Below, one piece after another: positions 1 through 64,000 of a stretch of 64,000 nucleotides of DNA (position 1 is its first letter; the number at the start of each line of letters is the position of its first letter). The notes beneath the pieces are model-generated. The model was not told the DNA's origin. It saw nothing but the letters and a program-made list of their open reading frames with translations, and searched no databases. Location of the stretch: assembly GCA_030602715.1 (NCBI GenBank), contig JAUVZD010000009.1, forward strand, positions 62,001 through 126,000, in the 5' to 3' direction. This DNA comes from Candidatus Coatesiibacteriota bacterium (lineage in GTDB: Bacteria; RBG-13-66-14; B26-G2; JAUVZD01). A program made the position numbers and the translations under genes.

Positions 1-449
1 TCGTATTCGGCGGTGTAAAATGTTGGTGTTGAGGAGAGAGTGCCGTCGGAGTTCAGATAGACCTGGTCCTGATACTCCTCATCGTCCCCATTCCAGAATA
101 TAGAGGTAACCAAATCCACCCAGCCGTCGTTGTTCAGGTCGCCCATATCAATGTGTCCGGTATAATCGTCGTCGTCGGTGCGCCAGGAGGCAACCGTCTC
201 CAGAACACCTTCGTCGTTGAAGTAGATGCAGTCCGTCTGGCTGGATATATCGTTGCCGTTTCCCACCACCAAGTCCAGCCATCCATCGCCGTCAACATCG
301 GCAAGGAACCCGCCGGTGGAAACATCGTTATAGCCGGTCTCATCCGACTTCCAGTCGGGGCTTTCGCCGTAGGGGATGAAGGAGAGGGCGAGACCGACCG
401 GGATGCAGATGAGTGCGAATGCGAAAAGCGCTATCTTTGGTATGCTCAT
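1..449 (-). CDS. Secreted FG-GAP/VCBS-repeat protein, C-terminus cut by window edge
   Basis: Reading the minus strand from an ATG at 449 gives a signal peptide (MSIPKIALFAFALIC...) followed by FG-GAP/VCBS calcium-binding-like repeats with DVDGDGW and DLNNDGW motifs. The frame is open to the window edge, so only about the first 149 residues are seen; the gene is absent from the ORF track because it has no stop here. The repeats normally build a beta-propeller in exported or surface proteins. The ORFs listed at 134-343 (-) and 153-476 (+) are other-frame shadows. A tRNA gene lies upstream on the same strand. The specific role and the C-terminal sorting signal cannot be seen. Confidence 0.8.
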   Translation of the reverse strand, partial: MSIPKIALFAFALICIPVGLALSFIPYGESPDWKSDETGYNDVSTGGFLADVDGDGWLDLVVGNGNDISSQTDCIYFNDEGVLETVASWRTDDDDYTGHIDMGDLNNDGWVDLVTSIFWNGDDEEYQDQVYLNSDGTLSSTPTFYTAEY

Positions 450-489
450 TGCTATAGACTCATCCTGATAGATTAAGGTTTAGAGGAAG

Positions 490-562
490 TGGAGCAGAGC
501 GGGATCGAACCGCCGACCTCATCCGTGCGAGGGATGCGCTCTCCCAACTGAGCTACTGCCCC
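490..562 (-). tRNA. tRNA-Ala (anticodon CGC)
   Basis: The minus strand folds as a 73-nt cloverleaf: acceptor GGGGCAG/CTGCTCC (one G-U), D-stem GCTC/GAGC, anticodon stem CATCC/GGATG with loop CTCGCAC (anticodon CGC), T-arm GGCGG-TTCGATC-CCGCT and discriminator A. CCA is not encoded. A second alanine tRNA with anticodon GGC lies at 17297-17369. Confidence 0.95.
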
Positions 563-581
563 ACTGGTTTGTTTCCTCTGG

Positions 582-610
582 AGTTTAGCACACTACCGCA
601 GATATGTAAA
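582..610 (-). promoter_or_regulatory. Sigma-70-type promoter of tRNA-Ala(CGC)
   Basis: On the minus strand, TTTACA and TAAACT are separated by exactly 17 bp, with a TGC extended -10. The predicted start lies about 13 nt before the tRNA 5' end. Confidence 0.7.
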
Positions 611-703
611 GAGGGAAGTTGTTGGAGGGACAAAGTTATCCTTTTTAACCCAGTAGATGGTGGAAGGGACAAGGGGTTTGGCTTTGCCCGTCAGGAACAA
701 TTT

Positions 704-728
704 ATAGCCCCCACAACGAGGGGGCTAT
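704..728. repeat. Perfect 9-bp inverted repeat (hairpin)
   Basis: ATAGCCCCC and GGGGGCTAT flank a 7-nt loop. Neither strand has a good T-run after it, so it is not a classical terminator. It sits in the 281-bp gap between the tRNA promoter and the cold-shock gene terminator; no supported gene was found in that gap. Confidence 0.6.
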
Positions 729-748
729 CTAAGATGTCATATTGCCAT

Positions 749-775
749 AAAAAAACGCCCCCATTTCAGGAGGCG
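749..775 (-). terminator. Intrinsic terminator of the cold-shock gene
   Basis: On the minus strand, CGCCTCC-tgaaat-GGGGGCG forms a stem (one G-U pair) directly followed by seven T residues, about 70 nt after the csp stop codon. Confidence 0.8.
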
Positions 776-843
776 GAAACGCCGTGTTATTCAAAAAGCG
801 AGAGCGATGATGCTTGTGGCGCTTTTAATGGTCCTAGGATTGA

Positions 844-1053
844 CTAGGTGGAAGCTTTGGTTACATTGACAGCCTGAGGACCCTTGTCACCATCAACAAT
901 TTCGAATTCAACCTCTTGACCCTCAAAAAGGGTGCGGAATCCTTCCTCTTGGATGGCGGTGTAGTGGACGAAAACATCGTCGCCGTCTGATCTTTCGATG
1001 AAGCCGTAGCCTTTGTTCTCGTTAAACCACTTGACTTTACCTTTGATACGCAT
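844..1053 (-). CDS. Cold-shock domain protein (CspA family)
   Basis: Small single-domain OB-fold RNA chaperone of about 69 residues. It begins [11 protein letters not shown] and contains RNP1 (KGYGFIER) and RNP2 (VFVHY), the nucleic-acid-binding motifs of CspA proteins. These melt secondary structure in single-stranded RNA and are often induced by cold or growth transitions. I prefer the ATG at 1053 over the TTG at 1059 used in the ORF track, because family members start one or two residues before KGxVKWF. The Shine-Dalgarno before this start is weak. A consensus promoter at 1223-1251 implies a leader of roughly 160 nt, typical of cspA-type genes with post-transcriptional control, and a terminator follows at 749-775. 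Confidence 0.95.
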
Positions 1054-1222
1054 AGACAAAATCCCGAAACAGAAACAGACCGAGCTAAATGCACTTCTCT
1101 ATATATTGCATGTTTCAATGGTGCATAATGACTTATTCTGAGTGCGAGGATGGTTAATGCAAATTTTACTTGGTACTGCTTATTGCTCCTTGGGGTTTTC
1201 ACCTCCTTTCAATTTTTATGAA
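1054..1222 (-). promoter_or_regulatory. Long 5' leader of the cold-shock mRNA
   Basis: Between the promoter at 1223-1251 and the csp start lie about 160 nt without a conserved gene. Near the 5' end the minus strand carries AAAGGAGGTGA, an almost complete complement of the 16S anti-Shine-Dalgarno, about 150 nt upstream of the csp start. It could start a GTG reading frame that overlaps csp out of frame, or act as a ribosome standby or thermosensor element. The leader length is an inference from the promoter. The rest of the 1060-1500 gap (1252-1500) shows no supported gene. Confidence 0.5.
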
Positions 1223-1251
1223 ACTATAACATTTATAATGACTTATGTCAA
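1223..1251 (-). promoter_or_regulatory. Sigma-70-type promoter of the cold-shock gene
   Basis: TTGACA, exactly 17 bp, then TATAGT on the minus strand, with an extended-like ATGT before the -10. The predicted start is near 1216. Confidence 0.8.
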
Positions 1252-1500
1252 GTATTATCGGTCTAAATTTGCCTTTTTTCTGCCATCCCGGGCGCTCGGT
1301 TTTAACTTAAATCAAAGGGCATATTTTGAGCGCCATTATTACTTTGTTGGGAATTAAGTAGCTGCTAGTAATGTGGTATGTTTATCGTTTGACAGGGAGG
1401 AGCTTTTATATTATTTTCAACTATGAGCACTTTTTATGGAGGAGATGTTTCAAATCAAGCCATCCCTGAAGAGAGGCTACACACCTAAGAAGATAACCAG

Positions 1501-3936
1501 ATGTCCCTTCATCAAAGAATTTCCCCAAATATTACTGTTCTGCTGTTGACAGCAGCCCTCTTAGCCGGCTGTGCCAAGATGGGGGTTCCCCCGGGGAAGG
1601 GCGTCGACCCCAGCCGGACCACCACCGCCCTCATCTCCACAGTGGTGGAGGACTCCACCCACCTTATCCTGACCTTCAGTGGGGGTTTGGAGCCAAAGGA
1701 GGCGCAAAAGGAGGAGAATTTCCTCATCCAGGACCAGCAGGGCAACAGACTGGAAGTGGTAGGGGTCATCCAGAACCGTGCCGATGTGCTTACCGTCATC
1801 ACTGTTCCCCAGAAGAAGGGTGACAGATACATCCTGCGTATAATCAACCTGCGGGATGAGAATGGAATACTGTTGGCAGATGTCGTGACTGCCAAATTCA
1901 CCGGTTCCGCAATGGAGGATTCCACCTCTCCCGCTCTGGTCCTTAGTTATCCCCCCCATGAATCTACGGGTATCGGTATTCTCAGTCCCATCACCCTTAC
2001 CTTCAGCGACCTGATGCAGGCTGAGAGCCTGGCGGATGCGCTGGAGATGGAAGACGACCTGGGACAAAAGGTCGCCTTCACTCTGGAAGGTGAAGGAGCC
2101 CGCTTCAGCATAATTCCCGATCAACCCTATGATTACTCCACCACCTACTACTTGCGCCTGCGCACCACCGCCACCGACGGCAACGGAAACTCCCTCTACC
2201 GGGAGGAGTTGGTCCAGTTCACCACCCTTGCCGATTCCAGAACAGCATCTATCTCCGGAACTGTTGAGTCCCTTTTCGGAGACGCTACCCCTCAAGGCAC
2301 CCGCCTCTGGCTCTCCGACAGCCAGGACCCCACCTCCTCCTCCCAGATAATATACGCTCAGACGGTGGTAGCGGAGGTCAACCCGCAGGATTACACTGAG
2401 GGTGAAACCCCACCTCCTGAGGGTGCATTTTCCTTCAACGGCTTAGCCCCCACGGGAAGCGGTATCTTCACCTACTATTTGCATGCGGCAAAGGACCAGG
2501 ATGGAGACGGTGTAGAGGAGTTTTTGGGCGGATTGGGCGCCAAAGGAGAGGTCACCCCTCTGGGCTTGGGGGTCAGTGAACATCGCAGCGGATTGGTGGT
2601 TACCCTGGTGGAAAAGGACCTCATCGGTCCGAAGGTGGTGGATGCCTGGGCGGAGCCAAATCCCATACTCTTCGGCGATACTCTCCTGCTCAAAGCCCTG
2701 ATCAGCGACATGGGGACCGGCGAAAGCTATATTGAGCAGGTGGAGGCATTCGTAGGACAAATAGGCTCCCACGGCACCGGCATAGCCCTGCTTCCCGCCC
2801 TGGGTAAATTGGGTGCGGGAAGTCAGGCGGCGGTCAGCGCCTATATCTTTGGTTTGTCGAAATTGGGCTTGAAGGAGGGTGAGAGCCTGCCGGTCTTCAT
2901 CCAGGCGAAGGACGAGAGCGGAAACTGGGGGGAGTTCTTCCGTGTGGATGTCTCCGCTCAGAAGCCGGCGGATAGAGCCTACCTTGAGGGTATGGTCACC
3001 TTTGAGCAGGTTGCGGTGGCTGGTGCGGTGGTGGTAGCCATGGATGGGGAGACATCTCGGGTGGTGAGCGCAACCGTCGCCGATGATGAGGGCTACTTCC
3101 GTCTGGAGGCACCTCCCGGAAGGGGGCTGACCGTTCTGGCTTTTAATGACGTCAATGGAAACGGTCAGTTGGACGATGTGGAGGCTAGGGGCGATGTATC
3201 CGCCTCCCCTCCAGCCAGTAATTTGCATCTCAAGTTGATGTATGTCCCCGCCTTCGGCTTCGCCAACGCCAGGCTTTCGCACTTCGCACCCTTCGGGGGA
3301 GAGGAGGAGCGCTATGAGCTGTTCGTCTGGGCGCTGGTCGCCGACGAGGACTACGACCTGCATTCGGTAACCGCAACCCTACCCAACGGAAGCGAACTGG
3401 GGCTGAACGATGAGGGGCGGGAGGGCGATGTAGTTGCAGGCGACGGCATCTATTCACTTCTGGTAAGCCTTTCTCCGCAGGAGATTCCTGTGCCGGGTAT
3501 GGTCGGGGAGGGGTTGACCTTGACCGCAGTGGATATGGTTGGCAACACGACCATTGTGGGTTGGGCACAGTTCCCCGGCTTGGCGTTGGTCAACCTGGAT
3601 TTGGTGGAGGGCATCACCGCTCTGGATGACGGTGAGGTGGTGAACATCTCCTGGCAGGGGGTGGATTTCCCCGAAAGGGCGACCTATATCATCTTCATCA
3701 TCCCCAAGGGGGTTTTTGAGGGGTTCAGTGGACCTGACACGGGTGAGGTGTGGAGCAACTTTGCCCGCCCCACCCGGCTTACGGAGCAATACATTGACCG
3801 GGTAAAGATATCCGGTTATTGGGGAACACCTACCGGAAGCCGTTATGTGGTGGCGGTGGCGGTGCTCGGTGCTGATGCCAGAAAGACGGAGGATGTAGAC
3901 AAATCCTGGGCTTTCGTTGAGCTGGTGCGCAAGTAG
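1501..3936 (+). CDS. Large lipoprotein with bacterial Ig-like (Big_5) domains
   Basis: An 811-residue exported lipoprotein: the N-terminus has a hydrophobic stretch ending in the lipobox LLAGC (Cys about 24). Residues about 40-130 and 145-240 resemble Big_5 Ig-like modules (second begins near TSPALVLSYPPHE, with SPITLTFSDLM). The middle (about 245-345) resembles a prealbumin-like 'internalisation' region, and about 490-560 a carboxypeptidase-regulatory-like beta-sandwich with DVNGNGQLDD. This mosaic is typical of surface-anchored structural or adhesive lipoproteins; no catalytic motif is visible. It stands alone, upstream of the rhamnose operon and on the same strand. The Shine-Dalgarno is weak (AAGAAG). 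Exact function is unknown. Confidence 0.85.
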   Translation: MSLHQRISPNITVLLLTAALLAGCAKMGVPPGKGVDPSRTTTALISTVVEDSTHLILTFSGGLEPKEAQKEENFLIQDQQGNRLEVVGVIQNRADVLTVITVPQKKGDRYILRIINLRDENGILLADVVTAKFTGSAMEDSTSPALVLSYPPHESTGIGILSPITLTFSDLMQAESLADALEMEDDLGQKVAFTLEGEGARFSIIPDQPYDYSTTYYLRLRTTATDGNGNSLYREELVQFTTLADSRTASISGTVESLFGDATPQGTRLWLSDSQDPTSSSQIIYAQTVVAEVNPQDYTEGETPPPEGAFSFNGLAPTGSGIFTYYLHAAKDQDGDGVEEFLGGLGAKGEVTPLGLGVSEHRSGLVVTLVEKDLIGPKVVDAWAEPNPILFGDTLLLKALISDMGTGESYIEQVEAFVGQIGSHGTGIALLPALGKLGAGSQAAVSAYIFGLSKLGLKEGESLPVFIQAKDESGNWGEFFRVDVSAQKPADRAYLEGMVTFEQVAVAGAVVVAMDGETSRVVSATVADDEGYFRLEAPPGRGLTVLAFNDVNGNGQLDDVEARGDVSASPPASNLHLKLMYVPAFGFANARLSHFAPFGGEEERYELFVWALVADEDYDLHSVTATLPNGSELGLNDEGREGDVVAGDGIYSLLVSLSPQEIPVPGMVGEGLTLTAVDMVGNTTIVGWAQFPGLALVNLDLVEGITALDDGEVVNISWQGVDFPERATYIIFIIPKGVFEGFSGPDTGEVWSNFARPTRLTEQYIDRVKISGYWGTPTGSRYVVAVAVLGADARKTEDVDKSWAFVELVRK

Positions 3937-3969
3937 GGAGGTTATGGGGCTGGATTTTGAGGTCGGCTG

Positions 3970-3978
3970 TGATATAAT
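3970..3978 (+). promoter_or_regulatory. Extended -10 promoter of the rml operon
   Basis: TGA-TATAAT is an extended -10 with a perfect TATAAT hexamer. The -35 at 17 bp is poor (CTGGAT). It lies about 40 nt upstream of the rmlC start and 34 nt after the previous stop. Confidence 0.55.
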
Positions 3979-4018
3979 GTCTTTGAAACTGTGGAGAAAT
4001 TTTCAGCGGAGGGTATAG

Positions 4019-4477
4019 ATGATTGACGGGGTCAAGATAAGAAAACTTCGGTTCATACCGGATGAGCGGGGTCATCTGATGGAGATACTCCGTTCCGATG
4101 ACGAGGAGTTTGCGGACGATTTCGGTCAGTGTTACATCACCATGGCATACCCCGGAGTGGTCAAGGGCTGGCATTACCACAAGGAGCAGACCGACCGCTT
4201 CTGCATAGTTGCCGGTATGGCCAAGATAGCCCTCTACGATGCTCGTGATGACTCCCCCACCAAGGGCGAGGTCAACGAGTTCTTCATCGGGGAGGTAAAT
4301 CCCTGCCTGCTGGTCATTCCACCCGGCGTGGTACACGGCATGAAGGCGATGGGGCGGAAAGCCTGCTACCTGCTCAACATACCGGACAAGGTATATGATT
4401 ATGATAAGCCCGACGAGTATCGCATTGACCCCTGGGATAACGATATACCCTATGACTGGGGATTGAAGGAGGGGTAG
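4019..4477 (+). CDS. rmlC: dTDP-4-dehydrorhamnose 3,5-epimerase-like cupin (RmlC family)
   Basis: A 152-residue single-domain cupin of the RmlC superfamily, which epimerises dTDP-4-dehydro-6-deoxyglucose at C3 and C5 in dTDP-L-rhamnose synthesis. Visible landmarks are KGWHYHKEQTDRF at the cupin motif (His pair), SPTKGEVNEFF, a PPGVVHG strand, and the C-terminal YRIDPWDNDIPYDW, matching the RmlC skeleton. It is about 30 residues shorter than classical RmlC, so a related sugar-nucleotide isomerase is possible. Position decides the call: it opens an operon with rmlA, rmlB and rmlD. Confidence 0.8.
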   Translation: MIDGVKIRKLRFIPDERGHLMEILRSDDEEFADDFGQCYITMAYPGVVKGWHYHKEQTDRFCIVAGMAKIALYDARDDSPTKGEVNEFFIGEVNPCLLVIPPGVVHGMKAMGRKACYLLNIPDKVYDYDKPDEYRIDPWDNDIPYDWGLKEG

Positions 4478-4544
4478 GGGGGGGATTTTAATCTACTGAT
4501 TAGGTTGAAGGTGAATATGTTGCAAGATAGAGGCTAACCCCATC

Positions 4545-5279
4545 ATGAAAGGCATCCTCCTCTGTGGGGGGAGCGGAACTAGGCTCCACCCCCTTACCAA
4601 AGTGACCAACAAGCATCTCCTGCCGGTCTATGACCGACCGATGGTCTATTATCCTCTGCAGACTCTGGTGCAGGCGGGCATTGAGGAGATAATGTTGGTG
4701 ACCGGGGGAAACCACGCCGGTGAGTTCCTGCGCCTGCTGGGCACCGGCGCCGAGTTCGGCTTGAAGAAGCCCCTCTCCTACGCCTACCAGGAGGAGGCTT
4801 TGGGTATAGCTCACGCCCTATCCCTTGCCGAGGATTTTGCCGGCGAGAGTCCGGTCTGCGTCATCCTGGGGGACAACATTCTGGGCTCGTCCATCGCAGA
4901 TGCGGTCGCCGAGTTCACCGCCGACCCCAGGGGAGCCATGGTCTTCCTCAAGGAGGTGGACAACCCAAGCGAATACGGCATTGCCACCCTCAAGGACGGC
5001 GAGATTATAGAGATAGTGGAGAAGCCCAGGAAGCCGAAAAGTTACCTGGCGGTCATCGGGGTCTATCTCTACGAGCCGGCGGTCTTTGAGGTGGTCAAGA
5101 CGCTTGAGCCTTCAGCGAGAGGGGAGCTGGAGATAACCGATGTCTCCAATCACTATCTTCGCCAGGGCAAACTGAAATATAAGCTCTATGAGGGCTATTG
5201 GGGTGACGCCGGGGAGAGCATATCCGCTCTGCTTGCGGTGAGCAACGAGGTGGCGGGGTGGGGAAGGCGTGAAATTTAA
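4545..5279 (+). CDS. rmlA: Glucose-1-phosphate thymidylyltransferase (RmlA)
   Basis: Nucleotidyltransferase joining dTTP and glucose-1-phosphate to dTDP-glucose, the first step of dTDP-rhamnose synthesis. The N-terminus MKGILLCGGSGTRLHPLT is the G-X-G-T-R-L nucleotide-binding signature; LGDNILG carries the metal-binding Asp; and VEKPRKPKSYLAVIGVY matches the sugar-binding region. At 244 residues it is the short form, lacking the C-terminal allosteric segment of about 290-residue RmlA enzymes. It lies 67 nt after rmlC. Downstream, 57 nt after the stop, begins the duplicated rmlB start and the inserted DUF4258/DUF2283 cassette. Confidence 0.93.
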   Translation: MKGILLCGGSGTRLHPLTKVTNKHLLPVYDRPMVYYPLQTLVQAGIEEIMLVTGGNHAGEFLRLLGTGAEFGLKKPLSYAYQEEALGIAHALSLAEDFAGESPVCVILGDNILGSSIADAVAEFTADPRGAMVFLKEVDNPSEYGIATLKDGEIIEIVEKPRKPKSYLAVIGVYLYEPAVFEVVKTLEPSARGELEITDVSNHYLRQGKLKYKLYEGYWGDAGESISALLAVSNEVAGWGRREI

Positions 5280-5336
5280 TATGGTATTGTAAGGTATTAT
5301 AGCGGTTCAGGATTAATCTTTGATTTTTACCGAAAG

Positions 5337-5374
5337 GCTCTTTATGAATCTGCTCATCACCGGCGGAGCCGGCT
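5337..5374 (+). repeat. Left copy of 38-bp direct repeat (duplicated rmlB start)
   Basis: The sequence from GCTCTTTATG to GGAGCCGGCT matches 5876-5913 at 37 of 38 positions (T/C at 5349 versus 5888), offset 539 bp. It contains the ribosome-binding region and first codons of rmlB. The two copies bracket the DUF4258/DUF2283 genes. Confidence 0.95.
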
Positions 5375-5376
5375 GA
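5344..5376 (+). pseudogene. Ten-codon rmlB stub left at the insertion junction
   Basis: The left repeat still reads MNLLITGGAG, the first ten residues of rmlB, and then hits TGA at the junction. It keeps the original upstream AAAGG ribosome-binding region. The stop lies 5 nt before the start of the DUF4258 gene, so ribosomes loading on the old rmlB site could re-initiate on that gene. Whether the stub is translated is an inference. Confidence 0.75.
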
Positions 5377-5381
5377 ATTAA

Positions 5382-5639
5382 ATGATGAAAACAATTAGAT
5401 TATCTCAACATGCTTTGGAACAACTTGCATTTAGAGGTATATCTAAGAAGGAAGTTGAGAAAGCTATTACCTCAAGTAGGTGGTCTACAATAAAGGGAAA
5501 AAGGTTTGAATGCCGGTTGGATTTTGATTTCAAAGGTGAGTGGCAAGGAAAATACTATAATACTAAACAGGTAAGACCCATTTTCGTTGAAGAAGAAGAT
5601 GAGATTGTAGTCATCACAGTTTACTCCTACTATTTTTGA
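5382..5639 (+). CDS. DUF4258-like small protein, putative toxin-type partner
   Basis: An 85-residue basic protein with an SQHALEQLAFRGISKKEVEKAI N-terminus (HA...R.I...EV..AI), RFECRLDFDF in the middle and a VRPIFVEE...IVVITVYSYYF end, the layout of DUF4258 proteins. These are small BECR-like folds often found beside small partners in toxin-antitoxin-like pairs. The start is an ATGATG doublet, 5 nt after the rmlB stub stop, without a good Shine-Dalgarno of its own. Base composition is more AT-rich than the flanking rml genes. The DUF2283 gene follows after 6 nt. Toxin activity is an inference from family context only. Confidence 0.75.
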   Translation: MMKTIRLSQHALEQLAFRGISKKEVEKAITSSRWSTIKGKRFECRLDFDFKGEWQGKYYNTKQVRPIFVEEEDEIVVITVYSYYF

Positions 5640-5645
5640 GGTGAA

Positions 5646-5867
5646 TTGAAAATGAAAATCTCCTACGATTCCGAGGTGGATGTTTTATATATTCGCTTTA
5701 AGGAGACCGAGGTATCCACAGAACACCTCGCTGAGGGAATATCCGCTGACTACGATAAAGATGGTAATCTGGCGGGGATTGAGATACTTGATGCCAGCAA
5801 AATGCTGGGGGATAGGGATTTCTTCCGTCAGATAATTGTGGATAATCTGGTAGGGTCATCAAAGTAA
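5646..5867 (+). CDS. DUF2283 domain protein, putative antitoxin-type partner
   Basis: A 73-residue protein with ISYDSEVDVLYIRF near the N-terminus and GISADYDKDGNLAGIEILDAS, the hallmark of DUF2283. The family is widely paired with DUF4258 proteins. It starts about 6 nt after the DUF4258 stop; an alternative Met is two codons in. Its C-terminus (FFRQIIVDNLVG) is followed by a new AAAGGA motif and the intact rmlB copy. Function in the pair is not established; an antitoxin role is inferred from organisation. Confidence 0.8.
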   Translation: MKMKISYDSEVDVLYIRFKETEVSTEHLAEGISADYDKDGNLAGIEILDASKMLGDRDFFRQIIVDNLVGSSK

Positions 5868-5875
5868 AGGAAAAA

Positions 5876-5913
5876 GCTCTTTATGAACCTGCTCATCACC
5901 GGCGGAGCCGGCT
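5876..5913 (+). repeat. Right copy of 38-bp direct repeat (functional rmlB start)
   Basis: Second copy of the repeat at 5337-5374; here the reading frame continues into the full rmlB gene. Its upstream AAAGGA sits in sequence contributed by the cassette. Confidence 0.95.
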
Positions 5914-6887
5914 TCATCGGTTCAAACTTCACCCGCTACATCGCCCGAAAACACCCCGACTGGAAGATAATCGTCCTGGATAAGCTCAACTATCGTGGCA
6001 GACGGGAAAACCTGCTGGAGGTGGAGGGGAGACTAAAATTCCACTTCATCCACGGGGACATCTGCATAGAAGGGGATGTAGCTCCCCTGCTTCCGGGCAT
6101 TGATTGGGTGATAAACTTCGCTGCCGAGACCTTCGTTGACCGCTCCATCATGAGCGCCAACGACTTCGTGCGCACCGATGTGCTGGGTGTCTTCACCATA
6201 ATGGAGGCGATGCGGGAACATTCCCCCGAGGGGCGTTTACTGCACCTCTCCACAGACGAGGTCTATGGGGAGATACTGAAGGGCAAAGCCGGCGAGGATT
6301 GGCCCCTTGCCCCCCGCAATCCCTACTCCGCCTCCAAAGCCGGTGGAGAGATGTTGGTCAGTTCATATATCAACACCCACAACTTTGCGGCGATAATCGC
6401 CCGCCCCTCCAACAACTTCGGTCCTCATCAGTTCCCGGAGAATTTTATCCCCCTGTTTATTACCAACGCCTTGGAGAAAAAGCCCCTACCCCTCTATGGA
6501 GACGGACGGCAGGTGCGGGACTGGCTATTTGTGGAGGACTGCTGTGTGGCTTTGGAGATGCTTATGGAGAAGGGCGAGCTTGGGGAGGTTTATAACATCG
6601 GCGGGGGGGAGGAGCGAGAGAACATCCTGGTGGCGGAGCTTATCTGTCAGGAGTTGGGGGTGGACAAGAAAGCCATCAAGCTGGTCAAGGACCGTCCGGG
6701 TCACGACCGTAGATACGCTCTGGACAGCGGTAGGCTCGCCTCTCTTGGGTGGGCTCCCAGCAAGCCCTTTGAGGAGCGACTGACGGAGACGGTGCGCTGG
6801 TATGTGGAAAATGTTGACTGGTGGAAGCCGCTCAAGAGTGGGGAGTATAAGGAGTTTTATCGCCAATGGTATGGGGAGAGGCTGTAG
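5883..6887 (+). CDS. rmlB: dTDP-glucose 4,6-dehydratase (RmlB)
   Basis: Extended short-chain dehydrogenase of 334 residues that converts dTDP-glucose to dTDP-4-dehydro-6-deoxyglucose using bound NAD. The Rossmann motif GGAGFIGSN opens the protein, LSTDEVYGE carries the catalytic Thr-Asp-Glu triad, and YSASKAG is the YxxxK motif. RPSNNFGPHQFPENFIP and the late RYALDS are family landmarks. It is the third rhamnose gene, displaced from rmlA by the inserted DUF4258/DUF2283 cassette; the insertion duplicated the start, so the protein is intact. rmlD follows after 23 nt. Confidence 0.95.
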   Translation: MNLLITGGAGFIGSNFTRYIARKHPDWKIIVLDKLNYRGRRENLLEVEGRLKFHFIHGDICIEGDVAPLLPGIDWVINFAAETFVDRSIMSANDFVRTDVLGVFTIMEAMREHSPEGRLLHLSTDEVYGEILKGKAGEDWPLAPRNPYSASKAGGEMLVSSYINTHNFAAIIARPSNNFGPHQFPENFIPLFITNALEKKPLPLYGDGRQVRDWLFVEDCCVALEMLMEKGELGEVYNIGGGEERENILVAELICQELGVDKKAIKLVKDRPGHDRRYALDSGRLASLGWAPSKPFEERLTETVRWYVENVDWWKPLKSGEYKEFYRQWYGERL

Positions 6888-6910
6888 GGAGTGAGGAGCA
6901 GGTATAGGAC

Positions 6911-7762
6911 TTGGTTGATTACGGGAAAATTATGGTGACCGGCGCACTTGGGCAGTTGGGCAAGGAGCTGGTCGCTTTGTTGATGGAGGCAGGCTATCAG
7001 GTATCAGCCGTTGACCTGCCGGAGTTTGACCTCACCGATTCCTCTGTGGTGGAGGCTCATCTTTCCAGCGAACGACCGCAGTTCATCTTCCACTGCGCCG
7101 CCTACACCGATGTGGAGCGGGCTGAGGAGGAGCCGGAGCTGGCACGGCAGATAAACGCCCTCGCCACCGCCGACCTTTCCGTTTCTGCCGACGGGCTCGG
7201 GGCACCCCTGGTCTATATCTCCACCGATTTCGTCTTTGACGGAGAACAAAGAAAACCTTACACAGAGGATATCTACCCCAATCCGCTCTCAGCATATGGT
7301 CGTTCAAAACGGGATGGTGAGCTGGCGGTTATGCAATCCTGCCGAAAGTATTTCATCGTCCGCACCTCATGGCTCTTCGGTCGCTCGCCTGCCGCCTTCC
7401 CGCAAAAGATACTGGCAAAGGCTTCCGAAAATGCCCCGCTCAAGGTGGTGGATGACCAGCGGGGCTCGCCGACCTATGCCAGGGATCTGGCGGGCGGTCT
7501 TCTGCCCCTGCTGGGAAGCGACGCCTACGGCGTCTATCATCTGGCAAACGGGGGGACGGCGAGCTGGTATGAGCTTGCCTGCGAGACCCTCAAACTTGCT
7601 GATATGGGGGACTATCCAATAGAGCGAGTCTCGGCGGGTGAGTTTACCACAAAAGCGAAGCGTCCGGCATATTCCGTACTGGATTGTAGTAAATATAAGG
7701 AAACCTTTGGGGTTGAGTTGCGCCACTGGCGGGAGGCGCTGGCGGAGTATGTGCAAAGTTAA
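6911..7762 (+). CDS. rmlD: dTDP-4-dehydrorhamnose reductase (RmlD)
   Basis: NAD(P)H-dependent short-chain reductase of 283 residues making dTDP-L-rhamnose, the last step of the pathway. Visible: VTGALGQLGKEL (Rossmann GxxGxxG), AAYTDVERAEEEPE and YISTDFVFDGEQRKPYTE (typical RmlD), YGRSKRDGE (YxxxK) and RTSWLFG. The start is TTG at 6911; an in-frame TAG lies six bases upstream and the family needs residues before the KIMVTG strand, so the internal ATG at 6932 is less likely. It closes the rml operon, whose product is a cell-surface polysaccharide precursor. No clear terminator follows. Confidence 0.93.
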   Translation: MVDYGKIMVTGALGQLGKELVALLMEAGYQVSAVDLPEFDLTDSSVVEAHLSSERPQFIFHCAAYTDVERAEEEPELARQINALATADLSVSADGLGAPLVYISTDFVFDGEQRKPYTEDIYPNPLSAYGRSKRDGELAVMQSCRKYFIVRTSWLFGRSPAAFPQKILAKASENAPLKVVDDQRGSPTYARDLAGGLLPLLGSDAYGVYHLANGGTASWYELACETLKLADMGDYPIERVSAGEFTTKAKRPAYSVLDCSKYKETFGVELRHWREALAEYVQS

Positions 7763-7861
7763 CTGGTTTGAGTGTAGTGCGATTAATTTAAAAAGGAAGC
7801 CGTTAACCTTCCTGTATATGTTATCTCATAGATTGTGAGATCTCTTTAGCTCATGTAGACT

Positions 7862-9148
7862 ATGTCTCAACTGATAACCACCACCAAGCCGGTCGCCGAG
7901 AAATCCCTGCTCATCGGCATAGATTCTCCTTATGAGCGTTCCCATCTGGATGTGGAGGAGAGCCTGGAGGAGCTGGGGGCCCTTCTCCGTGCCAGCGGAG
8001 CCGAGGTGCTGGGCAGTGTAATCGTAAAACAGCGAAAGCCCACTCCAGCCGCCTATATCACCGAGAGTAAGCTGGAGGAGGTGGCGGTGTTGGTGGCGGA
8101 GATGGATGCCAACCTGGTGGTCTTTGATGTGGAGTTGAACCAGCGGCAGGTGGGAAACTGCGAGCGCATTCTGGACTGTGGGGTTATAGACCGCACCTGG
8201 GCTATACTGGATATCTTCGCCCTCCACGCCTCCAGCGCCGAAGGCAAGATTGCTGTGGAGCTGGCAATGCTTTCGTATCTCCTACCTCACCTGACCGGAA
8301 AGGGGCGGGACCTCTCCCGTCTGGGCGGGGGGATCGGCACGCGTGGTCCCGGTGAGACCAAGCTGGAGACCGACCGTCGTCGGGTGCGCCAGCGCATCGC
8401 CAAGCTGAAGAAAGACCTGGCTCAGATAGAGAGGAGGCGGCGAGTGGGGAGTAGAATACGGCGCGCTCCCGGGGGACCGTTTAAGGTGGCTCTGGTGGGT
8501 TACACCAACTCCGGCAAGACCACCCTGTTGAACACCCTGACCTCCTCCGACGCCTTCACCGAGGACGGCTTCTTCTCCACTCTGGATCCCACCACCCGTA
8601 GATTGACTTTTGAAGGCGGTCGGGAGGTGGTCTTTTCCGACACCGTGGGCTTTATCTGCAAGCTTCCCCACCAGTTGGTGGAGGGTTTCCGTGCCACGCT
8701 GGAGGAGGTGGTGGTGGCTGACCTCATAATGTTGGTCGCCGATGCGGAAGACCAACGCCTGCCGGCACAACTGGAGGTGGTGGAGGAGGTGCTGGAGAGT
8801 TTGAGTGCCTCACAGATTCCCCGCTTACTGGTGCTTAACAAGCGAGATAAACTGGGGATTCAGGAGCTTTCCGCCCGCATGCAGATGCGGTCGGAGGCGG
8901 TAGCCATATCGGCGCTCACCGGGGAAAATCTGGATGGATTGATGGCTATGGTTGAGGAGCAGGCGATGCGGAATATGGTCTGTGTGCGAGCCAGGTTCAG
9001 TGGCGGGGATAAGGCAATAATCAAACGTTTTCGGCGGTTGGCTCAGGTGATAGGCGAGACCACCTCGCCGACAAACGAGGTGGTCATTGAAGCCTGGGTT
9101 CATCGGGAATTGGCGGAACGATTCAAGGGATTGGAATATATTGGATAG
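7862..9148 (+). CDS. hflX: Ribosome-associated GTPase HflX
   Basis: Of 428 residues, the N-terminal HflX domain (about 15-190) carries AAYITESKLEE and LNQRQVGNCERI; a glycine-rich linker GGGIGTRGPGETKLETDRR is the family hallmark. The G domain has G1 GYTNSGKT, G2/G3 around FSTLDPTTRR and DTVGF, and G4 NKRD. HflX binds the 50S subunit and rescues or splits stalled and stress-damaged ribosomes. It is preceded by a 99-bp gap holding only weak inverted repeats, and no good Shine-Dalgarno is seen. It converges with the thioesterase gene 10 bp downstream. Confidence 0.95.
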   Translation: MSQLITTTKPVAEKSLLIGIDSPYERSHLDVEESLEELGALLRASGAEVLGSVIVKQRKPTPAAYITESKLEEVAVLVAEMDANLVVFDVELNQRQVGNCERILDCGVIDRTWAILDIFALHASSAEGKIAVELAMLSYLLPHLTGKGRDLSRLGGGIGTRGPGETKLETDRRRVRQRIAKLKKDLAQIERRRRVGSRIRRAPGGPFKVALVGYTNSGKTTLLNTLTSSDAFTEDGFFSTLDPTTRRLTFEGGREVVFSDTVGFICKLPHQLVEGFRATLEEVVVADLIMLVADAEDQRLPAQLEVVEEVLESLSASQIPRLLVLNKRDKLGIQELSARMQMRSEAVAISALTGENLDGLMAMVEEQAMRNMVCVRARFSGGDKAIIKRFRRLAQVIGETTSPTNEVVIEAWVHRELAERFKGLEYIG

Positions 9149-9158
9149 ATTGAGTGGT

Positions 9159-9638
9159 TCATCCTGCCCGCAGGTCTTCCACACACGGCTGACTGCTGTC
9201 CTCATTCTCCAGGTAGCTTAGAATCTCATCAGTTGCCTCATCCTTCAGGGGAAAGTATTTCCCCCACCCTTTGGCATAGATATTCCCCTCGCTGTCCTCA
9301 ATATAGCCCTCAGCGGTCAGGTAGCGGTGTTTATCATTCACCATCTCCGCCACCGCGCGCACCTCCATCCCCGGTTGAAGCGGCAAGAGATAGCGGACGG
9401 ATAGCTCCCAGGTGTTAAACAGTAACCCGGTCTTCACGCAGATCGCCCAACCCATAATCTCGTCCAGGACGGCGGACAGGATTCCGCCGTGGATGTGGTC
9501 TTTGTAGCCCACATGATGTTCGGCGGGCTTGAACTCGGCGAAGACCCTTTCGCCGTCGGTTTGGAAGGTTATGGATAAGCCACAGTGGTTTTCCCGACCG
9601 CAGATGAAACATTTCGGGTAGCGGGGAAGGGGTTTCAT
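9159..9638 (-). CDS. PaaI-family hotdog thioesterase
   Basis: A 159-residue hotdog-fold protein. HIHGGILSAVLDEIMGWA is the central helix with the HGG...D/E catalytic signature of PaaI/4HBT acyl-CoA thioesterases, and CFICGRENHCGL at the N-terminus is a short cysteine-containing lead-in seen in one PaaI subgroup. It probably hydrolyses an acyl- or aryl-CoA thioester in the cytoplasm; the substrate is unknown. The ATG has a GGAGG Shine-Dalgarno 6 nt upstream. It converges with hflX. Confidence 0.85.
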   Translation of the reverse strand: MKPLPRYPKCFICGRENHCGLSITFQTDGERVFAEFKPAEHHVGYKDHIHGGILSAVLDEIMGWAICVKTGLLFNTWELSVRYLLPLQPGMEVRAVAEMVNDKHRYLTAEGYIEDSEGNIYAKGWGKYFPLKDEATDEILSYLENEDSSQPCVEDLRAG

Positions 9639-9752
9639 AAGATACCTCCGGTGGATTTAATGTATTATACATTATGCGAAGGATATAATAAACCCATATC
9701 CTGATGGGGGGATAGAGATACATGCTTAAGACATTATACTGTTGAAAGGATA

Positions 9753-9781
9753 TTGCGCCGTTTTCATAACTATGATATAGT
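9753..9781 (+). promoter_or_regulatory. Promoter of the barrel-like gene at 9829
   Basis: TTGCGC, 17 bp, TATAGT with a TGA extended -10. It lies 48 nt before the ATG. Confidence 0.5.
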
Positions 9782-9828
9782 GATATTCTGGTTTTCACTG
9801 TGGAATCAACCGGAAGAGAAGGAAGCTG

Positions 9829-10593
9829 ATGTTTTTTAGAGGGACAGTGCTGTTTTTTTTGCTCAGCGCAATGCTGTTTTCCCCTGGTTTTGCCCAGACA
9901 AGATACGGCGACCTGAGCGATGAGGAGCTGAAGGTGATTCCTCCGCCGGACTGGTATCTTATTTTTGCTGTGGGGACCAGCGGGGGACAGAGTGGATGGG
10001 ACTTCAACTCCCCTTATATTGCCTTTCAGGGGAGCTTCCACCGCTACTTTGGAGATTCCGGCTCAAACAGACTGGGAGTATACTTTACCTATATGCAGAG
10101 TAGGCGGATAAACGAGTTTTTCCCCAACCGAGGTCCCATCTACAATAACTGTAAAAAGCATATAATAATTGGGCTTTGCCATCATTTTCTGTTGGTTCCC
10201 AAACAGAGAATATGTCCCGCTCTGGGGTATGGCTTTGCGGTGATGAATATCCGGGCAAAGGGCAGTTATGAATATGTTTTCTATGAACAATCTGAAGGTG
10301 ATGGGGCATGTTCTCCAAGCGAGAATGATTACCAGCCCTATGTTGAGGAGCGGGAGGTGAGGATAAATGCCTGGCGCACGGGGGTGTTGTTGTCTGTGGC
10401 TTTGCGAGTCAACCTTACCTCCAAGTTTGACTTGGAGTTTGGGTTGTTCCAGACCCTGGGTATAAAGGGAATTAACAAAGATGTGGTTGTCAAGCAGGAG
10501 ATGAGTGGGGGAAAGATTAGGACGCAGATTATAGAATATAAAGTGCCACTAAACGAGACCATCTTGACCGCCGGGCTGGCTTTTCGCCTTTAA
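9829..10593 (+). CDS. Secreted outer-membrane beta-barrel-like protein
   Basis: A 254-residue protein with a signal peptide (hydrophobic FFLLSAMLF then FAQ) and a mature part rich in alternating aromatic and polar residues such as LGVYFTYMQSRR, LCHHFLLV and YGFAVMNIRAKG, ending in a final strand AGLAFRL with an aromatic-free terminus. This pattern suggests a small outer-membrane barrel, but no named family is recognised. AAGGAAG precedes the ATG. A small possible reading frame and a propeller-like secreted gene follow. Confidence 0.6.
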   Translation: MFFRGTVLFFLLSAMLFSPGFAQTRYGDLSDEELKVIPPPDWYLIFAVGTSGGQSGWDFNSPYIAFQGSFHRYFGDSGSNRLGVYFTYMQSRRINEFFPNRGPIYNNCKKHIIIGLCHHFLLVPKQRICPALGYGFAVMNIRAKGSYEYVFYEQSEGDGACSPSENDYQPYVEEREVRINAWRTGVLLSVALRVNLTSKFDLEFGLFQTLGIKGINKDVVVKQEMSGGKIRTQIIEYKVPLNETILTAGLAFRL

Positions 10594-10653
10594 CCGCAAT
10601 TTCCTGCGACCATAACTGTGCATCGGGGAGATGGATGATGGAGGAGATCCTGG

Positions 10654-10818
10654 ATGAGAGGTCGCTTCTGGCTTGCGATACCATCCTTGACGAATGTATG
10701 GAACATGAGAGCGGGAGTGGCATATTTGAAGATAGGGCATAAAGGGGCTCCTCCCGGTAAAGATTTTTACCCGCTGGAGCATCTTTATCCGATTGAGATA
10801 GGAAAATTAGAGGAGTGA
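10654..10818 (+). CDS. Possible 54-residue small protein
   Basis: Too short for the ORF track. ATG at 10654 is preceded by GGAGGAG with 7-nt spacing, one of the better ribosome-binding sites in this stretch, and the frame runs to TGA at 10816-10818, six bases before the next gene's ATG, so its last codons double as that gene's Shine-Dalgarno. The product is not recognised; it has a KGAPPGKDFYPLEHLYP segment. No family support, so it could also be a decayed gene or chance frame. Confidence 0.35.
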   Translation: MRGRFWLAIPSLTNVWNMRAGVAYLKIGHKGAPPGKDFYPLEHLYPIEIGKLEE

Positions 10819-10823
10819 GATAG

Positions 10824-11840
10824 ATGAGGAATATTGTGCTGTTTACAGTAATGGTTCTTATGATTCCTTGCTTGGCTAACAGTTTGTATGAGACTTGGGA
10901 TTTGGGTGGGAGTGGTTATGGCCATGAAGTGATGGGGATAGCGATGGTATCTGAGGAGGATGGATGGGCAGTTAAGCGATATGGAAATCTATATCATTGG
11001 GATGGTGAAAATTGGGAATTTGTGATGGACTTTCCAGGTGGAGGACAGTTTTATGGGATGGAGTACTATGACTCCACCCACATTTATGCGTATCCTGGTG
11101 CTGTTCTATGGATGTATAACGGGATTGAATGGGAGGTATTTGAATCTCAACCGCCATCTGGGGCAGCGGATATGGAGGTGATAGCACCAGATAGTATATG
11201 GGTGAAAGGGTCAGATGTGAAGGGAGGAAAGGAGAATCAATCTGCTTGTTATTGGGACGGTGTTGATTGGACTGTTTATAATAATCCAGAGGGGTTTGAT
11301 AATGATTATTTGGCTTGTCTCGGCTTCGGCTCGTTTGATGAGGGTTGGGCTGGTGGCGATAATGGAGCCATGAGCCATTTTTATGATGGTGAGTGGCATG
11401 CGGTGGAGCCACCATTGACTGGCGAGTGGTTGACCTGTTCTGATTTCGCCAACCCAGATTATGGAATGATGGCTGGAGAGGGTGTTTATATGATTTATTA
11501 TGGTGGTAGTTGGGATGTTCACGATGCGGTGCCAAATATCTTTACCGACTGTTTTGTAATAAACAATGAGTATCTTGTGATGGTAAGCGATAATCATAAG
11601 ACTATATATATAATGCATTACGATTATTATGAGATTGGAAAGTACACAGGTGTGGAAATGTATTCCGTCTTTGCTACGGCGCCTAATGACATATGGGCTG
11701 GGGGTGAGGACGGCTTCGTCTGCCACTGGAACTTCAACATTGATGTCCAGCCCACATCGGTGGGGCAGATAAAGGCGATGTTCGGCGGGGAGGGGGTGTC
11801 TTCTGCCGAGCCCTCAGGGCACAGCGAGCCAATAAGATGA
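10824..11840 (+). CDS. Secreted propeller-like protein with VQPTS...IKAxF C-terminal motif
   Basis: A 338-residue exported protein with signal peptide (LFTVMVLMIPCLANS). The mature part is a run of short Trp/Tyr/Gly-rich strands such as DGWAVKRYGNLYHWDG, EGWAGGDNGAMSHF and NDIWAGGEDGFVCHW, which resemble BNR/YCF48-type beta-propeller blades. Near the C-terminus is DVQPTSVGQIKAMFG, almost the same as the extreme C-terminus of the unrelated secreted protein at 42858-43586. Unlike that protein it continues about 20 residues past the motif. Codon use is more AT-rich than the neighbours over most of its length, but the tail returns to GC-rich sequence, as if the body was exchanged. Confidence 0.75.
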   Translation: MRNIVLFTVMVLMIPCLANSLYETWDLGGSGYGHEVMGIAMVSEEDGWAVKRYGNLYHWDGENWEFVMDFPGGGQFYGMEYYDSTHIYAYPGAVLWMYNGIEWEVFESQPPSGAADMEVIAPDSIWVKGSDVKGGKENQSACYWDGVDWTVYNNPEGFDNDYLACLGFGSFDEGWAGGDNGAMSHFYDGEWHAVEPPLTGEWLTCSDFANPDYGMMAGEGVYMIYYGGSWDVHDAVPNIFTDCFVINNEYLVMVSDNHKTIYIMHYDYYEIGKYTGVEMYSVFATAPNDIWAGGEDGFVCHWNFNIDVQPTSVGQIKAMFGGEGVSSAEPSGHSEPIR

Positions 11841-11878
11841 TAAAGGAAAAGTTGTATATGTATAATGGGAAAAGCACA

Positions 11879-11902
11879 CTCCCCGTCCGGGGAGGTTTTC
11901 TT
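11879..11902 (+). terminator. Intrinsic terminator after the 10824 gene
   Basis: CTCCCC-gtcc-GGGGAG followed by GTTTTC and further T-rich sequence, 39 nt after the stop. Confidence 0.75.
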
Positions 11903-11975
11903 TATCTTTTTTTGCGGGATATGTTATACTCCCTGAATTCCCGACGACTGACCGCATCCAGATAGGAGGGCTGCG

Positions 11976-13175
11976 TTGCGCCTTTATGAACATGAGGCAA
12001 AGGAGCTGTTCGCCGAGGCGGGCATCCCCATCCCCGGATCCGCTCTCATAACAGGACCGGGGGAAGCCGAGCGTGCCGGCGATGAGGTGGGCTATCCTTT
12101 GGTGGCTAAGGCGCAGGTGTTGATCGGCGGAAGGGGGAAGGCGGGGGGAATCCTCAAGATTGAAAGTAAGGAGCAACTGAAGGAGCGGTTAGCCGAGCTC
12201 TGGGATAAGAAGATTCGTGGCTATGCGGTGGAGAGGATTCTTCTGGAGGAGATGGTGCCCTATCAAAAGGAGTTCTATTTGGGCATCACCATAGACCGGG
12301 TCAACTATCGCCTGGCTCTCATCGCCTCAACCGAGGGGGGCGTGGAGATAGAGCGGGTGGCAAAGGATAAGCCGGAAGCCCTTGCCCGGCTATTTCTGGA
12401 TATTGACCGTCGGTTCTATCCCCATATGGGGGTAGCCCTCCTGAAGAAGCTGGGTATAGGGGGGCGGGTGCTCAACAGTTTGACCTCTATTCTCTCCAGA
12501 ATGCACCGATTGTTCATTGAGCACGAAGCCAAGATGGTGGAGATAAACCCCCTGGGCTCACTTGAGGACGGGAAGGTCATAGCCCTTGATGCCCGCATGA
12601 ACCTGGATGACGACGCCCTATTTCGCCATCCGGAGCTGGCGCGGTTCAATCTGACCGACCGCCATGAGGAGGGGGAGCGCACCCCACGGGAGATGGAGGC
12701 GCTTTCGGCGGGGATTCCCTATCTGGATCTGGACGGCGACATCGGCATGTTCCCCGGCGGCGCAGGCTTCGGGATTATGGGCAACGACTTCATCACCTAC
12801 TACGGCGGAAAGCCGGCAAATTTCATGGACTCCGGTGGCGGTCCCACCCCTGAACGGATAGCCAGGATGCTTATGCTGTTGAACGAAAACCCCAAGGTTA
12901 AGGCTATCTTCGGAGCCCGATTCGGAGGGGTGAGCAGGTGCGACGATTTCGCCAAGGGGCTTATCATCTTCCTCTCCGAACATGAGCTAACCAAGCCGAT
13001 GGCTCTGCGTATGACCGGCAATATGTGGGAGGAGGGACTGCGCCTGCTGACCGAAGCCAGGGAGAAAAACCCGCAGTTTTTCGCCAATATAGAGCTTTAC
13101 GGCATTGAAACCCCCATTGAGGAGGTCTGCAAGCGGGCGGTGGCTCTGGCTGGGGGGGATAATGTGCGGAGCTGA
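11976..13175 (+). CDS. sucC: Succinyl-CoA synthetase (ADP-forming) beta subunit
   Basis: A 399-residue ADP-grasp plus ligase-CoA protein. RLYEHEAKELFAEAGIPIPG is the canonical SucC opening, KAQVLIGGRGKAGGI the nucleotide-binding loop, EINPLGSLEDGKVIALDARMNLDD the metal-binding region, and GGAGFGIMGNDFITYYGGKPANFMD the CoA-ligase domain. With SucD it makes ATP or GTP from succinyl-CoA in the TCA cycle. The start is TTG at 11976 (first codons LRLYEHEAK) with AGGAGGG upstream; no ATG fits. sucD is not adjacent, which is unusual. An extended -10-like TGTTATACT lies about 50 nt upstream. Confidence 0.93.
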   Translation: MRLYEHEAKELFAEAGIPIPGSALITGPGEAERAGDEVGYPLVAKAQVLIGGRGKAGGILKIESKEQLKERLAELWDKKIRGYAVERILLEEMVPYQKEFYLGITIDRVNYRLALIASTEGGVEIERVAKDKPEALARLFLDIDRRFYPHMGVALLKKLGIGGRVLNSLTSILSRMHRLFIEHEAKMVEINPLGSLEDGKVIALDARMNLDDDALFRHPELARFNLTDRHEEGERTPREMEALSAGIPYLDLDGDIGMFPGGAGFGIMGNDFITYYGGKPANFMDSGGGPTPERIARMLMLLNENPKVKAIFGARFGGVSRCDDFAKGLIIFLSEHELTKPMALRMTGNMWEEGLRLLTEAREKNPQFFANIELYGIETPIEEVCKRAVALAGGDNVRS

Positions 13176-13243
13176 GCGGATGGACCGAAAAATCCTCTCT
13201 TCTTACCAACCAATGATTCATCAATAGATAGGAGATAGCGACG

Positions 13244-13774
13244 ATGAGGGCTTATCTATCAATAATCGTTCTGGTCTGCGTCGTTTTCGCCTCCTGTGCC
13301 TGGGCGGAGACGCCGACAACCCCCAAAGAGACGGTGCAAGCCTTTCTGGACTTGCTCTCCGCCGGGGATATGTCCGCTTATGAATACTGGGATGTGGATA
13401 TGGAGTGCGATTTCATCTTCGGGGATTTTTATCGTTCCCTATCCCTTGATGAGCAGAAGCGATTGCAAGACGGGCTAATCGGAGCCAACCAACCCTTCAT
13501 CAGTATGTTCTCTGAGATTCTGGCTGAGAGTGAGATTGTCTTTCTCGGTGAGCGAGCCCTGGGGGCGGATATATGCGAGGTGGAGTTCTGGTTGACTTCT
13601 GGGGACGATAAAACCCACTACCTCTATTTCATGCGTCGGGATGGGGAGGGCTGGAAGATTATCCGGGGGATAATTGATGGAATGGACCTGGATGTGGTGC
13701 TGCGGGTAACCTTTCTCACCGAGTGGCAGGGCTTGACCGTGGATGAGATTCTGGAGAATTTCCAACTGTTCTGA
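13244..13774 (+). CDS. Secreted protein of unknown function (possible NTF2-like fold)
   Basis: A 176-residue exported protein: signal peptide with AWA|ET cleavage around residue 23 (an alternative lipobox reading at FASC is weak). The mature start TTPKETVQAFLDLLSAGDMSAYEYW followed by strands with GDDKTHYLYFMRRDGEGWKI resembles small NTF2/SnoaL- or MlaC-like lipid-binding folds, but no diagnostic residues are visible. AGGAG precedes the ATG. Its stop overlaps the start of the next gene (TGATG), so the two are translationally coupled. Confidence 0.6.
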   Translation: MRAYLSIIVLVCVVFASCAWAETPTTPKETVQAFLDLLSAGDMSAYEYWDVDMECDFIFGDFYRSLSLDEQKRLQDGLIGANQPFISMFSEILAESEIVFLGERALGADICEVEFWLTSGDDKTHYLYFMRRDGEGWKIIRGIIDGMDLDVVLRVTFLTEWQGLTVDEILENFQLF

Positions 13775-14790
13775 TGCGCTCTTCATACAAGGTTATACAT
13801 CTTCTGGCAGTGTTTGGGGGGGTGCTTATCCTCTCTTGTACCAGCGGGGGGCGCAGTGTTTACGAGGAGGCGCTGAGCCAGCAGGAAGAAGCCGACTACG
13901 CCCAAGCCATAGAGCTATATGAGCAGGTGATCGCCGAGAATCCCGGCGGTATCTGGGTGGAGCAGGCTAAGGAGCGCATAAAAGAGTGTAAGGCGATGCT
14001 CATCTACTTTGACGCCCACACCGCCCTTGGAGAGGGCGATATTGCCAAGTCCAAAGAGCTTCGCCGGGAAGCCGAGGGACTCTATCTCTACGAGCCGGAT
14101 TCCCTCTACCTGCAGGGAATGTATGACCTATTTGAGGGGGAATTTGAGAGGGCGGAGCTCTCCTTCCTAAAACTTCTTCACGACTATCCGGCGGTCCATC
14201 TCGGTTACCTGGGCATGGCACATCTGGATTATTCCTTGGGACGCTTGGGAAACGCCATCAAGAATGTGGATAAAGCCATCCGTTATACCAACCTCCTGCC
14301 GGAGAAGGAGGAGGGTGAGGAGTTGCTCATCACCCTGTGCGAGGGACTGGTGGTGGAGGCGGATTATATGGACCGCATCGCCGACCTGCTTCCCGCAACT
14401 ACCCAGAATCCCTGGGTTTACTATTATGTCGGTTACTCCTTAAACCACCGTCCTGAGCCCCAAAACGAGCAGGCGGTATCCATCCTGGCCCGGGGTCTCT
14501 CCAACAAGGACCTTCCAGAGAGGCTTCAGGCTGACCTGAGTGCGGAGCTGGCTTTAGCATATCTAGTGGAGGGTTACGGCGACAAGGCGCTCAGGTATAT
14601 TGATAAGGCGCTGGGGCTTTATCCGGACGATAAAGAGTATAAGAGTCTAAAGCGCAGGATAGAGAGTGCGGTGGCGGAGGGTCTTTCGCCCAAGAAGAAG
14701 AAGCCCGAAAAGCCCGAGGATAAGATATCGCCTTTAAAACTCTATCCGCCGTTCAAAAAGCAGGAGTTGATTGAGGAGCCGGGCAAATAG
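13774..14790 (+). CDS. TPR-repeat lipoprotein
   Basis: A 338-residue lipoprotein with lipobox LILSC followed by a short Ser/Gly linker. Residues about 30-300 contain TPR-type helical pairs (YEEALSQQEEADYAQAIELYEQVIAENPG; LYEPDSLYLQGMYDLFEGEFERAELSFLKLL; GNAIKNVDKAIRY; GDKALRYIDKALGLYPDD). The C-terminus is Lys/Pro-rich and probably disordered. TPR lipoproteins usually scaffold envelope complexes; the partner is likely the secreted protein encoded immediately upstream. The stop codon lies inside the terminator hairpin. Confidence 0.8.
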   Translation: MRSSYKVIHLLAVFGGVLILSCTSGGRSVYEEALSQQEEADYAQAIELYEQVIAENPGGIWVEQAKERIKECKAMLIYFDAHTALGEGDIAKSKELRREAEGLYLYEPDSLYLQGMYDLFEGEFERAELSFLKLLHDYPAVHLGYLGMAHLDYSLGRLGNAIKNVDKAIRYTNLLPEKEEGEELLITLCEGLVVEADYMDRIADLLPATTQNPWVYYYVGYSLNHRPEPQNEQAVSILARGLSNKDLPERLQADLSAELALAYLVEGYGDKALRYIDKALGLYPDDKEYKSLKRRIESAVAEGLSPKKKKPEKPEDKISPLKLYPPFKKQELIEEPGK

Positions 14791-14800
14791 CCCGGCTTTT
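14778..14800 (+). terminator. Intrinsic terminator overlapping the TPR gene stop
   Basis: GCCGGGC-aaata-GCCCGGC followed by TTTT; the TAG stop codon is within the loop and first base of the second arm. Confidence 0.8.
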
Positions 14801-14836
14801 CGTATATTGCAATTATTACGACAAGGGGAGCCTCTT

Positions 14837-15508
14837 TCAGGGGAATTTTTTGGGCATCTTCTCCCTCTGGCTTTGAATATGCTTTGCCAGCTCGGAGATG
14901 CCCTCCCCTTTCATAGCCGATACCTGAAAGATGGAGATATCCTGGCGCACCTTGCGGGCGTCGTCTTCCGCCCGATGGATGTTGAACTCCACCGCACCGA
15001 GGAGGTCTGCCTTGGTCACCACCAGCAGGTCTGCGGTGCGGAAGAGCACCGGATACTTGTAGGGCTTGTCGTCTCCTTCAGGGGTGGAGACCAGCGCCAT
15101 ACGCAACTCCTCGCCCAGATCGTAAGCCGCCGGGCAGACCAGATTGCCGATGTTCTCTATGAAGAGGAAAGCGGTATCGGTCAAATCCATCTGGGAGAGC
15201 GAGCGGTGGATCATCTCAGCATTGAGGTGGCAGGCGCCGACTGTGTTTATCTGAAAGACCTCCACGCCGAGTTTGGAGATGCGTTCTCCGTCCAAGGATG
15301 TTGCTAAATCACCCTCAATTACCGCGCTCTTCCCGCTTGAGCCTAACTCCTTTATCAAAGCCTCAATGAGGGTGGTCTTTCCCGAGCCCGGCGAACCCAT
15401 CACATTTAAGGTGTAAATTTTGCGTTTTCGCAGAAAATCCCGGTTGTGTGCCGCCTGCAGTCTATTGGTAGCCAGGACGTTCTTCATTACCTCATACTTG
15501 ATACTCAC
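14837..15508 (-). CDS. hypB: Hydrogenase/urease nickel-incorporation GTPase HypB
   Basis: A G3E-family GTPase of about 223 residues that delivers nickel to [NiFe]-hydrogenase together with HypA. GSPGSGKT is the P-loop, EGDLAT and NTVGACHLNAEM (His/Cys metal site) follow, then FIENIGNLVCPAAYDLGE and VTKADLL (G4). The N-terminal poly-His stretch of some HypB proteins is absent. I choose the GTG at 15508, which overlaps the hypA stop (GTGA) and has GGAGG upstream; the longer ORF-track start lies inside hypA. No hydrogenase structural gene is in the window. Confidence 0.93.
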   Translation of the reverse strand: MSIKYEVMKNVLATNRLQAAHNRDFLRKRKIYTLNVMGSPGSGKTTLIEALIKELGSSGKSAVIEGDLATSLDGERISKLGVEVFQINTVGACHLNAEMIHRSLSQMDLTDTAFLFIENIGNLVCPAAYDLGEELRMALVSTPEGDDKPYKYPVLFRTADLLVVTKADLLGAVEFNIHRAEDDARKVRQDISIFQVSAMKGEGISELAKHIQSQREKMPKKFP

Positions 15509-15846
15509 TCCTCCACCTCCAGACTCTCTATGTAGAACTCTGTTCCTCCAGTAAGTTCCCCTTTTACCGAACCACACTTCATACAGCAGAATATGGGTGG
15601 TTGCGGGTTGGTCACCGCAGAACAGGCGGAGCAGGTGAAGACAGCCGGTTCCTCCCGAATGACGAATTTGGCTCCTTTGAGCGGTCCCTCGGAAGAGATG
15701 AACTCCAGTGCGGAAAGCAGGGCGTCGGGAAGCACCCCGGACAGCCCGCCCACCACCAGATTCACCTGGCTCAGTTTGCTGTCCCTTTCCGCCAGGGTCT
15801 CAGCGACTATTCGCTCTATCTCCTTTGCCAGGGAAAACTCGTGCAT
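15505..15846 (-). CDS. hypA: Hydrogenase nickel-incorporation protein HypA
   Basis: A 113-residue zinc protein. It starts MHEFSLAKEIE, the nickel-binding His2 motif, and has a CxxC...CxxC zinc site (FTCSACSAV...FCCMKCGS). HypA passes nickel to the hydrogenase large subunit with HypB. It overlaps hypB by 4 nt and follows tatA on the same strand, separated by 80 nt containing two hairpins. The pairing with tatA fits export of a folded, metal-loaded hydrogenase by the Tat route; that link is inferred. Confidence 0.93.
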   Translation of the reverse strand: MHEFSLAKEIERIVAETLAERDSKLSQVNLVVGGLSGVLPDALLSALEFISSEGPLKGAKFVIREEPAVFTCSACSAVTNPQPPIFCCMKCGSVKGELTGGTEFYIESLEVEE

Positions 15847-15854
15847 AGAGAATT

Positions 15855-15895
15855 AACCTCCCACGAGGGAGGTTTAATCTCCCCACCGGGAGGTT
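15855..15895. repeat. Two tandem hairpins between tatA and hypA
   Basis: AACCTCCC-acga-GGGAGGTT (8-bp perfect stem) and an adjacent stem around CTCCC-cacc-GGGAG extended by A/T pairs to 8 bp. Both carry the same CCTCCC/GGGAGG arms. They could attenuate or process the tatA-hypA transcript. The first arm is also complementary to a Shine-Dalgarno sequence. Confidence 0.6.
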
Positions 15896-15926
15896 TTAAA
15901 TAGACTGCAGGGATGGTTTGTCCCCT

Positions 15927-16091
15927 TTATTCTTTTTCATCCTTATCCGCGTCCTCGCCGGCGACTCCCTTCTTGAACTCCCTTACCCCCTTACCCAGGG
16001 CACCGAAGAGATTGGTAAGGCGGGAGGCTCCAAAGAGCAGGACCAGGATGAGAAAGATGATGATTAACTCCCCAATTCCTATATTACCCAT
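15927..16091 (-). CDS. tatA: Twin-arginine translocase subunit TatA/TatE
   Basis: A 54-residue protein missed by the ORF track because of its length. It begins MGNIGIGELIIIFLILVLLFG, a single membrane helix, followed by the hinge and amphipathic helix ASRLTNLFGALGKGVREFKKG and a charged tail (DADKDEKE). This is the full TatA plan; the protein forms the variable pore of the Tat pathway that exports folded proteins. The start has AGGGG upstream, inside the end of the binding-protein gene only 3 nt away, so the genes are in one transcript with hypA and hypB. No tatC is visible here. Confidence 0.93.
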   Translation of the reverse strand: MGNIGIGELIIIFLILVLLFGASRLTNLFGALGKGVREFKKGVAGEDADKDEKE

Positions 16092-16094
16092 AGG

Positions 16095-17258
16095 TTACCC
16101 CTTGACGGTGTCATAGATGATGAACTTTGGAACATTGTTAATAGTATCCATCTCCACACCCTCAATATATATCGTCTGCTCCAGCAGTAGTCCTTTTGGC
16201 GGCGTTTCGTGGAATATGCCGGGTTTGCTTTCAAGGTTTTCCAGAGTGTGAGCCACTGTTTTATACTCGTCGGTGGAGGCAAGGCGGAGCGCTCTGCTAA
16301 GAATATTCACCACTTCGTAGGACAGTGCTGATCGGTATGAGGGATACCTTCCGTAAGCACGGTAATAGGTATCTATAAAAGTGCTCATCATCGGTTCAGT
16401 AGAGGCGGCGGATAGATAGCTGAACATAGTGGTGTTAAACAACAAAGGTGCATCCTCTTTGGAGATGTTGGATTCATCGTAGGGGGCAAGATAATAGACT
16501 GGAATGGAGATACCTTTAGCCAACATCCGATCACATAGTTTCAAGAGGAATTCAACGGGTCCGAAATAGAGCACCGCATCGGCTTCCGGAGTATGGGAGA
16601 TATCATATACAACATCCAGAAGATCTACTTCGCCGTAGGATAAGGTGTCAAGTACAGTTCCGCCCCTGCTTTCTATGTAGCTTGTGGTGTGCTCGTGATT
16701 GTAGGCGAACCCAACTCCCAACTCATCAACAGCGGTCTCCACCAGCAAGAAATTACTTGTCGGTCGGTTTACCATAATCCAGTCAAGAAACATCTCCCGA
16801 CTGCGCTCGCTGTCATCAAGCATCTCATAGACATATGGGGCACTCTTTCCCTTAGGCAAGGCGCCGGATAGGGAGAAGAAGGGCACCTCATGTTGGCTAC
16901 ATAGTTCCGCTGCTTGCTTTACCACACTTGCATCTGTGGAAGTCATTACAATGCAGGCGGCGTGGTCTTTGGTAAGAAGCGTCTTTATGTGTTTTAATGC
17001 CAGCTCGGGGTCATTATCATCGTCGTAGTGAACCAGGTTAATGGCGTACCCTTTAGTATATTTCAGCTTACCTTCAATTAACTTGTTTAGGTGTAGTGTT
17101 ATGCCGTCGTAAACCCCCATACTTAAATAAGCATATTTTCCTGTCTCCGGTCCCACCATGCCGATAATGACTCTGCCTTTTGGACCGCATGAGACCATGA
17201 TTGTGAGGGTTAACAGCAGGAAGGTTACTATTATCGCTTTTACACTTTTCCCTAGCAT
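16095..17258 (-). CDS. Periplasmic-binding lipoprotein, branched-chain amino acid ABC type
   Basis: A 387-residue lipoprotein with lipobox IMVSC. The mature part is a type I periplasmic-binding fold (Peripla_BP_6/LivJ-like): IIGMVGPETGKYAYLSMGVYDGITLHLNKL, then a hinge region CIVMTSTDASVVKQAAELC and late AYGRYPSYRSALSYEVVNIL. It should bind an amino acid, amide or similar solute, but no permease or ATPase gene is adjacent, so it may act as a sensor or work with a distant transporter. The start is the ATG at 17258 with GGAGAG; the longer ORF-track start lies inside the tRNA gene and is rejected. Confidence 0.82.
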   Translation of the reverse strand: MLGKSVKAIIVTFLLLTLTIMVSCGPKGRVIIGMVGPETGKYAYLSMGVYDGITLHLNKLIEGKLKYTKGYAINLVHYDDDNDPELALKHIKTLLTKDHAACIVMTSTDASVVKQAAELCSQHEVPFFSLSGALPKGKSAPYVYEMLDDSERSREMFLDWIMVNRPTSNFLLVETAVDELGVGFAYNHEHTTSYIESRGGTVLDTLSYGEVDLLDVVYDISHTPEADAVLYFGPVEFLLKLCDRMLAKGISIPVYYLAPYDESNISKEDAPLLFNTTMFSYLSAASTEPMMSTFIDTYYRAYGRYPSYRSALSYEVVNILSRALRLASTDEYKTVAHTLENLESKPGIFHETPPKGLLLEQTIYIEGVEMDTINNVPKFIIYDTVKG

Positions 17259-17296
17259 TATCTCTCCGTTTATCTTTGGGGAGGGATAAGAATAAA

Positions 17297-17369
17297 TGGA
17301 GCTGAGGGGAATCGAACCCCTGACCTCCTCCACGCCAAGGAGGCGCTCTCCCATCTGAGCTACAGCCCC
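17297..17369 (-). tRNA. tRNA-Ala (anticodon GGC)
   Basis: Minus-strand cloverleaf: acceptor GGGGCTG/CAGCTCC, D-stem GCTC/GAGC, anticodon stem CCTCC/GGAGG with loop TTGGCGT (anticodon GGC), T-arm AGGGG-TTCGATT-CCCCT and discriminator A. CCA is not encoded. The binding-protein gene starts 38 nt downstream on the same strand with no terminator between. Confidence 0.95.
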
Positions 17370-17392
17370 AAAGTTATGAGCATTGAACCTAG

Positions 17393-17421
17393 ATTATACT
17401 CAACCGTTCCCGTTATGTCAA
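17393..17421 (-). promoter_or_regulatory. Consensus promoter of tRNA-Ala(GGC) and probably the tatA-hypAB unit
   Basis: Perfect TTGACA, exactly 17 bp, perfect TATAAT. The predicted start is about 17 nt before the tRNA 5' end. Confidence 0.9.
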
Positions 17422-17526
17422 GATGTTTTTGGGCTTAGTGTATTATAAAACTTAGATATAGAATTTTCAGGATGAATGGGGTCGGCAAGAATGGGCACAA
17501 ACCAGTCACCGACCCACCTCCACACT

Positions 17527-18519
17527 CTACTCGTTCTCCAGACTTTTATAGGGTATATAATGAATGTTAAGGGTGGTATCCTCCCCGAATTTGGAAGCCA
17601 GCTCGTCTCGGATAAAATCCAGCCGATCCGGGACGGGCTCCTTTTCACCATGGAGCAATATGATAACTTTGTATTGGTCCCCGGTATAGAACCAATCTAC
17701 GGAACCTATGTGGTAACCTTCCCGGGCGGGTAAGTGTTCCTCAACTATACGCTGGACGTCCATCTCCCGGTTGGTTGTGGATATATTGGTTACTGTAAAA
17801 TAAGCCATGGGGACGATGACCATAGCGAGCAAGATGCTTGATACAATCAAGGCGTGGGAACGGCGTTCCCCCTTCTCGCCTTTCAGTTTGGGGAAGAATC
17901 CCTGGGATATGAATGTTAGCGCTCCGCCGAGGGCGATGGCTATCAGGTTTGCGACGAAGAGCAGTAGTGCACCTAGAAATATGTCCGGGCGAGCGTAGCC
18001 TATACCGATACCCATTACTGATAGCGGGGGGATCAGAGCGGCGGCTATAGCTACCCCTGGTAGGGCGGCGGAGAGATCTCTGGAGGAGAAGGTGTAGGCA
18101 CCGGCGACGCCGGAAGCGAAAGCCACCGCTAGATCGAAGAGATTGGGCTTGGTGCGGGACAGTATCTCACCTCCCAGGGCCATCTGCGGAGCGATAATAG
18201 CCACCACGATGGCAAAAAGGATCGCTATCAACGAGCCCTTAGCCACCGCTATGGCTGATTCCTTCAGAAAGCGGATATCGCCCCTGGCTATCGCCAGCCC
18301 GATCGCCAGGACCGGCGACATCAAGGGCGCTATCAACATTGCCCCGATGATGACCGCTACGCTGTCCAGAAAGAGTCCGAAAGCGGCAATGAGCGCCGAT
18401 ACCGCCATCATAACAAAGTAACTAAAGTCCGGTATTGAGCTCTCACGCAGTTCTTGGAATGCCAGCTTTCTGTCAGCCCGGTATTTTAACTTTTCCCGTA
18501 ATGCACTGAATATGCCCAT
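17527..18519 (-). CDS. DUF389 (TIGR00341) multi-pass membrane protein
   Basis: A 330-residue inner-membrane protein. After a short cytoplasmic lead it has the DUF389 signature DSVAVIIGAMLIAPLMSPVLAIGLAIARGD, then about six hydrophobic helices and a soluble C-terminal part with GDQYKVIILLHGEKEPVPDRLDFIRDEL. The family is conserved but its transport or signalling role is not established. AAGGAT precedes the ATG. The C-terminal 80 residues lie outside the membrane core and may be a small regulatory domain. Confidence 0.85.
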   Translation of the reverse strand: MGIFSALREKLKYRADRKLAFQELRESSIPDFSYFVMMAVSALIAAFGLFLDSVAVIIGAMLIAPLMSPVLAIGLAIARGDIRFLKESAIAVAKGSLIAILFAIVVAIIAPQMALGGEILSRTKPNLFDLAVAFASGVAGAYTFSSRDLSAALPGVAIAAALIPPLSVMGIGIGYARPDIFLGALLLFVANLIAIALGGALTFISQGFFPKLKGEKGERRSHALIVSSILLAMVIVPMAYFTVTNISTTNREMDVQRIVEEHLPAREGYHIGSVDWFYTGDQYKVIILLHGEKEPVPDRLDFIRDELASKFGEDTTLNIHYIPYKSLENE

Positions 18520-18810
18520 ATCCTTATCCTGACGGTTCTGCTTTATGGTCTATGTTTGCCTCCCGCAACCCCATCCCTCCCTTTCCACCAATGGTTTGCC
18601 AGGTCTTCTTGATACTAAACCGGTTCCCCCCCACGATGCCGAGGGTTGATGGGTGGCGTTCACAGATGACTACGGAAATTTATAGCATAAATAGAACCCT
18701 TATTAAAGGGTAAATGGTGTCTATTATGGCTTTTGGTGTATTGCAGAGGGCTTGGGCTGGGAGTAGTTGAGGAGTGCGTTAGGAGTCAGCTTTTAATGTG
18801 AACTGACGAT
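18520..18810. other. Intergenic region without a supported gene
   Basis: No reading frame here is convincing. It holds a weak promoter candidate for the DUF389 gene (18679-18707) with a small inverted repeat over its -35 (ACCCTT...AAGGGT), and beyond that nothing recognised. Confidence 0.5.
18679..18707 (-). promoter_or_regulatory. Possible extended -10 promoter of the DUF389 gene
   Basis: TGC-TATAAA with TTTAAT at 17 bp on the minus strand; an ACCCTT/AAGGGT inverted repeat overlaps the -35 and could be an operator. Confidence 0.35.
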
Positions 18811-18839
18811 AAAGAAGCGGCGGATGGATAATCCGCCGC
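18811..18839 (-). terminator. Intrinsic terminator of the 18883 gene
   Basis: GCGGCGGAT and ATCCGCCGC form a 9-bp perfect stem with a 5-nt loop; on the minus strand it is followed by TTCTTT. Confidence 0.75.
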
Positions 18840-18882
18840 AAGAGACGATTTTTTCTGTAAAATGCAATTAGACTATTCCCCG

Positions 18883-19371
18883 TTAGGGTGCTTTCTTTGT
18901 GTCAAACCAAACCAGGTAATTAGCCCACGCCGCATCAGGGATCAAGTCGTGGGTTTCATAGACATCCTCTACCCAGCGATAGTCTATTGCCTTTAGAACA
19001 ATGTACATACTGTCTATGATTCTCAAAGTTTCAAATTCGGATAGCTCTTCGTCGCCAAGCAGTTCATGTAATACATCAACTTCGTTGATTTTTTCTTTGT
19101 AGTAGTCCTCGTAATCATCGATGATTGCCACCATTAAAGACCAAGCGTTACTGTTGGTGTCCATCCCGAACTCGTCGGCGTGTGCCCTAAAATCTAATAG
19201 AAATGTCCATCCTGCAGTTGTGGGAAAAACCTCTATGTGTGGAAAGAACACTTTGGGAATTGGGGTGTGGTCTTTACAGCACGGACAGAGGTTATCTGCA
19301 CTTGCAATTGATGGAACTAATGGGGCACAGAGCAGGGAAACGATGGTCAGGATTTTGATTATGGAATTCAT
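18883..19371 (-). CDS. Secreted hypothetical protein with a CPCC motif
   Basis: A 162-residue exported protein with signal peptide ending SIASA|DN. The mature N-terminus has LCPCCKD, a CxCC cluster that could bind metal or form a disulfide. The rest is acidic and helical (DDYEDYYKEKINEVDVLHELLGDEE) and ends WANYLVWFDTKK. No family is recognised. It is AT-rich relative to neighbours, has its own promoter (19437-19465) and terminator, and so forms a monocistronic unit. Confidence 0.65.
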   Translation of the reverse strand: MNSIIKILTIVSLLCAPLVPSIASADNLCPCCKDHTPIPKVFFPHIEVFPTTAGWTFLLDFRAHADEFGMDTNSNAWSLMVAIIDDYEDYYKEKINEVDVLHELLGDEELSEFETLRIIDSMYIVLKAIDYRWVEDVYETHDLIPDAAWANYLVWFDTKKAP

Positions 19372-19436
19372 TTAAACACCTCCAAATTTGTGTTAGTTTA
19401 CTGCAACAGATAGAATTATGTTACTAAATGTGGCAA

Positions 19437-19465
19437 ATTATAACATATGGCTCTCTTAAAATCAA
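19437..19465 (-). promoter_or_regulatory. Promoter of the 18883 gene
   Basis: TTGATT, 17 bp, TATAAT with TGT extended -10 on the minus strand. The flanks (TTTTACTTGATTTT and ATGTTATAA) are shared with the promoter at 23134-23162. Confidence 0.8.
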
Positions 19466-19549
19466 GTAAAATTTTAGAATCTGGATATTTCCCATCATGT
19501 AGTTGTTTAAGGCTGTAGTGGGCTTTTTCTATGTATTAAGTCCTTTACA

Positions 19550-19565
19550 ATAATCATATGATTAT
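19550..19565. promoter_or_regulatory. 16-bp perfect palindrome in AT-rich intergenic DNA
   Basis: ATAATCATATGATTAT is a perfect dyad midway between two divergent promoters (19437-19465 minus and 19693-19721 plus); a possible operator. No gene was found in 19466-19692. Confidence 0.35.
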
Positions 19566-19692
19566 GTTTGCATACTTACCTGTGTTCAAAACTTCAACAT
19601 AAATATATCAAAAAACCTCAAGTCTGTCTATCCAGCCCTAACAAACATGGGACCTTGCGGTAGATTTTTTCCCATAATCATCCTATATCATC

Positions 19693-19721
19693 TTGTCAGA
19701 TGCACCGCCCTTTGCTACAAT
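19693..19721 (+). promoter_or_regulatory. Promoter of the DnaC-like operon
   Basis: TTGTCA, 17 bp, TACAAT with TGC extended -10. The predicted start (about 19728) coincides with the start-codon region of the next gene, suggesting a leaderless or nearly leaderless mRNA. Confidence 0.6.
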
Positions 19722-19733
19722 GGCGGAGTGGCT

Positions 19734-20438
19734 ATGCACGCCCCTTTGGAGGTTCCCTTTGAGGACCCGGAGACCGAGTTCATCTCCCAGGTGGTGGAGA
19801 AGTATCTCCATCTGCGACAGCGGGGGCTCTTCCTCTCCCCCAAGGACTGGGTGGTGCTCTCTTGCTGGCTTCTGTGGGGATACGACATAGACCTGGTGCT
19901 GAAGGGACTGGATATAGCCTTCGCCGATGTGGAAGAGGACTCCGCCCGCATCCGGGACCTTTCCTACACCTCAAGAGTGGTGGAAAGGCTCGTGCGAGAG
20001 CGGAGGATAATGCAGGTGGGAATGAGCGAGGACATCCTCCAGAAACCCCAATCGGCACAGGGACAGGCGGACTTGAGCAAAGCTTTTGAGCGGATTCGGA
20101 GGAAACTTTCAACATTTGGGCGGAAGAATCCCTGGGCGGAGGGGCTGACCGAAAAGGCGCAGGAATATGTGAGCCGAATGGAGCTAAAACTCTTCAGTGG
20201 TGAATTGGATATGGAGACGGTGCTCACCCGCCTGGCACGCCGGGAGGACCGCTTCTTCTCCGACATCTTCAAAAAATTCCCCCAGGATGAACGGGAGAAG
20301 CTGGATGGGCGGGCGTTGAAGTCCATTGAGCCCCATCGGGGGAGGATGAGCGAGGATGCTATAAAGCGCACCCACCGTGCAGTGCTCCGCTCCCTGCTCA
20401 TCCGGGAGAAGGGGCTGCCCCGGATAAGCCTATTCTGA
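19734..20438 (+). CDS. Unrecognised protein upstream of a DnaC-like ATPase
   Basis: About 234 residues from the ATG at 19734 (an in-frame GTG at 19728 is an alternative; the longer ORF-track start runs through the promoter). The N-terminal part, LEVPFEDPETEFISQVVEKYLHLRQRGLFLSPKDWVVLSCWLLWGYDIDLVLKGLDIAF, looks helical and wing-helix-like; the rest is charged helices. It lacks enzyme motifs. It sits 13 nt before a DnaC/IstB-type ATPase gene, so it may be a loader or remodeller partner, by analogy with DnaD/DnaB-type primosome pairs. That role is inferred from position only. Confidence 0.6.
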   Translation: MHAPLEVPFEDPETEFISQVVEKYLHLRQRGLFLSPKDWVVLSCWLLWGYDIDLVLKGLDIAFADVEEDSARIRDLSYTSRVVERLVRERRIMQVGMSEDILQKPQSAQGQADLSKAFERIRRKLSTFGRKNPWAEGLTEKAQEYVSRMELKLFSGELDMETVLTRLARREDRFFSDIFKKFPQDEREKLDGRALKSIEPHRGRMSEDAIKRTHRAVLRSLLIREKGLPRISLF

Positions 20439-20451
20439 GGAAAGAAGAGCT

Positions 20452-21282
20452 ATGGCAACCAAAAAGGGAAAGGGCAAGAAGAAGACAGGTGATAAGAAAA
20501 AAGAGGGCGGTGCCGGTTCCACACCTGCCGAATATGGGGGTTTATTGAAGGACATCAGCGTGGTTCCGGCGGGGGATATATCCGTCTGCTCCGACTGCGG
20601 CGGTAGCGGCTGGGTGGTGGAGGTGAAGGACGGGACTCGCTACGCCGAGCGTTGTAAGTGCTTTAAGCAGAACCTGAACTCACTGCTTCTGGCTTGTGCC
20701 GGGATTCCCAAGCAGTATGAGGGATGCACTCTGGAGAGTTTTGAGCCGGATATCGATCCCACCGGCGTACTTTATAAAGCAAAAATGGCGGCTCGTGAGT
20801 TCTGCGACCAGTATCCGGTAACCGACGGTGGTCTGCTCTTCATCGGACCCTGCGGGGTGGGCAAGACCCATCTGGCGGTGGGCATCATCCGCTATCTGAC
20901 TATGGAGAAGGGGGTGCCCTGCAGATTTTACGACTTCAGGGACCTGTTGCGCACCATCCGGCGCACCTATTCGTCGGGGGGCGGACCCACGGAGTTTGAC
21001 ATCACCGACCCGGTGTTGACCACCGAGGTGGTGTTGCTGGACGAACTGGGGGCGATAAAGACCACCGACTGGGCACTGGACATGCTCACCCACATAATCA
21101 TCCGCCGATACAACGAACGGAGACCGCTGATAATCACCTCCAACTTCCCCGACGAGAAGGGCAAGCAGGGCGAGGAGACCCTGACCGAGCGCATCAGCTA
21201 CCGCCTCCGCTCCCGGCTGTATGAGATGTGCAAGACGGTGCAGATGGAGGGGCAGGACTACCGGCGGGGAAAGGAGTGGTAG
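20452..21282 (+). CDS. DnaC/IstB-like AAA+ ATPase with N-terminal zinc motif
   Basis: A 276-residue protein. A lysine-rich N-terminus (about 1-25) is followed by a CxxCGGSGW...ERCKCF zinc-ribbon-like region (about 48-75), then the AAA+ core: Walker A GPCGVGKTHLA (about 128), DFRDLLRTIR, Walker B VVLLDELGA (about 190) and sensor-1 IITSNF. This arrangement is typical of DnaC-type helicase loaders and of IstB transposition helpers. No transposase or IS ends are nearby, so a chromosomal helicase-loader or repair role is preferred. The partner is the upstream gene. Confidence 0.85.
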   Translation: MATKKGKGKKKTGDKKKEGGAGSTPAEYGGLLKDISVVPAGDISVCSDCGGSGWVVEVKDGTRYAERCKCFKQNLNSLLLACAGIPKQYEGCTLESFEPDIDPTGVLYKAKMAAREFCDQYPVTDGGLLFIGPCGVGKTHLAVGIIRYLTMEKGVPCRFYDFRDLLRTIRRTYSSGGGPTEFDITDPVLTTEVVLLDELGAIKTTDWALDMLTHIIIRRYNERRPLIITSNFPDEKGKQGEETLTERISYRLRSRLYEMCKTVQMEGQDYRRGKEW

Positions 21283-21324
21283 GTGGGGGGGGTTATTTTA
21301 TAAATTGAAGGAGGAGCGATATTG

Positions 21325-22563
21325 ATGGATAAAACTGAAATTCCCAAATTTGCCAAAGACTGGGATGATGCTGAAACCAATAAACAATATTGGTGGAATC
21401 GCCCTTTTTGTGCAAATGTTGGTTGTGAAAATAAGGCTTTAAGTTATCATGATAGATGCTGGGGTCATCTGAGAGGGGAAGAGAAAGATAATTGGCGAGT
21501 GGAATTATTAAAAAAGGTTGACCTAAAGGGGTTAAACCTTGTTCAGACGAACCTAGAGGGAGCGTATTTGTATAATGCTAGACTTGAGCGAGCGAATTTA
21601 TATGGGGCGAACCTTGAGGGGGCGGTTTTAAGGGAGGCGACTCTTGAGGGAGCGGATTTAGGGGAGGCGAAACTTGGGGGAGCTGATTTATGGGGGGCGA
21701 AACTTGAGGGAGCGGATTTATGGCAGGCGAACCTTGAGGGAGCGAATTTAAAATGGGCTAAACTTAATGTCGCGGATTTAATTGAGGCGAACCTAGAGGG
21801 AGCGGATTTTAGGTGGGTAAAACTTGAGGGAGCTGATTTAAGTGAGGCGAAGCTTGAGGGAGCGTTTTTGGATGATGCGAACCTTGAGGGAGCGGATCTT
21901 TCATTCGCCAGATTTGGAAGAACCGGACTTATCCAGAAAGATGCCAAGATTGAGTATGAAGATGTAACTAATATCTCAGGTATTACCTATAATCCTCACA
22001 CGAGATTCTACTTCTATCCTTTCGGACTTATTAAATGGGGATTGAAATGTGCTTGGAATAGATTGAGGGGAAAAGAAATTACAAAAACCCCCATATTCGC
22101 ACGATATAAGAAGACCAAATTTATCGGCGTAGATACTACCGACCTTGATTGGTCTCAACACCCCCAGTTAATCAGAGACATTCACTATCAGCAGTTTTTA
22201 TATGCATTCAAAAATAGAAAACCCAAGTGGTTCTATCGCATTGCCTACTGGCTGTGGGGAATAACATCTTACTTCGGAGAGAGTTTCTTATTATGGTTCT
22301 TCTGGATGAGCCTTATAGTATTTGGATTTGGAATTGTATTCACTTTTTACCCACATTTTATACTTCCTCAAGTTGAAGTTTTCAATAATCCATTTGAACC
22401 ATTCTATTATTCAGGACTAGTCTTTACATCATTAGGGTTGGGTGGACTTAAACTGAATTCTTTGTGGGGGCAGGTATTAGTATTGGCGGAGGTAATGCTG
22501 GGCTTCATCATGCTCGGCTCTCTGGTCTCCTTCTTCGCCAACAAGTTTGTGAGGAGGGATTAG
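21325..22563 (+). CDS. Pentapeptide-repeat protein fused to a two-helix ion channel
   Basis: A 412-residue protein from the ATG at 21325 (GAAGGAGGAG, 8-nt spacing; the ORF-track TTG is one codon earlier). The N-terminus has CANVGCENKALSYHDRCWGH. Residues about 70-200 are about 13 decapeptide units of the type LEGADLxxAN, which form a right-handed quadrilateral beta-helix. The C-terminal part has two membrane helices (about 325-345 and 385-405) around a pore-loop-like segment FTSLGLGG, reminiscent of two-helix potassium channels but without the canonical TVGYG. Such fusions exist in bacteria; ion selectivity and gating are unknown. AT-rich compared with the upstream pair. Confidence 0.8.
   Translation: MDKTEIPKFAKDWDDAETNKQYWWNRPFCANVGCENKALSYHDRCWGHLRGEEKDNWRVELLKKVDLKGLNLVQTNLEGAYLYNARLERANLYGANLEGAVLREATLEGADLGEAKLGGADLWGAKLEGADLWQANLEGANLKWAKLNVADLIEANLEGADFRWVKLEGADLSEAKLEGAFLDDANLEGADLSFARFGRTGLIQKDAKIEYEDVTNISGITYNPHTRFYFYPFGLIKWGLKCAWNRLRGKEITKTPIFARYKKTKFIGVDTTDLDWSQHPQLIRDIHYQQFLYAFKNRKPKWFYRIAYWLWGITSYFGESFLLWFFWMSLIVFGFGIVFTFYPHFILPQVEVFNNPFEPFYYSGLVFTSLGLGGLKLNSLWGQVLVLAEVMLGFIMLGSLVSFFANKFVRRD
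21540..21900 (+). repeat. 30-bp tandem DNA periodicity of the pentapeptide region
   Basis: Units of about 30 bp with the core CTTGAGGGAGCGGATTTA recur about a dozen times, one per protein decapeptide. It is coding repeat, not CRISPR, because there are no spacers. Confidence 0.85.
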
Positions 22564-22601
22564 GTTAATATTGTCATAAAAATAATTCATAAATAAAAAA
22601 C

Positions 22602-22631
22602 CCCCCGGGCATTGCCGGGGGTTTTCTTTGT
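22602..22631 (+). terminator. Intrinsic terminator of the pentapeptide-channel gene
   Basis: CCCCCGG-gcattg-CCGGGGG followed by TTTTCTTTG, about 40 nt after the stop. Confidence 0.85.
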
Positions 22632-22740
22632 TGTTGTCCCAGAGCACATCCACAGTGTCGCCGTCAACGATGCGGATGACAAAGGCGATAGCGAGGAAGA
22701 AAAAAGGGGTAAGTAAGCTCTTTAATCTATTTGATCCCAA
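22621..22740 (-). pseudogene. Possible nuclease (SNase-like) N-terminal fragment
   Basis: The minus-strand frame reads a hydrophobic, signal-like stretch (LLTPFFFLAIAF) and then VIRIVDGDTVDVLWD, close to the first strand and metal-binding Asp motif (IDGDTV) of staphylococcal-nuclease-like proteins. After about 40 codons it runs into the terminator of the opposite gene and all similarity stops. No RBS is seen. It reads as a decayed or truncated fragment; chance similarity or an FG-GAP-like remnant is possible. Confidence 0.3.
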
Positions 22741-22746
22741 AACCTA

Positions 22747-23073
22747 TTACGAATCTATGTCTTCTGCCTCATCAATTTCCAATGCAAACCTTACTTTATC
22801 AATTAATTCTCTTGGGTATGAAGTTTCAGAGAAAAACTTTTCTTTAGTCTTATATTCTTCCAACTCGTAAATAAGACCCGGACGTGGCCTTGCGGTGCGT
22901 ATAACGTGAACAAAAATTTGTCCTTTTTCTTCCTCGTAAACATCAGACTGCTTTTCCTCTGGAGCTATAGGATCAGGGTATTTTATTATAAGTTGTCCTA
23001 TAAACTCTTTGTGCGTGATTTTTCCACCACCCATTTTATCTTCATATCCAATTTTCAATCTGATTTTTTGCAT
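22747..23073 (-). CDS. Hypothetical protein, AT-rich
   Basis: A 108-residue, soluble, charged protein (MQKIRLKIGYEDKMGGGKITHKEF...). It contains a YPDPIAPEE segment and an acidic C-terminus (FALEIDEAEDIDS). No family is recognised. GGGGG precedes the ATG at 7 nt, and a promoter with 17-bp spacing lies upstream (23134-23162). Codon use is AT-rich, as in the genes at 18883 and 35386-37012. Probably a recently acquired or lineage-specific gene. Confidence 0.6.
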   Translation of the reverse strand: MQKIRLKIGYEDKMGGGKITHKEFIGQLIIKYPDPIAPEEKQSDVYEEEKGQIFVHVIRTARPRPGLIYELEEYKTKEKFFSETSYPRELIDKVRFALEIDEAEDIDS

Positions 23074-23133
23074 TAATTTTCCCCCTTTATTTTTCGTATT
23101 TAGGATTTTTGTGCTTTAAGGTGTAGAAATTCA

Positions 23134-23162
23134 CTTATAACATAAACTTGTTGAAAAATCAA
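23134..23162 (-). promoter_or_regulatory. Promoter of the 22747 gene
   Basis: TTGATT, 17 bp, TATAAG with TGT extended -10. It shares TTTTACTTGATTTT and ATGTTATAA flanks with the promoter at 19437-19465. Confidence 0.75.
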
Positions 23163-23304
23163 GTAAAATCTATTTTTTTCTTTCCTTAAAGTGCCGACAA
23201 ATATTCAACCAAAAGTATAACTATTTGTAGCAAAACTTTTTTTAACCAAATTGCCGATTTCGTAACATCTGTAACAACAGGAAAGTTCCATCTATTCTAA
23301 GTTT
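23163..23304. other. Intergenic AT-rich region, no gene seen
   Basis: No supported reading frame. It precedes a strong plus-strand terminator that has no upstream plus-strand gene. Confidence 0.5.
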
Positions 23305-23337
23305 GCCCCGGAATCCGAAAGGACTCCGGGGCTTTTT
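23305..23337 (+). terminator. Orphan intrinsic terminator
   Basis: GCCCCGGA and TCCGGGGC form an 8-bp perfect stem followed by TTTTT on the plus strand, but the nearest plus-strand gene ended 740 bp earlier at its own terminator. It may end a small RNA from 23163-23304. Confidence 0.7.
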
Positions 23338-23364
23338 GTATACCCGTTAGCCAATTTCCATAAC

Positions 23365-24123
23365 CTAGTCTTTAGTCCTCACCCTCCCCTTCTCCCTATC
23401 CAACCGCTTGGGCTTAGCTCCGGGGATGAAGAAGCGCTCCTCGGGGATGGACAGCTTCTTCGCCACCCGGATGGGATAGTCCAGGCGGGCGACATACTCC
23501 GGGCGGTGTCCGTCGGAAGCCATGGAGAAAGTGCAGCCGGCGGAAAGCGCCTCCACCAAAAACTGAGGCTGGGGGTCCTTCCAGCGGTTGGTTATCTCTA
23601 TGGCTATGTCGTGCTTGATGGCCGTCTTTATCAGCTTTCTGCGCCTGCCCGGGGTCCACACCTCATCGTATCTCAAACCCAGAAACGGTGGTATAAAAGT
23701 GGGGTGGGCGATTATGTCCAGGGGTAGCTCCTCCATCTGCTGCACCAGGGTCTTGACCATGGCCCGGACAAACTCCCGCTTATGGGGGATGGACTTCAAC
23801 TCATCCCAGAAGAAGATGTTTTGGCCATAAAAGTCGTTTATGGAGTGCAATCCGCCGATTATGTAGTCCAGTTGTTTGAGGACCGCAACCGAGCAGGGCA
23901 CCTCCTCCCCCAAATCCAGCTCACAGCCCACATAGGCACCGCACTCCCGCACCGCGTCTATGTAGGTGAGCACCGCAGTATCGCCCCGCAGACTATGGTA
24001 AGGCGAGAGATGGTCGGCGATACCCACACGGTAGCCCTTTTTTTTGGATTTCTTGACTATCTCCCGAACGGTCAGGTCCCCGTCGGAGAAGGTGGAGTGC
24101 ACATGGAGGTCGTAGTAGTCCAT
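23365..24123 (-). CDS. PHP-domain metal-dependent phosphoesterase
   Basis: A 252-residue PHP hydrolase. DLHVHSTFSDGDL is the first metal motif (HxH plus D), IADHL the second (DH), GCELD, GGLHSI (H), IAHPTF and SDGHRPE the remaining ligands. PHP proteins hydrolyse phosphate esters such as histidinol phosphate or nucleotides in the cytoplasm; the substrate is not determined. No histidine-biosynthesis gene is nearby. The PfkB kinase gene lies upstream on the same strand after an 84-bp gap. Confidence 0.88.
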   Translation of the reverse strand: MDYYDLHVHSTFSDGDLTVREIVKKSKKKGYRVGIADHLSPYHSLRGDTAVLTYIDAVRECGAYVGCELDLGEEVPCSVAVLKQLDYIIGGLHSINDFYGQNIFFWDELKSIPHKREFVRAMVKTLVQQMEELPLDIIAHPTFIPPFLGLRYDEVWTPGRRRKLIKTAIKHDIAIEITNRWKDPQPQFLVEALSAGCTFSMASDGHRPEYVARLDYPIRVAKKLSIPEERFFIPGAKPKRLDREKGRVRTKD

Positions 24124-24207
24124 CAGATATCACAACCGTCTATGGGGTGGGGGGAATAAGAGGAGATTATAACTCAATGTCCGGGATTTGGGAAGCCTTT
24201 TCGTTTG

Positions 24208-25161
24208 CTAGAGCCTCTTTATCGGAAGGTCTTCCTTTTCGGCGATGAACCCTTCCGCCTCTTCCAGAGTGGGAAGACCGGCTCGCCCTCCCAGCTCTCT
24301 CGTTGACAGAGCGGCTACCGCCGAAGCCAGGCGGGCGGATGTGGGGATGTCGTCGCCCTTTATGAGGGCGTAGAGGAAAGCCCCGTGGAAGGCGTCCCCG
24401 GCGCCGGTGGAGTCCATCACCTTTGCGGGGTAGGCGGGGAGCTGAAAGAGCCCCTCCTCGCTTCCCACAATACAGCCGGCGTCGCCCAGGGTTACCCCGG
24501 CGACGGTAGGACCCATGCTAAGAAGTTCCTTTACCGCACGGGCGTCGGCTCCTGCGAGAAGCTCCCGGCAGAAGCGGGCGGAAGCCACCACCACATGACA
24601 TCTGCGCAGTAGCTCCTCCATCCCCGGACGCAGGCTGCCGGCGTCCAGAGAGAGCGCAAGCCCCAATTCTCTGGCCTGCTCGGCTGTCCCCAGGGAGGCT
24701 TCCATCTGGTGACCGTCAAGGTGGAGGGCGCGGGCGTCGGCAAGCATTTTATGGGGAATGTCCTTCGCGGAGAGGCTACCCAGGGTGGATTTGGAGGAGA
24801 TGATGGTTCGGCGACCGGTGCCGTCCACCCAGACCATGGAAATTAGGGAGCTACCCTGTGGGATTTCTTTTAAGTGGGGCTCAACGCCGTCCCTGGCAAA
24901 AGCCTCCTGGATGTATTCTCCAAAGATGTCCTCGCCGACGGCGCCGAAGAAGGCGCACCGCCCGCCCAGTCTGGCGATGGCGGTGGATGCAGTCGCCGCC
25001 GGACCGCCGGCGTCACAAGCCAGCGTGTCTGTGAATTCCTTGCGGTCGTGGTGGGGGAACTCCTCCACCCTGGCGATTACATCAAAGGCGCAACATCCCA
25101 AGCAGAGGCAGTCCCACCTGCGGTTCCCTTGATTGGCGATTATGGGGGAGAGTGGGTTCAT
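24208..25161 (-). CDS. PfkB-family (ribokinase-like) carbohydrate kinase
   Basis: About 317 residues from the ATG at 25161; the ORF-track TTG six codons earlier has no better RBS. Ribokinase-fold landmarks are AGGPAATASTAIARLGG (PfkB signature 1) and DSTGAGDAFHGAFLYAL (signature 2, with the catalytic Asp and anion hole). CDLCLGCCAFD-like sequence (CLGCCAFDVIARV) forms the first strand. It phosphorylates a sugar or nucleoside; specificity is unknown. It probably belongs with the downstream PHP phosphoesterase. Confidence 0.85.
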   Translation of the reverse strand: MNPLSPIIANQGNRRWDCLCLGCCAFDVIARVEEFPHHDRKEFTDTLACDAGGPAATASTAIARLGGRCAFFGAVGEDIFGEYIQEAFARDGVEPHLKEIPQGSSLISMVWVDGTGRRTIISSKSTLGSLSAKDIPHKMLADARALHLDGHQMEASLGTAEQARELGLALSLDAGSLRPGMEELLRRCHVVVASARFCRELLAGADARAVKELLSMGPTVAGVTLGDAGCIVGSEEGLFQLPAYPAKVMDSTGAGDAFHGAFLYALIKGDDIPTSARLASAVAALSTRELGGRAGLPTLEEAEGFIAEKEDLPIKRL

Positions 25162-25279
25162 CGGTGAATGATAGCACAAATATGTGGGAAGGGAAATCGC
25201 TACATAAGATGGAAATCAACCGGTGATGTATGCGGTAAGTTTGGATGGAGTGGCATTTGGTTTGTGTATCCAAAAAAAG

Positions 25280-25308
25280 TTGACAAGCCAGTTTGATCGT
25301 ATTATAGT
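25280..25308 (+). promoter_or_regulatory. Promoter of the 25357 gene
   Basis: TTGACA, exactly 17 bp, TATAGT, giving a leader of about 40 nt. Confidence 0.8.
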
Positions 25309-25356
25309 ATGCAACGCTATTGGTAATAGAAGGAGTAAACAAAAGGCGGATGGGCG

Positions 25357-26436
25357 GTGTCTATTCTTATGGCGATGAGATTTTTACCCACATTTCTGGC
25401 AATTTTGACTCTGGCAGTCCTTCCGGTGCTGACCGTTTACGGTCAGGAGGAGACCGGGGAGGCGACCGTAGAAGAAGCGCCCCAGCTGACCCCCATAACC
25501 GATGTTAAAACCTACAGGAGCTGGGAGTTCGGCTGTTCCTTGACCGCCCCTGTGGGATGGGAGCTTAAGACCGGCGTTCCCGGCGCACTGGCAAAAATAA
25601 TAGACCCCACAAAAGAGGCATATCTTTCTCTTTCGGCAAACTTGCTGGCGGAGATAATCCCTCTAACTGATTATCGGGTGCGTATGGAGCGGTCCAAGGA
25701 GCTTTATGACCTTGGTGGGCGGAGCCTGAAGCAGCTTGTGGAAGCGGACCGCAACCTGGCGGAAGATGTTGAGCCCTTCTTCTCCCCCGAAACGCTTTCC
25801 CTCTACGAATCCGTGCTCCACGACGACAGCCTTTCTGCGGAAGAACTTGCCCTGATACGGGCTGAGCAGTTGGGCGACGAAGGGGAATCTTACGACATAG
25901 GACCTTTGCAGACCATGGGCACCTATCTCTATGGTGAGGTTGATGAAAATACAGGTAAATCACAGCGGACTATCGGTATCTACTGCGTGCGGGGGAATGT
26001 GGGCTATACTATAATCGCCACGGCGCCCGGGGAGAAGTTTGATAGCTTCCTGCCGGCCTTTAAAGAGGTGATAGAGGAGATAGACCTGCGTAATCTTACC
26101 GGCGGACGCTACACCGTTCCTGAGCCAATAAAGATTGAGACGGAGAAAGTGGGTTTGATTATGGGAAAGGTGTTGAAGAACGGATTGGGAGTGGCGGGGG
26201 TAGATGTCAAGCTCTACCGCTCTGTTGCCGATTTCAAGAACGATTCTCCTATGGTGGTGGTCACCTCCAACTCTTACGGGGAGTTTCTGTTCATGAACCT
26301 TCCGCCGGGCAGTGGTTTTCTCTTAGATGCCGAGGGGGATATGGGGGGAGCCTATGTGCGTGCCTGGCAGCCCATCTCTAAGCTGGAGGTAACCGAGGGG
26401 CGAGCTACTATGGTCAATATTGAGGTGGTGGAATAG
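25357..26436 (+). CDS. Secreted protein with a C-terminal prealbumin-like domain
   Basis: A 359-residue exported protein; GTG at 25357 or ATG at 25369/25375 could start it, all giving a signal peptide (FLAILTLAVLPVLTVYGQ). Residues about 45-235 resemble a PsbP/DUF1795-like envelope domain (YRSWEFGCSLTAPVGWELKT; TIGIYCVRGNVGYTIIATAPGEKFD). Residues about 265-358 look like a carboxypeptidase-regulatory-like beta-sandwich (LIMGKVLKNGLGVAGVDVKLYR; FLFMNLPPGSGFLL). No enzyme motif. Strong promoter 40 nt upstream; the tonB promoter follows directly, so it is monocistronic. Confidence 0.7.
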   Translation: MSILMAMRFLPTFLAILTLAVLPVLTVYGQEETGEATVEEAPQLTPITDVKTYRSWEFGCSLTAPVGWELKTGVPGALAKIIDPTKEAYLSLSANLLAEIIPLTDYRVRMERSKELYDLGGRSLKQLVEADRNLAEDVEPFFSPETLSLYESVLHDDSLSAEELALIRAEQLGDEGESYDIGPLQTMGTYLYGEVDENTGKSQRTIGIYCVRGNVGYTIIATAPGEKFDSFLPAFKEVIEEIDLRNLTGGRYTVPEPIKIETEKVGLIMGKVLKNGLGVAGVDVKLYRSVADFKNDSPMVVVTSNSYGEFLFMNLPPGSGFLLDAEGDMGGAYVRAWQPISKLEVTEGRATMVNIEVVE

Positions 26437-26457
26437 AAGATTTCAGCGGTAATTTTC

Positions 26458-26486
26458 TTGAAAAGTTCTTGTTTTGGGTATATAAT
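26458..26486 (+). promoter_or_regulatory. Promoter of tonB
   Basis: TTGAAA, 17 bp, perfect TATAAT. The predicted leader is about 78 nt. Confidence 0.8.
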
Positions 26487-26531
26487 AAATATGGACTCGT
26501 GTGAAGTTAATCATTAAACGACATAGATTTT

Positions 26532-26550
26532 CCGAATGCCCAGCATTCGG
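26532..26550 (+). promoter_or_regulatory. Hairpin in the tonB leader
   Basis: CCGAATGC and GCATTCGG form an 8-bp perfect stem with a 3-nt loop, 10 nt before the AAGGAGG site. It may stabilise the mRNA or modulate translation. Confidence 0.5.
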
Positions 26551-26570
26551 CTAAATAAGGAGGTTGAGCT

Positions 26571-27293
26571 ATGGCTGAAAAGGAAATCAAGATGGTAGCG
26601 CCGAAGAAAGCACGCATGCAAATCTTCTATCGCGGCTTCTGGGCATATGCTTACATATTCTCCCTCTTACTGCAGGCGGGAGTAGCCGCCAGTCTCATCT
26701 GGCCCAAACATCCCCTGGATGCAACCATCTTTGAGGAGGAGGAGGCTTCCAAACCCAAGGTCAAGATAGTCAAGATCAGTTATGACGAGCTCCCCCCGCC
26801 CCCTTCTCTGATGGATTCCACAGAGGCGCCACCGAAGGGGTTGGCTGAGGGGGATATCGGTGACGCCCCTATGCCGGTTCCGGACGAGTTGGCTGAGCGG
26901 GACACCATGACGGATACTGAAGGGGTGGAGGGCGGTGACCCTCTAGGCGAAGGGGTGGTGATAGAGGATAACATTGAGGTAGGTGATGATGCCTCTATAG
27001 ATTATATTGAGTTTGTGCCTTTTGACAAAGCACCGCAGTTTATCAACAAGGAGGAGCCGATATATCCTGCCATCGGTCGTGAAGGTGGGGTTGAAGGCGT
27101 GGTGAATCTGATGGTCTATGTCGGAGGCGACGGTAAGGTGAAAAATGTCATCGTTACCGGACCGATGCAAATTGCCGCCTTCAACGAAGCTGCGGTGGAA
27201 GCGGCTTACAAGTGCACTTTCACCCCAGCCACCAGCGGAGGAAGGGCTATCGGTGTCTGGTTGGCTATGCCGGTGGATTTCCACCTGAAGTAG
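26571..27293 (+). CDS. tonB: TonB-family energy transducer
   Basis: A 240-residue inner-membrane protein that couples the proton motive force to outer-membrane receptors. One membrane helix (about 26-45, YAYIFSLLLQAGVAASLIW) follows a basic N-terminus; a Pro/Glu-rich spacer (DELPPPPSL...) crosses the periplasm; and residues about 155-240 form the TonB C-terminal domain (EPIYPAIGREGGVEGVVNLMVYVGGDGKV...FTPATSGGRAIGVWLAMPVDF). The spacer is acidic rather than the usual Pro-Lys repeat. No exbB or exbD is adjacent. AAGGAGG and a consensus promoter precede it; a terminator follows. Confidence 0.9.
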   Translation: MAEKEIKMVAPKKARMQIFYRGFWAYAYIFSLLLQAGVAASLIWPKHPLDATIFEEEEASKPKVKIVKISYDELPPPPSLMDSTEAPPKGLAEGDIGDAPMPVPDELAERDTMTDTEGVEGGDPLGEGVVIEDNIEVGDDASIDYIEFVPFDKAPQFINKEEPIYPAIGREGGVEGVVNLMVYVGGDGKVKNVIVTGPMQIAAFNEAAVEAAYKCTFTPATSGGRAIGVWLAMPVDFHLK

Positions 27294-27316
27294 CTGATTG
27301 CTTGGATGACTTATTT

Positions 27317-27348
27317 GACCGCCCTTATTTTTGGGGCGGTCTTTTTTT
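27317..27348 (+). terminator. Intrinsic terminator of tonB
   Basis: GACCGCC and GGCGGTC form a 7-bp stem followed by seven T residues. Confidence 0.9.
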
Positions 27349-27410
27349 ACTTTTCTATAACGTTCAAGTTATGCTATTATTGTAAATAACTTTCCTTTGG
27401 AAATTTCCCT

Positions 27411-29720
27411 ATGGCTGAATCTGAGAAAGATACCGGAAAAGACCCCAGGACTCTCCTTCCTAAAAACGAGTTTGAGCGCCTCACTGACCTGCTCGGCAGG
27501 GAGCCCAACTATGTGGAAGCCACCATCTTCTCCATTATGTGGAGCGAGCATTGCTCCTACAAGTCCAGCCGAGAGGTTTTGAAACTCCTGCCCACCGAAG
27601 CACCCAATGTGGTTTTGGGACCCGGCGAGGACGCCGGGGCGGTGCACTTCACCACCCATGAGGGTAAGGAGTGGTGCCTGGTCGTCGCCCACGAGAGCCA
27701 CAACCACCCCTCGCAGATTCTTCCCGTTGAGGGAGCGGCAACCGGCATCGGGGGCATCGTCCGTGATGTATATTGCATGGGCGCCCGGGTGATAGCGGTT
27801 ATGGACCCACTCCGCTTCGGTGACCCCCGGGGAGAGTATGCCGAGCGCAGTAAGTTCATCATCGGCGGGGTGGTGGACGGTATCTGGGGCTATGGCAACC
27901 CCATCGGTGTGCCCAACATGGGGGGGAGCTGTTATTTGCACAAGGGCTACGACGACAACTGCCTGGTCAATGTGGTCGCTGTGGGCATATGTCCCTCCGA
28001 TGAACTGATCCATTCTCGGGTGCCGGCGGTGGCTTACCAGGTGCCATATGTCTTTGTGCTGGTGGGCAAGGCTACCGATGATACCGGCTTCGGCGGAGCG
28101 AGCTTTGCCAGCGAGATTCTTGACGAGGAGGAGGAGTTCGGAGCCGTCCAACTGCATGACCCATTCTTGAAACGGGTATTGACCGTGGCAACTTACGAGG
28201 TGCTCAAGGAAGCCCGCCAGCGGGGGATAGAGGTGGGCTTTAAGGATTTAGGTGCCGGGGGAATCGTCTGTGCAACCTCCGAACTGGGTGCGAAAGGGGG
28301 TTTCGGAGCGACGATTGAGCTGGACAGAGTGGTCTGTTCAATGTCGGATTTGCCCGAGGAGGTGATCGCCTGCTCGGAGACGCAGGAGCGCTACTGTTGG
28401 GTGGTGCCACAGGATTTCGCCCCCCGGGTGCTGGAAATTTATAATGAGGAGTTTCAACTGGATAGCGTCTATCCCGGTGCCGGGGCGGTGGTCATCGGTC
28501 GGGTGAGTAGCGAGCCGGTCTATGAAGTGACAACCAGAGAGGGGACCGTCTGCTCCGTGCCCATAAAAGCCATCACCGAGGGTATCTCCTACACTCGTGA
28601 GAGGAAGGGGAGGGCGGGTCAATATCCTCGCCCGGATATCAATTTCAACAGAATTACCATTGAGGAGATAAAGGCGGTCCTGGCCCATCCCGATGTCTGC
28701 TCACGCCATAAGGTTTTTTCTCATTACGATTCCACCGTTCAGGGGTGCACAATTCTTGGTGCCGGGCAGGCTGATGCCGGGGTGATGGCTCCTCTGCCCG
28801 GCTCGCCTACAGCGGTGGCTATGGCTAGTGGAGGGATTCCCCGTTACGGGTTGATGGACTCCTGGTTGGCTGGAGCCTGGGCTGTCTGGGAAGCGGCTGC
28901 CAATGTGGCTGCGGTTGGGGCCCGTCCGCAGGCGGTTACCGACTGTCTCAATTACGGCAATCCGGAGGATGCCGAGGTATTTGACAGCTTCGTCTCCGGG
29001 GTGGAGGGGATAGCCTGGGCTTGCCGGGAGGTCGGTTTGATTGAGCATGAGGGAGCGCCCCTTCCGATTATAAGCGGAAATGTCAGCTTCTACAATGAGA
29101 GCGCAGGCGGGGAGGCGGTGCCCGCATCTCCCATCGTGGCTTGCTTGGGGACTATGGAGGCAAGGCGGGTGCTTACCCCCCAACTGAAACAGAGCGGTTC
29201 CCGACTAATCCTCATAGGAGCTAGAGAGGGAAAGCTCGGTGGCTCGGTCATATATCAGCTTTTAGCCGATACTCTGGGTGATGCTCCGCCCGACCTTAAG
29301 AAACATAATCTAGGCGGCTTAATTGGTGCTATAGTGTCGGCGGCAGAGGAGGGCTTGCTCCTCTCAGCCCACGATATAAGCGAGGGGGGTGCATTGGCGT
29401 GTGCACTGGAGATGGCTATGGGTTACGATGGAAGCGGTCGCTTGGGTGTGAAGCTGAAGCTCCCCTCGCAGGTGGACCTTACTCCCAAAGCCTTCTTCTT
29501 CAGCGAGGAGCCGGGGTTCGTGGTGGAGGTGGAGGAGAGGAACCTCTCCAAACTTTCCAAGAAAGCTCAGGAGTTTCAGGTGGAGATGGTGGAGATAGGC
29601 GAGGTGGTATCCAAGCCTCAGTTCTCCCTTTCACTAAGAGATGGGGAGAGTCCACTTACCATAGAGCTTGATGAGCTGGCAGAGTCCTGGCTTTCCGGGC
29701 TTGAGGGAGTGTTGTTGTGA
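27411..29720 (+). CDS. purL: Phosphoribosylformylglycinamidine synthase II (PurL)
   Basis: A 769-residue small-type PurL, the ATP-dependent synthetase domain of purine step 4 (FGAR to FGAM). IMWSEHCSYKSSR, AHESHNHPSQILPVEGAATGIGGIVRDV and FKDLGAGGIVCATSE are the conserved substrate and nucleotide sites. Small PurL works in a complex with PurQ and PurS; purQ overlaps its stop by 4 nt (GTGA), but purS is not next to them. The promoter is probably an extended -10 (TGC-TATTAT) just upstream. Confidence 0.95.
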   Translation: MAESEKDTGKDPRTLLPKNEFERLTDLLGREPNYVEATIFSIMWSEHCSYKSSREVLKLLPTEAPNVVLGPGEDAGAVHFTTHEGKEWCLVVAHESHNHPSQILPVEGAATGIGGIVRDVYCMGARVIAVMDPLRFGDPRGEYAERSKFIIGGVVDGIWGYGNPIGVPNMGGSCYLHKGYDDNCLVNVVAVGICPSDELIHSRVPAVAYQVPYVFVLVGKATDDTGFGGASFASEILDEEEEFGAVQLHDPFLKRVLTVATYEVLKEARQRGIEVGFKDLGAGGIVCATSELGAKGGFGATIELDRVVCSMSDLPEEVIACSETQERYCWVVPQDFAPRVLEIYNEEFQLDSVYPGAGAVVIGRVSSEPVYEVTTREGTVCSVPIKAITEGISYTRERKGRAGQYPRPDINFNRITIEEIKAVLAHPDVCSRHKVFSHYDSTVQGCTILGAGQADAGVMAPLPGSPTAVAMASGGIPRYGLMDSWLAGAWAVWEAAANVAAVGARPQAVTDCLNYGNPEDAEVFDSFVSGVEGIAWACREVGLIEHEGAPLPIISGNVSFYNESAGGEAVPASPIVACLGTMEARRVLTPQLKQSGSRLILIGAREGKLGGSVIYQLLADTLGDAPPDLKKHNLGGLIGAIVSAAEEGLLLSAHDISEGGALACALEMAMGYDGSGRLGVKLKLPSQVDLTPKAFFFSEEPGFVVEVEERNLSKLSKKAQEFQVEMVEIGEVVSKPQFSLSLRDGESPLTIELDELAESWLSGLEGVLL

Positions 29721-30535
29721 AGCCCAAGGTGGCGGTGATACAGTTTCCGGGTAGTAACTGCGAGGAGGAGACCCTGCGGGCGGCAATAGCTGGGGGAATG
29801 GAGGGGGAAATATTCCGCTTTAGCCGTCCCGCCGAGGAATTGGCTACATTTGACGGATACATCCTCCCCGGTGGATTCGCCCATCAGGACCGAGTTCGGG
29901 CTGGGGCGGTGGCAGCCAAGGAGCCGATAATGGATGCGGTGGTGGCAGGTGCTGAGAAGGGGAAGCCGGTGTTGGGCATCTGTAACGGTGCTCAGGTGTT
30001 GATTGAATCAGGATTGGTGCCGGGGTTGGAGGAGGGAGACGTGCAGATGTCCTTGGCTACCAATCTAATGGGTGACCGGTTGGGCTTCTACCACATTTTT
30101 GTACATATCGCACAGTCCTCCTCTCAGGGAAGCAACATCACCAATCGCCTAACCCCGGAGGGGGTGGTCCTTCCCATCCCTATTGCTCATGCCGAGGGTC
30201 GCTTTGTGACCGCAAACCAAAAAGTAACCACAAGTATAGAGTCGGGAAAGCTCTCTTGCTGGCGGTATGCCGACCGGGGCGGAACTTTGGAGGAAGAGTA
30301 TCCGAGGAACCCGAACGGTTCCTTCATGGCTTTGGCTGGGCTTTCCAACCCCAAGGGAAATGTGGTGGCTATGATGCCCCATCCGGAGCGGGTTTGTTGG
30401 TTGTGGCAGGTGCCTTTGGATTTGCCTGGAGAATGGGGTGAGAGGAGGCGCAAAGCGACCGGGGATGCAGAAGCACTTGACAGCGAGGGTCCGGGGATGG
30501 TGATTTTCCGCTCGTTCACTGAATATCTGAAATGA
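29717..30535 (+). CDS. purQ: FGAM synthase glutaminase subunit (PurQ)
   Basis: Class I glutamine amidotransferase supplying ammonia to PurL. IQFPGSNCEEE opens it, GGFAHQDRVRAGAVAAKEP follows, and LGICNGAQVL carries the catalytic Cys; AHAEGRF and PHPER give the His/Glu region. At 272 residues it is longer than the usual about 225-residue PurQ, matching the longer variant known in some bacteria and archaea. The GTG start overlaps the purL stop, so the two are translationally coupled. Confidence 0.93.
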   Translation: MKPKVAVIQFPGSNCEEETLRAAIAGGMEGEIFRFSRPAEELATFDGYILPGGFAHQDRVRAGAVAAKEPIMDAVVAGAEKGKPVLGICNGAQVLIESGLVPGLEEGDVQMSLATNLMGDRLGFYHIFVHIAQSSSQGSNITNRLTPEGVVLPIPIAHAEGRFVTANQKVTTSIESGKLSCWRYADRGGTLEEEYPRNPNGSFMALAGLSNPKGNVVAMMPHPERVCWLWQVPLDLPGEWGERRRKATGDAEALDSEGPGMVIFRSFTEYLK

Positions 30536-30554
30536 TGAACCTGGGAGGATAAAG

Positions 30555-31142
30555 ATGAGAAGATGGATGATACTGCTGATAGCGTTTCTACTTACTACTC
30601 TCATTGCCTGTGAGGAGGAGGTGCATATAGTCACTGGCAATCTCTTTCCTGCTGAGGTAGGTAATAAGTGGGAATACACAGCCATGGTGGATGGTGAGGG
30701 GGGTTGGACGGCGACCATGGAGATTGTGGGGACCAAGATCCACCAGGAGGGATTTAGCACCAAGGAGGTGGAGTTGACCTACACCGACGGCGTCACTAGC
30801 TACGACTTTACCTGGTATTCATATGAGACCTTTGATGGTCTCTACTGGTATAAAGACCTGGCATCGGATGATTGTCTGGTCCTGGCGGTATATCCTTTTA
30901 CTGTGGGGGATTCCTGGAGCTTTTCTTTCTACGGCGGGGATTACACCGCTTATGTGGATTCAATGGTTACCGTCGGCGCCCCGGATGAAACCAGGTATGA
31001 AAATTGTTACAAGATTTTGTATAACTCCACCGAGGTCAACTTCAAAATTGACTGGAAGGAAGGTATCGGGCAGATTCTTGAAGATTATTTCGATGATGAG
31101 GATGATTATTTTCGCGTATTGGATGAGTATGATATTCAGTAG
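30555..31142 (+). CDS. Hypothetical lipoprotein
   Basis: A 195-residue lipoprotein with lipobox TLIAC. The mature part is strand-rich, with FPAEVGNKWEYTAMVDGEGGWTATMEIVGT, an arrangement seen in small exported beta-sandwich lipoproteins, and an acidic C-terminal tail (DYFDDEDDYF). No family is assigned. It lies 20 nt after purQ with GGGAGGATAAAG before the ATG, so it may be co-transcribed with purLQ, though it is probably unrelated in function. A bidirectional terminator follows. Confidence 0.7.
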   Translation: MRRWMILLIAFLLTTLIACEEEVHIVTGNLFPAEVGNKWEYTAMVDGEGGWTATMEIVGTKIHQEGFSTKEVELTYTDGVTSYDFTWYSYETFDGLYWYKDLASDDCLVLAVYPFTVGDSWSFSFYGGDYTAYVDSMVTVGAPDETRYENCYKILYNSTEVNFKIDWKEGIGQILEDYFDDEDDYFRVLDEYDIQ

Positions 31143-31167
31143 TTGCGTAGACAAAGATAATCATTAA

Positions 31168-31202
31168 AAAAGGGACTGCTTGGCTTACCAGCAGTCCCTT
31201 TT
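31168..31202. terminator. Bidirectional terminator between convergent genes
   Basis: AAAAGGGACTGC and GCAGTCCCTTTT form a 12-bp perfect stem with an 11-nt loop; A-run on one side and T-run on the other serve both strands. Confidence 0.9.
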
Positions 31203-31236
31203 GAATTTTTTCAATCTCAAATCGGTTTTTGGGACT

Positions 31237-32217
31237 TTATTCCTGCGCCGTTCCCAGACTGGGCGTCTCTCGCCTTTCTTTGACGAAACGATTTCCTCCT
31301 TTGGATTTCGCATAGGCTTTCAACTCAGCCGCCGCATTTGCCAACTGACCATAGCGGGTGAACTGTTGGTTGTAATTCTGGATAATGGCGATGCTTAAGG
31401 TTAAATTGCAGGGGAAGTTTTTCGTTTCGCCGGAGCGTGTGGTAGAAGTGAAGAAGCCCCGAGCCCTATCCTCCTGGCTAAAGTATTCCCTGGAGCGCTG
31501 GCAGAACTCCAAAAGCAGAAGGTGGGCGGCTTCGTCTATTTTCTTACTGCGGGTGATCAGCGCAAAATCATCACCCCCGATATGACCGATGAGGTCATCG
31601 GGGGCACAGTATTCCTCGGCTATAACCAACATCACCTCAGCCATCATCTTGATAATCTGGTCGCCTTTGGAATAGCCGTAGCGGTCGTTGTAGGGCTTGA
31701 AGTTGTCAATATCTATATATAATATGGAAAAGTCGCTTTTCTCCTCCAATCGGCGCAATATCTCCGTCTCAATGGAGACATTACCGGGGAGGTTGGATAG
31801 GGGATTGCGGTCGCGCATCTCCAAGGTGCGACGAAGGACCATCTTGACCCGAGCCAGTAGGTCTTCACGACTGAAGGGCTTGGTGATGTAGTCATCAGCG
31901 CCGACCTTCATCCCCGCTACCTTATCGTGTATATCCCGTTTTGCAGTTACCAGGATGATGGGGATGGCGCTGGTGCGGAAGTTGGAACGGAGAGCCTTGA
32001 CCACCTCCATACCGTCCATGTCGGGTAACATCACATCCAGCAAAATCAGGTCCGGGTAACACTCCTTCGCCTTTTGGATAGCCTCCTCGCCGTCCTCTGC
32101 CGCCTCCACGATGTAGCCCCCGACCTCCAGGTTGAAGGTGATAATCTCCCGAATGGATGGCTCATCATCTACCACCAGTATCTTCCACTCCCGGTCTGCC
32201 ATCTCGTCTTTTTGCAT
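31237..32217 (-). CDS. Response regulator with degenerate GGDEF domain
   Basis: A 326-residue two-domain regulator. The receiver (about 12-128) has VVDDEPS acidic pocket, phosphorylation Asp in LILLDVMLPDMDG, conserved Thr in ILVTAKRD and Lys in ITKPFSREDL. The C-terminal domain (about 150-315) is GGDEF-like: DIDNFKPYNDRYGYSKGDQI, then HIGGDDFALI. The signature is GGDDF instead of GG(D/E)EF, so diguanylate cyclase activity is doubtful and it may sense or bind nucleotide instead. GGAG lies 8 nt upstream of the ATG. No sensor kinase is adjacent. Confidence 0.88.
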   Translation of the reverse strand: MQKDEMADREWKILVVDDEPSIREIITFNLEVGGYIVEAAEDGEEAIQKAKECYPDLILLDVMLPDMDGMEVVKALRSNFRTSAIPIILVTAKRDIHDKVAGMKVGADDYITKPFSREDLLARVKMVLRRTLEMRDRNPLSNLPGNVSIETEILRRLEEKSDFSILYIDIDNFKPYNDRYGYSKGDQIIKMMAEVMLVIAEEYCAPDDLIGHIGGDDFALITRSKKIDEAAHLLLLEFCQRSREYFSQEDRARGFFTSTTRSGETKNFPCNLTLSIAIIQNYNQQFTRYGQLANAAAELKAYAKSKGGNRFVKERRETPSLGTAQE

Positions 32218-32241
32218 TACATTTGCTCCACGGTTGCGGAA

Positions 32242-33090
32242 TTAGCGCAGATTGAACCCAATAATAATAGCAATTAAAGTGACCAACATCAATATTTTTA
32301 TTCCCCGTTGGATTAACCCGCTGTTCACTTTCTTAGGTCTAAAGAACGAGAAGGCGGACATCACTGTAGCCGGGATTGCGCCCAGGGGGATGATGGTCGC
32401 CAAATATCCCCAGCCCCAGCCTCCCTGAAAATAGAGTAGAACCGCAAAGACGGCGTAAGCCAGGAGGACAACTCCTCCCACCTTGACCGCCGGTTCGGGT
32501 CCCAGAATTATGGGCAGGGTGCGTGCTTTCATCTCCATATCGCCTGAAGTGTCCTCCACATCTTTATATATCTCCCTTGCCAAGTTTAGCAGGAAGGCAA
32601 GCGCTGTGGGTAATATCAACCGTTGGTCCAATCCCCCGGCGGAAAGTGCGCCGAAGGGGAGACTGGAGGCGGTCAGGGCTCCTACGGCCAGATTGCCCCA
32701 TGGGGCTTGTGGTTTGAGCCACAGGCTGTATGTTAAGCAGGTGACGATGAGGACGGCGGTGAATATCAACATCTGCCAACCCAACCAGAACCCCATAGCC
32801 AGAGCGGTTAAGCCTATTACAACAGCCATAGCCATGGCGGCGGGGATGGATACTCGCCCTGAGGGGAGGGGTCGCTGGGGACGATTGAGGCGGTCTGTGG
32901 GTAGATCCACCAGGTCGTTGGTGATGTAGCCGGCGCCGGAGACCAGGGCGATGGCTAATGCGGTGAGCCAACAGCGAGGTGAGAGCCAGTCGCCGTAGGC
33001 AAGATGGTAGCCGAGGAGGGAGGTGGCTCCTATCATGAGCATGTTGATGGGTCGCAGGATGCGAATATGGGCGAGTAAGCGAGAGAACAA
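32242..33090 (-). CDS. UbiA-family prenyltransferase, archaeal DGGGP synthase-like
   Basis: A 282-residue polytopic membrane enzyme with about eight hydrophobic helices. The two Asp-rich motifs are NDLVDLPTDRLNRPQRPLPSG (NDxxDxxxD) and KDVEDTSGDMEMKARTLPI, the Mg-prenyl-diphosphate sites of UbiA enzymes. The wording of both motifs resembles geranylgeranylglyceryl-phosphate geranylgeranyltransferases more than UbiA or MenA, pointing to an ether-lipid-like or other isoprenoid product. A TTG start at 33090 with GAGG upstream is the only plausible start. It follows the MEMO gene by 16 nt. Product identity is inferred. Confidence 0.82.
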   Translation of the reverse strand: MFSRLLAHIRILRPINMLMIGATSLLGYHLAYGDWLSPRCWLTALAIALVSGAGYITNDLVDLPTDRLNRPQRPLPSGRVSIPAAMAMAVVIGLTALAMGFWLGWQMLIFTAVLIVTCLTYSLWLKPQAPWGNLAVGALTASSLPFGALSAGGLDQRLILPTALAFLLNLAREIYKDVEDTSGDMEMKARTLPIILGPEPAVKVGGVVLLAYAVFAVLLYFQGGWGWGYLATIIPLGAIPATVMSAFSFFRPKKVNSGLIQRGIKILMLVTLIAIIIGFNLR

Positions 33091-33106
33091 AGAATCAACC
33101 TCAATA

Positions 33107-33913
33107 TCAGGGAATTACTATACCGGCGTAACCCACCACCTGGCTGGTGTTACCGCTTGCCTCCGCAGAGGTGGTATAATGTATCAGCTCGGCTTCAGTG
33201 CTTTCTAAAAGCTTTGCCGTCTCCAGGAGGAGCGCGGTGGGGAAAACCCCGCACATAGTGATGTTATTTTCTTGCACCGTCTTTATCAACCCGGGACCGT
33301 CAAGGGACAATATGTGATTGATAGCCATTCGGTCCAAACTCTGAGCAACTTCTTCGGGAACATAATGGCTCATGTCCGTTGAGGCGACGATGAGCACACG
33401 GTCATTCTTCCCTTCCACCTGCTGGATGGCGGAAGCCAACTCCTTGGCTGACCGGGTAAGTTCATCTGGCGAAATGCGGGCGACCACCACCGGCAGAAGG
33501 GAGAAAACATCGCGGCGTCCCTGTAGGAAGGGCAAAACCACCTCCAGGGAATGTTCGTTGCGGTGGGCTGAGTAATCGGCTTTGAATACCCCCCCTTTAA
33601 GGATAGTATCGGCGAGGGTTTCCGCCAGGGGAAGCTCGCCCAGGGGGGTGGCGTAGTTTTCCTCGGTCAGCACGGAGAGGTCTTTCCCCATTCCGCTATG
33701 ATTTGTAGCCAGCACCACCACTGTTTCCGGCACCTGCAGGCGTGCGGCGACCAGACCAGCGGTCTTGCCGGAGTAGACATAGCCGGCATGGGGCATTATC
33801 GCTCCCCGATAGAAAGAAGCCTTCTCGCCTTCGGGGATGAGGCTTTCCACCTCAGCTTGGAGTCTCTCCCTGGAGCCGGGATAAAACTGCTCGGCGACGA
33901 CCATCGGACGCAT
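33107..33913 (-). CDS. MEMO-family protein (AmmeMemoRadiSam protein B)
   Basis: A 268-residue protein of the MEMO fold, related to extradiol-type dioxygenases. RPMVVAEQFYPGSRERLQAEV opens it; IMPHAGYVYSGKTA carries the first metal His; HRNEHSLEVVLPFLQ and ASTDMSHYVPE give the others. MEMO proteins often sit with AMMECR1 and a radical SAM protein as an undefined three-part system, but neither partner is in this window. The UbiA gene follows on the same strand. Function is unknown. Confidence 0.9.
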   Translation of the reverse strand: MRPMVVAEQFYPGSRERLQAEVESLIPEGEKASFYRGAIMPHAGYVYSGKTAGLVAARLQVPETVVVLATNHSGMGKDLSVLTEENYATPLGELPLAETLADTILKGGVFKADYSAHRNEHSLEVVLPFLQGRRDVFSLLPVVVARISPDELTRSAKELASAIQQVEGKNDRVLIVASTDMSHYVPEEVAQSLDRMAINHILSLDGPGLIKTVQENNITMCGVFPTALLLETAKLLESTEAELIHYTTSAEASGNTSQVVGYAGIVIP

Positions 33914-33978
33914 CTAAATCACCCATTCTTTTATGGTTTGTGAAGGGATGGTCACGATTATGAAGATCTTTGCAGTAC

Positions 33979-34007
33979 TTGACATCGCTGACTCTTTTTG
34001 AGATTAT
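33979..34007 (+). promoter_or_regulatory. Promoter giving a probably leaderless mRNA for the 34015 gene
   Basis: TTGACA, 17 bp, GATTAT (4 of 6). The expected start about 7 nt after the -10 falls on or just before the ATG at 34015, which also lacks a Shine-Dalgarno. Confidence 0.6.
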
Positions 34008-34014
34008 AAGACAG

Positions 34015-35295
34015 ATGAGAAAAAATTGCAAATTGATTATTATCTCGCTGGTAATGACCTCAGCTGTTTTCTCCCTCCTGGCGGGTTACGCAATGGGGGA
34101 GAAGGTGCTCATCCCCATGGACTACACCCAGAGCAACCATCTGAAAGCTTACGGACTGGTCTATAATATTCTCTCCCAGGGGTTCAATGTGGAGTGGCTT
34201 CTGAACTATCGGGGGGGCTCCTTTATGCTTGACAGCCCAGCGGGCTTCGCCGAACTTGCCGACCATTTCCAGGTCAGTTGGGAGAATGTCAGCGACCCCA
34301 GGGCGATATATCAGATCATAGAGGAGAGCAACATGGAGGTCATCCTGCTGGAGAAGGCGCCCAAGATTGCCTTCTACTCCCCGCCCAACGCCAACCCCTG
34401 GGACGATGCGGTGCATATGGCACTGGACTATGCCGAGATTCCCTACACCATCGTCTGGGACCCGGACATTCTGGGGGGCGCTCTTGCGGAATTTGATTGG
34501 CTTCACCTCCACCACGAGGATTTCACCGGTCAGTTCGGTCGCTTCTACTCCGCCTTTCACGACCAGCTCTGGTATATGGAGGAGGTCGCCACCGAGGAGA
34601 TGACCGCCCGTGCCCTTGGCTTTGAGAAGGTCAGCCAGATGAAGGGCGCTGTAACCCGACAGATAAAGGAGTATGTACTTTCCGGCGGTTTCCTCTTCGC
34701 TATGTGCTCGGCGACGGATACGCTGGATATCGCCCTGTCAGCAGAGGGGCTGGACATATGCGATGTCTATTACGACTACGACGGGATGAGCGCAGACTAC
34801 AACGACAAGCTGGACTATTCCAAGTGTCTTGCTTTCACCGATTTTCGCTGCCACGAGAACACCCTGCAGTATGAGCACTCGGATATAGACACCCCTCGCA
34901 GTCTAGCCCCCACCGTCTATGGGCAGTCGCCGACCCACTATACCCTCTTTGAGTTCTCCGCCAAACAGGACCCCATCCCCACCCTGCTCACCCAATGCCA
35001 TGTGGATAGCCTACCGGAGTTTATGGGACAGTGCACCGCCTTCCAGATGGATAAGATTAAGAAGGATGTCATCATCATGGCCCGGGTGGACGGGGTGCCG
35101 GAGGCGAAATACATCTACGGCGCCCGGGGAGAGGGCTGTTTTACCTTTTTTGCCGGGCACGACCCGGAGGATTTTCAACATCTGATAGGCGAGGAGCCCA
35201 CCGACCTGGTCGACCACCCCCATTCGCCGGGCTATCGGCTGATATTGAACAATATTTTATTTCCGGCGGCAAAGCAGGAGGAGATGCGGACTTAG
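34015..35295 (+). CDS. Exported 'asparagine synthetase B'-like protein of Bacteroidetes type
   Basis: About 426 residues from the ATG at 34015. A signal peptide (SLVMTSAVFSLLAGYAMG) precedes VLIPMDYTQSNHLKAYG and VEWLLNYRGGSF, the opening of a family common in gliding Bacteroidetes that databases label asparagine synthetase B. None of the AsnB features are present: no Cys2 glutaminase and no ATP-pyrophosphatase loop, so the label is misleading. FLHLHHEDFTGQFG-like (WLHLHHEDFTGQFG) and FTFFAGHDPEDF are conserved-looking. It is probably periplasmic or surface-linked; role unknown. The ORF-track upstream start would lie in the promoter. Confidence 0.75.
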   Translation: MRKNCKLIIISLVMTSAVFSLLAGYAMGEKVLIPMDYTQSNHLKAYGLVYNILSQGFNVEWLLNYRGGSFMLDSPAGFAELADHFQVSWENVSDPRAIYQIIEESNMEVILLEKAPKIAFYSPPNANPWDDAVHMALDYAEIPYTIVWDPDILGGALAEFDWLHLHHEDFTGQFGRFYSAFHDQLWYMEEVATEEMTARALGFEKVSQMKGAVTRQIKEYVLSGGFLFAMCSATDTLDIALSAEGLDICDVYYDYDGMSADYNDKLDYSKCLAFTDFRCHENTLQYEHSDIDTPRSLAPTVYGQSPTHYTLFEFSAKQDPIPTLLTQCHVDSLPEFMGQCTAFQMDKIKKDVIIMARVDGVPEAKYIYGARGEGCFTFFAGHDPEDFQHLIGEEPTDLVDHPHSPGYRLILNNILFPAAKQEEMRT

Positions 35296-35314
35296 AGTAA
35301 TGGTGTTTTGAACT

Positions 35315-35346
35315 AAAAGCTCCCTATTTTTATAAGGGAGCTTTTT
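35315..35346. terminator. Bidirectional terminator between convergent genes
   Basis: AAAAGCTCCC and GGGAGCTTTTT form a 9-10-bp stem, with T-runs on both strands. Confidence 0.85.
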
Positions 35347-35385
35347 AAAAAGGTTGAAAAAAGATTTTTCTTTTTTTTTCAGGCA

Positions 35386-36048
35386 TTAATCTACGTGTAT
35401 AGTTAATTCACCTTGGAATGATGGTTCTGGGGTGTTTGGGTTGTTAGCATCTGCTGTTACTTTAATTTGAAAATCACCTTTTTTGTAAGGAGTAACATTA
35501 ACCCTAAAAACAAAATTTGTATCTGGGTGTAAAGCGTAGTCCTCACCATAGTCGATTCCTACTAAATATCCACCACCATACTGGTAAACTCTTTGTGGAT
35601 ATACACCACTATAGATTGTGTAGGGTAAACTTACATTAAAACAAGAAGGGAACTCAATAATACATGATACATCATCTGCTCGTCTTGTTGCCTCTCCGGA
35701 TTTTGGTTTTTCTTCAGGCATAACAGGAATAGTAATGTTCCATATTCTAATGTCTAGTTGTTCGGTTTTTCCTAGTGTTAGGCTGATTTCATCTTTTATT
35801 TGTTGGTTACTTTTTGCATCTGGATCAAAAAAACCTACAACAAGGTTGTAGTGCGGACGAGCAATTTCTAACTCCTCCTGTGTGCTGGAGAGAGTTTCGT
35901 GTATAATTTCCTGTATCTCATTCAAAGATTCTTCAGTAACATTTACTTGTGTGTAGATTAATAAACCGAATATTGAAACAGAAATTACAAAAAAAGTATT
36001 AAAAATTGTGAAAATCTCGGCTGTTGTTGTTAATTTGCTTTTTCCCAT
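35386..36048 (-). CDS. Single-pass membrane protein, unknown, AT-rich island
   Basis: A 220-residue protein with one N-terminal membrane anchor (FTIFNTFFVISVSIFGLLIY), then a short coiled region (VTEESLNEIQEIIHETLSSTQEELEIA) and a strand-rich extracytoplasmic domain. AAAGGAG precedes the ATG. It is the last of three minus-strand AT-rich genes (35386-37012) with unusual codon use. No family recognised. It may be the membrane component of an acquired function. Confidence 0.65.
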   Translation of the reverse strand: MGKSKLTTTAEIFTIFNTFFVISVSIFGLLIYTQVNVTEESLNEIQEIIHETLSSTQEELEIARPHYNLVVGFFDPDAKSNQQIKDEISLTLGKTEQLDIRIWNITIPVMPEEKPKSGEATRRADDVSCIIEFPSCFNVSLPYTIYSGVYPQRVYQYGGGYLVGIDYGEDYALHPDTNFVFRVNVTPYKKGDFQIKVTADANNPNTPEPSFQGELTIHVD

Positions 36049-36120
36049 TTTTTCTCCTTTCTTATTTTAACTATGTTTATTGATAATCTTCTTTTAAATT
36101 TATTGCGTAAACCACCTCCT

Positions 36121-36711
36121 TTACTTAAACAGAGGTTCTGGTCTTTCTGGGTCTAGTTCAAGATAATTTCCCATTAGGTTATCCCAGAATATATAACAAT
36201 ACTTACGAGCTTGAATATAGACTGGTTCATTATATCCTATAATTGAATCTTCAATTTTGTTAGTAATGGGTCTTTCTAAGAAAATTAACCGATTGTCTTG
36301 TAATATTATTATTGATTTATACATTTCTTCTTTGCTTATATATTGGCTTATTCTTAATCTATCAGAGTGATGAAATATGTCTTTAATACTTATTGGCCTA
36401 TATTTAAACAATAATGCGAATACAACTTTAACTATATTTGGCATAAAATAGATTATTTTATCGAAAACGCTCATATATGTACCTTTACGAGGAGGTCCGG
36501 TTGTCGCATCTTCTATTCCACATGGTTCGCATAATATTGTTTGTGCTTCAGAGAAGTACCTCCATTCACTTGATTCTCCAATTTTTTTTGCTAAAAAGGT
36601 CCATCGTTTTTTAATGACTTCCGGTTTTTTCTTATGTGCTTTTATTAATTCTTCAGCAAAATCATTAATAATTTCTAATACATATTCAGCATCTTTATTA
36701 TCAACGTTCAA
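36121..36711 (-). CDS. Hypothetical protein, AT-rich island
   Basis: A 196-residue protein. The centre (ISIKDIFHHSDRLRISQYISKEEMYKSIIILQDNRLIFLE) looks like a winged helix, which suggests nucleic-acid binding. An earlier CEPCG is a lone cysteine pair. The start is TTG at 36711, overlapping the upstream gene's end by 11 nt, and no better start is available. Function unknown. Confidence 0.55.
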   Translation of the reverse strand: MNVDNKDAEYVLEIINDFAEELIKAHKKKPEVIKKRWTFLAKKIGESSEWRYFSEAQTILCEPCGIEDATTGPPRKGTYMSVFDKIIYFMPNIVKVVFALLFKYRPISIKDIFHHSDRLRISQYISKEEMYKSIIILQDNRLIFLERPITNKIEDSIIGYNEPVYIQARKYCYIFWDNLMGNYLELDPERPEPLFK

Positions 36712-37012
36712 TGAAGAATAATGAGCCTAGGTAGCGAAGTCCAAGAAACTTCTTACATAATTCATTCAATTCTGTAGTCAGTAGCTTTTTTGTTTCATTA
36801 TAATAAAGGATTTGTCCAAGAGTTGGAGGTCTTCCTTTTTCCTTCTCAAACTTATCAATAATATCGGAATTATTATCTTGGTGAATTTCAATTATTATTG
36901 TTTCAAGTAAAATTGCGCAAGTGATAATAAACTGCCGAAAAAGGCTATAGCCGTGGCATTTGTGCATCTCAGTAATCCTATTTATTACATTAGAAGTTAA
37001 GCCATTACTCAT
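36701..37012 (-). CDS. Hypothetical protein, first gene of the AT-rich island
   Basis: A 103-residue helical protein with one hydrophobic segment (FRQFIITCAILLETIII) and a Lys/Glu-rich middle. GGGGG precedes the ATG. A perfect-consensus promoter lies about 100 nt upstream (37115-37143), so it heads a three-gene operon. No family recognised. Confidence 0.6.
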   Translation of the reverse strand: MSNGLTSNVINRITEMHKCHGYSLFRQFIITCAILLETIIIEIHQDNNSDIIDKFEKEKGRPPTLGQILYYNETKKLLTTELNELCKKFLGLRYLGSLFFIER

Positions 37013-37114
37013 TTAGATTGCCCCCAAATTAAGATTCAAGAGAAATACACTAGCCACAATAAGATTCATAAGAAAGTTTTTGCGGTAATCTTTGCATTCT
37101 AATTTAGTGTGGTT

Positions 37115-37143
37115 ATTATAATATATCAAGAATAATGTGTCAA
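37115..37143 (-). promoter_or_regulatory. Perfect consensus promoter of the AT-rich island
   Basis: TTGACA, exactly 17 bp, TATAAT on the minus strand. The gap 37013-37231 otherwise holds no gene. Confidence 0.9.
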
Positions 37144-37231
37144 GTCATATTAAATAACAATAGCATTAAAAAAATTGAAATTGGTAGCTAATAAATACCG
37201 AATTTTTATCCTTATCTGTACGTTCACATCA

Positions 37232-40254
<3,023 letters not shown>

Positions 40255-40301
40255 TTATTCTAACTTAAGAGGGGCGATTGGGGAAGAGGAATATAAAATA
40301 G

Positions 40302-40321
40302 GGGGAGCCGGAAAGCTCCCC
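40302..40321. terminator. Hairpin upstream of ligA
   Basis: GGGGAGC and GCTCCCC form a 7-bp perfect stem; T-rich on both sides. It probably ends transcription coming from the 40479 gene. Confidence 0.6.
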
Positions 40322-40417
40322 TTATTTGCGGTCAATGTCCACTATTATACTAGTCTTGTTTGTATTATAACATATTGCTGAAAAAATACTAACTTACCAT
40401 GCAAGAAAAGAATTCCA

Positions 40418-40450
40418 GAAGGAACGGTTGGCGGAACCAACAGTCCCTTC
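40418..40450 (-). terminator. Terminator-like long hairpin after the 40479 gene
   Basis: On the minus strand GAAGGGAC and GTTCCTTC enclose GTTGG-ttccg-CCAAC, about 13 pairs with one mismatch, followed by TGGAATTCTTTTC. Confidence 0.55.
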
Positions 40451-40478
40451 ATCAGCCTTCCTGTAGCTTTTTTTCGTT

Positions 40479-41051
40479 CTACTTGCCCTCTTCCTCGCTC
40501 GTCTCCTCGGTGCCCTCGGCTATGTTATCAATCGTAGTGCACATCTCACGATAGACATCCCCTAATTCGGGTAGCTTTTTGCTCTTCTCGGTCTCAATCA
40601 CATCGCCGATTGCGGAGAGTTTCTTGGCGATGTCTTCTATCTGGGACTTCTCAACCTCTGAGGTTCCTGGAAGGCCTGCCGCTGACTGCAAGTTAGAGAC
40701 CGCCTTCCCCAGATAATCCCGAGTATCGGAGTAACGTTTGACCTCGGCATACAGCATTGCGTGGAAGGTGTAGGAACGAGCGTTCATCAACTGCAGGTAA
40801 CAGTTGTTGATGTGGTAGATGTAGTTATAAGCATCTGCCAGGGCTTTTAGCCCCTCATCAATCTTCTTTTCACGAATGAGCCGGTCTACATCCTCCAGCA
40901 TCTTAGTGGCACTAATTAAAGATACGCCTAATGATTCCACCGTAGCCGGCTTTATGTCTTCGGAGATAGTGACCCGGTCTTTGGTTCCATCGCCACATCC
41001 GAACGATAAAACCAGGAAGACAAGTGATAGTAGAAGGGATAGATAGCGCAT
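40479..41051 (-). CDS. Helical lipoprotein of unknown function
   Basis: A 190-residue lipoprotein with lipobox LSFGC. The mature part is almost all helical (ATKMLEDVDRLIREKKIDEGLKALADAYNYIYH...), resembling a TPR-like bundle, with a Glu-rich tail (GTEETSEEEGK). It follows the Usp gene by 38 nt on the same strand. AAGGGGG precedes the ATG. Role unknown. Confidence 0.65.
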   Translation of the reverse strand: MRYLSLLLSLVFLVLSFGCGDGTKDRVTISEDIKPATVESLGVSLISATKMLEDVDRLIREKKIDEGLKALADAYNYIYHINNCYLQLMNARSYTFHAMLYAEVKRYSDTRDYLGKAVSNLQSAAGLPGTSEVEKSQIEDIAKKLSAIGDVIETEKSKKLPELGDVYREMCTTIDNIAEGTEETSEEEGK

Positions 41052-41089
41052 CTCTTCCCCCTTTGTTTATGATTTGCACTAGGTTTCAA

Positions 41090-41449
41090 CTAAAGGTCCG
41101 GCACAAGGAGTATGGATATATCGGTCTCCTTAGCCACATCCCGACAGATATTGTTCAGGGAGTCTATACCCCCTTCAATGCCCAAAATAATCAAATCGGC
41201 TTCCTCCACATTAGCGGTCCTGGCGATAGTAGGAGCTAACTCGCCGATGCGCAGGATGGATTTGAGGGGCTTAGAGCGCCTTTTCCACTTGAAGATGTCC
41301 AGAGCCTTCTCTCCATCGGCGTAATCCTTTTGACCGGCGACCACATGGAGGACAATCAACTCAGCGTCCAACTTCTCAGCAAGCTCTACAATGTAATCCG
41401 CACGTTTCCTCGCCGGCAAGCTACCGGCTGTTGCAGCCAATATTTTCAA
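41090..41449 (-). CDS. UspA-like universal stress protein
   Basis: A 119-residue single-domain UspA fold. The N-terminal strand ILAATAG, the LIVLHV strand, and the C-terminal nucleotide site EEADLIILGIEGGIDSLNNICRDVAKETDISILLVPDL fit the family, although the usual GxxG-9x-GS motif is altered (GIEGGIDSLN), so ATP binding is uncertain. The start is TTG at 41449 with GGGAGAAGG. It has its own promoter and probably co-transcribes the lipoprotein downstream. Confidence 0.75.
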   Translation of the reverse strand: MKILAATAGSLPARKRADYIVELAEKLDAELIVLHVVAGQKDYADGEKALDIFKWKRRSKPLKSILRIGELAPTIARTANVEEADLIILGIEGGIDSLNNICRDVAKETDISILLVPDL

Positions 41450-41491
41450 TCAACCTTCTCCCTTTTGGTTACCAGCTCTTGTGCCTGTATA

Positions 41492-41520
41492 ATACTATTA
41501 TTGGTTTGATACTAAGTCAA
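41492..41520 (-). promoter_or_regulatory. Promoter of the Usp gene
   Basis: TTGACT, 17 bp, TAGTAT on the minus strand. Confidence 0.55.
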
Positions 41521-41609
41521 GGCAAATCTGCAACTTTATCCTTTACTTCCCCCGGGGGATAATATATCCTTTTTGGCGGTATGAACGGTAGATCATTTGT
41601 GGAGTGCTT

Positions 41610-42692
41610 ATGAGTGAGTTGGACAGCGGAGCGCTTTACGAGGAGCTGGATAAGAGCGATATGGCTGGCCTGGTTGAGAGCTTCAGCGACCAGGTGAGTA
41701 GGGCTTGGCAGATCGCCTCCCAAGCGGACCTTTCGCATTTGTATAGGAAATCCAAGCGGGTCCTTTTCCTGGGGATGGGGGGCTCCGCCATCGGCTCCAG
41801 TTTAGCCTGTGCCCTTGCCGAGGGGGAGAGTTCCGTCCCCCTCGCGGTGCACCGTGGCTATGAGCTTCCCGCTTGGGTTGATAAAAATACGCTGGTGGTG
41901 GCGGTGAGCTATTCCGGCAATACCCTGGAGACCCTTAGTGCCTACCAATCCGCCCTGGAGAGAAAGGCGCCGACTGTCGTGCTAACCAGCGGTGGGAAGT
42001 TATCCCAACTGGCAAAGGAGAAAAAGCAATCGGTTGTTATCATTCCCAAAGGAATGCCCCCTCGGGCTTCTCTGGGATACCTGTTTATCCCCCTACTCAA
42101 GATATTGGACAGTCTGGGTATCTATTCCATCGGGGATGAAGAAGTGGAGTCGTTGGTTAAAGCGTTGCAGGGTGTGGCGGAGGAGGTGGGGAGGAAGCGA
42201 GCGGAGAGGGATAATTCCGCCAAGAGCCTAGCCCGCCAGCTTCATGGTAACATTCCTTTAGTTTACGGGGGTGTTGGGGTGATGGGGGTGGCTGCAGAGC
42301 GCTGGTGCGGACAATTGCAAGAGAACAGCAAGGTGCTCGCCTTCTACAATGTCTTTCCCGAGCTTTGCCACAATCAGGTGATAGGTTGGGTGGATAGAGC
42401 CTGTGTCGGCGAGAGAGTGGTGCTGGTTTCTTTGACCGACGGTGAGGAGAACCCCTGGTTGGCAAAACAGATAGAGGTTACCCTGGCGATGGCTGAGGAG
42501 AGGAAGGCAACGGTGGTGGAGATTACCGTGAGCGGAGAGAATAGATTGGAAAAGGCACTGAAGGCGATATACATGGGGGACTTTGTGAGTCTGTATCTGG
42601 CTATGCTCAACCGGGCGGACCCCACGGAGACGGATAACATAAGCAGGTTGAAGGATGCGGTGGCTGAGGTGGATGAGAAGCGAGGGGATTGA
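41610..42692 (+). CDS. Bifunctional phosphoglucose/phosphomannose isomerase (SIS domain)
   Basis: A 360-residue sugar isomerase. VLFLGMGGSAIGSSL is the SIS phosphate-binding loop, VAVSYSGNTLETL the second, and a C-terminal Glu/His region (NVFPELCHNQVIGW) matches bacterial and archaeal-type PGI/PMI enzymes. It interconverts glucose-6-P, fructose-6-P and mannose-6-P and so links glycolysis to sugar nucleotides. ATG at 41610 (GGAG at 5 nt) is preferred over the GTG two codons upstream. It stands alone on the plus strand. Confidence 0.88.
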   Translation: MSELDSGALYEELDKSDMAGLVESFSDQVSRAWQIASQADLSHLYRKSKRVLFLGMGGSAIGSSLACALAEGESSVPLAVHRGYELPAWVDKNTLVVAVSYSGNTLETLSAYQSALERKAPTVVLTSGGKLSQLAKEKKQSVVIIPKGMPPRASLGYLFIPLLKILDSLGIYSIGDEEVESLVKALQGVAEEVGRKRAERDNSAKSLARQLHGNIPLVYGGVGVMGVAAERWCGQLQENSKVLAFYNVFPELCHNQVIGWVDRACVGERVVLVSLTDGEENPWLAKQIEVTLAMAEERKATVVEITVSGENRLEKALKAIYMGDFVSLYLAMLNRADPTETDNISRLKDAVAEVDEKRGD

Positions 42693-42857
42693 AACCGGGG
42701 TAGTGTGAGCGAGCTTGGAGATTGCATTATGTAAATTATGAATCTATGGTAGGCATTACTCAATTGGCAAAAAAATTACCGAATGACCAATCTGTGGTTG
42801 TATTTTCTTAAGAGCTGTGTTATATTTTTGAAAAGGAGACTTGGGACCGATTTTGAG

Positions 42858-43586
42858 ATGAAGGAAAAATTCCTCAGATACTTTTTTATCGTCCTTTTTG
42901 TGGTTGTCTTTCCCACCTTCTCGGCAGGTGATTTGCCGTATTCCATCGTTCCTTTACAGCCGGGCGGTGGCAATAGCCCCCAGGATTCTTACGAATTGCG
43001 CTTTGACGACGGAAGCTACGAGAACGGCATAAACTGGTACTCCGAATGGGTTGGGGGCTGGGTGGGATTTGCCAAGAAGCTTTCTGACGAATTTCCAGAG
43101 GACCAATTTCTGCGGATAGAGAACATAATTCTGGCATTTTCCCGCAAAGAGGGGCAGTTGAGCTCCGCATGCAATTACGAGCTGGCAATTTGTCCAGAGG
43201 TTGACGGTCTTCCGGATGTATTTAATATCATCTGGCAGGAGACCTATACCCACTCCGAGGATATTCCCTTCGCTCCAAATTGGACCAATGTGGACCACAT
43301 CCCCGAGGAAGAGGTGCTGATATCCTGGGAGGATAATGTCTTCTTTCTCTGTTATTTCCCTCGCTGGAGCGCCGGCGTTACCCCTGATCCACCCTTCTAC
43401 TTCTGTGTGGACATGGACAGTTGGTATGTCCGTTCCTATGGGAATTTTGAGCAGACCGACCCGGACTGGAAGACATTTCCCGAGCTTTACATCGTTGAAT
43501 CGGAGTTGGGGGTAGGTGTGGTGGTCAGTCTGACAACTTCCGTTCAACCGACCAGTTTGGGTGAAATCAAGGCTCTCTTCAGATGA
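42858..43586 (+). CDS. Secreted protein ending in a VQPTSLGEIKALF motif
   Basis: A 242-residue exported protein from the ATG at 42858; the longer ORF-track start adds a second hydrophobic stretch and is not needed. The signal peptide is FIVLFVVVFPTFSAG. The mature part is a compact beta domain ([31 protein letters not shown]...), jelly-roll-like, close in style to carbohydrate- or matrix-binding domains. The last 14 residues are VQPTSLGEIKALFR, shared with the unrelated protein at 10824-11840. No T9SS-type domain. Function unknown. Confidence 0.75.
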   Translation: MKEKFLRYFFIVLFVVVFPTFSAGDLPYSIVPLQPGGGNSPQDSYELRFDDGSYENGINWYSEWVGGWVGFAKKLSDEFPEDQFLRIENIILAFSRKEGQLSSACNYELAICPEVDGLPDVFNIIWQETYTHSEDIPFAPNWTNVDHIPEEEVLISWEDNVFFLCYFPRWSAGVTPDPPFYFCVDMDSWYVRSYGNFEQTDPDWKTFPELYIVESELGVGVVVSLTTSVQPTSLGEIKALFR

Positions 43587-43729
43587 GGGACTGACTGTAA
43601 TAGGGCGTGCCGGTTTGTATGAGTCGTCTCTTTTGCAGTGAATTATTCTGTTGACAATTACCAAATGGAAAGATAGAATATGTATAAATTCTTCCTCTTA
43701 ACTTTATCTTAAGGTGAAAGGAGAGAGCG

Positions 43730-45403
43730 ATGAAAAGGACGACATTCTTGGTATGTGCATCAATTTTCTTGCTCGCCGGTCTTGCCGGGGAGGCTTTAAC
43801 TCTGGATTGGATATATGATGGGTCTTTTCCCACCAGCCCACAGGGTATCGCTCGCTTTGACGGTTGTTACTATTCGGGAACTGGATTGATCTATTTCTTG
43901 GGAGGGCGAAACGAGGATAACACCACTAACGGCACAGTGTGGAGTTTTGACCCCCAGAGTTTGACCTTCACTGACACCGGCGCAGTAATGGAGACTCCCA
44001 TCTCCAATTATCAGTGTGCCTTACTAGACGACGGGAGTCAGTGGGGCATCTATGTCTTTGGAGGGCGTATGGAGGGCGACATTTTAACTCCAATCGTTCA
44101 GGTCTATTACCCGGATACCAACACCACTGCTACACTGCCTCTTGCTGACAGTATGCCCTTTGCGGAGATTTATCTCGGTGCCGCTGTGGGGGTATATGAC
44201 AATAAGGCTTTCGTTTTCGGTGGTTTCAACCCCAATGTCACTCCGTGTTTTACCGATGAGTGCTGGATCTTTGACCCCACGCAGTCTTCGGGCAATAGGT
44301 GGACCGACACCGGTTCCCAACTGACCGTAGCTCGGGGCTACATAGTCTCCGCCGTCGTAGATGATTATCTATACTGCTTCGGGGGAACCGAACTCTGGGA
44401 AGAAGACTATCTTTATCCCACTAATCTCTGTGAACGGTTGGACCTCACCGACCCCGGTTCGGGTTGGGACGATGCGTCTGTCGCCGACTGCCCGGATTTC
44501 TTAGACGAGAGCTTCGGTGTGGGCTTTGATTCCGATGCCGACTATCTTCCCGGGATTATTGTAGTCCCCGGCTACGGCTACTGGCCTGAACAAAGTAGCA
44601 ATTGTTACTTATACGACACTATAGCCAACACCTGGACCTTGGACGATGACCTCAACCAGGAGAGACGCAACCATGCGGTTGAGTTCTATCCCGAATCGGT
44701 TAAGGATGATGGTTGTCCCGGTATCTGGGTCTTCGGCGGTTATGATGGCGAGGATATCGACACCATGACCGATAGCATTGAGTATACCGATATGCCTGAA
44801 GTCGCGGTCATCATCAGCGAGTTTTCCGCAGTTCCCCTGGATACCAGCGTTGAGCTCTACTGGCGAACTGTGGAGACCGATTGTGAGTATGGATACAACA
44901 TCTATCGCCGGGAAGTGAATGAAGCTTCGTATAGTCCTCTATCCGCTAGGTCTGTAAAGATTGAATTTGTGAAAGTCAACGACGAACTGATCATCGGCTC
45001 CAACCCCTACTACTTCAACGACTCGCAGGTGGAGGTGGGAAGAACCTATATCTATCGCCTGGAGGCGGTGGAGATAGGCGCGGGTCATGTAGCTGCCGCT
45101 GCTGAGGATACCTGCGTCGTATCCGGATACACCTTCGCTTTAGCCTGCAGTTTCCCCAACCCGGCCGACACCTATGCCAAACTGACCTTTACCATTCCGG
45201 AGTATATGTCACCCGCCCATATCAGCCTATCGGTCTACGATCTCTCCGGTCGTCTGGTTACCAGATTGGAGAGTCTGGAAGGATATTCCAGCGGTATCCA
45301 TTACCTGGAGCTGAACACCAGCGAATGGGCGAGTGGAGTTTATTCCCTCCACCTTGACGCCAATTCGGAGACCGCCAGCGGTAGTATGGTGGTGGTGCAT
45401 TAG
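43730..45403 (+). CDS. Secreted kelch-repeat protein with T9SS type A sorting domain
   Basis: A 557-residue surface protein with signal peptide (FLLAGLAGEA). Five to six kelch blades are recognisable by FGGR/FGG motifs (LIYFLGGRNED, IYVFGGRMEG, AFVFGGFNP, YCFGGTEL, IWVFGGYDG). Residues about 360-450 are a fibronectin-like module (VELYWRTVETDCEYGYNIYRRE), and about 470-557 a Por/T9SS type A domain (LACSFPNPADTYAKLTFTIP, VYDLSGRLVTRLE, SGVYSLHL, ending MVVVH). The C-terminal module is shared with the 45531 gene. GAAAGGAGAG precedes the ATG. Confidence 0.88.
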   Translation: MKRTTFLVCASIFLLAGLAGEALTLDWIYDGSFPTSPQGIARFDGCYYSGTGLIYFLGGRNEDNTTNGTVWSFDPQSLTFTDTGAVMETPISNYQCALLDDGSQWGIYVFGGRMEGDILTPIVQVYYPDTNTTATLPLADSMPFAEIYLGAAVGVYDNKAFVFGGFNPNVTPCFTDECWIFDPTQSSGNRWTDTGSQLTVARGYIVSAVVDDYLYCFGGTELWEEDYLYPTNLCERLDLTDPGSGWDDASVADCPDFLDESFGVGFDSDADYLPGIIVVPGYGYWPEQSSNCYLYDTIANTWTLDDDLNQERRNHAVEFYPESVKDDGCPGIWVFGGYDGEDIDTMTDSIEYTDMPEVAVIISEFSAVPLDTSVELYWRTVETDCEYGYNIYRREVNEASYSPLSARSVKIEFVKVNDELIIGSNPYYFNDSQVEVGRTYIYRLEAVEIGAGHVAAAAEDTCVVSGYTFALACSFPNPADTYAKLTFTIPEYMSPAHISLSVYDLSGRLVTRLESLEGYSSGIHYLELNTSEWASGVYSLHLDANSETASGSMVVVH

Positions 45404-45426
45404 GGACTTTGCCCTAGAAATGACAC

Positions 45427-45457
45427 AATTCGGCAGGGTGCAAGCCCTGCCGAATTT
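45427..45457 (+). terminator. Terminator of the kelch gene
   Basis: AATTCGGCAGGG and CCCTGCCGAATT form a 12-bp perfect stem, followed by TATAATC. Confidence 0.75.
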
Positions 45458-45482
45458 ATAATCTCATCAACGGAAGATAAAT

Positions 45483-45503
45483 GGCGGGGAATTTCGCCCC
45501 GCC
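45483..45503 (-). terminator. Terminator of the 45531 gene
   Basis: GGCGGGG and CCCCGCC form a 7-bp stem, flanked by GATAA/TTATC; the minus strand continues ATTTATC. Confidence 0.65.
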
Positions 45504-45530
45504 TTTTATCATTTGCACATTAGCTTTCCT

Positions 45531-47240
45531 CTATCGCACCACTACTAATTGCGCAGATGACCGTTCAGCTCCGCTTTTTGCCACTATGGTGTAGGTTCCC
45601 TCGGAAAGTTCAACGGTCTCAAATTTTACTGTGTGAACGCCTTCTCCCATCTCCCTGAGATTGTGGCGCAGGACCGTCCGTCCGGAGAGGTCGTAGAGGG
45701 TTATCTGCACCGTTGAGCTTAGGGGAAGGAAGATGGCCATGGTTACATAATCGCAAGCCGGGTTGGGATAGACCGAGGTGATGGTAAAAGCCGCTGGCAT
45801 GGTATCTATGGTTACCTCGGTGTTGCCGAGAATTGAGAGGGAGCTGGAAAGGAGCGCTTCCAGTTTGAATTCGTAGGTGGTATCTTTATCAACCTCCCGG
45901 TCGGTGAAGCTGTAGGGGTTCAGACCGGTGATGGGGGCGGTGTTTATCTTTCTCCAGCTATCGCCGTTCAGTTTGGACTTGAGACTTGCGGGGGTAGGTC
46001 CACTTGATGGAGAATCCAACTCTCGACGATAGAGATTGAAGCCCATGATGGGCTCATCAGCGATTATCTCCCATTGCAGGAGTGCACCTTCCGCAATCGG
46101 TTTCGCCTCAAAGAAGATTAGCTCTACATCAATATCGCCCTGGAAGTGGCCGTCGTAGCCCATAAAGGTGAGGTAGTTGGAGACCCAGCTCTGGTCCATA
46201 TCGTCGGGGTCCACCTCCGCCGCCGGAATTCCCCCATCGTCGTCTCCGTCCTCCTCCATCAGATGGTTGAGTAGCCAATCGTAGTTGTCCTGATAGGTGG
46301 TGTCGTCGGTCTCTTTCCAGGTGGCATAATGACCCAGCATATACCAGGCGTTCCAGGCGTTTTGCCAGGAACCGGCGGATACATAGGTCTCCATCTCCGG
46401 CGCATAGGTAGTGAGCCACTCCACGGTTTCGTCGGGATTTTCACGGAAATAGGAATTGACCAGACCCCAGACTATCGCGCCTCCGCTCATTGCCCAAGTT
46501 TCATAACTTAGAAAGATGGTGATAGTTTCTACATGAGTCTTTATGTCCTCCGCCCGGTCAACTGCCGATTGCTTATAGGTGTCGTTTCCCACATAGTCTC
46601 CATAGATGTATAGACAGCCGGCGGACCATATGTCTACCAATAAGTTTAGCGGTGATGATTCATAGTCCAGCACCCAGTCGCAGAGATACTGGGCACAGCT
46701 CTCTCCGTAACTGTCGTAAGTGTCGTCGCCGGTTGCCTGTTTGTATTTCATGGCGCACAGAAGCCCCCAGGCGGATACATAATTGCGGTAGTAACCGCCG
46801 GCGCCACCCTCCTCCTCCCAGCCGGGGTTTGCCAGGCAATATTGCCAGGCGGCGGAGGTATTGTCGGCGAAGGGATTGCTGCCGAACAGTTCGTGGTATC
46901 GGCACCATACCCAGATGGATTCCTCGGTGTTATCCGTCTGGATGATATCCCATAGATGACCGTCTCCGCCGTCTTCCCCTTCCCTCATTCCGCCGTAGTT
47001 GGGGTCATCGGGGTCCAGCACCTGTAAGGTGGTTATGAATTCAGCCTCGGCATAGAACTCATCCATCCAGGTCTTGTAACCTAAAGTCTGCTGGATGGGA
47101 GGGGGCGTAAAAGCGAGACCGGGTTGGTCGCCCAGCATGGGGTTTATGGAAAGCTCCTCTTCGGGGATGTAGATTGTTGCCAGGAGGGGGCTTGCGGTGA
47201 GGGTGAGAGCCAGGAGGAAGAGAATGATATTTTTATACAT
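45531..47240 (-). CDS. Secreted alpha/alpha-toroid-like protein with T9SS type A sorting domain
   Basis: A 569-residue exported protein from the ATG at 47240 (AAGGAG at 6 nt; the ORF-track GTG is two codons earlier). Signal peptide FLLALTLTASPLLA. Residues about 50-360 are helical pairs with many Trp/Tyr (YRNYVSAWGLLCAMKYKQATGD, GSWQNAWNAWYMLGHYATWKET), resembling (alpha/alpha) barrel folds of cyclases or polysaccharide lyases; no catalytic residues are certain. Residues about 375-470 carry the FGFNLYRRE-type fibronectin module, then a Por/T9SS tail (VQITLYDLSGRTVLRHN...ending LVVVR). It converges with the kelch gene. Confidence 0.82.
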   Translation of the reverse strand: MYKNIILFLLALTLTASPLLATIYIPEEELSINPMLGDQPGLAFTPPPIQQTLGYKTWMDEFYAEAEFITTLQVLDPDDPNYGGMREGEDGGDGHLWDIIQTDNTEESIWVWCRYHELFGSNPFADNTSAAWQYCLANPGWEEEGGAGGYYRNYVSAWGLLCAMKYKQATGDDTYDSYGESCAQYLCDWVLDYESSPLNLLVDIWSAGCLYIYGDYVGNDTYKQSAVDRAEDIKTHVETITIFLSYETWAMSGGAIVWGLVNSYFRENPDETVEWLTTYAPEMETYVSAGSWQNAWNAWYMLGHYATWKETDDTTYQDNYDWLLNHLMEEDGDDDGGIPAAEVDPDDMDQSWVSNYLTFMGYDGHFQGDIDVELIFFEAKPIAEGALLQWEIIADEPIMGFNLYRRELDSPSSGPTPASLKSKLNGDSWRKINTAPITGLNPYSFTDREVDKDTTYEFKLEALLSSSLSILGNTEVTIDTMPAAFTITSVYPNPACDYVTMAIFLPLSSTVQITLYDLSGRTVLRHNLREMGEGVHTVKFETVELSEGTYTIVAKSGAERSSAQLVVVR

Positions 47241-47347
47241 TGCCACTCCTTTCTACATTTGGGTGAAAGGATGAGGTATCAACTGCGGTTGGTAAATATA
47301 TTTTATTCTTAAAAGATGGAGAAGTCAAGGAATTATGGGATAAGATG

Positions 47348-47367
47348 AAGGCGCCCTGTGACGCCTT
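47348..47367 (-). terminator. Possible weak terminator of argF
   Basis: AAGGCG and CGCCTT form a 6-bp stem with an 8-nt loop; only CATCTTATC follows on the minus strand. Confidence 0.4.
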
Positions 47368-47394
47368 GTTTGATCGTGGGATTATTGAATTTCC

Positions 47395-48327
47395 CTACAT
47401 TACCGACAGGAGCACCGCCTTCGCTGTGTGCAATCTGTTCTCCGCCTGCGAGAATATGGCGCTTCTGGGGTGGCGACTGACATCGTAGGTCAGCTCCTCG
47501 CCGTAGTGTGCCGGCAGGCAGTGTAGAAGTATAGCCTGCGGGGCGGCTTTGGCGAATAATTCCTCGGTTACTTGTAGTGCGGAGAGGGCTTTTACCCTCT
47601 CTTTCGCTTCCTTCTCCTGCCCCATTGAAGCCCACACATCGGTATAGACAACATCGGCGTCGGCTACCGCCCTCTCCGGCTCGTAAATAACCTCCATCCT
47701 GGCGCCGCTCTCTTTAGCCAGTTCATCCGCTTTCTTTACTATCTCCTTGGCGGGTTCGTAGCCCTGGGCACAGCAGACGGTTACAGAACAGCCCAGTATC
47801 GCTCCCCCCAGCATCAGTGAATGGGCTATATTGTTGCCGTCGCCGAGGAAGCACAAGCGCTTTCCAGCGATTGTCCTCAGTTTCTCCTTTATGGTCATGA
47901 AGTCCGCCAGCCCCTGCATGGGGTGTAGCAGGTCGGAGAGACCGTTTATCACCGGCACGGCGGAGTGTTCGCAGAGTTCCTCTATCTTGGAGTGTTCAAA
48001 GACCCGAGCCATGATGATGTGGCACATAGAGGAGAGGACGATGGCTGTGTCCTCAATGGTCTCTCGTTCCCCCAGGGCGATATCGGTCGGCGCCAGGTAG
48101 ATTGCCCTGCCCCCCAGGTCGTTCATGGCTACTTCAAAGGAGACCCGGGTGCGCAGGCTGGGTTTTTCAAAGATCATAGCCATGGTCAGGTTCTCCAGGG
48201 CGTCATCAATGTTGCCGATGTAGCGTTCCTGTTTCAGGCGCAGGGAGAGGTCAATGAGCTGTTCCAGCTCCTCGCGGGTGAAGTCGGCAAGGCTGGCAAA
48301 ATGTTCACCTCGCAAATCAACGGACAT
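47395..48327 (-). CDS. argF: Ornithine carbamoyltransferase
   Basis: About 310 residues from the ATG at 48327 (AAAGGAG at 8 nt); the longer ORF-track start overlaps the intergenic region. It condenses carbamoyl phosphate and ornithine to citrulline in arginine synthesis. EKPSLRTRVSFE is the carbamoyl-phosphate site, HPMQGLADFMT follows, FLGDGNNIAHSLMLGG is the ornithine-side loop specific for OTC, and HCLPAH is the closing signature. No other arg gene is adjacent. The glycosyltransferase gene upstream is on the same strand. Confidence 0.92.
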   Translation of the reverse strand: MSVDLRGEHFASLADFTREELEQLIDLSLRLKQERYIGNIDDALENLTMAMIFEKPSLRTRVSFEVAMNDLGGRAIYLAPTDIALGERETIEDTAIVLSSMCHIIMARVFEHSKIEELCEHSAVPVINGLSDLLHPMQGLADFMTIKEKLRTIAGKRLCFLGDGNNIAHSLMLGGAILGCSVTVCCAQGYEPAKEIVKKADELAKESGARMEVIYEPERAVADADVVYTDVWASMGQEKEAKERVKALSALQVTEELFAKAAPQAILLHCLPAHYGEELTYDVSRHPRSAIFSQAENRLHTAKAVLLSVM

Positions 48328-48398
48328 CCTTGGGCTCCTTTCAGGCTTATCTTTTGACACGACAAATTGACCAAATTTAGCACGGAGGGAGGTGTCGG

Positions 48399-50096
48399 TC
48401 AAGGGGAATCTATAGAAGAAAGTGAAAGCTTCTCCTCGCTCATTGCCAGGAGCGGGGTATTTGCGCCGATACGCCAGATGATGACTGCTCCCTCGCTCCC
48501 GGCGCCGGCGTGAAAGGTCCAGGAGCGATAGAGTTCGGCGCTGGAGCTGAAGAGGATGACACCGGCAACAGTCCTGTGGAGACGACTTACAATTATATAT
48601 TCGTGATGGTGATAATAAGAGCCGTCTGCGGGGAGTTTCTGGTTGAAGAGAGCTACATCGGCGATGTGGGTTATGCCTTGCTCTTTCAGATATTCACCGA
48701 GCTCACCCAGCCTCAGCCTCTCCTGATATTGGTAGTTGTTGACCAGACCATCCAGATTGACCACCCGCCGGGCGCAGAAGTAGGAGAAGATGCCGGCATC
48801 GTTTGCGCCAATTACCGCATCCGACGGTAGATGGAGTTCTGCCCACTTTGCTGTCTGGTATGCCTGACCATACCAGCGATATTGGGCGGTGTGGTATTTC
48901 TGCCAGCATCCGTTGACGGCGCTTCCCATGATGACTATCAGCATCAACCATGGCGCGGTCGCTCCCCGCACCGCCATTCCACTGCGCAAGCCCCAACGGC
49001 GCATGCCCTCTGCGACTGCGGCGATTACCAGTGCGCAGGGGAGAAGCAGTAGGGCGTAGCCCATATTGTTGAACTGCAGGTCGGTGTAGATCAGACCGTC
49101 CAGGTAGCGCAGAACGCCGACAGCGGAGAAGACAGCCAGGAGACGGCGGGAGCCTTTGGTTTTCCGGATGCCAATTCCGAGGGGGATTTGCCGGCGAGCG
49201 TTACTAATGAGAAAGATGACGAGCCAGATGGTGAGTATTATCGCCCCCACAAAGTATAGAGGTAGAGCGGTGATGAGGGTGCCCTTCTCCGCCCAGGGGA
49301 GTATGTTCTGATGTTTGATGGCGGCACTTATGGTCAGTATATGTCCGAAGGTTATACAACTATATGTAAGATAAGGCACAGAGAGGATGATGAGGGGGGA
49401 GGCGATGAGCGACGCTTTTTTAAGGAAGCGAAGAGGATGGGGGAAGCGTGCGCCGAGCCAGCGGATGAGCAACAAGCCGAACCAGCATATTCCTAAGAGA
49501 GCCGCCTCCAGACGGGCTAAAAAGATTAATCCCAGGAATAATCCGCAAACGAAGTCGTCCCGGTGATATTCACTGGGGTTAAGGAGCTTCTCGGCACGCC
49601 TTTGCGCCCAGAGGAGGAAGGCGGAGGAGAGCGCCAGAAGCAGCCCCGCCTCCATTCCGGAGAGGAAGAATGCCAGGGAGGCTGGTAGGGCGAAGACCGA
49701 GGCGGTTATGGGACCAGCTAATCCGCCGAAAGCCCGCTGGGAGAAGAGGGCGGTGAAGACTATGGTCAGCGCCAGAAGCATAAGCTCCAGCGCTAGAACC
49801 ACTCGCACCGTCAACTCGGGATTTCCCTGGGTGAGCCGGGCTACCGGCACCAGTGCTATCTGCCACAGGGGGTGGAAGCCGTTGGTGGGGTTGATGCCAT
49901 CAAAGGTGGCGCCCCTCCCTTGGGCGATATTTTCGGCAATCTTGAGGTAATAGAAACCGTCGTCCTCCATAAAGCCCAGCAGGTGTTCTGTGGGTAAGGT
50001 GAGGAGGAAGACGCCGTAAATAATCACAGCACATAAAATGATGGCGGTAATTATTGTCCGCGTTGTGGGATGGGGTTTCTTTTGCTTATCGGTCAT
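48399..50096 (-). CDS. Polytopic GT-C-type glycosyltransferase-like membrane protein
   Basis: A 565-residue inner-membrane protein with about ten hydrophobic helices. EDDGFYYLKIAENIAQGRGATFDGINPTNGFHPLW in the first periplasmic loop holds the Asp-Asp motif and a conserved NPTNGFHPLW, typical of PMT/ArnT-related GT-C transferases that use lipid-linked sugars. The donor and acceptor are unknown; rhamnose-polymer or protein glycosylation is plausible. It has no Shine-Dalgarno, and an extended -10 (TGT-TATACT) ends about 7 nt before the ATG, so the mRNA is probably leaderless. A terminator of the sdh operon precedes it. Confidence 0.78.
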   Translation of the reverse strand: MTDKQKKPHPTTRTIITAIILCAVIIYGVFLLTLPTEHLLGFMEDDGFYYLKIAENIAQGRGATFDGINPTNGFHPLWQIALVPVARLTQGNPELTVRVVLALELMLLALTIVFTALFSQRAFGGLAGPITASVFALPASLAFFLSGMEAGLLLALSSAFLLWAQRRAEKLLNPSEYHRDDFVCGLFLGLIFLARLEAALLGICWFGLLLIRWLGARFPHPLRFLKKASLIASPLIILSVPYLTYSCITFGHILTISAAIKHQNILPWAEKGTLITALPLYFVGAIILTIWLVIFLISNARRQIPLGIGIRKTKGSRRLLAVFSAVGVLRYLDGLIYTDLQFNNMGYALLLLPCALVIAAVAEGMRRWGLRSGMAVRGATAPWLMLIVIMGSAVNGCWQKYHTAQYRWYGQAYQTAKWAELHLPSDAVIGANDAGIFSYFCARRVVNLDGLVNNYQYQERLRLGELGEYLKEQGITHIADVALFNQKLPADGSYYHHHEYIIVSRLHRTVAGVILFSSSAELYRSWTFHAGAGSEGAVIIWRIGANTPLLAMSEEKLSLSSIDSP

Positions 50097-50103
50097 TTTT
50101 GCA

Positions 50104-50112
50104 AGTATAACA
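50104..50112 (-). promoter_or_regulatory. Extended -10 promoter with start at the glycosyltransferase ATG
   Basis: TGT-TATACT followed by TTGCA; no good -35. The start codon is 7 nt beyond the -10. The same TTATACTTGCA occurs at 58132 and 63814. Confidence 0.55.
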
Positions 50113-50135
50113 CTTGAGGGTGGAAAAGATGATAT

Positions 50136-50163
50136 AAAAAAACCGGCGGAGATTATCCGCCGG
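50136..50163 (-). terminator. Intrinsic terminator of the sdh operon
   Basis: CCGGCGGA and TCCGCCGG form an 8-bp stem; on the minus strand seven T residues follow. Confidence 0.9.
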
Positions 50164-50183
50164 CTTTTTGCTTTAGTTTAGGC

Positions 50184-50921
50184 TTAATCCCGTCCGCTGG
50201 GCTCGTTGTAAGCCAGGTAGCGGTGCACCATGCGCCGTTGTAGAGACTTTATTGACCCGGTGGGATTGATCTTTTTGGGGCAGAGCAGTTGGCAGTTGTA
50301 GATGGTGTGGCACTTCCACAAGCCGTGTTCTGTGTCTATCAGGTCCAGCCGCTCAAAGTCAGCGGAATCCCGGGAGTCGGCGATGAAGCGCTCAGCCTTT
50401 AGCAGGGCGGCAGGTCCCAGGTATTCCTCATCGGTGGCGGTAACTGTGCAGGATTGGGTGCATATTCCACACAGGGTGCAATCAATTATCAGGTCCAGGT
50501 TGGCTCGCTCATCGGGAGACTGTGTGTATTCAGCATTCTCCTGTGCCGGTTTTCCGGCGATAAGCCAGGGTTGGATGTAGCGATATTTATCCCAGAATTT
50601 GGTCATGTCGGTTATCAGGTCCTTGGCGATGGGCAAGTTCGCCATAGGTCGTAATACAACCGACCCCCTGGAGACATGGGAGACCTGGGTCTCGCAAGCC
50701 AGGCGGTAGCGACCGTTTATGTGCATGGAGCAGGAGCCACAGACCCCAGCCCGACAGGCATTGCGGAAGGCTAGAGTGCCGTCCAAGTTATACTGGATGT
50801 AGAACAGCCCGTCCAGGATGGTCATCCCCTCTTGATAGGGAACCCGGAAGGATTGGTAGTGGGGTTTGCGGTCCTTTTCGGGGTCGTAGCGGAGTATTTT
50901 GAAGGTGTATTCTTTTCTCAT
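50184..50921 (-). CDS. sdhB: Succinate dehydrogenase/fumarate reductase iron-sulfur subunit
   Basis: About 245 residues from the ATG at 50921 (AAAGGA at 9 nt); 50930 is an alternative start. The 2Fe-2S ferredoxin domain has CRAGVCGSC plus a fourth Cys in LACETQ; the C-terminal helical domain has CTLCGICTQSC (4Fe-4S) and CQLLCPKKINP (3Fe-4S). It carries electrons from the flavoprotein to the membrane anchor. It is the last gene of the D-C-A-B operon and is followed by a strong terminator. Confidence 0.96.
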   Translation of the reverse strand: MRKEYTFKILRYDPEKDRKPHYQSFRVPYQEGMTILDGLFYIQYNLDGTLAFRNACRAGVCGSCSMHINGRYRLACETQVSHVSRGSVVLRPMANLPIAKDLITDMTKFWDKYRYIQPWLIAGKPAQENAEYTQSPDERANLDLIIDCTLCGICTQSCTVTATDEEYLGPAALLKAERFIADSRDSADFERLDLIDTEHGLWKCHTIYNCQLLCPKKINPTGSIKSLQRRMVHRYLAYNEPSGRD

Positions 50922-50941
50922 TTTTCTCATTCCTTTCCGGG

Positions 50942-52675
50942 TTAGTATTTTCGTTCCTTGGGCTCCCACAAGCCCATGGTGACCTCGCCGTATTCAATGC
51001 GGGGATGCTCGTCCTCCAGGTAGCAGAGGGTGTGTTTCAGCCAGTTGGCGTCGTCGCGCTTGGGATAGTCGTTTCTGAAATGGGAGCCCCGGCTCTCCGT
51101 GCGGTTGAGGGCTCCGGCAACCGTGCATTCGGCGGCATCCAGGTTTCCGCCCAAATCCATGATGTTATACAACCCGAAGTTGAAGATTCTGCTTCCACCG
51201 GAGCCGGGGAATGCCACCTGCTTGAAGCGTTCTTTGAGTTTCTGTATGGTGGAGAGTGCCTCGCTTAACTGCTCTTCATCGCGGAAGATAAACACCTTCT
51301 CCGTCATAGTGTTCTCCATTGTCTCCTTTATCTCCGCAAAGGATTCTCCCTCTGTGCGCCCCTCCATTTCGGAGAGTTCCTTCTCCACCCTGGCTTCAGC
51401 CTCCTCAAAGGCTTTGCTCTTTTTGGCGGCACCGGCGGTGGTGATATATTCAGCCATTGCCCTTCCGCCGATGGCTCCGAAGACGATGGTCTCCAGCAGG
51501 CTGTTTCCTCCCAGGCGGTTGGCACCGTGAACGGAGATGCAAGTGCACTCGCCGGCGGCATAGAAGCCGGGGAGAACGGTGGCGCAGTTCTCATCGGTGG
51601 AGATTCCGCCCATTGTATAATGTTGACCGGGCTGAACCGGCAGGGGTTCTGTTATGGGGTCCACGCCGGCAAAGTTCATGGCGATATCTCTGATGCCGGG
51701 CAGGCGGGCCATAATCTTCTTCTCCCCCAGGTGGGTCAGGTCAAGATGGAGGTAGTTCTTTCCGCCGATTCCCCTTCCAGCCAGCATCTCTTTAGCCATG
51801 TTGCGGGAGGTTATGTCCCTGGGTGATACCTCCATAGCCACCGCTGAATCCGGATAGTTTGCCAGGAAGCGCTCTCCCTGGTCGTTGGTCAGGAAGCCTC
51901 CCTCGCCACGACAGCCCTCGGTCATCAGTATGTTGGAGCCGTATAGGGTTGTGGGGTGGAATTGGACGAACTCCATATCTTTAAGCGGGACGCCATTTCG
52001 GTAAGGAATAGCCATACCCAAGCCGGTGGAGATGAGGGCGTTGGTGGTGTTGGCATACATCTTACCTGCACCCCCGGTGGCGAACATAACCGCATCGGCA
52101 CGGAAGACCTCCAGCTTTCCGCTGGCCATCTCCGTAGCCACAACGCCCACACATCGTCCCTCGTCAATGACCAGGTCAATTACGAAATATTCATCGTAGA
52201 AGACGAAGTTTTCCCGCTCGCTCGCTTGCTCCAGTTGCACCGCCTTTTCGTAAAGGGTGTGCAGGAGGACATGCCCGGTCTTGTCGGTAGCGTAGGCGGT
52301 GCGAGGATAGCCCGCCCCGCCGAAGGGACGCTGGGCGATGAGGCCCTCGTGGGTGCGGCTGAAGGGACAACCCCAGTTCTCCATCTCCCGGATACGTAGG
52401 GGAGCCTCCTGGGTCATCTTCAGTGCCGCCGGTTGGTCGGCAAGGTAGTCGGAGCCTTTAACCGTGTCAAAGGCGTGCTTTTCCGGGCTGTCCGCCTTGC
52501 CCCGGGGATGATTCCCTAAGGCGGCGTTTATCCCTCCCTGAGCGGCAAGCGAGTGGGAACGAACGGGATGAACCCGGGATAGGACGGCGACCTTTATGTT
52601 GTTCTGGTTTAGCTCCACCGCAGCCCTGAGCCCGGCCAGTCCAGCTCCGATGATTATTGCTTGATGGTATTTCAT
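50942..52675 (-). CDS. sdhA: Succinate dehydrogenase flavoprotein subunit
   Basis: A 577-residue flavoprotein oxidising succinate to fumarate (or the reverse). IIGAGLAGLRAAVELN is the FAD Rossmann motif, RSHSLAAQGGINAAL holds the covalent FAD His, FVQFHPTTLYGSNILMTEGCRGEGG the active site, and HGANRLGGNSLLE a later FAD loop. ATG at 52675 has AAAGGAGG at 8 nt; the ORF-track start lies within sdhC. It lies 14 nt after sdhC and 20 nt before sdhB. Confidence 0.97.
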   Translation of the reverse strand: MKYHQAIIIGAGLAGLRAAVELNQNNIKVAVLSRVHPVRSHSLAAQGGINAALGNHPRGKADSPEKHAFDTVKGSDYLADQPAALKMTQEAPLRIREMENWGCPFSRTHEGLIAQRPFGGAGYPRTAYATDKTGHVLLHTLYEKAVQLEQASERENFVFYDEYFVIDLVIDEGRCVGVVATEMASGKLEVFRADAVMFATGGAGKMYANTTNALISTGLGMAIPYRNGVPLKDMEFVQFHPTTLYGSNILMTEGCRGEGGFLTNDQGERFLANYPDSAVAMEVSPRDITSRNMAKEMLAGRGIGGKNYLHLDLTHLGEKKIMARLPGIRDIAMNFAGVDPITEPLPVQPGQHYTMGGISTDENCATVLPGFYAAGECTCISVHGANRLGGNSLLETIVFGAIGGRAMAEYITTAGAAKKSKAFEEAEARVEKELSEMEGRTEGESFAEIKETMENTMTEKVFIFRDEEQLSEALSTIQKLKERFKQVAFPGSGGSRIFNFGLYNIMDLGGNLDAAECTVAGALNRTESRGSHFRNDYPKRDDANWLKHTLCYLEDEHPRIEYGEVTMGLWEPKERKY

Positions 52676-52689
52676 TTGGCGAACCTCCT

Positions 52690-53091
52690 TTAGCGGGCTT
52701 GGATGAAGCTGTAGGGTAGCTCGGGCAGGAACCAGAAGAGGCTGGCTACAGCGATGATTAGGAAGATGATGAAGAAGAACCACCAAAGGGCTCTCTGCTT
52801 GCTGGTGATGGGCAGGAAGTCAGTTAAGAGAAGGCGCAGACCGTTCAATCCGTGGATTAAGATGCAGAGCAGAAGCAGATATTCGCCGATGTGGAAGAGA
52901 GTTGTGTTGTAGAGCTCAAAGGCGTTTTTTAAGGCTTCAGCACCCTCAAAGGCATGGGAGAGAGACCACAGGTGAATGAACAGATATATCACCAGGATTA
53001 TGCCGGTTACTCGGTGGAGGATGAAGGTGAACATCCCTTGATTGGGGTTCAGCTTCATCTCCCTAAAGTAGCGGAAGTATCTCTGTATCAT
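52690..53091 (-). CDS. sdhC: Succinate dehydrogenase cytochrome b subunit (SdhC-like)
   Basis: A 133-residue membrane anchor with three helices. HRVTGIILVIYLFIHLW is the typical SdhC helix with heme-ligand His candidates, followed by IHGLNGLRLLLTDF. It holds heme b and the quinone site with SdhD. It lies between sdhD and sdhA, 12 nt after sdhD. The assignment of C versus D is by pattern and could be reversed. Confidence 0.85.
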   Translation of the reverse strand: MIQRYFRYFREMKLNPNQGMFTFILHRVTGIILVIYLFIHLWSLSHAFEGAEALKNAFELYNTTLFHIGEYLLLLCILIHGLNGLRLLLTDFLPITSKQRALWWFFFIIFLIIAVASLFWFLPELPYSFIQAR

Positions 53092-53103
53092 CGCACGCCT
53101 CCT

Positions 53104-53490
53104 TTACGGTGAGGGAACGGGGTTGATGGAGACGGGGGATGATACAGCCACCAGACGGGTGAGGATGAGGAAGCCTAATACGGTGATGGCAATGCCCAGA
53201 ATCCAGAAGATGAAGGTCCACCCTCTGCGAGCTTTGCGGGAGATGCCCAGATCGCAGATGACCGTATAGATACCGTTCAGGGCGTGGTAGGTTACCGCGG
53301 CTAGCAAGGTGAAGTCAAATATCTGCCAGCCGATACTGGTGATGCGGGTGACCATGGTGTCTATCAGCTCGGTTTTGACCGAGATGTAATAGTGCACTAC
53401 CATAAAGTGAACCACTACCCCGATGAAGATGTAGACCGCGGTGATTCTCTGCATAAGCCAGGACCACACGCCGGTCTTGGTGATGTCCAC
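53104..53490 (-). CDS. sdhD: Succinate dehydrogenase membrane anchor subunit (SdhD-like)
   Basis: A 128-residue anchor with three helices. WSWLMQRITAVYIFIGVVVHF and TYHALNGIYTVICDLG match the SdhD pattern (QRxTA and HxxxG...D). First gene of the sdhDCAB operon. A consensus-spaced promoter lies about 100 nt upstream. Confidence 0.82.
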   Translation of the reverse strand: MDITKTGVWSWLMQRITAVYIFIGVVVHFMVVHYYISVKTELIDTMVTRITSIGWQIFDFTLLAAVTYHALNGIYTVICDLGISRKARRGWTFIFWILGIAITVLGFLILTRLVAVSSPVSINPVPSP

Positions 53491-53593
53491 TTGGATGCCC
53501 CCTTTGAAAGAATTGATGAAATTTCTGGATGGAAAGATTGCCCCAGCACCTGGAGAGTCCAGAGCGCTGAGATTGTGAAATTTTTAATAGGTT

Positions 53594-53622
53594 AAATTAA
53601 CATAGAAGGGGGGCTGTGTCAA
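53594..53622 (-). promoter_or_regulatory. Promoter of the sdh operon
   Basis: TTGACA, 17 bp, TAATTT with TGT extended -10; leader about 97 nt. Confidence 0.65.
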
Positions 53623-53647
53623 GGGGGGAAAGGGGGAGTTTATATAT

Positions 53648-53677
53648 TGAAAGAAACCGCCCCCGAGATGGGGGCGG
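53648..53677 (-). terminator. Terminator of the 53704 gene
   Basis: CCGCCCCC and GGGGGCGG form an 8-bp stem; the minus strand continues TTTCTTTC. Confidence 0.85.
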
Positions 53678-53703
53678 GGTGGTTATTTCTGCTGGTGGCT
53701 TGC

Positions 53704-54636
53704 TTAGAACTTGGAGATGGTCAACAGTCCGTCTTCATTGGCGTAGGCGATGTAGGTCTTTCCGCCGGTGATGCAGACATCTACGCCTTTGCAACCGTCA
53801 ACGGTGATGGTCTCCTTGCGCACCGAACTGGCGTCGGCTGTGGAGGAGACATTAAAGGTATTCATGAAGATGTAATTGGTATCCTCGGAAGCCCACACCA
53901 CACAAAGCTCTCCATTGGCGGAATAAGTGCATGCGGGAGACAGCTTGGTTTTCTCCTCCAGCTCGGTGTCGTGGTAGCCGATGACATTTATCTCCCCGCC
54001 GGTATACTGCAGGGCGAAACAGGTGATGTGGACCTTGTCCTTGTCACCCCTCCAGACTACCGTGGCTAAATCACCGAAGATGTCAAGTGATGCCTCTGAT
54101 TTTGCCTCCAGCTCGTTGTAGCGTATATCGCACAGGTTGTTGTAGGCGCCGATTTGGTCTATGTTGGAGCCTATAAGTGTAACCCCGGGTTTTTTACTGG
54201 ATATCCAGGTGTTTACCACATAATCATCCCAGCCGGCTACCGAGGGACCGTATTCGGCTGAAGGACTATACTCGGTCGTTCCGACAAGATTGAAGTCGGT
54301 GTTAAAGAGGACGATCTTGACGTCGTCATCTTCGGTGGTAAAGGCGAGGATCAGCTTATCCCACAGGAATCCACAGTCGGGCTTGTCATTGGTGGTATAC
54401 ATTATGTCGGCGGAGGTTTGCCAGACTATTACCTGTCCCCCGGCGGTTACCAGTTTAACCTTGCCGAAGAGGATGTCCTTATCCTTGTCGGCGTAGGCGA
54501 CATAGAAGTTGCCGTCCGTGGTGGTGATGCTCGGTCCCTTTACCACCTCAATGTCCGAGGTGTATTTGATGTCGGCAAGAGCCGGACCGGCCAGGATAAG
54601 TCCACCAATTAATACTGCTGATAGAATCATTCTCAT
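53704..54636 (-). CDS. Secreted propeller-like protein (paralogue of 55272)
   Basis: A 310-residue exported protein with signal peptide ending PALA|D. The mature part is a series of short strands (NFYVAYADKDKDILFGKVKL, TYIAYANEDGLLTI) like beta-propeller blades. It resembles the protein at 55272-56261 in the AYA(D/N)xDG strands and in overall plan. It lacks a T9SS domain. With the 54676 gene between them, the three may be one unit. Function unknown. Confidence 0.68.
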   Translation of the reverse strand: MRMILSAVLIGGLILAGPALADIKYTSDIEVVKGPSITTTDGNFYVAYADKDKDILFGKVKLVTAGGQVIVWQTSADIMYTTNDKPDCGFLWDKLILAFTTEDDDVKIVLFNTDFNLVGTTEYSPSAEYGPSVAGWDDYVVNTWISSKKPGVTLIGSNIDQIGAYNNLCDIRYNELEAKSEASLDIFGDLATVVWRGDKDKVHITCFALQYTGGEINVIGYHDTELEEKTKLSPACTYSANGELCVVWASEDTNYIFMNTFNVSSTADASSVRKETITVDGCKGVDVCITGGKTYIAYANEDGLLTISKF

Positions 54637-54675
54637 AACCTTTCCCCTTTCTCTACTCTATTTGAAAGATGGATG

Positions 54676-55236
54676 CTACTCAACTTTGAATTCGCCTTCC
54701 GTGAAATCATGTAGTTCAACATCGCCGAAATCCGGTTCACTGGATAGGAGCTCAACCCGCTTTATATACTTTAACCCCTTGGGGTGATTGTATTTGCGGT
54801 CCAGATTTACCACATACATCTCCAGCCCCACCTGCTTCAAACCTTTGTCCAGGTCCCTTTCTTCGGGGATGCCATAGACAAAGAGCGAATGACCGCTTTT
54901 CCAGGAGGAGGTGGATTCGGCTTCTATAATTTCTCCCTGGGAGGTGGCTATGGTCATCCCCCGGCGTCCGTGGCGCTCAAACCAGGATATATCCCCAAGA
55001 TTCAATTGATAAGCTACTCCCACCTCCTCGTCAAGCACCCACAGGAAGCTGGAATCAAAGATGAAGGTCCCCTCTATCACCGCGCCGTCCTCCAAGTATA
55101 TTCGAGCCTCCGCCCAGAATCCATAGTCGTTGTAATCATAGGAGAAGTAGTCCCAATAGTATGCTCCCCAACTCAAAGCGGTCAGGGACAGGAGAAGTGG
55201 AAGGAGGACGAAAGATATTTTTTTCACTTTTTTCAT
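54676..55236 (-). CDS. Hypothetical secreted protein between two propeller paralogues
   Basis: About 186 residues from the ATG at 55236 (AAAGGAAA at 4-5 nt), 14 codons inside the ORF-track start. Signal peptide LLPLLLSLTALSWGA. The mature part is acidic and aromatic (YYWDYFSYDYNDYGFW), with an Sm-like strand pattern (ARIYLEDGAVIEGTFIFDSSFLWVLDEE...ISWFERHG), which in exported proteins often marks small beta-barrels. No family named. Confidence 0.6.
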   Translation of the reverse strand: MKKVKKISFVLLPLLLSLTALSWGAYYWDYFSYDYNDYGFWAEARIYLEDGAVIEGTFIFDSSFLWVLDEEVGVAYQLNLGDISWFERHGRRGMTIATSQGEIIEAESTSSWKSGHSLFVYGIPEERDLDKGLKQVGLEMYVVNLDRKYNHPKGLKYIKRVELLSSEPDFGDVELHDFTEGEFKVE

Positions 55237-55271
55237 AGTTTCCTTTTGAAGTTTCCAGCCTGAAAATCCGC

Positions 55272-56261
55272 TCACCATACCTTCTGCGTGTAGGTGGTGA
55301 AGGTGGTGCGGCTGCCGGGGTTGTAGTCATCTATCCAGGAGACCCAGATGTTCCCCTTGTGTTCGTAGATATTAAAATGAGTGACTTTCTCTCTGAATAT
55401 CTTCTCCTCAGTATGGATGGTTAGAATGCCGTCGGTGGGTTCATAGGAGCGGATGTGAATCATCTCATCGGAATAGTCCACCCATCCCAGATAGAGGACG
55501 CCCTCGTGTGTCTCCACTGCCGGTGGGCAGGAAGGAAGACCGCCATTTGCTGTGTAGGCTTTGATGTTCAAAGGGCGTTCCTCTGCCTGGATGAGGTCTA
55601 TTTTGGTGCCCTTCTCCTCAATCTCAAAGGGGATTATGTGCACAGCTCCATCGTTGTCCGCATATGCAAGGTAGAGATAACCGTCAAGCACGGTGATGGA
55701 AGGGGGTAGGGAGGTGGTGAAGTCGTAGAGGGTGCGCTGAATCTTGATTTTTGCTTTACCTTTTTTGCTGACCGAGAGACAGCATAGCCCGATATTCCCC
55801 TCACCTCCGCTGACCACCCAGGCGACAAAGACTTTCTTGCCGTAGGCGGCGACAGTTGGAGCGCTGGCGCTCTTTTCGGTAAGCACCTTATTGAAGATAT
55901 AATCCAGCTCACCACTGCGAGTTAACTCAATGAAGCTTAAGCGGATATAACTGTCAGCGTCAATGAAGGCTAAGGAGAGGATATCGCCCAAACATACAGC
56001 GGTGTTTTTCCGGGTGGTGTCGGTTAGAACCACTGAGTCTACAACCTCGGCACTACCCCCTGATTTCAGTTCCAGCAACACCACTTTGAGGCTGAAGTCC
56101 TCTCGGGCGTATGTTGCTAAGAGCTCGCTTCCCGAGGAGATGACCGCTGGATTCTCTCCCGATTTTATCTTCAGATTGTATTCGGTAGCGGAAAGTGCCG
56201 GGGAGACCAGGAGTATAAAAAATAGGAAGACTATCACAAATGCCCTGAACTCTTTACTCAC
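55272..56261 (-). CDS. Secreted propeller-like protein (paralogue of 53704)
   Basis: About 329 residues from the GTG at 56261 (AAGGGGG at 5 nt); the ORF-track ATG at 56285 is eight codons earlier. Signal peptide FLFFILLVSPALSA. Repeated short strands include GYLYLAYADNDGAVHIIPFEI and GVLYLGWVDYSDEMIHIRSYE. It ends TTYTQKVW with no sorting domain. First of three minus-strand exported genes. Confidence 0.68.
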   Translation of the reverse strand: MSKEFRAFVIVFLFFILLVSPALSATEYNLKIKSGENPAVISSGSELLATYAREDFSLKVVLLELKSGGSAEVVDSVVLTDTTRKNTAVCLGDILSLAFIDADSYIRLSFIELTRSGELDYIFNKVLTEKSASAPTVAAYGKKVFVAWVVSGGEGNIGLCCLSVSKKGKAKIKIQRTLYDFTTSLPPSITVLDGYLYLAYADNDGAVHIIPFEIEEKGTKIDLIQAEERPLNIKAYTANGGLPSCPPAVETHEGVLYLGWVDYSDEMIHIRSYEPTDGILTIHTEEKIFREKVTHFNIYEHKGNIWVSWIDDYNPGSRTTFTTYTQKVW

Positions 56262-56414
56262 ACCAGCCCCCTTAAAAAAATTCATGTAAATGCTATCATT
56301 TTAACACGCCCCTGTCAAGACCTCTTAATTTGGAAGTTTTTCGGTCTATGTTAAACTTCGGGGGTCAATTCTTAGAAATTTGGGCGGTGTAAAATCCTCG
56401 TTTCCAATCGCCAT

Positions 56415-56894
56415 TTAATCCTCCATAGGTCTGGCGTTCTCAATGGTGAACCAATCCATTCCCAGAACTAAATTATCCAGTTCCCGCTGGAGGATCGTCC
56501 TGTGTTCCAGCTCCATCTCCCTCAAGCCCTGGAACATCCTCTGTGCATCCTCTTCTGTTGCCTCTTCGGAGTAACGACAGTAGAGTTCCGCCGCTTCTAT
56601 CTCCTCATTTATGGCGAACTCTAGGACTTGACGGGTGGTTGCCGGGTCGGGGGAGACCTCAGGTAATTTAGGCTCTTCCATATCTTTCAAGTCCGGCTCT
56701 TTACCGAAACACGTCTTATAATGATTGCGCAGTTCAGCTTCGTGCCCTTTCTCGTCCTCCAATATGGCTAGAATCCGTTCCTTGGGCGTTTCCTTGAAGC
56801 ATACTTCTGCCAGACTGCTGTAAAGCTTCTGAGCGGTTATCTCATTAATTATCGCCAGCTTCAATTCCTCTTGCAGTCTAATCCTCTCGCTCAT
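56415..56894 (-). CDS. Ferritin-like/rubrerythrin-type diiron protein
   Basis: About 159 residues from the ATG at 56894, which overlaps the PAP2 stop (ATGA). Four-helix ferritin-like bundle: ELKLAIINEITAQKLYSSLAE (E), LAILEDEKGHEAELRNHY (ExxH), FAINEEIEAAELYCRYSEEA (E) and GLREMELEHRTIL (ExxH). It should bind a diiron site, for peroxide or oxygen detoxification or iron handling. A C-terminal rubredoxin domain is missing. Confidence 0.85.
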   Translation of the reverse strand: MSERIRLQEELKLAIINEITAQKLYSSLAEVCFKETPKERILAILEDEKGHEAELRNHYKTCFGKEPDLKDMEEPKLPEVSPDPATTRQVLEFAINEEIEAAELYCRYSEEATEEDAQRMFQGLREMELEHRTILQRELDNLVLGMDWFTIENARPMED

Positions 56895-57517
56895 AAGAAC
56901 ACCTTTCCATAAAGTGCATTGATTGAAGGAAAAAGACCGCACCGTTGGTTGCGCAGACCCCAGCCTAGTTTTCTCCTCCATAGCTCTTTAACCGCCAGAT
57001 AGAGAGCCCAGACGCTTATCCCCACCACTGTACCCACTACCGCCCCGCCGAGAATATCCGAAGGATAGTGCACACCTACATAGACCCGGGAGTAGGAGAC
57101 CAGGATGGCTGTGGGGAACATCACCCAGCCCAGCCCCCGGTGGCGGAGTTGGAGCATCGTCGCTGCGGCGAAGTGCACGCTGGCATGGGAGGAGGGGAAG
57201 GAGCCGGAGGTGGTGGTGGAGACAATCAAGCGAACCCCTTCAAGGGTATACGGTGGGCGCGGGCGACCGAAGAGGGGCTTCAGCAGGGAGCAGGTGAGCT
57301 GGTCGGCGCAGGCGATGACCACAACCACCAGAAGGAGGCTGACCAACCCCTCCCCTCGCCTTTCCACTATCAAAACCCCCAAAACTACAGCGAAGAAAAT
57401 CCACCCAAAGCGCTTGTCGGTCACGGTTATCATCAGGTAGTCAAGTGGGGGTAGAGTTAGAGTTTGATTGATGAGGGTAAAAAGCCAGTAATCCACCTGT
57501 TGCAGAAAGCCCCACAT
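56891..57517 (-). CDS. PAP2-family membrane phosphatase
   Basis: A 208-residue six-helix membrane enzyme. KPLFGRPRP, PSSHA and SRVYVGVHYPSDILGG are the three PAP2 motifs with the catalytic His pair. It dephosphorylates lipid pyrophosphates such as undecaprenyl diphosphate or related lipids. It starts 3 nt after the TlpA gene with GGCGGAG at 6 nt and overlaps the ferritin-like gene by 4 nt. Confidence 0.9.
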   Translation of the reverse strand: MWGFLQQVDYWLFTLINQTLTLPPLDYLMITVTDKRFGWIFFAVVLGVLIVERRGEGLVSLLLVVVVIACADQLTCSLLKPLFGRPRPPYTLEGVRLIVSTTTSGSFPSSHASVHFAAATMLQLRHRGLGWVMFPTAILVSYSRVYVGVHYPSDILGGAVVGTVVGISVWALYLAVKELWRRKLGWGLRNQRCGLFPSINALYGKVFL

Positions 57518-57520
57518 CTA

Positions 57521-58084
57521 TTACTCCGCCAGGAGTTTCTCCACCTCTGTATCCATCATATTCCCGGTGTCGGGGGAGTATCCTATTCGGCTCTTTACGA
57601 TTTTTCCCTCTTTATCTATTATGAAGAAAGTGGGGATGCCGGTGATTCCACCGTAGGCGTCGGCGACATCGTCGTTACCTATGACCATGGGGTAATTGAC
57701 GCCCATCTCCTCGGCAAAGGTTTTCACCAGCATCTCGGCATCAGAGCCAGTATCCAGGGATACGCCGATCACCTCAAAGCCCTGAGGTCCATATTTATCC
57801 TTCATGGATATGAGATGAGGAACCGCCTTTACGCATGGGGGACACCAGGTAGCCCAGAAGTCAATGATGAGCACCTTCCCCCGGAAGCTGGCAGGACCGA
57901 TAATGTTACCCTCCAGATCGGGAAGGCTGAAGTCCGGGGCAAGAGAGGTGTCCTGTGATGAGTCTATCTCAGAGTGATTCCCGGTGTCCTCCGTCGTATC
58001 TGCCGACTTCTCATCGTTCTTTTGGCAGGCGACAGCCCCGGTCATCAAAACCAAACAGATGAGGATGTATAATGGTTTCCTCAT
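57521..58084 (-). CDS. TlpA-like thioredoxin-fold lipoprotein
   Basis: A 187-residue lipoprotein with lipobox GAVAC and a Ser/Asp-rich linker. The redoxin domain (about 48-187) has LAPDFSLPDLEGN, VLIIDFWATWCPPCVKAVPHL with the redox-active CPPC, and ITGIPTFFIIDKEG (cis-Pro). It acts in the periplasm as a disulfide reductase or cytochrome maturation helper. First gene of the TlpA-PAP2-ferritin operon. AAAGGAG precedes the ATG. Confidence 0.9.
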   Translation of the reverse strand: MRKPLYILICLVLMTGAVACQKNDEKSADTTEDTGNHSEIDSSQDTSLAPDFSLPDLEGNIIGPASFRGKVLIIDFWATWCPPCVKAVPHLISMKDKYGPQGFEVIGVSLDTGSDAEMLVKTFAEEMGVNYPMVIGNDDVADAYGGITGIPTFFIIDKEGKIVKSRIGYSPDTGNMMDTEVEKLLAE

Positions 58085-58131
58085 GGTCGCTCCTTTTAAG
58101 CCGATGGACTCTTGGATAGTTTATTTCTGCA

Positions 58132-58140
58132 AGTATAACA
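58132..58140 (-). promoter_or_regulatory. Extended -10 promoter of the TlpA operon
   Basis: TGT-TATACT followed by TTGCA on the minus strand; weak -35. Leader about 42 nt. Confidence 0.45.
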
Positions 58141-58338
58141 AATCTTGGGGTATGTCGGCAAGGTTTTTGTTGGAGATAGGGGAGCGTGTGGAGGAACATA
58201 AAATAGATAAAAAAGTTAAAAAAAGACTGGAAATTTTTGAAAAAATTCAATATAATCATAATGTAGTTACACGATTTGCCCCATAAATATTGGGGAAGTT
58301 GGTCCGCCAGGAGTGATTCAAGGAGGGATTGACCTATT

Positions 58339-58839
58339 ATGCCTGAAGCCGACCTTGTAGTTTATGAGGAGGATTATGAGAAGGTCAACGCGATCCTTAA
58401 TCAGCTCCTCAGTGAGTCCCAATCCAATTTCGTCCTCCTAGTTGACCGTTCTGGTCAGCTTATATCCATTCAGGGAGAGACGAAATCTATGGATTCCATA
58501 GCTTTCGCCTCCCTGTCGGCAGGTAATTATGCTGCCACCAGCGAGCTGGCTAAAATCATAGGGGAGAGGGAGTTCTCCGTCCTCTTCCACCAGGGAGATA
58601 GGGAGTCCATCCACATCTCCATGGTCGCAGAAAGGGTAATACTGGTGGTGGTCTTTGATGATAAGACCACCTTGGGTTTGGTCCGGCTGAGGGTGAATAA
58701 GGCTTGTGAGGAGTTGGCGAGTGTCTTCACCGCCATATTTGATAAGGTCTCTGCTGAGGAGCGCAGGGCTGATGCAGTTCTGGACAGCTCCTTCCAGGGT
58801 GGGGCTGAAGAAGAGATAGACAAATTGTTCAGGGAATAG
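58339..58839 (+). CDS. mglB: Roadblock/LC7 protein MglB
   Basis: A 166-residue roadblock-fold protein: INQLLSESQSNFVLLVDRSGQLISIQGE-type opening (VLLVDRSGQLISIQG), ASLSAGNYAATSELAKIIGE and a C-terminal helix. MglB is the GTPase-activating partner of MglA in cell polarity. It lies 20 nt before mglA. AAGGAGGG lies 11 nt upstream of the ATG. Confidence 0.88.
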   Translation: MPEADLVVYEEDYEKVNAILNQLLSESQSNFVLLVDRSGQLISIQGETKSMDSIAFASLSAGNYAATSELAKIIGEREFSVLFHQGDRESIHISMVAERVILVVVFDDKTTLGLVRLRVNKACEELASVFTAIFDKVSAEERRADAVLDSSFQGGAEEEIDKLFRE

Positions 58840-58859
58840 TTGGTTAAGGATTGTAGTAA

Positions 58860-59444
58860 ATGGCTCTCATAAATTATTCCTCCCGAGAGATTAACTGTAA
58901 AATAGTGTATTATGGTTGTGGTCTTTGCGGAAAGACCACCAATCTTCTGTATATCCACGAAAAAATCCCCGACAATATAAAGGGTGAGATGGTCAGTCTG
59001 GCAACCGAGACCGACCGCACCCTCTTCTTTGACTTCCTGCCCCTGGAGCTGGGCGCGGTGCGCGGCTTCAAAACCCGGTTCCATCTCTACACCGTCCCCG
59101 GTCAGGTGCACTACGACGCCTCAAGAAAACTTATCCTCAAGGGCGTGGACGGCATCGTCTTTGTGGTAGATTCCCAGCGGGAGAGGCTGGAGGATAATAT
59201 AGAATCCTTTGAGAATTTGAAAATAAACCTGAACAAGCAGGGGTATTCCCTGGAGGATATCCCCTACATCATCCAATACAACAAGTTGGACCTACCCAAT
59301 GTGATGACCTATGAGCAGATGGAGAGACACATAAACCCCGACGGGGTCCCCGCCTTTGAGTCCATCGCCATCTCCGGCGTCGGCGTCTTCGATACCCTCA
59401 AGGCAATCTCCAAACTGGTCATCGCCAAGCTCTCCCGTAGATAG
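58860..59444 (+). CDS. mglA: Ras-like polarity GTPase MglA
   Basis: A 194-residue small GTPase. It starts MALINYSSREINCKIVYYGCGLCGKTTNL (P-loop GCGLCGKT), contains ETDRTLFFDFLP, and the G3 region TVPGQVHYDASRK where MglA proteins have Thr and Val in place of the DxxG Asp; QYNKLDLP is G4. MglA with MglB sets the leading pole in gliding or type IV pili motility. No motility genes are in the window, but T9SS cargo is. Confidence 0.95.
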   Translation: MALINYSSREINCKIVYYGCGLCGKTTNLLYIHEKIPDNIKGEMVSLATETDRTLFFDFLPLELGAVRGFKTRFHLYTVPGQVHYDASRKLILKGVDGIVFVVDSQRERLEDNIESFENLKINLNKQGYSLEDIPYIIQYNKLDLPNVMTYEQMERHINPDGVPAFESIAISGVGVFDTLKAISKLVIAKLSRR

Positions 59445-59472
59445 TCTGTTAGGATAGCCCAATCAAAACAAG

Positions 59473-59496
59473 CCCCCCGTTTTGTGGGGGGTTTTT
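59473..59496 (+). terminator. Intrinsic terminator of mglBA
   Basis: CCCCCC and GGGGGG with a 7-nt loop, then TTTTT. Confidence 0.85.
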
Positions 59497-59554
59497 AATG
59501 TGTAGGATCTTCGCAGAGGAGGTTCAGAACTTCCTATGCAAAAAACCCCCTAAG

Positions 59555-59588
59555 AAAAAACCCAGGGAATTCCCAAAGGCTCCCTGGG
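59555..59588 (-). terminator. Terminator of the fumarase beta gene
   Basis: CCCAGGGA and TCCCTGGG form an 8-bp stem; the minus strand continues TTTTTT. Confidence 0.85.
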
Positions 59589-59622
59589 TTTAATCACCAT
59601 AAACAAGGTTAAAGAGCGAAAT

Positions 59623-60183
59623 TTACTTAATCTCGTACTCCTTGCGTCCCTCTTCGTAGAGGTCTCCGCCATAAGCGTCGTTTACCACCACCACCGGCAT
59701 ATCCTTTATCTCCAGCTTGCGGATTGCCTCCGGACCCAGCTCCTCGTAGGCAACCACCTCCGCCTTCTTGATGGTGTCGGCGGTGAGGGCGGCGGCTCCG
59801 CCTATTGAGGCGAAATATACCGCACCGTATTTCTTCATCGCATCCCGCACTTCCTTACCGCGGTTTCCCTTGCCTATCATCCCGCCCATACCCAGTTCTA
59901 TCAACTTGGGGGCGTAGGGGTCCATGCGGTAGGAGGTGGTCGGTCCCGCAGAACCTATCACCTTTCCCGGCTTGGCAGGTGCTGGTCCGACATAGAAGAT
60001 GACTTGCCCTTCCAGGGGGATGGGTAACTCCTCGCCCTTCTCCAGGGTTTCTATCAAGCGCTTGTGGGCTGCATCCCGACCGGTGTAGATAGTGCCGCTG
60101 AGCAGGACGCGGTCACCGATCTTCAAGTCCTTGATGGTGGCGTCATCCAATGGGGCTGTTACTTTCTTTGCCTCTTCAGCCAA
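59623..60183 (-). CDS. Class I fumarate hydratase beta subunit (Fe-S hydro-lyase)
   Basis: A 186-residue protein of the tartrate/fumarate hydro-lyase beta family. GDRVLLSGTIYTGRDAAHKRL, FYVGPAPAKPGKVIGSAGPTTSYRMD and GKGNR are the family signatures; the C-terminus is VYFASIGGAAALTADTIKKAE...VVVVNDAYGGDLY. It needs the Fe-S alpha subunit for activity, and that gene is not adjacent. TTG start with GGAGG at 9 nt. Fits the TCA cycle with sdh and sucC in the same window. Confidence 0.9.
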   Translation of the reverse strand: MAEEAKKVTAPLDDATIKDLKIGDRVLLSGTIYTGRDAAHKRLIETLEKGEELPIPLEGQVIFYVGPAPAKPGKVIGSAGPTTSYRMDPYAPKLIELGMGGMIGKGNRGKEVRDAMKKYGAVYFASIGGAAALTADTIKKAEVVAYEELGPEAIRKLEIKDMPVVVVNDAYGGDLYEEGRKEYEIK

Positions 60184-60292
60184 GGTTATATCCTCCCGTT
60201 TATATTTGGAACTTTCACTTAAAGGCGATTATAAAGAAAATCCTGCCGATTGGCAAGGGAAAAAGAGCTGTCTTGGGGGGATTTTTCTCCAC

Positions 60293-62191
60293 TCAGTGGA
60301 CCACCACCAGGGTGCGGGAGGAGACATCTATGCCGTTGGAGAGGCGCAGGAAATAGACCCCGCTTGCTACAGGATTGCCCTCGTCGGTTAAACCGTCCCA
60401 ATCTATGCTGTAACTTCCCGGCTGAAGGTAGTCATCTATCAGTGTTGCCAGTTTCTTGCCGGTGATATCAAAGACTGCTAACTCCAGCTTCTGCTCCGCT
60501 TGGGCTTCCCCCATGATGTAATCTATGGTGGTGCTGGTGGAGAAGGGGTTGGGGTAGTTGGAGGTGATCTGAGAGTGAGAGGTTTGCGTCAGGCTCTGGC
60601 TGATGTCTATGGAGCAGAGGTTGGAATAAAGCAGTTCGGAATCGTCCCGGTAAGCTGAGACCTTGTAGAAGTAGCGACCACTCTTGGTAAGTTCGGTGTC
60701 CCGGAAGATGAGGGGATCCTCCCTCAAGGTGGCTATCTTAGAGAAGTCCTGGGGGTGGTCCTGGAAGGAGCGCTGAATGCGATATTCGTCGGCATCAATT
60801 ATGCTGTTCCACGATAGGACAGAAGCTTCGCCGTCAAAATCAATGTTCAGGGTGAGATATTCCTGTGGGGATGATATATACAAGGTTACCCCGTCATGGT
60901 CGCTTGAACCGTGAAAGGTATTCCAGGCGCTGAACTGGTGGGGGGCGTCCAGGTCGTAGAGCATCAGCAAGCCGGCGTCGCTTGCCACCAGCAGTTCCTG
61001 GTAGCCGTCGCCGTCCAGGTCGTTTACCGTAGGTGTGGCGGTTATTGGACCGGGGGAAATTTTGCCGGGATAGCCCTCAGTGTTGCTGCCGTCAGCTTCA
61101 ATACCCAGAACCTCACCATCGTATGAGATTGCCAGAATCTCCAGATGGATGTCGTCGTCCAGGTTGACAAGCAGAGGGGAGGAGATGATTCCGCAGTCGG
61201 TTTCCTTCTGGGTGAGGATATTCCCCATGCGATCAATGACCAGAAGTCTGCCGTAGGTAGAGGAGAATATCCCGGTGCCGACTATAATTTCTAAGAATCC
61301 GTCTCTGTTGATGTCGCCTAGTGCCGGTGAGGAGATGATTCCCTCGTCGGCGTAACCCCCTCCCAGGTTAAGCGGCCAGCCGGGAAGTGGCTTTCCCCAA
61401 CAGTCAAAGCCGTAGATGTTTCCGTCCAGGGAGCCGACGAAACCCTCCAGATATTGGTCGCCGTCTATGTCGCCTAGGGCGACGGATGATTGGACTGGAC
61501 CGTTGGTTGTCAACTCCCAGAGGGGAAAGCCGGGTTCGGCGATGCTATAGGCAAGTATCCCGCCGTCATTTGTGCCGAAGACCACATCCAGCTCCCCATC
61601 TCGGTTGATGTCGGCAAGAGCCGGGGTGGAGGTAACCTCCTTGGTCGGTGCTATAGTGAGTGTCCTTCCGCTTTTCGGCCAGATGAGGACTACGCCGGCT
61701 CCGTATGTACCGCAGGCGATGACCCACTGACCGTCGCTGTCCAGCCCCAGAGCCGGCGTGGAGCGGAGGATGGTTGCGCCCAGGTCAAACTGCTGTAATT
61801 GGTGGGCATTATCGGTGAGACTTAGAATGTAGAGTTTCCCCTCATCTGCGGCAAAGACCAGCTCCTGGTAGCCGTCGCCATTGAAATCGCCTGCGGAGGG
61901 GGAGGAGGTCTCCCCAGAGTTATCCACCGGGTCTGTGTAGATAATGCCGTTGGGGAGATAGTTTCCGTCAAACGAAAGGAGATGGAGTCGGTCGTCCCAT
62001 GAGAAGGCGGCTATCTCCAAAGTTCCATCCAGGTCCAGATCCTCGGCAAGGGGTGATGAGAAATGGATCGCTCCTATAGTCACCGGCCAGTTGGGTGCCT
62101 GCGAGAAAGGGTGAGCGGGCGGGGAGTTGAGAATGAGTACGATTAGCGCCTGTGCGAGGACGATGGGGGTTATTTTTTTTAGCCAGGACAT
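60293..62191 (-). CDS. Secreted FG-GAP/VCBS-repeat protein with T9SS type A sorting domain
   Basis: About 632 residues from the ATG at 62191 (no clear Shine-Dalgarno; the ORF-track TTG is upstream). Signal peptide IVLAQALIVLILNSPPAHPFS. FG-GAP repeats with DLDLDGTLEIAAF, DFNGDGYQELVFA, DINRDGELDVVFGTNDGG, DLDGDGYQELLVASDAG motifs build a propeller (about 50-460). A fibronectin-like module (LSWNSIIDADEYRIQRSF) and a FlgD/Por-type C-terminal domain (SNYPNPFSTSTTIDYIM, FDITGKKLATLIDDYL, GVYFLRLSNG, ending LVVVH) follow. Strong promoter at 62257-62285. Confidence 0.88.
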   Translation of the reverse strand: MSWLKKITPIVLAQALIVLILNSPPAHPFSQAPNWPVTIGAIHFSSPLAEDLDLDGTLEIAAFSWDDRLHLLSFDGNYLPNGIIYTDPVDNSGETSSPSAGDFNGDGYQELVFAADEGKLYILSLTDNAHQLQQFDLGATILRSTPALGLDSDGQWVIACGTYGAGVVLIWPKSGRTLTIAPTKEVTSTPALADINRDGELDVVFGTNDGGILAYSIAEPGFPLWELTTNGPVQSSVALGDIDGDQYLEGFVGSLDGNIYGFDCWGKPLPGWPLNLGGGYADEGIISSPALGDINRDGFLEIIVGTGIFSSTYGRLLVIDRMGNILTQKETDCGIISSPLLVNLDDDIHLEILAISYDGEVLGIEADGSNTEGYPGKISPGPITATPTVNDLDGDGYQELLVASDAGLLMLYDLDAPHQFSAWNTFHGSSDHDGVTLYISSPQEYLTLNIDFDGEASVLSWNSIIDADEYRIQRSFQDHPQDFSKIATLREDPLIFRDTELTKSGRYFYKVSAYRDDSELLYSNLCSIDISQSLTQTSHSQITSNYPNPFSTSTTIDYIMGEAQAEQKLELAVFDITGKKLATLIDDYLQPGSYSIDWDGLTDEGNPVASGVYFLRLSNGIDVSSRTLVVVH

Positions 62192-62256
62192 TGTAATGGA
62201 AAACGACAGGTTGAAACAGAAAAGGTCTGTTTTCAATACTTAGTTGTTTAATGCTA

Positions 62257-62285
62257 ATTTTAATAGATTGGGTAAAAAAAGTCAA
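62257..62285 (-). promoter_or_regulatory. Promoter of the 60293 gene, overlapping a terminator
   Basis: TTGACT, 17 bp, TAAAAT on the minus strand. Its -35 and spacer T-run are also the tail of the terminator at 62273-62306. Confidence 0.7.
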
Positions 62286-62306
62286 GGCGCATCCTTGCGG
62301 TGCGCC
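62273..62306 (-). terminator. Terminator of the porin-like gene
   Basis: On the minus strand GGCGCA and TGCGCC pair (loop CCGCAAGGA), followed by TTGACTTTTTTT. Confidence 0.7.
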
Positions 62307-62368
62307 CAAAAGAGTTGATTTTGAGATGTTTTAATCTCTGTGTTTAGTTTGGATTCCAGGGGGGGAGT

Positions 62369-63694
62369 TTAAAACTCCGTGCGAAGTTTGAAACCCATTA
62401 AACGCTCCCTTCGCTCGTCGTAGACGGTTTCAGCGATATCCCAAGCGGGATCCCAAAGAGAGTAGGTGAAGTAGGCCTCCAGGTGGACATCGGATACCGG
62501 ATGGATGATCAGTCGTGGGGTAAGGGAGTAGTGAAAATCGGTCTCCTCCGGTTCTGCAGTGTGGGATATCGCTGTGGTTTTGGTGTCCGGATCTACGAAT
62601 TCAAACATAAAGCCGAAGAAACCGAACTCCCCAAATTCTAAGCGAGCTTCGCTGAACAGTGTGTAGGCGAGGGTGTTCTCATTCACGAAGGGATGTTTAG
62701 TGGGGTCGTTGAAGGTATATCTTTCCACAAATGCCCCCGCAAACATCTTGAGTGGATGCCGCAAGGGAATGGAGAGCTCTGGATAGAACTGAATTATGCT
62801 TCCCCCGGTGTAGTCGTTGCTCTCCGGGTCGCAGTCCTTGAACTTATGATAGGTGAATAGGGTAAACAGGTCCAGTCCAAAGCCGAATTGACGTCTGAAT
62901 TCCACCCCCATATGGATGGTACTCCCGAAGCTGGTATCGTTGAAGGGACCTCTTGAGGAGAATCGGGCGCGATTGATATAAGTGTATTCCCACCAAGGAG
63001 GCATCTTCTCCATGAAGATGTCGCCGAATATGTGGCCTACATCGTAGGAGGCACTTTCCACGCAAAAACTGACCGCGAAGGAACCGTAGGTGGCGTGCAG
63101 ACCCACTACTGCGTTGTCAGAACCTTCTATTCCTGCGAAGATGGTGGTATTTGCATCCGTCCACAGCTCCCTTTCCAACATTATTCCCGTGGGCATGAAC
63201 CAGCCTATATAGGATGTAGGATAGAATCCTGATTTGAAGAGATTGTACTCCCCCGCATCTCCCAGGCGGACCTCATACTTACCGATAAAAACATTGCTGA
63301 AGCCCAAAAATCCCGGCCAGTTGAAATAGACCTGGCTCAATTCCACATTGACCTTCTTCTCCGCACTCTTCCCGATGAGATAATACTGCCCCTGTGGGTT
63401 TCTATATAGTGAGTAATGAAAGAGGGATTCTTGGTCAAGATTATCGGCACGGACTATTATTGTAGCGCTTGCTCCTTGATCAAAGATGGCTGAGAAAGCA
63501 AGATCGGCTGCTAAACCATAGTGGTATGGCGGGTCGCCGTCGGCGACGACGGTTTTAGCGGGATCGGTGCCGATCCATCCCCTGGAAAAGTCGTAGGCGA
63601 CACCGGTGAAAAATTTTCCATTCATTCCAACATCAATAGCCCAGGCGGGGAGAGCGAGCAGCGCAAGTATCAGAATGGTGGAGAGATAACGCAT
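62369..63694 (-). CDS. Outer-membrane porin-like beta-barrel protein
   Basis: About 441 residues from the ATG at 63694 (AAGGAG at 6 nt). Signal peptide LILALLALPAWA|ID. The mature protein has many amphipathic strands with Tyr/Phe girdles (KFFTGVAYDFSRGWIG, YLIGKSAEKKVNVELSQVYFNWPG, FGFGLDLFTLFTYHKF) and ends GFKLRTEF with a C-terminal Phe, the outer-membrane insertion signal. Size and plan suit a 16-18-strand porin. Substrate unknown; no transporter neighbours. Confidence 0.78.
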   Translation of the reverse strand: MRYLSTILILALLALPAWAIDVGMNGKFFTGVAYDFSRGWIGTDPAKTVVADGDPPYHYGLAADLAFSAIFDQGASATIIVRADNLDQESLFHYSLYRNPQGQYYLIGKSAEKKVNVELSQVYFNWPGFLGFSNVFIGKYEVRLGDAGEYNLFKSGFYPTSYIGWFMPTGIMLERELWTDANTTIFAGIEGSDNAVVGLHATYGSFAVSFCVESASYDVGHIFGDIFMEKMPPWWEYTYINRARFSSRGPFNDTSFGSTIHMGVEFRRQFGFGLDLFTLFTYHKFKDCDPESNDYTGGSIIQFYPELSIPLRHPLKMFAGAFVERYTFNDPTKHPFVNENTLAYTLFSEARLEFGEFGFFGFMFEFVDPDTKTTAISHTAEPEETDFHYSLTPRLIIHPVSDVHLEAYFTYSLWDPAWDIAETVYDERRERLMGFKLRTEF

Positions 63695-63813
63695 CAGTAA
63701 CTCCTTATGGGAAAAAAGTTTGTGTGGAGCAATCCTATTGTCTTCTCTTTTGACGATGAAATCCATTTGTAAATTATTTTCAATTATTGTAGAATTTCGT
63801 CATAAATAATGCA

Positions 63814-63819
63814 AGTATA
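63814..63819 (-). promoter_or_regulatory. Probable -10 of the porin gene
   Basis: TATACT within ATTATACTTGCA on the minus strand; poor -35. Leader about 110 nt. Confidence 0.4.
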
Positions 63820-63870
63820 ATCTGGATAAATTTGAAGGATTTTTTCTTACCTGACTCCTGGGGAGTGGAT

Positions 63871-64000
63871 ATGAAAACGATTATGTTATGTGCAATTTTG
63901 CTGTTTGTGTTTTCCTGGTCGGCTTTCGGGGAGCAGTATTTTCCTGGTGTTGAAGGGGGGGTGGCAACTTCCGATAGTGCAACTTCACTGCTGGTAAATC
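63871..64000 (+). CDS. Secreted protein, truncated by the window edge
   Basis: ATG at 63871 with GGGGAG upstream; the frame is open to the end of the window. The visible 43 residues are a signal peptide (MKTIMLCAILLFVFSWSAFG) and a mature start EQYFPGVEGGVATS. It reads divergently from the porin gene. Nothing more can be said. Confidence 0.75.
   Translation, partial: MKTIMLCAILLFVFSWSAFGEQYFPGVEGGVATSDSATSLLVN

Follow-up and report, generated by a model that had tools for sequence, protein, structure and literature searches.

The type IX secretion system (T9SS) works with C-terminal signals: once bound to a barrel shuttle docked on SprA, such a signal is drawn out through its side (PMC10994853). 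PorV serves as shuttle for type A and PorP-like proteins for type B signals, and the type B C-terminal domain (CTD; TIGR04131) with its PorP/SprF-like shuttle is the precedent for a second C-terminal T9SS signal (PMC9143113, PMC12618676). The presence of the system in other FCB phyla was suggested earlier (PMC11285876). In the open-access journal literature checked, only T9SS signals of type A and type B were found described.

The analysed window is a stretch of 64,000 nucleotides, positions 62001-126000 of contig C12 in a 2.31-Mb assembly (own genome, G000). Its preliminary description had pointed to a 13-residue motif at or near the C-terminus of two otherwise unrelated exported proteins and had proposed a second C-terminal tag used alongside the T9SS. 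The features concerned are the following (window coordinates; further genomes carry G numbers and further sequence stretches L numbers).

10824-11840, + strand: exported propeller-like protein of 338 aa with signal peptide MRNIVLFTVMVLMIPCLANS; tag 18 residues before the C-terminus
11745-11783, + strand: tag copy 1, VQPTSVGQIKAMF, residues 308-320 of the open reading frame 10824-11840; genome-search match G000:C12:73763-73783
11784-11837, + strand: unusual 18-codon extension GGEGVSSAEPSGHSEPIR behind tag copy 1, followed by two stops
42783-43586, + strand: exported beta-rich protein, open reading frame of 267 aa ending in the tag; likely start at 42858, MKEKFLRYFFIVLFVVVFPTFSA
43542-43580, + strand: tag copy 2, VQPTSLGEIKALF, with R and a stop behind it; genome-search match G000:C12:105560-105580
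43730-45403, + strand: adjacent exported protein carrying a classical type A T9SS CTD; TIGR04183 match G000:C12:107152-107385 (window 45152-45385)
45531-47246, - strand: exported protein with a type A T9SS CTD; TIGR04183 match G000:C12:107540-107773 (window 45540-45773)
60293-62236, - strand: exported FG-GAP-like protein with a type A T9SS CTD; TIGR04183 match G000:C12:122302-122556 (window 60302-60556)

The shared motif was confirmed at both places. Its copies agree in 10 of 13 residues and are written with different codons throughout, as described before; copy 2 stands one residue and copy 1 about 18 residues from the end of its protein. Signal peptides are present on both proteins. Neither is matched by an NCBIfam model, those for the T9SS included, in agreement with the earlier statement that both lack a T9SS domain, and Pfam gave no match above threshold to either and sub-threshold matches to the 10824 protein only. 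Among the intact tagged genes found in this genome, that of the 10824 protein alone has a non-terminal tag, and its extension possibly results from a recent stop loss. A second case of a non-terminal tag is the lipoprotein-like protein at L197:4818-5489 with the extended tag TSWGAIKALYLGRGVKPLPERD. The window also holds two adjoining exported propeller-like proteins on the - strand (53704-54636 and 55272-56285), probably paralogous, which carry neither tag nor CTD.

The own genome was examined by pattern searches and in single stretches. Searching its 2.31 Mb with the back-translated core G..IKA.F yielded 8 matches versus 0 for the reversed pattern. A looser pattern gave 62 versus 18, and a pattern with one residue and a stop behind it 20 versus 0. 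A total of 21 open reading frames of at least 60 aa were found to end in the motif plus exactly one residue, 20 of them intact genes. The tag comprises the 13-14 C-terminal residues with the consensus [P/x]-x-[S/T]-[L/V/F/W]-G-x-[I/V]-K-[A/S]-[L/M/I]-[F/Y]-x-stop; Q at -5 and S at -2 were invariant in all 21 tags, though the search did not demand either. Using searches without a stop requirement, exactly one residue followed the F/Y in 21/21 tags of the own genome and in 51/55 of its class. Two decayed copies were also noticed, a frameshifted 58-codon signal-peptide reading frame in L001:1-3021 (contig C2) and, in L004:1341-1527 (contig C4), a truncated duplicate of the tagged gene next to it.

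By a strict rule-based test all 20 intact tagged proteins of the own genome carry a Sec signal peptide. Applying the same rule to the own-genome stretches, 14/14 tagged versus 59/175 untagged reading frames were positive (p=7e-7). Elsewhere 5/5 tagged proteins of the phylum, 38/46 of the class and 33/40 outside were positive, several of the misses being masked or truncated sequences or signal peptides rejected by the rule. A lipobox was absent in 100/103 tagged proteins. With the tag cut off, the 20 proteins sort into about 15 unrelated families, some of the genes being tandem paralogues (e.g., L009/L010 and L025/L100), and 47 Pfam families were found across 78 tagged cargo proteins, with propeller, DNRLRE, FN3, LTD and AhpC/TSA among the domain types. 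Tagged proteins are small, with a median of 238 aa in the own genome; the CTD proteins are mostly open frames of 550-910 aa. The preliminary description had named two findings that would speak against its idea, absence of the motif from other exported proteins and a position inside one homologous fold shared by both. The former did not occur, with about 20 exported carriers found, and the latter is contradicted by the unrelated cargo. At the level of sequence, these data establish a real tag that is encoded, near-terminal, conserved and carried by unrelated Sec-exported proteins.

The distribution of the tag was analyzed by searching 386 genomes for the pattern G.[IV]K[AS]x[FY]x-stop with the reversed pattern as control. 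The own genome gave 20 matches, a genome of the same order (G001) 13 and other members of the class 25 to 150, with 0 or 1 for the control, and 0 to 5 matches per genome were found in the other family of the own phylum. Four class relatives (G002, G003, G004 and G006) hold 94-150 matches per 2.3-2.9 Mb genome; many of their tags sit on tandem NHL-propeller paralogues, and the tagged proteins as a whole make up a large share of the exported proteome. Outside the own phylum about a dozen genomes from eight or so families yielded 6 to 46 matches each, the residue before G being mostly W there, TWGxIK(A/S)(L/M)YR. A collection-wide scan with the pattern pointed to named lineages, for which whole-genome counts were 29-45 for Candidatus Eisenbacteria and relatives, 10 for Gemmatimonadota DHS20C21 and 5 each for Fermentibacteraceae and Krumholzibacteriota, all with a control of 0. 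In a Bacteroidota-like phylum with 297 genomes no tag-rich genome was found, the maximum being 4 matches. Outside the own class a TAG stop ends 27/44 tagged genes versus 155/438 other open reading frames (L103-L108, L133-L141, L152-L159, L197-L202, L206-L216, L247-L256), an excess that is probably due to base composition.

Many other genomes contain exactly one match, always in the same gene. The encoded protein, 130-150 residues long, starts with a signal peptide, contains a single FN3-like domain and terminates in TWGSIKA(M/L)FR; it was identified in G020, G064, G087, G168, G228, G337, G340 and G357 and was present in 16/20 stretches from the phylum of G216. As the SprA of G216 scores 2705 bits, this phylum probably belongs, judged from sequence, to the Bacteroidota in the wide sense. 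Comparing 24 of these proteins, which are 19-35% identical to the first, TWG[SA]IKA[MLI]F[RK] was the most conserved stretch, with T-W-G-x-I-K-A-x-F invariant. Scanning them with Pfam and NCBIfam gave scattered weak matches only and no family, and no model in either library spans the tag, neither in these 24 nor in the window proteins. Foldseek against the PDB returned generic FN3 folds only. AlphaFold predicted a confident FN3 sandwich (pLDDT mostly 93-97) followed by a terminal helix of low confidence (pLDDT about 55-65). A maf-like gene, named by eye, often adjoins the gene (L266-L282, L142-L151). In other proteins encoded by these genomes, FN3 of this type immediately precedes TIGR04183, e.g., G168:C2:751992-752234 (FN3) followed by 752328-752555 (TIGR04183); the tag therefore stands at the usual place of the CTD. 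The single-copy protein looks like the ancestral carrier, from which many cargo proteins of the own phylum, the Eisenbacteria and their neighbours may later have acquired the tag.

SprA (TIGR04189) was found in 28/29 genomes with at least 3 tags versus 131/357 of the others (Fisher p about 7e-11, a value inflated by the relatedness of the genomes, although the families span several phyla). It was present in 14/15 families of multi-tag genomes, and the sole SprA-negative genome with at least 3 tags, G227, has three unalike matches, which is near chance. Carriers of the single-copy FN3 protein were SprA genomes wherever tested. Since the 131 SprA-positive genomes with fewer than 3 tags lack multiple copies, the tag is not needed for the T9SS. 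The own genome encodes SprA (reading frame of 1993 aa in L286), 11 PorV-family proteins and 36 type A CTD matches; every tag-bearing genome tested contains between 23 and at least 89 type A CTD proteins and 6-34 PorV-family proteins. The suggestion of a second C-terminal tag alongside the T9SS thus gained support, as the tag recurs on exported proteins, in relatives and in other phyla, and the genome holds both SprA and CTDs.

T9SS genomes with and without tags cannot be told apart by their number of PorV-family proteins, and no consistent link was seen between the gene neighbourhoods of tags and T9SS genes. A dedicated PorV paralogue beside tagged genes was considered and dropped, since close pairs were few and showed no consistent pattern. 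Within the own genome no swap of CTD and tag between homologous cargo was found, and the tagged cargo has no homology to that of the CTD proteins. A divergent arrangement of sprA and a tagged propeller gene, about 150 bases apart, occurs in two genomes (G003 and G004) from a single genus of the class (L287:1701-2669 with 2812-8673; L288:4008-4976 with 5132-10963); with 140 tagged genes, such a placement should turn up occasionally. The link to the T9SS rests on co-occurrence and domain position; the receptor and the fate of the tagged proteins are matters of inference.

On balance, we believe that the tag is a minimal C-terminal sorting or docking signal which, alongside the classical CTD, a T9SS-linked receptor probably recognises in the periplasm. 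The Sec pathway carries the tagged protein over the inner membrane, as its signal peptide shows, and the protein would fold on the periplasmic side, its tail of 13-14 residues left free; the loose terminal helix of the AlphaFold model gives a weak hint of this. The tail would then be bound by a T9SS receptor, most likely a PorV-family shuttle or SprA itself, which might move the protein to the cell surface or hold it there. In the same cells the tag would work beside the 70-residue type A CTD and replace it on small single-domain cargo. A strongly amphipathic character of the tag helix found no support, its hydrophobic moment not being clearly above that of shuffled sequences (mean z 0.1-0.8). 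The most economical reading is that one of the many PorV paralogues serves as the dedicated shuttle of a third signal. More tentatively, with doubt somewhat outweighing confidence, we propose a third class of T9SS signal: a C-terminal peptide of 13-14 residues instead of a domain, read by its own shuttle or SprA. This peptide would have originated as the docking tail of one conserved FN3 protein, present in single copy and part of the T9SS apparatus; several uncultured phyla would later have extended it to as many as about 150 cargo proteins per genome.

The tag could instead be a surface-anchoring or assembly peptide whose receptor, an outer-membrane, S-layer or matrix protein, is unrelated to the T9SS, SprA co-occurring as both are old in the same phyla. 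Such a receptor would fit the many T9SS genomes without multiple tags and the gene neighbourhoods, which tie no tags to T9SS genes; as only 3/103 tagged proteins have a lipobox, another retention route would also make sense. It does not account for SprA in 28/29 multi-tag genomes and 14/15 families, for the single-copy carriers in SprA genomes wherever tested, or for the FN3-tag arrangement mirroring FN3-CTD, and we consider it unlikely, though a serious contender. Protease recognition is a typical role of short C-terminal peptides. A mark for quality control or retention, recognised by a periplasmic protease or chaperone and with no sorting function, would agree with this and with the near-terminal position in almost every case. 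Quite improbable nevertheless, a degradation mark does not predict a gene-encoded tag on small, diverse, structural-looking exported proteins, its invariance over deep divergence or its co-occurrence with SprA.

Descent from a shared C-terminal domain, or recent copying by a mobile element, might explain the tandem paralogues among the tagged genes (L009/L010, L025/L100). The other cargo is unrelated, with propeller, DNRLRE, FN3, LTD and AhpC/TSA-type domains, and the tag codons differ between copies, which makes shared descent highly improbable as the source of the tail. Had the 13 residues been seen in two proteins only, they could have coincided; against the reversed-pattern control, counts of 8 versus 0, 20 versus 0 and up to 150 versus 1 leave a negligible probability for a chance likeness of two C-termini.

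The tag matters because the libraries searched contain no description of such a label and because it is nearly confined to T9SS-bearing bacteria, many of them little studied; letter strings derived from it were likewise absent from the open-access journal literature searched. It offers a sequence test for probably co-sorted proteins in Eisenbacteria, Krumholzibacteriota, Fermentibacterota and the own phylum, marking 5 to 150 proteins per genome that all catalogued family models used leave unflagged. Should it be a T9SS signal, a peptide of 14 residues would take the place of a folded domain of 70 residues, and cargo recognition by SprA or PorV would become testable with a synthetic peptide. 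The single-copy FN3 protein, with its tail invariant across very distant lineages, would then be an overlooked T9SS-associated protein, and some of its carriers may be culturable.

Comparing the tag with known systems, a superficial similarity of letters and the principle of short C-terminal docking are shared with the encapsulin cargo-loading peptide. Encapsulin cargo is cytosolic, and this type of peptide was ruled out because the tagged cargo is exported with signal peptides. The signals of PEP-CTERM/exosortase, GlyGly-CTERM/rhombosortase and LPXTG/sortase consist of a motif, a transmembrane helix and a basic tail. Like the tag they recur at the C-terminus of unrelated exported proteins; unlike them, the tag has neither hydrophobic helix nor basic tail, and a single residue of the protein follows the motif. 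In form it matches neither the CTDs nor the tripartite CTERM signals. The type A (TIGR04183) and type B (TIGR04131) models matched neither window protein and are absent from the matches listed for the 24 FN3-tag proteins, which speaks against the known T9SS CTD types; likewise, neither type occurs among the first 25 of 35 families listed for the 78 tagged proteins. The type B CTD differs from the tag in being a folded domain of its own. The type A CTD (Por_Secre_tail) resembles it as a C-terminal signal on Sec-exported cargo of the same genomes, which the same FN3 type can precede and which has a recurrent lysine near the C-terminus. With about 70 residues it forms a folded beta-sandwich, whereas the tag has 13-14 residues, no domain and no matching model, and its lysine is offset by one position, counted from the end. 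Tagged proteins share with T9SS cargo the Sec signal peptide (20/20 in the own genome), and translocon and shuttles are encoded in the same genome.
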